24,379 nt of DNA from a virus. A program made the translations under genes and the position numbers. This document shows, piece after piece, positions 1 to 24,379 of this stretch; the first letter of the stretch is position 1, and each line of letters opens with the position of its first letter. The stretch is from the IMG/VR virus record IMGVR_UViG_3300046011_010897, positions 1-24,379 of that record; one strand, written 5' to 3'. The notes under the pieces are model-generated. The model was not told the origin of the DNA. It searched no databases and was given only the letters and a program-made list of their open reading frames with translations.

Positions 1-1
1 A

Positions 2-694
2 ATGAAGATTCAGGTTCTTGATAAGGGTCATGTTGAGTATGTTATGCATATGGGAGATGATCTAACAGTAGTAAATGCTGCTAGAGTTTCTTTTAATAAA
101 GAAAGTATTTGGGAAGAATACGATCATGAGGGACATGGAGTTCTGTCAAGTCGAGATGAAAAACTAATAAAGTACCTTGCAAAACATAATCACTGGACTC
201 CATTTGCACATCCTCAAATTACTCTACGCATCAAGGCTCCAATTTTTATTCGAACACAACTATTTAAGCATAAAGTTGGTTTTGTAGAAAACGAAGTTTC
301 TCGTCGTTATGTCAGCGATGCTCCTCAATTTTATTTACCACGTTGGAGAGGAAAACCAACAAACGGAGCAAAACAAGGGTCTGAAGACTTTATGCCAATT
401 GATGAAAAATATAATACTGTAAATCGTCATTACGAAATGACTGTGCGAGAAGCAGTTCAAACTTATAATGAATTATTAGAACGCGGAGTAGCACCAGAAC
501 AGGCTCGTTCTGTTCTTCCTCAGTCAACATACACAGAGTGGTGGTGGACTGGATCATTGTCTGCTTTCTCTCGCGTTTATAAACAAAGATCAGATTCACA
601 CGCACAGTGGGAATGTCAACAATATGCAAATGCAATTGGTCAAGTTATAGACCAATTATTTCCAATTTCTTGGAAAGTTTTGACAACAAACTAA
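2..694 (+). CDS. thyX: Flavin-dependent thymidylate synthase ThyX
   Basis: The 230-aa product makes dTMP from dUMP using FAD, NADPH and methylene-tetrahydrofolate, so it supplies thymidine for phage DNA. The N-terminus (MKIQVLDKGHVEYV) matches the start of known ThyX proteins, so the ATG at base 2 is probably the true start, although the upstream sequence is cut off. The signature region lies at residues 89-103: KHK (in place of the usual RHR) followed by NEVSRRY. A C-terminal motif SDSHAQWEC with an upstream Arg fits the dUMP-binding end of the family. Length is normal for ThyX. The ribonucleotide reductase gene follows after 36 bases, so the two probably work together in deoxynucleotide supply. 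The KHK variant is, from memory, common in phage ThyX and does not suggest inactivity. Confidence 0.95.
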   Translation: MKIQVLDKGHVEYVMHMGDDLTVVNAARVSFNKESIWEEYDHEGHGVLSSRDEKLIKYLAKHNHWTPFAHPQITLRIKAPIFIRTQLFKHKVGFVENEVSRRYVSDAPQFYLPRWRGKPTNGAKQGSEDFMPIDEKYNTVNRHYEMTVREAVQTYNELLERGVAPEQARSVLPQSTYTEWWWTGSLSAFSRVYKQRSDSHAQWECQQYANAIGQVIDQLFPISWKVLTTN

Positions 695-730
695 ACTATA
701 TAAAACACCAACTCAATCAGGAGATAAAGC

Positions 731-2653
731 ATGAGTCTACCAAGCCTCTATCAGGATTTCATTCACCTTTCACGTTACTCAAGATGGATTGAAAGTGAAA
801 ATCGGCGTGAATCGTGGGAAGAAACCGTCAAAAGGTACTTTAACTTTTTTGAAAATAAGTTGAAGGAAGAAAATAATTTTAAGTTAACTCCTGAATTAAG
901 AAGTGAACTTGAAACGGCAGTAATTAAACTTGAAGTGATGCCATCAATGCGAGCCCTTATGACTGCGGGTGAAGCACTAGACAGAGACAACACTGCTGGT
1001 TATAATTGTTCATATGTCGCAGTCAACCGAGTCAGAGCATTTGATGAAATTCTATACATACTCATGTGTGGAACAGGCGTGGGCTTCTCCGTCGAAAGAC
1101 AATATGTTGAGAAATTACCAACTATTGCAGAGGAGTTCACAAACAGTGAAACCACTATTGTTGTGCAAGATAGCAAAGCTGGTTGGGCTAAAGCATATAG
1201 GGAACTTGTATCCCTACTTATTGGTGGTCAAATACCAAAATGGGATGTGTCAAAAGTTCGTCCTGCTGGCGCAAGACTCAAAACATTTGGTGGAAGAGCA
1301 TCTGGTCCGGGGCCACTCGAAGACCTCTTTAAGTTCACTACTGAAACTTTTAAAAGAGGTGCGGGGCGAAAACTTACGTCCATTGAATGTCACGATATCG
1401 TTTGTAAAATTGCAGAAGTTGTCGTGGTTGGAGGTGTGCGCCGATCCGCACTTATTTCACTCAGTAATCTCACTGATGAGAGGATGCGAGATGCAAAATC
1501 TGGTGCGTGGTGGAATGAACATCCCCAACGCGCACTTGCAAACAACTCAGTTGCCTATAAAGAAAAACCAGACATGGGCATTTTCATGGAAGAATGGTTA
1601 TCTCTTTATAAGAGCAAAAGCGGCGAACGTGGTATCTTTAATCGCGACGCTTGCAAAAAGACTGTTGCGAAATTAGGAGATCGTAGAGATCCAAATTATG
1701 AATTTGGCACAAATCCATGCTCAGAGATTATTCTTCGTGATAGAGAGTTCTGTAATCTAACAGAAGTAGTTGTTCGTTCTACTGACACCGCAGACGATCT
1801 TGCTCGTAAAGTCCGTTTAGCGACGATTCTAGGTACATTCCAAGCGTCCCTGACGAACTTCCCATACCTTTCCAGTGAATGGAAGAAAAACTGTGAAGAA
1901 GAAGCATTACTTGGTGTTTCTCTAACTGGTATTTTGGACAATGAAAATTTGGCAAACGATGTTGTTGCTTTGGAAAGAGGTCTTGTCAAACTGAAGAATA
2001 TTGCCATACAGGTAAACAAGGAATATGCTGACAAAATTGGCATTGAGCCTGCGGCCGCAATTACTTGCGTAAAACCATCTGGTACTGTATCTCAACTTGT
2101 TGACGCCGCTTCTGGTATTCACCCAAGACATTCACAATATTACATCAGAACAGTGCGAGCAGATCAAAAAGATCCTTTGTGCAAAATGATGATAGACATG
2201 GGGTTCCCACATGAAAAGTGCGTAATGAAACCAGATTCAGTTATGGTATTCTCGTTTCCAACCAAGTCACCTGATGGCTGCATGACTCGTAATGATTTGG
2301 GTGCCATTGAACACCTACAACTTTGGTTAACTTATCAACGGTTTTGGTGTGAACATAAGCCAAGCATAACCGTGACTGTTCGCGAAAATGAATGGATGGA
2401 GGTTGGATCTTGGGTGTACAAACACTTTGACGAAATCAGTGGTATTTCATTCTTACCACACAGTGATCATACCTATCGTCAAGCACCATATCAAGAATGC
2501 ACCAAAGAAGAGTACGAGGCATTAGTTGCAAAAATGCCAACAAATGTTGATTGGAGCAATCTTGTAAAATACGAAAAAGAAGATAAAACTTCAGGTACTC
2601 AAACCTTTGCTTGCAGCGGTGATAAATGCGAGGTAGTTGATATTACTTCATGA
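731..2653 (+). CDS. nrdJ: Adenosylcobalamin-dependent (class II) ribonucleoside-triphosphate reductase
   Basis: The 640-aa protein reduces ribonucleotides to deoxyribonucleotides by radical chemistry. It resembles the monomeric B12-dependent RTPR type. C93 (in GYNCSYV) and C341 (in FCNLTE) would be the active-site redox pair. C330 in NPCSE would be the thiyl-radical cysteine and E332 the general acid. The spacing C330/E332/C341 equals C408/E410/C419 of the Lactobacillus leichmannii enzyme. The C-terminal pair C628/C633 matches its shuttle cysteines in spacing. CGTGVGFSVER (113-123) is a strong family motif. It is shorter than the 739-aa L. leichmannii enzyme. Start: ATG with AGGAG seven bases upstream. 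The stop overlaps the methyltransferase start. A class II enzyme would need cobalamin from the host, works without oxygen and needs no NrdB partner; none is seen. Confidence 0.92.
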   Translation: MSLPSLYQDFIHLSRYSRWIESENRRESWEETVKRYFNFFENKLKEENNFKLTPELRSELETAVIKLEVMPSMRALMTAGEALDRDNTAGYNCSYVAVNRVRAFDEILYILMCGTGVGFSVERQYVEKLPTIAEEFTNSETTIVVQDSKAGWAKAYRELVSLLIGGQIPKWDVSKVRPAGARLKTFGGRASGPGPLEDLFKFTTETFKRGAGRKLTSIECHDIVCKIAEVVVVGGVRRSALISLSNLTDERMRDAKSGAWWNEHPQRALANNSVAYKEKPDMGIFMEEWLSLYKSKSGERGIFNRDACKKTVAKLGDRRDPNYEFGTNPCSEIILRDREFCNLTEVVVRSTDTADDLARKVRLATILGTFQASLTNFPYLSSEWKKNCEEEALLGVSLTGILDNENLANDVVALERGLVKLKNIAIQVNKEYADKIGIEPAAAITCVKPSGTVSQLVDAASGIHPRHSQYYIRTVRADQKDPLCKMMIDMGFPHEKCVMKPDSVMVFSFPTKSPDGCMTRNDLGAIEHLQLWLTYQRFWCEHKPSITVTVRENEWMEVGSWVYKHFDEISGISFLPHSDHTYRQAPYQECTKEEYEALVAKMPTNVDWSNLVKYEKEDKTSGTQTFACSGDKCEVVDITS

Positions 2654-3582
2654 TGAAAGTTGGTTCTTTGTTTTCTGGAGTGGGAGGCCTTGATCTCGGT
2701 TTTGAGCGTCAAGGTTTTTCCATTTCATGGGCGTGTGATAAAGAAAAAACTTGTAGAAGAATTTTATCAAAACAATTTCCTAATACAAAAATATATGATG
2801 ATGTTTGTACTTTAGATCCAACCAAAGTAGAACAAGTGGATATTGTAATAGGAGGATTTCCTTGTCAAGATTTGTCGGTTGCCGGAAAGAAAAAGGGATT
2901 AGCAGGAGAAAGATCAGGTCTATTCTATGAATTTATTCGAATCGTCAGAGACATGCCAACAAAACCATCCTTCGTGGTGGTTGAAAATGTCCCCGGAATG
3001 CTCACAAGCAATAACGGAAGGGATTTCGCCGTCGTTCTCTACGAAATGGTTAAACAGTGGTGTCCTAAATCTATCGCATGGAGAACATTGGACAGCAGAT
3101 TCTTCGGTGTTCCCCAAAGAAGAGAACGAGTCTTCATTGTTGCAGATCTTGCAGGAGAACGTGCCTCAAAAATACTCAATTTACACACAGACCTGCGAGG
3201 GGATATTAGAAAGAGGGAATCGGAACGGAAAAACTCTGTATCCTCCTTTAGCAACTTGTTTGACGAATATGATAACGAATACCCACAAACCATAAGAAAA
3301 TCAAGAAAAGCACAAACAAATAAAGATTATGAAACATGGATTCAAACAAACTATGCAAATACTTTAAATTTGTTCGATGTCCGTCAACGATCAAGTGTGC
3401 TAGTAATTGAAAGCGAAAACAGAACTCGTTATTTGACTCCTGTTGAATGCGAAAGGCTTCAAGGGTTCCCAGACAATTGGACAGAAGGATTATCAGATAG
3501 TGCAAGATATAATCAAATGGGAAATGCAGTTACTGTAAATGTCGCTGAGTGGGTGGCAAAAAATATAAAAGAAAATGCCTAA
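2650..3582 (+). CDS. dcm: DNA (cytosine-5-)methyltransferase
   Basis: The 310-aa protein methylates cytosine at C5 using S-adenosylmethionine. Motifs appear in the usual order: motif I SLFSGVGGLDLGF (6-18), motif IV GGFPCQDLS with catalytic C72, motif VI ENVPGM (112-117), motif VIII VPQRRERVF (154-162), a short target-recognition region (about 170-255), motif IX-like YLTPVECERLQGFP (261-274) and motif X QMGNAVTVNVA (289-299). The start overlaps the end of the reductase gene as ATGATGA, so translation is probably coupled; either ATG (2650 or 2653) could be used. No restriction endonuclease lies next to it, so it looks like an orphan enzyme that protects phage DNA or modifies its expression. 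The target sequence cannot be read from the protein. Confidence 0.95.
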   Translation: MMKVGSLFSGVGGLDLGFERQGFSISWACDKEKTCRRILSKQFPNTKIYDDVCTLDPTKVEQVDIVIGGFPCQDLSVAGKKKGLAGERSGLFYEFIRIVRDMPTKPSFVVVENVPGMLTSNNGRDFAVVLYEMVKQWCPKSIAWRTLDSRFFGVPQRRERVFIVADLAGERASKILNLHTDLRGDIRKRESERKNSVSSFSNLFDEYDNEYPQTIRKSRKAQTNKDYETWIQTNYANTLNLFDVRQRSSVLVIESENRTRYLTPVECERLQGFPDNWTEGLSDSARYNQMGNAVTVNVAEWVAKNIKENA

Positions 3583-3596
3583 ATTTTAAATTAGGC
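3577..3596 (+). terminator. Weak hairpin at the end of the methyltransferase gene
   Basis: GCCTAA and TTAGGC flank an AT-only loop and overlap the stop codon. There is no clear T tract. It may end or protect the upstream mRNA just before the next promoter, but it could be chance. Confidence 0.35.
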
Positions 3597-3597
3597 A

Positions 3598-3605
3598 GAT
3601 AAATA
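3598..3605 (+). promoter_or_regulatory. T4-type late promoter octamer GATAAATA (leaderless geometry)
   Basis: GATAAATA lies exactly five bases before the ATG of the protease gene. In T4 the late box is centred near -10, so transcription would begin at or very near the A of ATG. No Shine-Dalgarno site fits in the gap. Confidence 0.75.
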
Positions 3606-3610
3606 TTTAC

Positions 3611-4378
3611 ATGCAAAGGTTACTAGTAGCCATCCTAGTTACCTCCCTTGCGACGATTTACGCCTGCAAAGGTGTTCCTACCAACACAAACCCCACACAA
3701 CCAAAAGAAGTTCAACCCGAAGCGGTTGAGGATTGTTCAACGGAATTACCATCGTTTGTTACAAACGGATTTACGATTATAAAGGAAGGACAACCCGATC
3801 CTTTTGGTTGTGTGGGGAAGGTTTTACAAGAGGATGGGACTTTAGTGGGAAGTGCTGTTCTTGTTTCACCAACAGTGGTTTTGACTGCTGCACACTGTAT
3901 TAAAGATACTAATGCATATTGGTTTGAAACGAATGATTGCAAACGATTTAAAATAACTCAATGTCTTATTCATGAAACTTATATTCAAGACACCAGTTTA
4001 GGAGATATTGGTGCTTTTATATTAGAAACACCATGTGATAACGTTCCTGCAACTTTGTTAAAAGAATTAAACGAACTAAGTCGAACCGAAGAACTTACAA
4101 CAGTTGGATATAGTTATTCAACAAAAAAAATAAGTGATCCAGGCACATTTTTTTACTATGGAACAATTTTAGAAGAACCCTGTTACATAAAGTTTTTACC
4201 ATTAAAAGGATCAGTTTGGTTTGGTGATTCGGGTGGTGCTTTATTTGAAGATGGAGGTAAATTAGCAGGAATTATATCTTCTCTTGGTTTTAAAGACGGC
4301 TCAATATTTGAAAACTCAGCAACTCATGTTTTTATATACCATGATTGGATTATGAACATTGTAAACTCCCATAAATAA
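3611..4378 (+). CDS. Secreted trypsin-like (S1 family) serine protease, lipoprotein
   Basis: The 255-aa protein has the full chymotrypsin-fold triad: H95 in LTAAHCI, D132 in LGDIGAFIL, and S207 in FGDSGGALF. The N-terminus is a signal peptide of hydrophobic residues ending at C19 in TIYAC, which fits a lipobox, so the enzyme is probably lipid-anchored in the cell envelope. A Pro/Thr-rich linker (22-45) follows, then the protease domain. Several further cysteines (42, 67, 110, 118, 142, 191) could form disulfides, which suits a periplasmic or outer-surface location. A late promoter sits five bases upstream. Its target is unknown: it could help lysis, alter the host surface or block superinfection. 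S1 proteases are uncommon phage cargo, and transfer from a bacterial host is likely but unproven. Confidence 0.88.
   Translation: MQRLLVAILVTSLATIYACKGVPTNTNPTQPKEVQPEAVEDCSTELPSFVTNGFTIIKEGQPDPFGCVGKVLQEDGTLVGSAVLVSPTVVLTAAHCIKDTNAYWFETNDCKRFKITQCLIHETYIQDTSLGDIGAFILETPCDNVPATLLKELNELSRTEELTTVGYSYSTKKISDPGTFFYYGTILEEPCYIKFLPLKGSVWFGDSGGALFEDGGKLAGIISSLGFKDGSIFENSATHVFIYHDWIMNIVNSHK
4370..4377 (+). promoter_or_regulatory. T4-type late promoter octamer CATAAATA (leaderless geometry)
   Basis: CATAAATA overlaps the last codons and stop of the protease gene (cat aaa taa). It is exactly five bases before the ATG of the RuvC-like gene, and no ribosome site lies between. Confidence 0.75.
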
Positions 4379-4382
4379 TTTT

Positions 4383-4943
4383 ATGGTGATTGCTGGTATA
4401 GATTATAGCCTTACTTCTCCAAGCATATGCATATACAATACGGCATCGGGTTCTTTCCGATTTGACCGTTGCATGGTTTATTTTTTATCAGATGTTAAGA
4501 AAATGCACACCGTTTTTTTAGGAAATGTCCGTGGAGAGGCATTTGAGGAGTATAATACAGAATGTCAGAGATACGATACAATATCAGATTGGGCAATACA
4601 GTATTTAATAGGTTGCACAATGGTTGGCCTAGAAGATTATGCCTTCGCGGCAAAGGGAAGAGTATTCCACATAGCGGAGAATACGGGTATTCTCAAGTAC
4701 AAACTCTTTCAGCAGAGTATTCCAATCGAAACAATACCACCAACAGTAGTGAAGAAAAATGCGACGGGAAAGGGCAACTCGGACAAGGAAGCAATGTATC
4801 AGGCTTTCATCTCGGAAACTGGCGTATTCCTTAAAGACATAATTACTCCGTTAAAAAAAGATGTCGGAAACCCTGTTTCCGACATCGTTGACTCTTACTA
4901 TATTTGCAAAAGCCTTTGGCAGAAAATATCTGCCGAAGAATAG
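4383..4943 (+). CDS. RuvC-like Holliday junction resolvase / RNase H-fold nuclease
   Basis: The 186-aa protein probably cuts branched DNA during recombination or before packaging. It has the four acidic residues of the RuvC fold: D7 in AGIDYSLTS, E84 in GLEDYAFA, and D167 and D170 in SDIVDSYY. Spacing of the last two matches D138/D141 of RuvC. A basic stretch around 124-135 (KKNATGKGNSDK) resembles the RuvC region just before the final acidic pair. The late-type promoter immediately upstream suggests late expression, when packaging substrates are debranched. The codons for residues 160-168, including catalytic D167, form a strong hairpin that appears to act on the opposite strand as a terminator. 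Alternative: another RNase H-fold nuclease of the same superfamily. Confidence 0.82.
   Translation: MVIAGIDYSLTSPSICIYNTASGSFRFDRCMVYFLSDVKKMHTVFLGNVRGEAFEEYNTECQRYDTISDWAIQYLIGCTMVGLEDYAFAAKGRVFHIAENTGILKYKLFQQSIPIETIPPTVVKKNATGKGNSDKEAMYQAFISETGVFLKDIITPLKKDVGNPVSDIVDSYYICKSLWQKISAEE
4853..4886 (-). terminator. Rho-independent terminator for the leftward block, inside the RuvC-like CDS
   Basis: GATGTCGGAAAC (4860-4871) pairs perfectly with GTTTCCGACATC (4875-4886) across a three-base loop. Read on the minus strand, the 12-bp stem is followed by seven T (complement of 4853-4859). It lies 63 bases beyond the stop of the last minus-strand gene, so it probably ends the long leftward transcript. 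Confidence 0.85.
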
Positions 4944-4949
4944 TATGAT

Positions 4950-5123
4950 TTATTTCTTCAAAACTGTGTAGCGTATAAATACTCTACCAACAGTTGAAGT
5001 AGGGTTAACCTTATCAACGCCTCTCATTTGAGGATTTTCCCAAAGTGTCTCGGCTGGATCACCTCCTTTAAATAGGGGTCCCCTTTGGAGAATTACACGG
5101 TGAGGGTGCTTCGGTAAAACCAT
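4950..5123 (-). CDS. 57-aa hypothetical protein
   Basis: This small ORF runs from ATG at 5123 to TAA at 4950-4952. AAGGA lies about six bases before the ATG, a good ribosome site. The product is basic and polar, starts MVLPKHPHRVILQRGP and ends VGRVFIRYTVLKK, with no membrane segment or motif I recognise. It fills most of the gap between the spanin-like gene and the convergent RuvC-like gene. A strong minus-strand terminator follows it, so it looks like the last gene of the leftward block. Codons 19-25 (KGGDPAE) overlap a sequence fully complementary to a 16S rRNA 3' end. Function unknown. Confidence 0.72.
   Translation of the reverse strand: MVLPKHPHRVILQRGPLFKGGDPAETLWENPQMRGVDKVNPTSTVGRVFIRYTVLKK
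5051..5070. other. 16S rRNA 3'-end-like sequence inside a small gene
   Basis: The plus strand reads CGGCTGGATCACCTCCTTTA, which matches the 3' terminus of many bacterial 16S rRNAs. On the minus strand the coding mRNA therefore carries an unusually long perfect Shine-Dalgarno-like sequence (TAAAGGAGGTGATCC and beyond) within codons 19-25 of the 57-aa gene. No start codon lies at a useful distance downstream, so it is probably not an initiation site. Confidence 0.7.
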
Positions 5124-5177
5124 ACTAATTCCTTTTTCGCATTAGCCCACTGTTGCATTCAAACCCGTTGGAGCAAA

Positions 5178-5474
5178 TTACACACTTTCTTTTGGTGTGT
5201 TTTTTGTTTCATTTGGTTCGTCTTTTTGCTCTCCATCATCACACAAAAGGGGGTTACGAATAAATTCTCGGTATGCCCAAAGTAAAGATATAATTAAAAT
5301 AGGAGCATACCAAAAAATCCAATTATATGATTGTGGTTGAGCAAAACCAGGCTCATTAATTCTATCCTTCATACTAAGTATGATTGGATTATCTGGAGTT
5401 GTATCTGGTATTATTCTTGGAGTTGTGTCACAAGCCACCAAGAGTGTAGAAAGTAATGGAATAATAATTCTCAT
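5178..5474 (-). CDS. Small lipoprotein with C-terminal membrane helix, spanin-like
   Basis: The 98-aa product has a short signal peptide with a lipobox (LLVAC, C15), so the N-terminus is probably lipidated in the outer membrane. A polar, Pro-rich stretch follows (16-50), then one membrane helix (about 51-68, WIFWYAPILIISLLWAY), then a charged, Lys/Glu-rich tail that would be cytoplasmic. Lipoprotein signal plus later membrane helix is the layout of unimolecular spanins, which fuse inner and outer membranes at the end of lysis. The stretch between the two anchors is short for that role. Start chosen at ATG 5474, with AAGGA upstream. It lies nine bases after the stop of the holin-like gene, which supports a lysis role. 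Not certain. Confidence 0.6.
   Translation of the reverse strand: MRIIIPLLSTLLVACDTTPRIIPDTTPDNPIILSMKDRINEPGFAQPQSYNWIFWYAPILIISLLWAYREFIRNPLLCDDGEQKDEPNETKNTPKESV
5180..5205 (+). terminator. Possible plus-strand terminator inside the end of the spanin-like gene
   Basis: ACACAC (5180-5185) pairs with GTGTGT (5195-5200), followed by five T. It overlaps the last codons of the opposing minus-strand gene. The stem is short, so the call is tentative. It would stop rightward transcription coming from the RuvC-like gene. Confidence 0.45.
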
Positions 5475-5483
5475 TTTTGTTCC

Positions 5484-5921
5484 TTATGACTTGTTTGATG
5501 CTGTTGCTGAACCAAAGTAAAAACCAACTATGCTGAGAAGAATTTGTCTATTCTCAGATGTATACAAAAACCCATTTATTTGAACAAAGAATTTTCTTGT
5601 GGTTTCTGGAATCAATCCAAACAACCCTTCTGGATTTTTTGCATCAATTTCTACAAAAGTTGGAACACCGAAGAATGGAAGAATAAAAGGTGCAGCAAGA
5701 GTAGCAAATAGTACTGTTAATACTATGAGTTGTCGAACACCACGCCCAACATCAATTGGGACTCTTTTTACTGCTTTATCTTGATTCTCTGTAGTTTGCT
5801 TGTTTGCTTCCATTGCCATCTGGAACATTTCTTTTTGATCCTGTGCTCTTTGCGCCCAATATCTAAAAAGAAACCCAGTGACTCCACCACCAAGCATGGA
5901 AATCAATTCTGTTGGAATCAT
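5484..5921 (-). CDS. Membrane protein, possible holin
   Basis: The 145-aa protein has two clear hydrophobic segments (about 65-84, RQLIVLTVLFATLAAPFILPFF region, and 125-141, ILLSIVGFYFGSATAS). A weaker Gly-rich one lies at the N-terminus (MLGGGVTGFLF, 9-19), so two or three membrane helices are likely. Between them lies a charged coiled segment (25-55, AQDQKEMFQMAMEANKQ). It resembles, from memory, three-helix holin-like proteins of phages and gene transfer agents. The spanin-like gene follows directly. GGAGG lies seven bases before the ATG, with a late promoter octamer further up. If it is a holin, it would set lysis time and let the lysozyme reach the cell wall. Another inner-membrane role is possible. 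Confidence 0.6.
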   Translation of the reverse strand: MIPTELISMLGGGVTGFLFRYWAQRAQDQKEMFQMAMEANKQTTENQDKAVKRVPIDVGRGVRQLIVLTVLFATLAAPFILPFFGVPTFVEIDAKNPEGLFGLIPETTRKFFVQINGFLYTSENRQILLSIVGFYFGSATASNKS

Positions 5922-5939
5922 ACTGTACCTCCGTTACTG

Positions 5940-5947
5940 TATTTATG
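5940..5947 (-). promoter_or_regulatory. T4-type late promoter octamer CATAAATA
   Basis: On the minus strand CATAAATA overlaps the end of the ligase-like gene and sits upstream of the holin-like gene. A leader of about 13 bases carrying GGAGG would follow. Confidence 0.7.
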
Positions 5948-7562
5948 CGTCTGCTGGTTTGCCAAATCGTCTAATGGCATTTTCTGTGTTCTTTGCGGGG
6001 AACCCACCTTCACCCTCACGAACAAATTTGGCTTGTGTTTCTGATACTCCGGGTTTACCAAGAGCAGAAACAAATCCTTCATGTTCCTCGCCTCCATGTG
6101 TTTTTAGTTCAAACTGATCATGGTGTTCTTTAAACTGATCCAACAAATGATGTTTTGCATCATTGATGTGAGAGTGTGCTGTAAATGCTGCTGCGAGTTC
6201 TCTTTTGTTGGTGTTTATTGTCCCATGAAAGGAATCTACCATAGATTTTTTTGTTTTTTCTGATAGATTTCTTTGAGATGCTTTTGCCATATGAACATCA
6301 ATAAATTTTTGCAATCCTTCAACAGTTCTATGTCCTGTTGTTCTTGCAGCATGATTTGAGTATTCTTGAAGCATTCTGTGAAATTTTTTGTTTGATGGTA
6401 AACCACGAAGAAATGAATTTACCTTTTTATCTGCAAGTATTTTCTTTGCAGAGGTAATTGCTGCTGTTATTTTTTTATGTCTCTCTGAAGAAAGAGAAAG
6501 TTTTGTTTTTGGTGTTATTGCCAAATGCGGTATAAAAGCACCTTCCGCCGAAAGTTGTTCTGGTTGACTTGATGTTTTTCTTAAATTTAAACCATCAGTT
6601 TTGTATGCAGAGTGTGCAGCAAAACCAATTTCAGCACCGTGTGGTGCTTGATATGTTATTGTATTTGGTTGAACAGTACCACTGTGTTTTGAGGAAAAAA
6701 GAAGATCTCCTTGTACCGCTGTTCCCGGTTTTAAATTTATTTTTCTTGCCAAATGTAATGCTGGAATTAATTCCCGAACAAAGTGTTCCTTTCCACTTGC
6801 TCTTATTTGATCTTCTGTTTTAAATTCTTCAGCACCCGATTTATACGCTACTGCTGGTTCACCTGAAGCATGTCTCTTTAAAACAACGCTCATGCCACCG
6901 TCTGCCTTTAAGGACATTGAATGATTAGGAGTTGTTTTTCCTCTAAATCTACCATGTGTAGATTCTAAGTGTTGTATTGCTGTTTCTGGACTACCATGAT
7001 ACAAAAAATCACCAAGATGTGTCATATGTCCTGTAGTTTCTACGACACGTTTTGCTTCTAACATCAGTTGTTCAAATATTTTTCTTCCAACTGCTTGTTT
7101 TTTTGCTCTCTTTTTGTGCTTTGCAGCAGCAGATGGGGTGACTACAACATCTTCTGGTTTGTCAGCTGGCACACCAACGCCAACAATTCCTCCTGCACCA
7201 ACAGACATTTCTTCAATGAGCGGATAAACCGAATCGATAAATGCTTGACCATCTCCCCCTAAACTTTCTACTTCTTCAGATAAAGCACCCAATGCTGCCA
7301 TTGGATTGTTCATTGAAAAACGAATTTTTGGATCTGAACTTGTGAGTAATGCCCGTTTTAAAACAACAATAAGACGATAAAAAGAATTTCCTGCTCTTCT
7401 TTCATTTTCTGTTTTGTACTCTTGTGGTTGTTTTAAAAATCTACCTTGACTGTCAATTATTCCTGCTTTGTAAATGTCCATTTGAGTGAACGATTTTGTC
7501 AATTCAGAAAGAAAATCCCAAATAGTGAAACTTGTTACGATTTGTGAATAAGATAGACTCAT
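5943..7562 (-). CDS. Ligase-like nucleotidyltransferase (KxDG superfamily), phage-specific family
   Basis: The 539-aa protein has a region that looks like a covalent nucleotidyltransferase. K219-A-D221-G222 (SLKADGGMSVVLKR) fits motif I, in which the lysine takes AMP. VQGDLLFSSK (283-292) and AEIGFAAHSAYKTDG (310-324) fall where later motifs of the DNA/RNA ligase fold would be. From memory, similar KWDG-containing proteins are frequent in marine T4-like phages and have no assigned substrate. Residues 11-20 (SFTIWDFLSE) resemble the capsid-targeting peptide found in neighbouring proteins. The C-terminal 180 residues are Lys/His-rich and helical. The start ATG overlaps the stop of the upstream gene (ATGA). 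It may seal nucleic-acid ends or transfer AMP to another target; no ligation activity can be proven from sequence. Confidence 0.62.
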   Translation of the reverse strand: MSLSYSQIVTSFTIWDFLSELTKSFTQMDIYKAGIIDSQGRFLKQPQEYKTENERRAGNSFYRLIVVLKRALLTSSDPKIRFSMNNPMAALGALSEEVESLGGDGQAFIDSVYPLIEEMSVGAGGIVGVGVPADKPEDVVVTPSAAAKHKKRAKKQAVGRKIFEQLMLEAKRVVETTGHMTHLGDFLYHGSPETAIQHLESTHGRFRGKTTPNHSMSLKADGGMSVVLKRHASGEPAVAYKSGAEEFKTEDQIRASGKEHFVRELIPALHLARKINLKPGTAVQGDLLFSSKHSGTVQPNTITYQAPHGAEIGFAAHSAYKTDGLNLRKTSSQPEQLSAEGAFIPHLAITPKTKLSLSSERHKKITAAITSAKKILADKKVNSFLRGLPSNKKFHRMLQEYSNHAARTTGHRTVEGLQKFIDVHMAKASQRNLSEKTKKSMVDSFHGTINTNKRELAAAFTAHSHINDAKHHLLDQFKEHHDQFELKTHGGEEHEGFVSALGKPGVSETQAKFVREGEGGFPAKNTENAIRRFGKPADA

Positions 7563-7939
7563 TTTAGTTTTTGAAGAATTAATGTTATTCTATGATCACT
7601 TGGTATTTTTGTTAAATCAATCTCAGGTATTCTTTTTGGAAGTATCTGTAAATATTCTAAAAAAGCCTTCAAGTACGGATGAAATTTTGGACAGATCTTA
7701 AAAAATAGTATTCTACAACAGGCTTCGTTTCCAAAAACATTGTTTAGTAATATAATATGATTTAAGATCAGTCTTTCTTTTAAATCTTTTGTTTTATCAA
7801 ATCTGTTTAATAGTCTCTTAATGTATTTTATTTTCATTAAATCATCATTAAATTCGTTTATACCTTTGCAGAACGGATTGTCATACGCCTGCATGGCATA
7901 AATCATAAAATTTTCATCATTAAGAAACTCAAACTTCAT
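7559..7939 (-). CDS. Conserved-looking phage protein of unknown function (126 aa)
   Basis: The protein begins MKFEFLNDENFMIYAMQAYDN and is mainly helical, with several Cys (39, 74 and 75 regions and later) and many aromatic residues in the middle (LILNHIILLNNVFGNE). From memory, very similar proteins occur widely in cyanophages and other marine T4-like phages as an uncharacterised family. There is no signal peptide or catalytic motif. The stop overlaps the ATG of the ligase-like gene, so translation is coupled. It lies seven bases after the 164-aa gene. Its conserved place suggests a core role, possibly virion assembly or gene control, but this is only inference. Confidence 0.7.
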   Translation of the reverse strand: MKFEFLNDENFMIYAMQAYDNPFCKGINEFNDDLMKIKYIKRLLNRFDKTKDLKERLILNHIILLNNVFGNEACCRILFFKICPKFHPYLKAFLEYLQILPKRIPEIDLTKIPSDHRITLILQKLK

Positions 7940-7946
7940 TTTGTAT

Positions 7947-8441
7947 TCAGGCTTCTTCGATTATTGCATTAATCATATAAAGACCGGCTTTATCTCCACC
8001 CTCCGGTTTTGCAATCTTCATTTTTAAAACATAGTTTCTTCCGTCGAAACCGTTAGTTGTCTCAAATCCTTTTGATAAATCATGGGTTGGAGATGTACCG
8101 AATGTACCACCAAATCTCTTGAGTGGGAATCTATATTCAGTCTCTGGTTCTAAGGCAGTTGCACGGTTGAAATCAAAATCAACACCAGCCAAGTTCATCT
8201 TTGCACGAAGAACATAAATGGCAGATCGAGGATCAACATATGATTTAGAGCAGAATGCTGTAATAAACGCATTCATCTTGTGCATATCATGTGGATCGTC
8301 ATAATTGACGGGTTTTACCTCGTCGTTTGCTGATCTGCCCTTAGACTTTAGAACAGGATCAAATCCCATTCCGCCTCCCTCGGAGGTTTGTTCTTCGTTA
8401 ATGTCTAACATTTCGGATCGTAGTTCTTTAAATCGTTTCAT
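7947..8441 (-). CDS. Conserved-looking phage protein of unknown function (164 aa), possible tagged N-terminus
   Basis: The 164-aa protein starts MKRFKELRSE, close to the T4 capsid-targeting peptide in layout, with I14-N15-E16 just after as another possible prohead-protease site. A disordered acidic/Gly stretch follows (17-45), then a compact domain (50-160) with SYVDPRSAIYVLRAKM and RFPLKRFGGTFG. From memory, cyanophage proteins share this second domain; no function is known to me. GAGG upstream of the ATG and a late promoter octamer further up support the start and late expression. Whether it is a head protein is uncertain. Confidence 0.68.
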   Translation of the reverse strand: MKRFKELRSEMLDINEEQTSEGGGMGFDPVLKSKGRSANDEVKPVNYDDPHDMHKMNAFITAFCSKSYVDPRSAIYVLRAKMNLAGVDFDFNRATALEPETEYRFPLKRFGGTFGTSPTHDLSKGFETTNGFDGRNYVLKMKIAKPEGGDKAGLYMINAIIEEA

Positions 8442-8456
8442 AGAGTCCTCTTTTGT

Positions 8457-9014
8457 TTATTTATGTGGTTTTACAACTCTGAGCCTGAATTTGATATGTG
8501 GCATTTCTTTCTTTAGAGATCCAACTGCTTCTACATTTGCTTGGTGATCATCCATGAATTCAACATGGGATACTGGTTTTTTTGATTTTCTTTCAATATA
8601 AGACTTGAGAGCAGTTCTTTTTGCATTTGGATCAGAGGAACCAACAGCCAAAACAGTCAGTTTTTTCCCCTTTATGCCTCTTTTTTTCAAGTATTTTCTA
8701 ATATTTGTCTCTGCTTCCGGTGGTCTTGCTGTTAAAATTACTACTTCTTTTTTCTTTCTAGAAGTTCTTCTTGCTATTTTATCAGCAGGGTTTAATGGTT
8801 CTGCATCTCCAACATGGGCAAATCCAGAGAAATCAAGTTCGTGATCGTCTTCGGGTTTAAAACTGGCAAATTCACCAGAACTTAATTCTCTTGTTTCTCC
8901 TGTTTTTTTATGTCTAACAATAACCTTTGATTTAGTTTTTTTTACTAGCGTGTCATCAAAATCAAAAACTCTAACTTTTCTCTCTTCATTTAAAAACCAA
9001 ATAAACGACTTCAT
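8457..9014 (-). CDS. HAD-superfamily phosphatase with capsid-targeting-like N-terminus
   Basis: The 185-aa protein has all main HAD signatures: D18-F-D20-D21-T22 (motif I, nucleophile D18), LTARP with T95 (motif II), a Lys-containing helix around 132-137 (motif III) and FMDDHQAN with D155/D156 (motif IV). The order and the ILTARPPE sequence resemble the phosphatase half of T4 polynucleotide kinase, so it may remove 3' phosphates from nucleic acids, though the substrate is not proven. Residues 1-10 (MKSFIWFLNE) align position by position with the T4 internal-protein targeting peptide, suggesting the enzyme is packed into the head and cleaved after E10. The start overlaps the upstream stop (ATGA). 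Confidence 0.85.
   Translation of the reverse strand: MKSFIWFLNEERKVRVFDFDDTLVKKTKSKVIVRHKKTGETRELSSGEFASFKPEDDHELDFSGFAHVGDAEPLNPADKIARRTSRKKKEVVILTARPPEAETNIRKYLKKRGIKGKKLTVLAVGSSDPNAKRTALKSYIERKSKKPVSHVEFMDDHQANVEAVGSLKKEMPHIKFRLRVVKPHK
8458..8465 (-). promoter_or_regulatory. T4-type late promoter octamer CATAAATA
   Basis: On the minus strand the octamer overlaps the stop of the phosphatase gene (cat aaa taa) and lies upstream of the 164-aa gene. It gives a leader of about 11 bases with GAGG. Confidence 0.7.
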
Positions 9015-10084
9015 TTTTTGCCTTTTTTCTTTTTTACTGTTTTCTTTTTACCTTTTGGTTCTTGTCCGCGTTTTCTAAGTTCAATATAGGTTGCCAATCT
9101 ATATTTGGCATTTTCTTCTGTGTCTTTTCCCTTTATTGGTTTTGCTTTTACTCTTTTTGCAATTTTATCTCTACTCTTTATTTCTTTCTTTGTCATTGTT
9201 CCTGCGTGTTTTGCATTTACAATTTCTTCATTTACTTGAAATAATTTATCAAATAAAACTGATGCTCTTTTTTTTAACTCCTCTGTTAGTGGTTCGTTTT
9301 TGTTTTCTATTTCTTCATTTACTGATTTCCATCCACCACCATGTTTTTTATACCATTTTGATGCCCATCCATTTGCGTATGCGCTTGGATAAACTTTAAA
9401 TTTTCTTTTTGCTAATGCTTTTGCTTTTGCCCAAAGTTTTGGATTTGTTGGTTTGTTTTTTCCTTCGTTTAACACACTATATTCAACTATATCACCATTG
9501 TTTATTGTTTTTATTGAAAGAATATCATCGTATGAAACTCCAACAGTTTCTGTATTTGTTAAAAGTTCAAATTCTTTTCCTTCTTTGATAATTTCATTTG
9601 ATGCTATTTTTAAAAATCCTTTTTTAGTTTTAAATTCATTATTTTCATCTAAAAATTGAATCATTACAGTTTTGTTTAAAAAGGAGGAATCAAGATTATT
9701 TAATATAATTTTATCAAAAGAATATTGAAAGTTTTCTTCAATTAATTTTGTGTTTTTACTTTTTACAAAATCTGTTATTTGTTTAATGAATGATTCTTTT
9801 ATGTTTTTGTGTGAAGTCATGACAGGTTTTCTTCCTTGTTGCGTTGTACTAACTTTTGATTCTGCTGATCTTTTTTGTCTCACAGCACCTTTTTTTTCTT
9901 CCTTTGACATCTCACCTGATGTTTCTGGTGTTTTAGAGGACACTCGAACAGATGGTCTGCACTTTGGATATTTAGAGTCAGTTGCTTTTTCTCTACCACA
10001 TGGAGGATGTTTTCCACTTTTGGTTTTACGGGAAATATCAACCCATTTTTCTCTAAACCATCTTCTTAAATCTTCGTTAATCAT
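9011..10084 (-). CDS. Basic phage protein with two small conserved domains, possible internal head protein
   Basis: The 357-aa protein is strongly basic. Residues 1-75 hold WVDISRK, PCGRE and YPKCRPS; the two cysteines (29, 42) and the spacing resemble a short metal-binding domain seen in many phages. Residues 209-253 (PTNPKLWAKAKALAKRKF then YPSAYANGWASKWYKK) match another small domain that I recall from phage and giant-virus proteins. Both are domains of unknown function. The end is a long Lys tail. MINED at the start and LNEG (205-208), just before the second domain, fit prohead-protease sites, so the protein may be cut in the head. It lies between the GAF-like gene and the HAD gene with ATGA overlaps on both sides. 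Confidence 0.72.
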   Translation of the reverse strand: MINEDLRRWFREKWVDISRKTKSGKHPPCGREKATDSKYPKCRPSVRVSSKTPETSGEMSKEEKKGAVRQKRSAESKVSTTQQGRKPVMTSHKNIKESFIKQITDFVKSKNTKLIEENFQYSFDKIILNNLDSSFLNKTVMIQFLDENNEFKTKKGFLKIASNEIIKEGKEFELLTNTETVGVSYDDILSIKTINNGDIVEYSVLNEGKNKPTNPKLWAKAKALAKRKFKVYPSAYANGWASKWYKKHGGGWKSVNEEIENKNEPLTEELKKRASVLFDKLFQVNEEIVNAKHAGTMTKKEIKSRDKIAKRVKAKPIKGKDTEENAKYRLATYIELRKRGQEPKGKKKTVKKKKGKK

Positions 10085-10710
10085 ATACTACCTTTTTTCT
10101 GAGAAGCCAATTGAACTTCTATGGAACTTTTTGCTTGTTCCATTTCATATTTAACAAGAGTCGGTTCTGCTTTGTCTAAATGTGAGTCACTACACCATTG
10201 AAGCAATATAAAACCAGTGATTTGATTTTTTACTTTAAGTGGTAAAACTGAAAAACCTGTTACGTTATTTTCTTCAAAAAATTGACGACAGAACGAATAT
10301 GGTATGTCGTATATTGAAATAATTTTTGCATTATTTTCTAAAACCAAATTTAATAATGGCAAAAACATTGAACACAACAATCCTTTTATTCGTTCAGAAT
10401 CAGTTGTAAGTCCTACCTCAACAGATTCATGTGTTACGGAAAATTTACGCATGGAAACTCCGTCCATAAAATATTCCCCATTATGAAATTGTATAACTTG
10501 TGCCCGAGCACCATTTGTTTTTACTCTTAATTCGGTTAAAGTTTCGTGAATTTGAGTATGAACATCTATAAAACTTTTATTTTCTTGCTCGGAGTCTTTC
10601 TTTTTACCAAACAATTTAATAAAACTCACTATAGCACCAAACACAACAGCAGTTACAATTCCTGTTGCTTCAAACCATGAAAATAAATTACTTGTTGTGC
10701 TTGATGCCAT
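10081..10710 (-). CDS. Membrane-anchored protein with GAF-like domain
   Basis: The 209-aa protein has one membrane helix near the N-terminus (about 14-34, TGIVTAVVFGAIVSFIKLFG) followed by a basic KKK, so the rest is probably cytoplasmic. Residues 55-200 look like a GAF-type sensor domain (RAQVIQFHNGEYFMDG, then ISVLPLKV-like FSVLPLKVKNQITGFILLQW). No catalytic motif is seen. The start (GGGAG nine bases upstream) lies inside the 3' end of the 1129-aa gene and the stop overlaps the next ATG. It may sense a small molecule or anchor a complex at the membrane during infection. Role unknown. Confidence 0.65.
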   Translation of the reverse strand: MASSTTSNLFSWFEATGIVTAVVFGAIVSFIKLFGKKKDSEQENKSFIDVHTQIHETLTELRVKTNGARAQVIQFHNGEYFMDGVSMRKFSVTHESVEVGLTTDSERIKGLLCSMFLPLLNLVLENNAKIISIYDIPYSFCRQFFEENNVTGFSVLPLKVKNQITGFILLQWCSDSHLDKAEPTLVKYEMEQAKSSIEVQLASQKKGSI

Positions 10711-13700
10711 GTTTAACTACTCCCTTTATTATTTTTTTAATTGGATCTACTGAATATGGTGTAACTGAAAGAAATTTCTTTCTTAATTCGTCGGTTCCTT
10801 CTTCGCCGGCTCCATGTTCTTCATTCATTGATCTGTTTTTACTTTTTGAAAGAACTCTAAGATTGGAATCTCCATTGTTTTGTGGATTTCCATCTTCGTG
10901 GTGAACATCTTTTCCATCACCTTTCTTCACTTTTCCTTTTTTCATCATTTTTCTGCGAGCCAAAACCCGTTTAGATCTATTTGCTCTTTGTTCAGGTTTA
11001 CCATGATAATTTTTGTATTCTTTTTTGTAGTTTCTTGCTTCTATAACAAACGATTCATACAGTTCTGGTTTAATTAAACTAGTCTCCCACATTTCATTTA
11101 ATATAGAACCAGCATCTATTTTTTCTATTGATTTTGTTATTGTTTCCGGTGAGACTAGACCGGAGGTCAAAATCAAAGTAAGTGCTTCTTTATTTTCTAA
11201 ATTTTCTACAATAAAATCATTAATAAAGTCATATGTTTCGGAAAGTTGTTGTGGTAATTCCTCAAACTGTTGGAAGTCCTGAACTGGTATTGCTACCTGT
11301 TGTTTTCCATCTATGGTAATGATATTATAGTTTCTCGCAGAACCTTCCATGTAATCAGTTACATCTAATTCATTTGATGTAATCATTGCCGGTTCTAAGT
11401 CGCAGTATTCCATAAACATCATAACATCATCACCAATCATTCGTAAATCTTGTTCTACAATTGCTGCATTGTTTGCAAAATTTGTTTGCAAAAAAGGTTC
11501 ACTCTGTTCGGTTAGTCGTGATGGTTTATAATCAATGTTATAGAGGGTGGAAAGAGTTCTAATTTTCTTTCCTCCGCTTTTTCTAGATCTTCCTTTAAAA
11601 GCACCTCTAAATTGTAAATCTGGAACAATTCTTTGAATCATTTTTTCAGAAATAGCCTCTAGTTTTACACCAGTTCCGTCTGCGTTTACACCTAGAACGT
11701 AGTTTGCTGCCTGTAGAGTGTCGCTTCCAAATTTTTCATTTCCTGTGAAAGATTCTAATATTAGACCCATTTTAAATTCTTCACTGGCGTCGAATATTTC
11801 TTGAAGTTTTGCAGCAACTTGACTTGCCAATTTTTCTTGTGATTCAACAATTGCTCTATATTTTGCAAATTCTTTATCTTTTGGTAGTTCACCTGATGCT
11901 GCTATTTTTTTAATTTCTCCAATTTCGTATTCGCCCAATTCGGCTGATTTTGCAAACTGAGAAATCATATCCTTTGCTTGTTTAAATAGTTTTGCAACTT
12001 TTGGACTTTTTGCTACTATGTTTCCAGCATAACGATTAGCAGCCTCTACTGTGGCAATTGCTTCTCCAGACTCTCCATTCAATATTCTGGCTGCACCACA
12101 CTTCATGCTTGCTCTTATGCATTTTTTAGGATCAATATTTTCTAGTTTACCTCCGGAGGCTTTCCATACATCGGCAGGAACAAGAACGACATCAGATTTT
12201 GATGTGGCGTTTACACCACCAGCACTCAACCATTGCTTGGTTAGTTTTCCGTTGTTTTTACCCATGTGTATCGCAACAACAGGACCAACTTGTTTTATTA
12301 TTTGATCGACTGCTCGTTGTGCAGCAGCAGCCAACGTTTGACTTTTTCCTATTTTTTCGGTTATACCTTTTACATCAGTATCAGTTTTTGCTTTTAACAT
12401 CTGATTTAACATAAAAGGAATTGCTTCCTCTAACTCAGTAGCACTATGATCCCAATCGTCATATTGTGACTTTGGTGATGTTACTTTTTTCCCTCTTGGT
12501 GGTACTTTTGGAAGAGGAAATTGCTTTTGAAGAACTTCTTTTGGTGGTTTTTTTGTTAATGTAGACTTTTGTTGAGTCTTTTTCTTTGTTTTACTTTTCT
12601 CATTCTTTTTTGCAGATTTTGTCTTTCCCTTTGGTTTTGCTCTTGAGAACTCTGGGAATAGTTTCTTTGAAGAATCAGTTATTTCAAATTTAGGATCTTG
12701 AAGATACTTTTTTGCCTGACCTCTACTAAACTTTTCGGGAGATACAACAACTTTTGACTTGCCAATGTCTTCTTTCTTTACGATTCTTATTTTTTTATCA
12801 GCACCAATAACTACAGCAAAATTTGGTTTTCTTTTTGCATGTCGTCGTTCTTCTCTTTTTCGATGTTTATCTTTTTCTGTTTTATTTCTTGCAGGTCTAG
12901 ATTCTGCTCTTGTTTTTGAAAGAGTCCTAGAAGGAGAGTCGATTGCTTTTCTTTTTGCTTCAAATAAAATGTTCTCTAACATAGTTCCTCTTTTTGGTTG
13001 TTTGACAGTACCAACTCTTCTTGGCGGTTTATCAAGACCTAGTGCTGCTTCTTTTTGCTTTGCTCCAATAATTTCTCTGGCGAAACGAGTTCTTACATGA
13101 AAACGAGTTCTTGCTACTCTTGCTGCTCTTTGTCGTGGTGATTCTCTGTTTACAATTGCTGCTTGATGTTGTCTATACAATGCAGTATTCAGTGTATTTT
13201 TTCTTTTTTGTATTGTTGCTTGAACTATTTGTGCTTCAGCAAGCATATTCATAAATTCTTCAATTTTAGCAACAGAGAACATTTCTGTTAGTTTTTTCTT
13301 TCTTTTTGTTGCTGCTCGCTCTCTTGCTTTTTTGTTTCTCTCTAGTCTTGCTTTTTCTTCTGCTGCCGGTACTACATCTTTAAATTGTTTAGAAATCATA
13401 TCTGCATAATGTTTTTGTTTTTTTGCCGCATGAATTGAGTCTGGCATAAATGCATGAGCCAATTCAGTATCACCAGCAAGTATTGCTTTTCTTAGTCTTC
13501 CAGCCTTTGCGTGTTCTACTGGAATCCTACCATCTTTTACTAATGATTTTAATTGTGGTAACGACAATTCCTCTTCACTTCGTTTTTCTGCAAGTGAGTG
13601 AAAATCAACTTTTACTCTATGAACAGTTTTTTGATTTGATCCTAAAATACCACCATGAGTTGTTATGTGTTTTTCAATTGCTGCTCTTAGACTTTTATCT

Positions 13701-14077
13701 CCTGTCATTTGATCAGGTCCTAAAGCAACCGTAATGTGCTTGTGGCCACCCTTTTCGATCAAATGAACAATTTGATGTAATGGAGAAATAGATGACTGTT
13801 GGGGAACGATCCCGAATGTCATTCTTGTCTTTGGCATCCCTTTTTTAATATATTCATGGGAACCACGAACTATTTGTTCTTTTTGTTTAAAAGAAAGAGG
13901 TGCATCTTGTCTGTTTTCAGATGCTCCCAATCCATGATAAAAATGACTGTAACCAGCACCGTGTGCGTGTTGCGCTGCAAGTTTTGCAACTTCCTCGTGT
14001 CCTCTGGTGTATGGGTTAAATGCACCTGTCACCAAAAACGCAGAGCCTACTTGTTTTGCTTCATTTAATGTATTCAT
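10688..14077 (-). CDS. Giant basic protein: N-terminal nucleotidyltransferase, C-terminal HNH, several predicted head-protease sites
   Basis: The 1129-aa protein starts with an HxGH-type nucleotidyltransferase fold: TGAFNPYTRGHEEV (17-30) and KAGRLRKAILAGD (191-203), as in NMN or pantetheine-phosphate adenylyltransferases, with T replacing the first His. Next come very Arg/Lys-rich regions (about 240-520), a helical middle (550-780), and a C-terminal HNH-like module (1054-1080, GDGKDVHHEDGNPQNN) after a basic segment. It carries [L/I]-x-E followed by A or S at residues 4-7, 279-282, 371-374, 549-552 and 773-776, the consensus cut by T4 prohead protease, so it may be a head polyprotein. The ATG has GGAAAG upstream and a late-type octamer further up. 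It may help condense DNA and enter the host with it. Confidence 0.7.
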   Translation of the reverse strand: MNTLNEAKQVGSAFLVTGAFNPYTRGHEEVAKLAAQHAHGAGYSHFYHGLGASENRQDAPLSFKQKEQIVRGSHEYIKKGMPKTRMTFGIVPQQSSISPLHQIVHLIEKGGHKHITVALGPDQMTGDKSLRAAIEKHITTHGGILGSNQKTVHRVKVDFHSLAEKRSEEELSLPQLKSLVKDGRIPVEHAKAGRLRKAILAGDTELAHAFMPDSIHAAKKQKHYADMISKQFKDVVPAAEEKARLERNKKARERAATKRKKKLTEMFSVAKIEEFMNMLAEAQIVQATIQKRKNTLNTALYRQHQAAIVNRESPRQRAARVARTRFHVRTRFAREIIGAKQKEAALGLDKPPRRVGTVKQPKRGTMLENILFEAKRKAIDSPSRTLSKTRAESRPARNKTEKDKHRKREERRHAKRKPNFAVVIGADKKIRIVKKEDIGKSKVVVSPEKFSRGQAKKYLQDPKFEITDSSKKLFPEFSRAKPKGKTKSAKKNEKSKTKKKTQQKSTLTKKPPKEVLQKQFPLPKVPPRGKKVTSPKSQYDDWDHSATELEEAIPFMLNQMLKAKTDTDVKGITEKIGKSQTLAAAAQRAVDQIIKQVGPVVAIHMGKNNGKLTKQWLSAGGVNATSKSDVVLVPADVWKASGGKLENIDPKKCIRASMKCGAARILNGESGEAIATVEAANRYAGNIVAKSPKVAKLFKQAKDMISQFAKSAELGEYEIGEIKKIAASGELPKDKEFAKYRAIVESQEKLASQVAAKLQEIFDASEEFKMGLILESFTGNEKFGSDTLQAANYVLGVNADGTGVKLEAISEKMIQRIVPDLQFRGAFKGRSRKSGGKKIRTLSTLYNIDYKPSRLTEQSEPFLQTNFANNAAIVEQDLRMIGDDVMMFMEYCDLEPAMITSNELDVTDYMEGSARNYNIITIDGKQQVAIPVQDFQQFEELPQQLSETYDFINDFIVENLENKEALTLILTSGLVSPETITKSIEKIDAGSILNEMWETSLIKPELYESFVIEARNYKKEYKNYHGKPEQRANRSKRVLARRKMMKKGKVKKGDGKDVHHEDGNPQNNGDSNLRVLSKSKNRSMNEEHGAGEEGTDELRKKFLSVTPYSVDPIKKIIKGVVKHGIKHNK

Positions 14078-14109
14078 TTAGTCTTTCCATTCAACAAATC
14101 CCGATAAGA

Positions 14110-14117
14110 TATGTAGA
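14110..14117 (-). promoter_or_regulatory. Variant late promoter octamer TCTACATA
   Basis: On the minus strand TCTACATA sits just after the terminator of the NUMOD-like gene and about 27 bases (predicted leader) before the ATG of the 1129-aa gene. The same octamer, with the exact five-base spacer, precedes the gene at 20038. Confidence 0.5.
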
Positions 14118-14144
14118 AAAAGAAAGCCGAGTCTTTACTCGGCT
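14116..14144 (-). terminator. Rho-independent terminator after the NUMOD-like gene
   Basis: AGCCGAGT (14125-14132) pairs with ACTCGGCT (14137-14144) across a CTTT loop. On the minus strand it is followed by a T-rich run (TTCTTTTTC). It separates the nuclease pair upstream from the 1129-aa gene. Confidence 0.8.
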
Positions 14145-14175
14145 CTTAGTACACCCGGAGAGTATTTTGGGTGAC

Positions 14176-14517
14176 TTATTTAAGTTTTTCTACTTTGACG
14201 AAACCTTTATGGCTTTTTCTCTTACCAGCCATGAGTTCGTACATAGCAGACTTGGAAAGATCGTGATTACGGCAGAATTCCACAAAATTATCTACCAAAA
14301 ACACCACGCCGTCATTCTTTGTGAATAACCACAATTTATTTGGAACTTTTTCTTGTTGTGGGGGAATTTCATTCCAAAACCATGCATTTCCTTTTTTCTC
14401 AAACACGCCACCATATTTTTGAATAAAAGCATCTCTATACTTGTGGGAATTAGACATTCCATTTGCTTTCACCCATTCTCTACTATTTACTTTATTAATT
14501 AATGTTTTCACGCTCAT
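14176..14517 (-). CDS. Small DNA-binding protein with NUMOD-like C-terminal module
   Basis: The 113-aa protein has a C-terminal stretch (about 64-110) with FVEFCRNHDLSKSAMYELMA, GKRKSHKGFVKVEKL. This resembles the helix-turn-helix modules at the ends of T4-type homing endonucleases. There is no GIY-YIG or HNH nuclease motif, so it looks like a stand-alone DNA-binding module or the remains of a homing endonuclease. Residues 1-60 are unassigned. AGGAG lies nine bases before the ATG; the gene overlaps the end of the exonuclease gene by 23 bases. It may act as a repressor of the neighbouring genes, by inference only. Confidence 0.65.
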   Translation of the reverse strand: MSVKTLINKVNSREWVKANGMSNSHKYRDAFIQKYGGVFEKKGNAWFWNEIPPQQEKVPNKLWLFTKNDGVVFLVDNFVEFCRNHDLSKSAMYELMAGKRKSHKGFVKVEKLK

Positions 14518-15163
14518 TTGAATAACTCCTAAAATTATCTATTGCATTCTTTAATTTGACAACGTAATTTATAGGATTCCGTTGAAATACTTGAACATCT
14601 CCATTTTCGCAAGATATAATTATGCATATATTCTTTACGGGAACACCAAATCGTTCTTGCCACATAACAGAATATGCAGTTGTTTGTGTAAAGTAATTAT
14701 CAATATCTTGCTCACGTTTTGGTTTTGTGCTACCTTTGAAGTCTATGATGGATAGTTTTCCATCAAATTCACCAACACAATCTACTCTACCAGCCAACCC
14801 TAAAGTTTTACTGAATAGAGGTGCTTCTAAACCATGAATATTATCAATTCGATCTATAGTGGTTTTTATCTGGAGGAATAAGTCCAGTATGTCCACCGAC
14901 ATCTCTTTCGTATTGAGTTCTTGGTTTTCTAGGTATTTTTCTATGACGGAGTGAAGGTTTGTTCCCCTTTTTGTTACCCGTCTTGATTCTGCTTGATTGT
15001 TTTTTCGCCATTCTGCGAAGAATATTCTTTTTTCCCATCCAGTCACCGTTGTAACAGAAGGATAATATTCACCCTCACAGAGATATCTTCGACCATTTTG
15101 ATCTTCGACTGACTCAAGAGGAATGAATTCGTGTGGAATATGTACAAATTGTTTTTGCAACAT
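14495..15163 (-). CDS. RecB-family / MGME1-like exonuclease (PD-(D/E)XK)
   Basis: The 222-aa protein has the core of RecB-type nucleases: a Ser-rich entry motif YYPSVTTVTG (33-42), H71 in GTNLHSVIEKYL, E113 in GLEAPLFS, D128 in LAGRVDCVGEF, and D141-F-K143 in SIIDFKGS, followed by Q160 in FTQTTAYS. Metal-dependent cutting of single-stranded DNA ends is expected, as for the mitochondrial exonuclease MGME1. In a phage it could process recombination or replication ends. A sigma70-like promoter sits right before the ATG, unlike the late promoters nearby, so early expression is likely. No Shine-Dalgarno site is visible. Confidence 0.85.
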   Translation of the reverse strand: MLQKQFVHIPHEFIPLESVEDQNGRRYLCEGEYYPSVTTVTGWEKRIFFAEWRKNNQAESRRVTKRGTNLHSVIEKYLENQELNTKEMSVDILDLFLQIKTTIDRIDNIHGLEAPLFSKTLGLAGRVDCVGEFDGKLSIIDFKGSTKPKREQDIDNYFTQTTAYSVMWQERFGVPVKNICIIISCENGDVQVFQRNPINYVVKLKNAIDNFRSYSNERENIN

Positions 15164-15166
15164 TAC

Positions 15167-15194
15167 ATTATAAACAATATTTCACAAAAATCAA
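15167..15194 (-). promoter_or_regulatory. Sigma70-like promoter TTGATT-16-TATAAT
   Basis: On the minus strand TTGATT (15194-15189) and a perfect TATAAT (15172-15167) are 16 bases apart and fill the gap before the exonuclease gene. The predicted start site falls at the ATG, so the transcript would have almost no leader. Confidence 0.65.
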
Positions 15195-15938
15195 TTATTT
15201 TTTATTGTGTTTCTTTTTGTTTTTGCCAGAAAATTCAGAGGTAACATCTCTATTTTTTTCATCAAATATTCTAAAGTTATCTTTTCCACTGATGATACGC
15301 ATTACTCCCTTGTGGGAAACTGCTGTTCCTCTTTTTCTTACACCCTTTTCGGTGAAAGAAATTTTATAGATTTTCTTTTTGTGTTTTTTAAGTGTATTAG
15401 CAGAGGAGTCTTTTACTTTTTCTTCTGACATATATCCGCGAACTAGTCTTTGCATTGGATCTGCCGCTACTGCTGCTTGTGCTTGTGCTAAATTTTGATA
15501 TTGAAACCCGTATACATTTGCGGTTTCTTCTCCATCTGATCCTTGCTGTTGATCTTCCTCATCTCCCGATTTTTTTGATGGATCTTTTGCAAGTCTGGCG
15601 CGCATTGCTCTACCTCTGGCAATCATACCAGACATGTTTGCTTCTAACATAATCTTAAATACATCAACTGGTTCGTATTCGTTTATAAGTTCATCTATGT
15701 TTTCGCTAAGTTCTACGGATTCTACTGGTGTTTCGCTCATGAAACGAGCAATTCCAACCTCCGTCAAATAATCCTCTTGATCTTCGGTTAATTTGACTTG
15801 AAACTTTTCCTCAAACTGATTCATAGTCTTTTCTAGTTGTTCTGCAATAACATGAAATTCCTCTGGAAAAGAGGGTTCTTGCTTGTTTACAATTTGATTA
15901 ACAACGTTTAAAATTGACTTCTGTTTTGATGTGTCCAT
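15195..15938 (-). CDS. 247-aa acidic helical protein, unknown function
   Basis: The start at 15938 (MDTSKQKS) is chosen over an ATG 15 bases upstream, because GGAG lies seven to ten bases before it and the late promoter would start the mRNA after the upper ATG. Residues 1-115 are acidic and helical (EDQEDYLTEVG, SENIDELINEYEP). A charged, Gln/Glu-rich linker holds DEEDQQQGSDGEE (about 134-146). The C-terminal part (185-247) is basic: it reads KIYKISFTEKGVRKRGTAVS and ends in a Lys-rich tail. An acidic-helical plus basic layout would suit a head core or scaffold protein, and IMLEAN near residue 100 is a weak protease-site match. This is inference; no family is recognised. Confidence 0.62.
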   Translation of the reverse strand: MDTSKQKSILNVVNQIVNKQEPSFPEEFHVIAEQLEKTMNQFEEKFQVKLTEDQEDYLTEVGIARFMSETPVESVELSENIDELINEYEPVDVFKIMLEANMSGMIARGRAMRARLAKDPSKKSGDEEDQQQGSDGEETANVYGFQYQNLAQAQAAVAADPMQRLVRGYMSEEKVKDSSANTLKKHKKKIYKISFTEKGVRKRGTAVSHKGVMRIISGKDNFRIFDEKNRDVTSEFSGKNKKKHNKK

Positions 15939-15954
15939 GTAGAATCTCCGCATT

Positions 15955-15962
15955 TATTTATA
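15955..15962 (-). promoter_or_regulatory. T4-type late promoter octamer TATAAATA
   Basis: This is the exact T4 late consensus on the minus strand. It predicts an mRNA starting with GGAG about 11 bases before the ATG at 15938, so the Shine-Dalgarno site is at the very 5' end. Confidence 0.85.
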
Positions 15963-15963
15963 G

Positions 15964-15971
15964 TATACATA
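15964..15971 (+). promoter_or_regulatory. Variant late promoter octamer TATACATA (divergent)
   Basis: TATACATA lies one base from the opposing TATAAATA box. It drives the small gene at 15999 with a predicted leader of about 22 bases that carries GAGGAA. Confidence 0.55.
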
Positions 15972-15998
15972 CTTTTACATCAACGAGGAATACGCAAA

Positions 15999-16235
15999 AT
16001 GGATATTTACAAAAGTGCTAGACTTATAGGCGCAAGCGGAAAACTAAAGAAGAATAAGGGTATCATGTTGGTTGGTGCCGCTAGTGCAATAGTAGAATTT
16101 CAGGGAATGTCCGGTGGAAACTGGGTTTCTACTGGTTCTTTAGGAGTAACTGGTCTTGCTGGAACTGTTACGGTAATTCCAGTATCTGTTTACGGAATTA
16201 CCTTGTCAACTGGTTCCGTTCTAGAACTCAATTAA
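15999..16235 (+). CDS. Small beta-rich protein (78 aa), possible virion protein
   Basis: The protein is rich in Gly, Ser, Thr and Val and predicted to be mostly beta strand (GASGKLKKNKGIMLVG, TGSLGVTGLAGTVTVIPVSV). It has no Cys, no signal peptide and no catalytic motif. GAGGAA lies 10 bases before the ATG. A variant late promoter precedes it. Its size and composition fit a small head-decoration or tail-associated protein, but no match is recognised. The stop codon overlaps the end of the convergent lysozyme gene within the palindrome CAATTAATTG, so each gene uses the other strand of the same bases. Confidence 0.68.
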   Translation: MDIYKSARLIGASGKLKKNKGIMLVGAASAIVEFQGMSGGNWVSTGSLGVTGLAGTVTVIPVSVYGITLSTGSVLELN

Positions 16236-16815
16236 TTGGTTTAGAAAATAAAGCACCCTCTTCGCCGCGTCTTCTTACAAGGCCCCGAAGAACGGTGACT
16301 TTATTTTGTTTTACATCAAATCCTTTATTATACAAATTCAAAGCAGCAGGAACTTTGTGCCAGTTATCTGGGTGACTCAATGCATGAGTTATAGTTCCAA
16401 AGTTTTTATGACCATAAAAATTTTCTCCTGCGTTATAGGAAAAACTGATTAATGCCGCTTTTTGATGATCATTCATTGAATGCCAATGTGGTATTTTTGA
16501 TTGTAATTTTGGAATAACAACGTTGTGTATGTGGTGTTCGTGCTCTTTTAACGCGGTTTCGTGTGTTATAGTGTCTCCCGCCTGAACTGCTCTACCATCG
16601 GAATAGCGAGTATTTCCATAACCTATAGTCCAAACACCGTCATGGTTGTATGCTTTTGATCTAAAAGATTCGTGTCCTTTGATCAAATCAGCAGCAATTT
16701 CATGTGCTCTACTTGTTGGTGTTTCTTCTTTTGTTTTTGATTCTACCTTACCAGAACCAATTTTAGATTGTGGTTGAGTTATTTGTGTTTTAGATGAAAC
16801 CGATGGTGCAGTCAT
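16228..16815 (-). CDS. GH24 lysozyme (endolysin), probably extended upstream by frameshift
   Basis: Residues 38-190 form a T4/lambdoid-type lysozyme that cuts peptidoglycan glycan strands. HESFRSKAYNHDGVWTIGYG (48-67) holds the catalytic Glu (E49), an Asp (D59) and Thr (T63), and later GEEGAL is near the end. SFSYNAGENFYG (127-138) is typical. The first 37 residues are a Ser/Thr/Lys linker. The listed ATG at 16815 has no Shine-Dalgarno site. The same frame stays open upstream for 22 more codons, encoding a Gly/Ala-rich hydrophobic stretch (LVTGTALGLGLGGSIIAG), but it has no ATG, GTG or TTG. It meets an A10 run inside the upstream gene, so the real product is likely fused to that gene by a -1 shift or slippage. 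Confidence 0.85.
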   Translation of the reverse strand: MTAPSVSSKTQITQPQSKIGSGKVESKTKEETPTSRAHEIAADLIKGHESFRSKAYNHDGVWTIGYGNTRYSDGRAVQAGDTITHETALKEHEHHIHNVVIPKLQSKIPHWHSMNDHQKAALISFSYNAGENFYGHKNFGTITHALSHPDNWHKVPAALNLYNKGFDVKQNKVTVLRGLVRRRGEEGALFSKPIN

Positions 16816-16883
16816 TGCGCGGTGACCGGCAATAATAGAACCACCGAGTCCAAGACCAAGAGCAGTTCCGGTTACTAGCGTCT

Positions 16884-17453
16884 TTAATCCACTATTTTTT
16901 TTTTAATTAGTGCTTCTTCCAAACGATTCATAATCCGAACTAAATTTGCTTCTTCGTTAAACTGTTCGGAAAGATCTGGTAGTCCTCTAAATTCGTGTTT
17001 TCCACCAACAAGAGAAACACGATATGGAGATGCTTCTTTTTCTGTCTCAAGCATGTCACCCACGGCACCAGTACCAGCGTGAAGATGTAGTGGTTTTTTT
17101 GCTCGACCACCTTTTTCCTTGAAGTAAACGGTGATGTGTCCGCTTTCAGATGGTGCTAATTGAGAAACAACGTGTCCTCTTCCCCTTGGATCAACCAACA
17201 TCAATGTTCCCTGATGTTTTACTAAATTGTGATCTGTGGCTGGTGCTTCAAAGTCTGGTGTTTGTCTTACTCTGATTGTTACAATTTTATCAGAGTCTAT
17301 GGCTTTTGTAATTGCAGCATGAGTTTTTTGTGCTGCTTCTAATCTGGCTTTTTTTGTTATTACTATGTCTGGACGTTCCATCGCCTTCAACATGGTTTCT
17401 TTCATGCGAGACTCTACGAGTTCTTTGTATTGATTTTTTAAATTTTCGTTCAT
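16884..17453 (-). CDS. 189-aa protein of unknown function, upstream part of a possible lysozyme fusion
   Basis: The protein starts MNENLKNQYKELVESRMKET (helical) and has a middle beta-type domain (50-165) with GTLMLVDPRGRGHVVSQLAP and KPLHLHAGTGAVGDML, where the His cluster could bind metal or a nucleotide. No family is recognised. The end (EANLVRIMNRLEEALIKKK) is helical and contains LEEA, a prohead-protease-like site, just before the A10 tract. A variant late octamer lies upstream with a leader of about 17 bases. Together with the lysozyme it may form one virion or envelope protein of about 400 residues. Confidence 0.65.
   Translation of the reverse strand: MNENLKNQYKELVESRMKETMLKAMERPDIVITKKARLEAAQKTHAAITKAIDSDKIVTIRVRQTPDFEAPATDHNLVKHQGTLMLVDPRGRGHVVSQLAPSESGHITVYFKEKGGRAKKPLHLHAGTGAVGDMLETEKEASPYRVSLVGGKHEFRGLPDLSEQFNEEANLVRIMNRLEEALIKKKIVD
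16895..16904 (-). other. A10 slippery tract joining two genes
   Basis: Ten A on the minus strand lie 12 bases before the stop codon of the 189-aa gene. A -1 shift, or one extra A, moves reading into the lysozyme frame. It reads through a membrane-like segment into the endolysin without a stop. Confidence 0.7.
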
Positions 17454-17475
17454 TTTAGCACCTGTGCCTGTAATC

Positions 17476-17483
17476 TATGTATT
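17476..17483 (-). promoter_or_regulatory. Variant late promoter octamer AATACATA
   Basis: On the minus strand AATACATA precedes the 189-aa gene and predicts a leader of about 17 bases. It differs from NATAAATA by one base, as do the boxes at 15964 and 20025. Confidence 0.5.
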
Positions 17484-17509
17484 TTAAACGACAAATTGAA
17501 AACTATAGC

Positions 17510-17546
17510 GATATATATCCTACCTCCCCTGATAGGGGACTTTAAG
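17510..17546 (+). promoter_or_regulatory. Possible late promoter plus 5' stem-loop before the 56-aa gene
   Basis: GATATATA (17510-17517) is a weak late-box match. The predicted mRNA would begin almost directly with a stem-loop, TCCCCT (17525-17530) pairing with AGGGGA (17534-17539), and then AAGGAG. A hairpin at the 5' end often protects an mRNA from decay, so high expression is plausible. Confidence 0.45.
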
Positions 17547-17557
17547 GAGATTTTAAA

Positions 17558-17728
17558 ATGGCTGAAGAAACTTGTACTACTAAGAAGTCTTGCGTACCCT
17601 GTGGTTTTTGCTGGAAGAACGTTTGGCATTGGGCGCTTGCTCTTGCCCTCCTACCTTTTGTTGTTTCAGGTGTAGGTGTTGTTCAAAACGTTGCACATAA
17701 CGTTGTAAGTCTTTTTGTCGGTAAGTAA
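17558..17728 (+). CDS. 56-aa Cys-rich membrane protein
   Basis: This gene runs from ATG 17558 to TAA 17726-17728. AAGGAG lies seven to eight bases upstream. The N-terminal part is polar with four Cys (C6, C12, C15, C18; CVPCGFC), which could bind metal or form disulfides. A hydrophobic stretch follows (25-50, HWALALALLPFVVSGVGVV and onward), long enough for one membrane helix or an amphipathic hairpin. It ends VSLFVGK. A strong bidirectional terminator follows after 22 bases and a 5' stem-loop precedes it, so it is an isolated, probably highly expressed unit. It could be an antiholin, a membrane effector or a minor virion protein; none is proven. Confidence 0.7.
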   Translation: MAEETCTTKKSCVPCGFCWKNVWHWALALALLPFVVSGVGVVQNVAHNVVSLFVGK

Positions 17729-17744
17729 ATTTAATTTTGCCCAC

Positions 17745-17775
17745 AAAAAACCCTCCGAGAAATCGGAGGGTTTTT
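17745..17775. terminator. Bidirectional rho-independent terminator with GAAA loop
   Basis: CCCTCCGA (17751-17758) pairs with TCGGAGGG (17763-17770) across a GAAA loop. Five T follow on the plus strand and six A precede, giving a T tract on the minus strand. It sits between convergent stops at 17728 and 17778. Confidence 0.93.
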
Positions 17776-17777
17776 AT

Positions 17778-18257
17778 TTATGCATCTAAAGCGTAACTTG
17801 TTTTTGTCTTTATGTTGACTATTGAATCGGTTTGTTTATACTCATACTCTTCATCTTCATCTGACAGGAATGTAGGGTAAATGTACTTTTTTTTTGGGTA
17901 GGGTTTCTTCCACAATCCAGTGATTTCAATAGCCTGAGCGTGATTAAATTCTTGAAGTTTTGTATTCTTTTGTTGGGCTTCCAACAGATTCTGTTGGGCC
18001 TCCAACATTGTCTTTTCAAGAACCGCACATTTGCTTGAAAGGTCAGAATTACTCTTTCGAAGCCGTTCGAGTTCGCTCTCAAGCAAGGTAATTTCTTCAA
18101 GAGAAAGTTCTAGTGTTGAAGTAATTTCACCAAGAAACATCAAGGCGTAATGTGCTTCCTTTGTTCCTGATATATCTCTAATTCGCTTTTTGCATTCGTT
18201 GATGCTATTTTTAATAGCAAAAATAATAGAATGTCGAATATGATCAATCTTTGTCAT
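17778..18257 (-). CDS. 159-aa coiled-coil protein
   Basis: The protein is helical with a long coiled coil (about 50-110, SLEEITLLESELERLRKSNS to QQKNTKLQEF), including the repeated LLEAQQ. The C-terminal part is aromatic and acidic (KKKYIYPTFLSDEDEEYEY). There is no signal peptide or enzyme motif. The ATG has no Shine-Dalgarno site. A sigma70-like promoter ends six bases before it, so the mRNA may start at the ATG. Its role is unknown; early expression and a coiled coil could suit a regulator or a scaffold for a protein complex. Confidence 0.7.
   Translation of the reverse strand: MTKIDHIRHSIIFAIKNSINECKKRIRDISGTKEAHYALMFLGEITSTLELSLEEITLLESELERLRKSNSDLSSKCAVLEKTMLEAQQNLLEAQQKNTKLQEFNHAQAIEITGLWKKPYPKKKYIYPTFLSDEDEEYEYKQTDSIVNIKTKTSYALDA
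17971..18007. repeat. Two tandem short inverted repeats inside a coding region
   Basis: TGTTGG/CCAACA hairpins occur twice with a period of 21 bases (17971-17986 and 17992-18007). They encode the duplicated LLEAQQ heptad. A small tandem duplication is the simplest explanation. Confidence 0.8.
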
Positions 18258-18263
18258 AAATCA

Positions 18264-18291
18264 ATTATACTAAAATTGTAGAAAAAATCAA
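18264..18291 (-). promoter_or_regulatory. Sigma70-like promoter TTGATT-16-TATAAT
   Basis: On the minus strand TTGATT (18291-18286) and TATAAT (18269-18264) have the same hexamers and 16-base spacing as the promoter at 15167-15194. TATAAT is followed by six bases and then the ATG, so the transcript may be leaderless. Confidence 0.65.
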
Positions 18292-18293
18292 AT

Positions 18294-18301
18294 GATAAAT
18301 A
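18294..18301 (+). promoter_or_regulatory. T4-type late promoter octamer GATAAATA
   Basis: The octamer predicts an mRNA starting about 15 bases before the ATG at 18322, with AAGGAG in the leader. It lies directly beside the -35 box of the opposing early-type promoter. Confidence 0.78.
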
Positions 18302-18321
18302 ATGTATTCAAGGAGAAACGT

Positions 18322-18726
18322 ATGGACCTATTCCTACAAAAGAAAATCATAAACGAAAAAAACGAATTAGAGAAAAAACTCTATATGGCAAATAAAAAAA
18401 TGGCAAACTTAGAAGAAGAACTTGCCTTTTATAAAGAGTTTTTTGCCAAAACTCAAATTGAAGAAGAACTAAAAGGCAAACAACATAAAATTGATGCCAA
18501 TAAGAATAACAAAATTGATGCTGAAGACTTCAAACTTCTTCGTAAAAAAAAAATAAATGAAAGTCATACTTTAGATCAACTCAAAAAATTAAATAAGATA
18601 AAATTGCGTGGGTTGAAGTCAAAATATGAAAACAAAATTAATACTGCAAAAACTACAGCAGAAAAAAATCACCACAAAGATGAATTGAAGAACATCAACC
18701 ATCTTTTAAACAAAGACAATAAATAA
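18322..18726 (+). CDS. 134-aa coiled-coil protein with EF-hand-like loop and head-protease-like sites
   Basis: The start at 18322 (MDLFLQKKIINEKN) is chosen for its AAGGAG and the late promoter; an upstream in-frame ATG at 18292 would be missing from the mRNA. Residues 1-50 are a coiled coil almost parallel to the start of the protein at 22169 (MDYFYQQKLINEKN). Residues 58-69 (DANKNNKIDAED) fit an EF-hand calcium loop at positions 1, 3, 5, 8 and 12. INE at 10-12 and INES at 78-81 fit prohead-protease cleavage. The C-terminal part is Lys-rich and helical. It may be packed into the head. Only one EF-hand is present, and calcium binding is not proven. Confidence 0.72.
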   Translation: MDLFLQKKIINEKNELEKKLYMANKKMANLEEELAFYKEFFAKTQIEEELKGKQHKIDANKNNKIDAEDFKLLRKKKINESHTLDQLKKLNKIKLRGLKSKYENKINTAKTTAEKNHHKDELKNINHLLNKDNK

Positions 18727-18765
18727 TAAGGGTTACTTTAAAAACAAAACAACTTAAGTTTGGGG

Positions 18766-18798
18766 AAGGATCGTCAGAAATGACGATCTTTCTCTTTT
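18766..18798 (+). terminator. Rho-independent terminator with GAAA loop
   Basis: GATCGTCA (18769-18776) pairs with TGACGATC (18781-18788) across GAAA, and the stem extends by further A-T/G-T pairs. TTTCTCTTTT follows. It ends the transcript of the 134-aa gene and also overlaps the end of a tiny opposing gene. Confidence 0.85.
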
Positions 18799-18890
18799 AA
18801 GAGAAAAATTATTGTTTCGACAATTACTAAACAAATTGGTACAGAAAACGTTATACACATGAACCAAAAAAATGGTATTTGCTCAAACAT
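18774..18890 (-). CDS. 38-aa predicted membrane peptide
   Basis: The ATG at 18890 overlaps the end of the 57-aa gene by eight bases. The product has a single hydrophobic segment (about 6-30, PFFWFMCITFSVPICLVIVE and onward) followed by a charged end KEKDRHF. It is the last ORF of the leftward cluster, and its stop lies inside the opposing terminator hairpin. The tight overlap and clean membrane profile favour a real gene, but size makes this uncertain. Confidence 0.5.
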   Translation of the reverse strand: MFEQIPFFWFMCITFSVPICLVIVETIIFLLKEKDRHF

Positions 18891-19056
18891 TTTTTTCGGA
18901 TTTCATGTTTATAAACATAGAAATAAGACGAGTTACTTCTTTGTTTAGTTCATCAATTTTGCTTGCTTGAATAAACGTTTCTTTGCGAAGAATTTGAATT
19001 TCATTATTCAATTCTGCAATTATAGTTTTTTGATCACTAATCGTGTTTTCGTTCAT
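18883..19056 (-). CDS. 57-aa coiled-coil peptide
   Basis: The ATG at 19056 overlaps the stop of the 123-aa gene (ATGA). The product (MNENTISDQKTIIAELNNEI to MKSEKNV) is a helical, amphipathic peptide with a heptad pattern (IIAELNNEIQILRKE). It lies between the 123-aa gene and the 38-aa membrane peptide, overlapping both, as expected for coupled translation. It looks like an oligomerising accessory protein; function unknown. Confidence 0.62.
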   Translation of the reverse strand: MNENTISDQKTIIAELNNEIQILRKETFIQASKIDELNKEVTRLISMFINMKSEKNV

Positions 19057-19424
19057 TCACTGCCCCGAGTTTCGTTTGGATTGTATTTCAGATTAGAAAA
19101 GTAGTCCAAGGCATCCTGTCCCGGATTCAACCCCAACTCCTCATCCAACTTTGCTATCTTGTCCATTGCTTCCTGTTGCTTGTACCGCTTCTCCATGCGC
19201 TCCTCATACGCCTTCATGCGTTCAGGAGTGCGGAACTTGTCCATCCAAGAGCAAGTACAGCAACACAGAAACTCATCGTCATCAACATGAATGAGCAGCC
19301 CGTCCCACTCCTCGCACCAATGCCATCCAGCCTCAATCTCTTCGGGAGTCAGGTTGATGCCATCGTTCTCTGCATAGGGCTGCATGAGTTCAAGCCAACG
19401 CTCTCTGGTCATCTTGTTACACAT
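19053..19424 (-). CDS. 123-aa Cys/Trp-rich protein, unknown function
   Basis: The start at 19424 (GAGG about 10 bases upstream) overlaps the end of the 198-aa gene. Residues 25-65 hold EIEAGWHWCEEWDGLLIHV and FLCCCTC; the Cys run and Trp residues suggest a metal-binding or compact domain. The C-terminal half is a charged helix (ERMKAYEERMEKRYKQQEAM). The DNA is clearly richer in G+C than neighbouring phage genes, so it may be a recent arrival. Possibly an alternative start at the second ATG (19412). No family is recognised. Confidence 0.65.
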   Translation of the reverse strand: MCNKMTRERWLELMQPYAENDGINLTPEEIEAGWHWCEEWDGLLIHVDDDEFLCCCTCSWMDKFRTPERMKAYEERMEKRYKQQEAMDKIAKLDEELGLNPGQDALDYFSNLKYNPNETRGSE

Positions 19425-20013
19425 TGTCTAGATCCTCGTACTTAGGTGGAACTGCTTTGCCACCATCAACTATAACACCATTCAACGTCTTGTCAACCTT
19501 GACTTCGGGAGTATTGAAACAATCCCATTCCATTGCAGTGATATACCCGTGTCTAGAGTCGGGGTGCATCAATTCCAATACATTTTTCCTCGCCTTGTCG
19601 CGCTCGGCGGTCAAACGGTCAATCTTCTCCAATAAAATCTTATCCTGACCCTCAAGGAATATCTTGAAGTCATTGACAGACGGTGGAAATCCAAGTCCTC
19701 TTGGATGATCCTTGAAGCAATCCCAACCACGCGAATTGGCATAGTCACCCGCAAGGAATCCTGTCAAATGGTGAAAGCCACAGACTTCCCGCCTCGCTTC
19801 ATCCCGCTCCTCACGCAACTTCTTGTTCATCTCGCCAACAGGCTCACAGGCTGTGCAGGAACCCTCAAAGCCATCCCTGAGCATCTGAATGCGCTTCTGC
19901 AAGTCGTTGATGTATTCATACGCCTCACCAATGTCCCGCAGAACATCAGAAGGGAGATCGGTGCGCTTGGTATGGCAGCGTAGGCGGTAGTCTAGGGGTT
20001 CGTAGTCAGTCAT
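19417..20013 (-). CDS. 198-aa protein with duplicated ERDxAR...GWDCF module
   Basis: Two similar blocks are seen: ERDEARREVC...SRGWDCFKDH (about 68-104) and ERDKARKNVL...AMEWDCFNTP (about 137-169). Each is a short helix followed by a WDCF motif. An N-terminal coiled coil (INDLQKRIQMLRDGFEG) and CTAC lie before them. From memory, RDEARREVC-GWDCF-type repeats occur in other phage and metagenome proteins without known function. No Shine-Dalgarno site is clear. It starts only 24 bases from the divergent late gene at 20038. G+C is high (60% in 19921-19980), unlike the rest of the window. Confidence 0.68.
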   Translation of the reverse strand: MTDYEPLDYRLRCHTKRTDLPSDVLRDIGEAYEYINDLQKRIQMLRDGFEGSCTACEPVGEMNKKLREERDEARREVCGFHHLTGFLAGDYANSRGWDCFKDHPRGLGFPPSVNDFKIFLEGQDKILLEKIDRLTAERDKARKNVLELMHPDSRHGYITAMEWDCFNTPEVKVDKTLNGVIVDGGKAVPPKYEDLDNV

Positions 20014-20024
20014 AGTTTTAGTAT

Positions 20025-20032
20025 TCTACATA
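20025..20032 (+). promoter_or_regulatory. Variant late promoter octamer TCTACATA (leaderless geometry)
   Basis: TCTACATA lies exactly five bases before the ATG at 20038, the same spacing as at 3598, 4370, 21233 and 23239. No Shine-Dalgarno site is visible. Identical to the box at 14110. Confidence 0.6.
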
Positions 20033-20037
20033 CTTCT

Positions 20038-20709
20038 ATGTTGAGATTCAAGCAATTTATTTCAGAAGATATGCCTTATCTTGATGATGAGTACGAGCAA
20101 AGCAAAGAGGATAAGGCATTTAGAGCGGCAGACCTTCGCCAAAGATTAAAATCTTTGGATGCAGCCAAAGGTGATACTCCTTTAAAGAAAATAGGAGAAA
20201 TTGGACCATATGAAGTCCATCATGTCCCCACTGAAATGGTTGGATCAATTGGCGGCCACATATACAGGCAACATCATGCTGTTGTTACTCATAAAGGCAA
20301 CCGAGTTGGAGTAGTTACTTTTTCGGAAGAAAAACCAGGTTTTATGAACCTCCCAAAACATTTGGTGTCTCAACATCCATTGTTTCAATTAAGTCATAGT
20401 GGAAAGAAAGCCAGGGTGTCTGGATTGCCATCTCATGTTTATAAAATGATATCACAGCATTTGAATATGCCTGTCGTTAGTGGCGCCCGACAATCCAGAG
20501 GCGGGCAAAATGTTTGGAAAAATTTGGCAAAAATGGGAAAAGTAAGTGCCTTGAATACACGAACAGGAGAACGCATACATGATTACGATCCAGATAAGCC
20601 AGAACACCATAACACAGTATATTCATCGACTTCGGGCGGTGGTCATCAATCTGGGTACTATTGGCTTTTAATACATCACCCAGAACAACCAAAAAAGGAA
20701 AACCCATGA
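20038..20709 (+). CDS. 223-aa late protein with capsid-targeting-like N-terminus
   Basis: Residues 1-10 (MLRFKQFISE) align with the T4 targeting peptide MKTYQEFIAE, with aromatic residues at 4 and 7 and E at 10, so it is probably packed in the head and cleaved after E10. The rest has an acidic helical part (11-60) and a mixed alpha/beta domain (60-215) rich in His and Gly (GGHIYRQHHAVVTHKGNRVG, SGARQSRGGQNVWKNLAKMG). The second segment reminds me of an acetyltransferase-type fold in phage proteins, but no catalytic residue is clear. The next gene overlaps its stop. Confidence 0.72.
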   Translation: MLRFKQFISEDMPYLDDEYEQSKEDKAFRAADLRQRLKSLDAAKGDTPLKKIGEIGPYEVHHVPTEMVGSIGGHIYRQHHAVVTHKGNRVGVVTFSEEKPGFMNLPKHLVSQHPLFQLSHSGKKARVSGLPSHVYKMISQHLNMPVVSGARQSRGGQNVWKNLAKMGKVSALNTRTGERIHDYDPDKPEHHNTVYSSTSGGGHQSGYYWLLIHHPEQPKKENP

Positions 20710-21224
20710 ACAAAAAACTACTAAACGAAATAGGCGACACTCCAGCAGGACAAAGAGCACTAAAGCGGCTTCGTATATTCAGAACACACGAAGCAGAATC
20801 GGCTAAAACTGGCGAAGCAATAGAGAAAAAATTTGGAACACCAGAAAAAGCAGGTGAATATGCCAAAGAATATGAAGACAAACAAAGAATCATAAACATG
20901 ATAAAAAAGAGAATGGGAGAACCTGTGAACGAAGGTGTGCTGAGTAATCTCGCCACTAAAGCAGGAACCGCAGTAGTTGGTGCAGCAACACAAGTAGGAA
21001 AAAGGATAGTGAAAGGCATCGAAAACTTGCCAAGTAATAAAGCATTGCTTGGTGGACTACTAAATGCCGGTTCTGAAATTGCTCAAGGGCGACGAGAAGA
21101 AAAACAAATGCCCACCCTAAAACAAACACCACACGGACTACACACTCTAGGATCTGCCGCGGGCGAAATTGCTAAAAAACTGGAGGCGGATAAACGAAGA
21201 AGAAAAGCTTTCGGCAATCCCTAA
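20706..21224 (+). CDS. 172-aa basic helical protein, possible internal head protein
   Basis: The start at 20706 (MNKKLLNEIGD) uses the ATGA overlap with the previous stop and an AAAGGA site. An upstream ATG at 20661 lies inside that gene and lacks a ribosome site. LNE (6-8) near the N-terminus and VNEG (about 74-77) fit prohead-protease motifs loosely. Residues 10-70 are charged helix. A Gly/Ala/Val-rich segment (about 78-105, LATKAGTAVVGAATQVGKRI) could be an amphipathic or weak membrane helix. The end is very basic (KKLEADKRRRKAFG). Function unknown. Confidence 0.65.
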   Translation: MNKKLLNEIGDTPAGQRALKRLRIFRTHEAESAKTGEAIEKKFGTPEKAGEYAKEYEDKQRIINMIKKRMGEPVNEGVLSNLATKAGTAVVGAATQVGKRIVKGIENLPSNKALLGGLLNAGSEIAQGRREEKQMPTLKQTPHGLHTLGSAAGEIAKKLEADKRRRKAFGNP

Positions 21225-21232
21225 ACACCTAC

Positions 21233-21240
21233 CATAAATA
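21233..21240 (+). promoter_or_regulatory. T4-type late promoter octamer CATAAATA (leaderless geometry)
   Basis: CATAAATA is followed by five bases and then the ATG of the gene at 21246, as at 3598 and 4370. There is no ribosome site, so a leaderless mRNA is predicted. Confidence 0.75.
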
Positions 21241-21241
21241 A

Positions 21242-21276
21242 TTTCATGCTCACCTTTCGGCAATACCTCTCAGAGA
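21242..21276 (+). repeat. Copy 1 of a 35-bp repeat encoding the capsid-targeting peptide
   Basis: The block spans the end of the promoter spacer, the ATG and codons 1-10. It differs from 23248-23282 at only one base, while the sequences on both sides diverge. The two downstream proteins are otherwise different. Confidence 0.88.
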
Positions 21277-21764
21277 TCTTTCGTGGTAATCAGACAGCGA
21301 ATAGAGGGGAACCACACCCGGATCATCCAGATAGAACTATTGACAAAGAAGATTATGTCGTGTATCACCACAAACCAAGAGGAGAAAATGGTTTTGTCAT
21401 ATCTGACAAGACTATACACACATCATTCGTAAAAAAGCCCTACTGGGATCATCATTGGGAAGTTTTGTTTTCAGTGGGTGGCACTCACAGCAAGAATCCA
21501 ACTCATGATTTTCCATCAGATGTCACCAAACGAGTATTTGATCACTTTTCACATTTTGTGAGCAGTCAGATTCATAAAAACGGCAAACCCCCTGTTTTAG
21601 TTTACGATACAACACATCCAAAAAAACACCGCATCTACCAAGCCGGTGCGCGACGATTAGGCATCGAAGCAAAGAACCTGGCTCCATTGGACAAAGAATT
21701 GGATCGCGGTGGTTCAAGAAGTTCACGACGAGAGAATGAACCGTGGTTGCCGGTTGCAGGATGA
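21246..21764 (+). CDS. 172-aa late protein with capsid-targeting-like N-terminus
   Basis: Residues 1-10 (MLTFRQYLSE) match the layout of the T4 internal-protein tag and are identical to those of the protein at 23252. The rest is a His-rich alpha/beta domain (HHKPRGENGFVISDKTIHTS, DHHWEVLFSVGGTHS) with VFDHFSHFVSSQIHKNGKP then VLVYDTTHPKKHRIY near 100-140. It lacks a signal peptide or known catalytic motif. The general plan (strands, then a helix starting with a DH-x-x-FA/S motif, then a QT/TTHP-type loop) is similar to the 23252 product, so the two may be distant relatives. Likely packed in the head; role after injection unknown. Confidence 0.7.
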   Translation: MLTFRQYLSEIFRGNQTANRGEPHPDHPDRTIDKEDYVVYHHKPRGENGFVISDKTIHTSFVKKPYWDHHWEVLFSVGGTHSKNPTHDFPSDVTKRVFDHFSHFVSSQIHKNGKPPVLVYDTTHPKKHRIYQAGARRLGIEAKNLAPLDKELDRGGSRSSRRENEPWLPVAG

Positions 21765-21770
21765 TAAATA
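21763..21770 (+). promoter_or_regulatory. T4-type late promoter octamer GATAAATA
   Basis: It overlaps the stop of the upstream gene and predicts a 15-base leader with AAGGAA before the ATG at 21791. Confidence 0.75.
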
Positions 21771-21790
21771 AAATATCAAGGAATCTACTC

Positions 21791-22168
21791 ATGGATGCAA
21801 ATAAACAAATCAAAGCCGTTGCTGACGCATATCGTCAAATGAAATTGGATGAAGTCTATAGGCTCACACCAAAAAGACGCGCGGTATTAGATCGCATAGA
21901 TTCGGCCGCAATGGATCAAATGGACATTCATCTTGACGCGCCAGGTGGTCACGAAGCATACAACAAATCAATGCTCGGCGGCGCACACATGACAAGAACC
22001 GAATTGATGCGGCAAATGGCACTACCTCAAGACAAAAGAGGTGGTGCGTGGGCAGGAGCATCAGACGAAGAACTGAAGAGCGCAATGATTGGTGCAAGAG
22101 GCACACAAAAGAACATAGAGGGATTATTGAGAAGAAACAATCGACTTCGCAAAAACAAAGGAAAATAA
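21791..22168 (+). CDS. 125-aa helical late protein, unknown function
   Basis: The start at 21791 (MDANKQIKAVADAYRQM) is chosen for its late promoter and AAGGAA; an ATG at 21743 lies in the preceding gene. The protein is helical and charged, with a Gly-rich middle (GGHEAYNKSMLGGAHMTRTE, GGAWAGASDEEL) and a basic end (LLRRNNRLRKNKGK). No capsid-targeting peptide is clear at the start. The stop abuts the ATG of the next gene directly. Function unknown. Confidence 0.65.
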   Translation: MDANKQIKAVADAYRQMKLDEVYRLTPKRRAVLDRIDSAAMDQMDIHLDAPGGHEAYNKSMLGGAHMTRTELMRQMALPQDKRGGAWAGASDEELKSAMIGARGTQKNIEGLLRRNNRLRKNKGK

Positions 22169-23143
22169 ATGGACTACTTTTACCAACAAAAACTCATCAA
22201 CGAAAAGAATCAACTTCAACGACAACTCATGGAAGCCAATCATGAGTTAAATCAACTCAAAGCAATTGTTCAAGAAATGACAGAAATTTTAGGTGCTGAA
22301 CCTCTTAAAGAAGGTAAACGCAGGGTGGGAAAATTACGGCTTGATCTTGATGATCCAGTTGTGAAACCAGAAAAACCACTATCTCGTTCCCAAAAAAATC
22401 TTGATCTTGATCTTGATGATCCGGCGGGAGCCGTCGATATGGCTCAAAGAGGACAACTTCCCAAAGCAGCAACTAAAAGACCACTCGGAACTCGTCCGGT
22501 GACAGAGGATATACAGACTCCTGAACGTGCAGCAGAGACCGCCAGCGTGGTAAGAAGACTTGGACGAGAAGCGACCAGATTAGGCAAGAGATCGGATGCT
22601 ATCTACAAAAAAATATATGGAGTTGATGTTGACAAAGTCAATACCGTTGGTGATCTTGGTAGAATAGGGTTTGGCGGTGTAGATCCATATGATACTAGTT
22701 ACCCCGATTCCGTTGATGCTTATGTTGATGCGGTAGCCGCAAAAGATCAGGCAGAAGCGAGAGCCGAACGCGAAAGAAAACACCCCACGAAGATTTATGG
22801 CCTCGGCGGAAAGATTGTGGGAACAAAAGCAAAGAAGAAAAGACTGAAAGAAGACTTACAGACTCCTGAACGTGCAGCAGAGATGGAAACTGAAATAAAA
22901 GATTGGACCAAATACGTTAACCGATTGGGTAGACGTTCAAACGCACTTTGGAACGCGATGTATGGTAAAAAAGCAACAGTATCACCAGCCACCGAGCCAA
23001 TGGAATTCGCGGATTCCGTTGATGATCTTATTGATGCGAGAACAGCATTAAACGACGCGATAAAACAAAACCAACGTGAAAAAAGATCCAAAACATTATA
23101 CGGCAAGGGTGGTAAGGTAATGAGAACCCCCCGTAAGAAATAA
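22169..23143 (+). CDS. 324-aa protein with tag-like coiled coil and two tandem repeats
   Basis: Residues 1-35 (MDYFYQQKLINEKNQLQRQL and onward) match the start of the 134-aa protein at 18322. LINE (9-12), LMEA (20-23) and LKEG (46-49) fit prohead-protease sites, LMEA and LKEG most closely. Residues 58-64 and 78-84 are acidic LDLDDP repeats. Two tandem domains follow (about 115-219 and 229-323), each with the order QTPERAAE, LGKRSDA/LGRRSNA, Y-D/A-DSVD, then YG-GGK near the end. The duplication looks old at protein level but shares 26 identical DNA bases. Basic C-terminus. It ends before a strong terminator. Probably a late, head-associated protein; function unknown. Confidence 0.7.
   Translation: MDYFYQQKLINEKNQLQRQLMEANHELNQLKAIVQEMTEILGAEPLKEGKRRVGKLRLDLDDPVVKPEKPLSRSQKNLDLDLDDPAGAVDMAQRGQLPKAATKRPLGTRPVTEDIQTPERAAETASVVRRLGREATRLGKRSDAIYKKIYGVDVDKVNTVGDLGRIGFGGVDPYDTSYPDSVDAYVDAVAAKDQAEARAERERKHPTKIYGLGGKIVGTKAKKKRLKEDLQTPERAAEMETEIKDWTKYVNRLGRRSNALWNAMYGKKATVSPATEPMEFADSVDDLIDARTALNDAIKQNQREKRSKTLYGKGGKVMRTPRKK
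22513..22538 (+). repeat. 26-bp direct repeat, copy 1 (second copy at 22858-22883)
   Basis: The identical block begins each of the two tandem protein repeats and encodes QTPERAAE. The DNA is identical although the rest of the repeats has diverged, which suggests gene conversion or selection on this segment. Confidence 0.9.
22858..22883 (+). repeat. 26-bp direct repeat, copy 2
   Basis: Identical to 22513-22538; opens the second domain of the same protein. Confidence 0.9.
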
Positions 23144-23168
23144 GATAGACTAAAAAACAGATTGAATA

Positions 23169-23198
23169 ACCCCTCTAGAGAGCATCTAGGGGGTTTTT
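23169..23198 (+). terminator. Rho-independent terminator
   Basis: ACCCC-T-CTAGA pairs with TCTAGGGGG with one bulged T, followed by TTTTT. It ends the run of late genes that began at 21246. Confidence 0.85.
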
Positions 23199-23219
23199 CT
23201 TTGGTGGTTACAGAGTAGA

Positions 23220-23233
23220 GACACCCGTTCGGC
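23220..23233 (+). repeat. 14-bp direct repeat GACACCCGTTCGGC, copy 1
   Basis: This repeat and its twin at 23709-23722 bracket the gene at 23252-23695. A 10-base part (CCCGTTCGGC) recurs in the FmdB-like gene at 24233-24242. Confidence 0.85.
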
Positions 23234-23238
23234 TTCAC

Positions 23239-23246
23239 ACTACATA
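23239..23246 (+). promoter_or_regulatory. Degenerate late promoter octamer ACTACATA (leaderless geometry)
   Basis: ACTACATA lies exactly five bases before the ATG at 23252. It matches NATAAATA at fewer positions than the others, so the call rests on spacing and on the shared repeat that follows. Confidence 0.45.
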
Positions 23247-23247
23247 T

Positions 23248-23282
23248 TTTCATGCTCACTTTTCGGCAATACCTCTCAGAGA
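23248..23282 (+). repeat. Copy 2 of the 35-bp repeat encoding the capsid-targeting peptide
   Basis: One mismatch from 21242-21276; covers the spacer end, ATG and codons 1-10. Confidence 0.88.
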
Positions 23283-23695
23283 GTGAAACTCATCCGCATC
23301 TAGTCTCTGTCACTTCAGACAAAGAGACACCACATATCTCTACTCATTTCTATAGGGATTCGGATACTGGTGTTCATACAAGAATACACACAGATGCCAA
23401 AAAAGGAATAGCCTATTGGGGCTTTCAAGTACCAAATGCCAAAGGGGAGTTGACTGATGTTGCACCACCTGATGTACCAAAGGAAGTCAGATCTGCCAGA
23501 TTGAGAACAGCAATGGATCATGTGGCTGATTTTGCTCGTTCAAACCCAAAGATCGCACAGGTTCAGTATCAGACCAATGCTGGTGAAAGAGGAGAGAAGA
23601 ATCATGCTATCTTTCAAGCAAAGTGGGGAGAGATACAGAAGCAACAGGGGATAGAAACACCATTGGTACGGGTAGAGAAGCATCCATTTCGGTAG
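23252..23695 (+). CDS. 147-aa late protein with capsid-targeting-like N-terminus
   Basis: Residues 1-11 (MLTFRQYLSES) fit the T4 tag and an ideal prohead-protease site (L-S-E then S). The mature part has beta strands (STHFYRDSDTGVHTRIHTD, GIAYWGFQVPNAKGELTDV) followed by a helix (RLRTAMDHVADFARSNPKI) and VQYQTNAGERGEKNHAIFQ. This plan resembles an acetyltransferase-like or small alpha/beta fold, but no family is confirmed. No Shine-Dalgarno site; the late-type box is five bases before the ATG. Direct repeats flank the gene, as if it were a moveable cassette. Confidence 0.7.
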   Translation: MLTFRQYLSESETHPHLVSVTSDKETPHISTHFYRDSDTGVHTRIHTDAKKGIAYWGFQVPNAKGELTDVAPPDVPKEVRSARLRTAMDHVADFARSNPKIAQVQYQTNAGERGEKNHAIFQAKWGEIQKQQGIETPLVRVEKHPFR

Positions 23696-24011
23696 GACAC
23701 AAGGATAAGACACCCGTTCGGCATTGGTAATCACGGGAAGGGAATGCCTGTATACTAAATCTGTCAAAATGACAGGGTATGGACGAATGGGGTAAATAGA
23801 TGTGGGGAAATATGGGGGGATGTGGGGGTAAAGTGGCATTCTATCCCGCAAGCCGCCAAATCACGCAAAGCCACGCAGTTCTGTCGAGAGCATTCTATGC
23901 TTTGTACAGCCTATCACTATATCTCAGTTTCACCGCCAAGCCACCGCCAAGCCGCGAACTCCTAGCGAGCCTGTAAGTGTTTTACTGAAACATCCAGGTT
24001 TTGTCAGAGTT
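23696..24011. other. Structured non-coding stretch with G-tract cluster and tandem repeat
   Basis: About 316 bases lie between convergent genes. It contains a short hairpin (CTGTCA and TGACAG, 23761-23775) and four G tracts of at least four bases (23789-23792, 23804-23807, 23814-23819, 23824-23828), a pattern that can form a G-quadruplex on the plus strand. An exact 11-bp tandem repeat CACCGCCAAGC follows (23931-23941, 23942-23952). I see no good gene: one 58-codon ORF (23800-23976) lacks a ribosome site and has odd composition. A non-coding RNA, a replication or packaging signal, or mRNA end structures are possible. Confidence 0.6.
23709..23722 (+). repeat. 14-bp direct repeat GACACCCGTTCGGC, copy 2
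   Basis: Identical to 23220-23233; lies 13 bases after the stop of the gene at 23252. Confidence 0.85.
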
Positions 24012-24305
24012 TTATTTCCAACGATGACCGACACCGCCAGTGCCGTCAATATTCTTGTGAAGCCTCTTGGGAGCACCAGATTTGATCTTGGACATGAGTT
24101 CGTTCCAGCGTCCCCCAGATGCTTTGTTGGGAGTGAGAGTTTTGTCGGCGCCAAGACCGGGTAAGCATCCTTCCATTGTCTTGAATACCTTCTTCTTCTT
24201 GCAATGAGGACAAGGTAGCGAACATGGGGATTCCCGTTCGGCAATAGTGTGTGTTTCTTCCCAAAGTTTCTTGCAGGATTCGCATGAATAATTATAAGTC
24301 GGCAT
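24012..24305 (-). CDS. FmdB-like zinc-ribbon protein
   Basis: The 97-aa product begins MPTYNYSCESCKKLWEE, the typical start of FmdB-family small zinc ribbons. C8-x-x-C11 and C32-x-x-C35 (CPHC) would bind one zinc. The rest (45-97) is a Lys/Gly-rich extension without motif, ending GGVGHRWK. FmdB-type proteins are usually of unknown role, some regulatory. AGGAG lies nine bases before the ATG and a late octamer gives a 15-base leader, so it is probably a late gene. From memory, similar short zinc-ribbon proteins occur in many phages near structural genes. Confidence 0.85.
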   Translation of the reverse strand: MPTYNYSCESCKKLWEETHTIAERESPCSLPCPHCKKKKVFKTMEGCLPGLGADKTLTPNKASGGRWNELMSKIKSGAPKRLHKNIDGTGGVGHRWK

Positions 24306-24325
24306 AATGAAAACTCCTATACCAT

Positions 24326-24333
24326 TATTTATT
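24326..24333 (-). promoter_or_regulatory. T4-type late promoter octamer AATAAATA
   Basis: On the minus strand AATAAATA predicts a 15-base leader with AGGAG before the FmdB-like ATG, the same leader length as at 18322 and 21791. Confidence 0.75.
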
Positions 24334-24379
24334 CAATGAAATAATATGCTATGCAATGGAATAATATGCATATACTATT

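Follow-up and report, generated by a model that had tools for sequence, protein, structure and literature searches.

In Escherichia coli, dnaX undergoes a -1 ribosomal frameshift at A_AAA_AAG, for which an upstream Shine-Dalgarno sequence and a hairpin act as stimulators. Among phage lysozymes, Lyz of phage P1 is a signal-anchor-release (SAR) endolysin, whose hydrophobic segment is N-terminal and acts as the export signal. Homopolymers of A or T that are nine bases or longer are prone to slippage in many bacteria, and at the A9 tract of Thermus dnaX the slipped product makes up about half (PMC1088944). In this study, we analysed the 24,379 bases of IMG/VR virus record IMGVR_UViG_3300046011_010897 (hereafter the window), which on sequence grounds is from a T4-like phage, its exonuclease being about 45% identical to cyanophage exonucleases. 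Here, a lysozyme ORF lies out of frame with the ORF upstream of it, with a long A tract at the junction (Table 1).

Table 1. Features of the lysozyme locus, in window coordinates
Feature	Position	Strand	Basis or remark
N-terminal partner ORF, 189 aa	16884..17453	-	ORF list; N-half of the 408-aa fusion
A10 tract	16895..16904	-	A_AAA_AAA heptamers inside; length suffices for transcriptional slippage
Start-less open stretch, 29 codons, lysozyme (-1) frame	16816..16902	-	Frame reading
Gly/Ala-rich hydrophobic segment LVTGTALGLGLGGSIIAG	16825..16878	-	Aligns with KAVGGGLALAGAVIGG of L002; internal in the fusion
Lysozyme ORF from first ATG, 195 aa, linker + GH24 domain	16228..16815	-	ORF list; PF00959
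GH24 phage lysozyme core	16258..16680	-	PF00959, residues 46-186

The coordinates agree with an earlier note on this DNA, which had placed the lysozyme in the -1 frame of the 189-aa gene and traced it back to the A10 tract in the last codons of that gene. In frame 0, the 189-aa ORF ends with ATT AAA AAA AAA ATA GTG GAT TAA, the stop falling just past A10, while the opening in the -1 frame begins at TAA 16905-16903, at the head of A10, and runs to the ATG. The two ORFs overlap by about 20 nt, and joining them by a -1 shift gives 408 aa. The same note held that the lysozyme frame has no usual start upstream, and indeed its 29 codons contain no ATG, GTG or TTG; its length of 22 codons for the open stretch was too short, the LVTG...HRA part alone amounting to 21. 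The lysozyme matches PF00959 over profile positions 1-125 of 125 (E=1.2e-19, 71.3 bits, cut-off 22.3), and the candidate catalytic region HESFRSKAYNHDGVWTIGYG, inspected by eye for the catalytic Glu and the Asp/Thr after it, has a Glu and one residue fewer before DG. No known domain or relative of the 189-aa N-part was found in the Pfam, PHROG and phage searches.

A 75-kb IMG/VR contig, IMGVR_UViG_3300034092_003233 (L002), has the same gene order as the window and carries the two ORFs as one. The homologue check that the earlier note had proposed thus came out in favour of a fusion: a single 400-aa ORF of L002 comprises the N-part (sharing 63% identity with the 189-aa ORF), an A12 tract at the same place as A10, the Gly/Ala-rich segment, the linker and the lysozyme (66% identical to that of the window). 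In the -1 frame, the 27 codons past A10 align with L002 with a score of 37, compared with 4.8 +/- 7.1 for shuffled sequences (0 of 2000 as high), and the other two frames of these codons gave no match to L002; the 29-codon opening by itself is not significant. At the position of the window lysozyme ATG, L002 has a Leu codon. Among the L002-contig ORFs that correspond to one in the window, this gene alone is split by a frame change; each of the others keeps one frame. Given that L002 has a single ORF with Leu at the ATG, that the junction matches in the lysozyme frame alone and that the other ORFs stay in frame, the fused protein is, as judged from these comparisons, the real product family of this gene, and the intact form of the gene is the fusion. 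Between the window and L002, dN is 0.28 and dS 2.3 for the N-domain, and dN is 0.30 with dS saturated for the lysozyme; both halves are constrained, indicating that the lysozyme is not decaying.

L002 is the one close relative on which the frame comparison is based (n=1). No further relative of the N-domain or the fusion was found among viral contigs, whether these were searched with the two proteins, with alignments A1 and A2 or with the gene at 20038-20709, and queries using the adjacent exonuclease or a DNA pattern conserved in it likewise led to L002 alone; nothing was added by searching genome contigs with the lysozyme or phages with the N-domain, although near-identical records may not be displayed by such searches. 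The AlphaFold model of the L002 ORF, built on a three-row alignment, was poor (pLDDT 52). In a PDB fold search, the C-part of this ORF matched lysozymes alone and the N-part had no match.

These data bear directly on whether the lysozyme could be a separate gene that initiates, weakly or by coupling, at ATG 16815. An ATG does exist there, many window genes lack a Shine-Dalgarno sequence, and stand-alone or ATGA-coupled lysozymes occur in other cyanophages. The earlier note was right that this ATG has no ribosome site (Shine-Dalgarno energy of -2.4 kcal/mol, equalled by 34% of random sites), which is weak evidence because about half of the window genes are also without one. More telling is L002, in which the frame runs through the position: the note had named a translation start mapped at 16815, with homologous lysozymes that begin there, as what would count against fusion, and L002 has no Met there. 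In addition, the L002 linker is the aligned counterpart of the 40 residues downstream of the window ATG, conservation of the 29 codons that precede this ATG is confined to the -1 frame, and the upstream stop is 69 nt away, too far for stop-start coupling. The ATG at 16815 is therefore probably not a start, and two separate genes are very improbable. Several window genes without a Shine-Dalgarno sequence have ATAAATA right before the ATG (4383, 15195, 21246 and others), resembling a T4 late promoter box by the start.

The earlier note also likened the Gly/Ala-rich segment to a SAR domain, which would make the protein a secreted SAR endolysin. The composition and weak hydrophobicity of the segment (top 19-residue mean hydropathy 1.41) are in keeping with this idea. 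However, the segment occupies about residues 194-211 of 408, behind a 186-residue domain, and is likewise internal in L002; if the lysozyme is read as a separate gene, its ORF has no start before the segment. Because the segment is internal and not N-terminal, the SAR interpretation is unsupported, and we consider it the least probable of those discussed here. The segment may serve in membrane association or as a linker.

How, then, might the window phage express a gene in this form? The explanation that we favour is that 16228-17453 (-) would be one gene, encoding an N-terminal domain of unknown function, the Gly/Ala-rich segment, the linker and the GH24 lysozyme, with the halves one base out of frame at A10. 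The 189-aa N-domain protein would be the standard product, and a fraction of expression would slip by -1 at A10 to yield the 408-aa N-domain-lysozyme, either through an A added by RNA polymerase or through ribosomes slipping on A_AAA_AAA. The fused ORF of L002, the conserved protein sequence in the -1 frame, the lack of a usable conserved start and the long A tract at the junction speak for this explanation, which we judge to be narrowly probable. Within coding sequence, A10 of the window and A12 of L002 both pass the minimum of nine A or T bases set for transcriptional slippage. As for programmed -1 frameshifting, an in-frame slippery heptamer of the X_XXY_YYZ type (A_AAA_AAA) lies in the ORF overlap, and the frame arrangement is not conserved, the sole homologue, L002, being in frame. 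A -1 slip in L002 would reach a stop two codons later (KKKNW*) and give a short form, the mirror of the window arrangement. No stimulatory hairpin was found past A10, where the folding z lies between 0.0 and -1.9 according to the offset (+0.8 to -1.3 in L002), and Rfam had no model for this junction or for the cyanophage junctions described below. Selection for the A tract itself found no support: AAA makes up 75% of Lys codons, and KKK sites written wholly in AAA (3/16) are, if anything, rarer than expected.

Of the proposal in the earlier note that the lysozyme is fused to the upstream gene by slippage, the fusion is thus upheld, and slippage at A10 is possible but unproven because L002 is in frame and the window has no hairpin of the cyanophage type. 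A one-base change also stands: the gene may simply be one continuous ORF, as L002 has it, with nothing programmed, and the record may contain an assembly or sequencing error or a recent replication-slippage mutation at A10. We regard this as a real possibility, if somewhat short of probable. L002 is in frame, the rest of the region that it shares with the window keeps frame, and no hairpin follows A10; moreover, indel errors and mutations arise in long A tracts, and A10 is the longest homopolymer of the window, tied with a second A10 (18544-18553). This second tract, however, sits within an intact ORF, so the assembly coped with that tract length there.

A survey of cyanophage loci in which a C39-like peptidase (PF13529) lies upstream of a lysozyme also bears on this question. 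In S-PM2 (p156/p157), the lysozyme is in the -1 frame of the peptidase, the annotated 'putative lysin' begins at an internal ATG, and the predicted trans-frame peptide reads ...FDAKKVTSSTSR... The same -1 arrangement is present in three S-CAM7 isolates and in S-SRM01, in which the ATG overlaps the upstream stop, and in ACG-2014f the peptidase and lysozyme form one fused ORF. An IMG/VR scan with the peptidase alignment gave 80 loci, to which isolates were added. Where the lysozyme follows in order (n=66, including duplicate records of S-PM2 and S-SRM01), it is in the -1 frame at 60 loci, fused at five and in the +1 frame at one. One of the 60 (L026) is a case of separate genes; the other 59, mostly on cyanophage contigs, overlap, and their peptidase ORFs end with A_AAA_AAG (50), with T_TTT_TTT (three, S-CAM7) or without a heptamer (six), the last having an ATG that overlaps the stop or another start. 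The 53 heptamer loci represent 44 distinct junction sequences, and by a count made by eye, about 41 of the 53 have no ATG, GTG or TTG in frame ahead of the lysozyme core. As background, A_AAA_AAG was counted 18 times in 94,093 codons, and of the four Lys-Lys pairs AAA AAG is the least frequent; the heptamer is absent from the ends of all 22 peptidase genes for which no downstream lysozyme was detected. The signal was noted in loci L020 (1480-1560), L031, L019, L022-L024 and in the range L036-L113. In S-CRM01 (L027, 1024-2333), a change of frame in mid-domain divides the lysozyme between two annotated ORFs.

A hairpin accompanies the heptamer at most of these loci. Across 35 distinct junctions with heptamer and stop, the stem has a median of 13 pairs (minimum 8) and starts a median of 5 nt past the heptamer, and several stem positions show compensatory changes, with three or four different Watson-Crick pairs. 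Hairpin arms pair with their own partners at -16.3 kcal/mol versus -9.0 kcal/mol with those of other phages (0 of 10,000 permutations; relatedness incompletely controlled). The mean folding z is -2.4 after heptamer and stop or after T7, compared with -0.5 for random 70-mers and -1.4 after the stop of loci without a lysozyme; S-SRM01-like junctions, with the overlapping ATG, have no strong hairpin (mean z -0.9). A role as an intrinsic terminator is unlikely, since its 3' arm is lysozyme coding sequence and no T run was noticed by eye after the hairpin. The sequence of these C39-lysozyme junctions fits programmed -1 ribosomal frameshifting. No earlier report of frameshifting at them was found in the freely accessible papers searched, and the accessible part of a 2016 review of recoding mentions neither endolysins nor cyanophages; the conserved slip signal has apparently gone unreported so far.

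For the window, the survey cuts both ways. With 60 of 66 ordered pairs in the -1 frame, a -1 lysozyme alone is no sign of error, and the prior that such a lysozyme is functional in these phages is raised. Yet L060, a C39 locus in a metagenome assembly, is fused through one extra A in the slip site with the hairpin kept, showing that single-A changes occur in these tracts, and our verdict is divided for this reason. The sequence cannot decide between slippage and a one-base error or mutation, and we modestly prefer slippage; its occurrence, its rate and the usefulness of both products are what we infer.

Several other features of the window were noted. The N-termini MLRFKQFISE, MLTFRQYLSE (twice) and MKSFIWFLNE (20038, 21246 and 23252 on the plus strand, 9014 on the minus strand) resemble T4 capsid targeting sequences, which are cut after LxE/IxE, and this likeness suggests that the proteins bearing them are packaged in the head. 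The N-terminus of the fusion (QYKELVE/SR; SFKPFFE/SR in L002) might be a divergent version of such a sequence. Within the exonuclease gene, a 64-codon ORF in another frame (14844-15038, minus strand) has a conserved counterpart in L002, including 75 consecutive identical bases, and is absent from S-PM2 and Syn33. Window positions 19906-22538 (compared with L005) are 91-93% identical to the L002 contig, as against about 67-72% for 5125-17402, a contrast that suggests recent exchange.

If slippage is real, the phage would set its lysozyme dose by recoding and not via a start site of the lysozyme's own, and annotation pipelines would miss such recoded lysozymes; in S-PM2 and S-CAM7, the annotated lysozymes are fragments about 72-90 residues long. 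The C39-lysozyme signal offers a model, ready for testing, of programmed frameshifting in a gene for cell-wall lysis, in phages that are common in aquatic habitats and for which cultured hosts such as Synechococcus WH7803 exist.

Like P1 Lyz, the window fusion combines a GH24-type lysozyme with a nearby Gly/Ala-rich hydrophobic segment, which is N-terminal in Lyz and internal in the fusion. In phage tail assembly chaperones of the lambda G/GT type, a frameshift also extends some of the protein molecules by a C-terminal part, although those proteins are unrelated and have no enzyme domain. E. coli dnaX shares the slip on consecutive Lys codons and the two products; there, however, shifting yields the short form, and the window has no comparable hairpin. 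Transcriptional slippage at A9 in dnaX of Thermus thermophilus similarly makes a short and a long protein from a long A tract, but there, as in L002, the DNA has the long form in frame, whereas the window has the short form in frame (PMC1088944, PMC5009743). The cyanophage C39/GH24 loci resemble the window in having the lysozyme in the -1 frame, a slip site among the final codons of the upstream domain and in-frame fused versions (ACG-2014f). They differ in their partner, the C39-like peptidase being unrelated to the window N-domain (hhalign probability 0.7%), and in their signal, which is A_AAA_AAG or T_TTT_TTT with a hairpin instead of A10 without one. Since the window lysozyme also falls outside the C39-linked clade in the tree, inheritance of its arrangement from the C39 loci was rejected; the geometry is shared and the element is not. 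It is close to an even chance, if just below it, that in cyanobacterial T4-like phages and their relatives -1 slippage has evolved more than once as a means to append a lysozyme to a fraction of an upstream protein at a fixed ratio of short form to fusion; on this reading, most of them would use ribosomal frameshifting at A_AAA_AAG or T_TTT_TTT with a hairpin and a C39 partner, and the window phage would use slippage at poly(A), its partner domain being unrelated.
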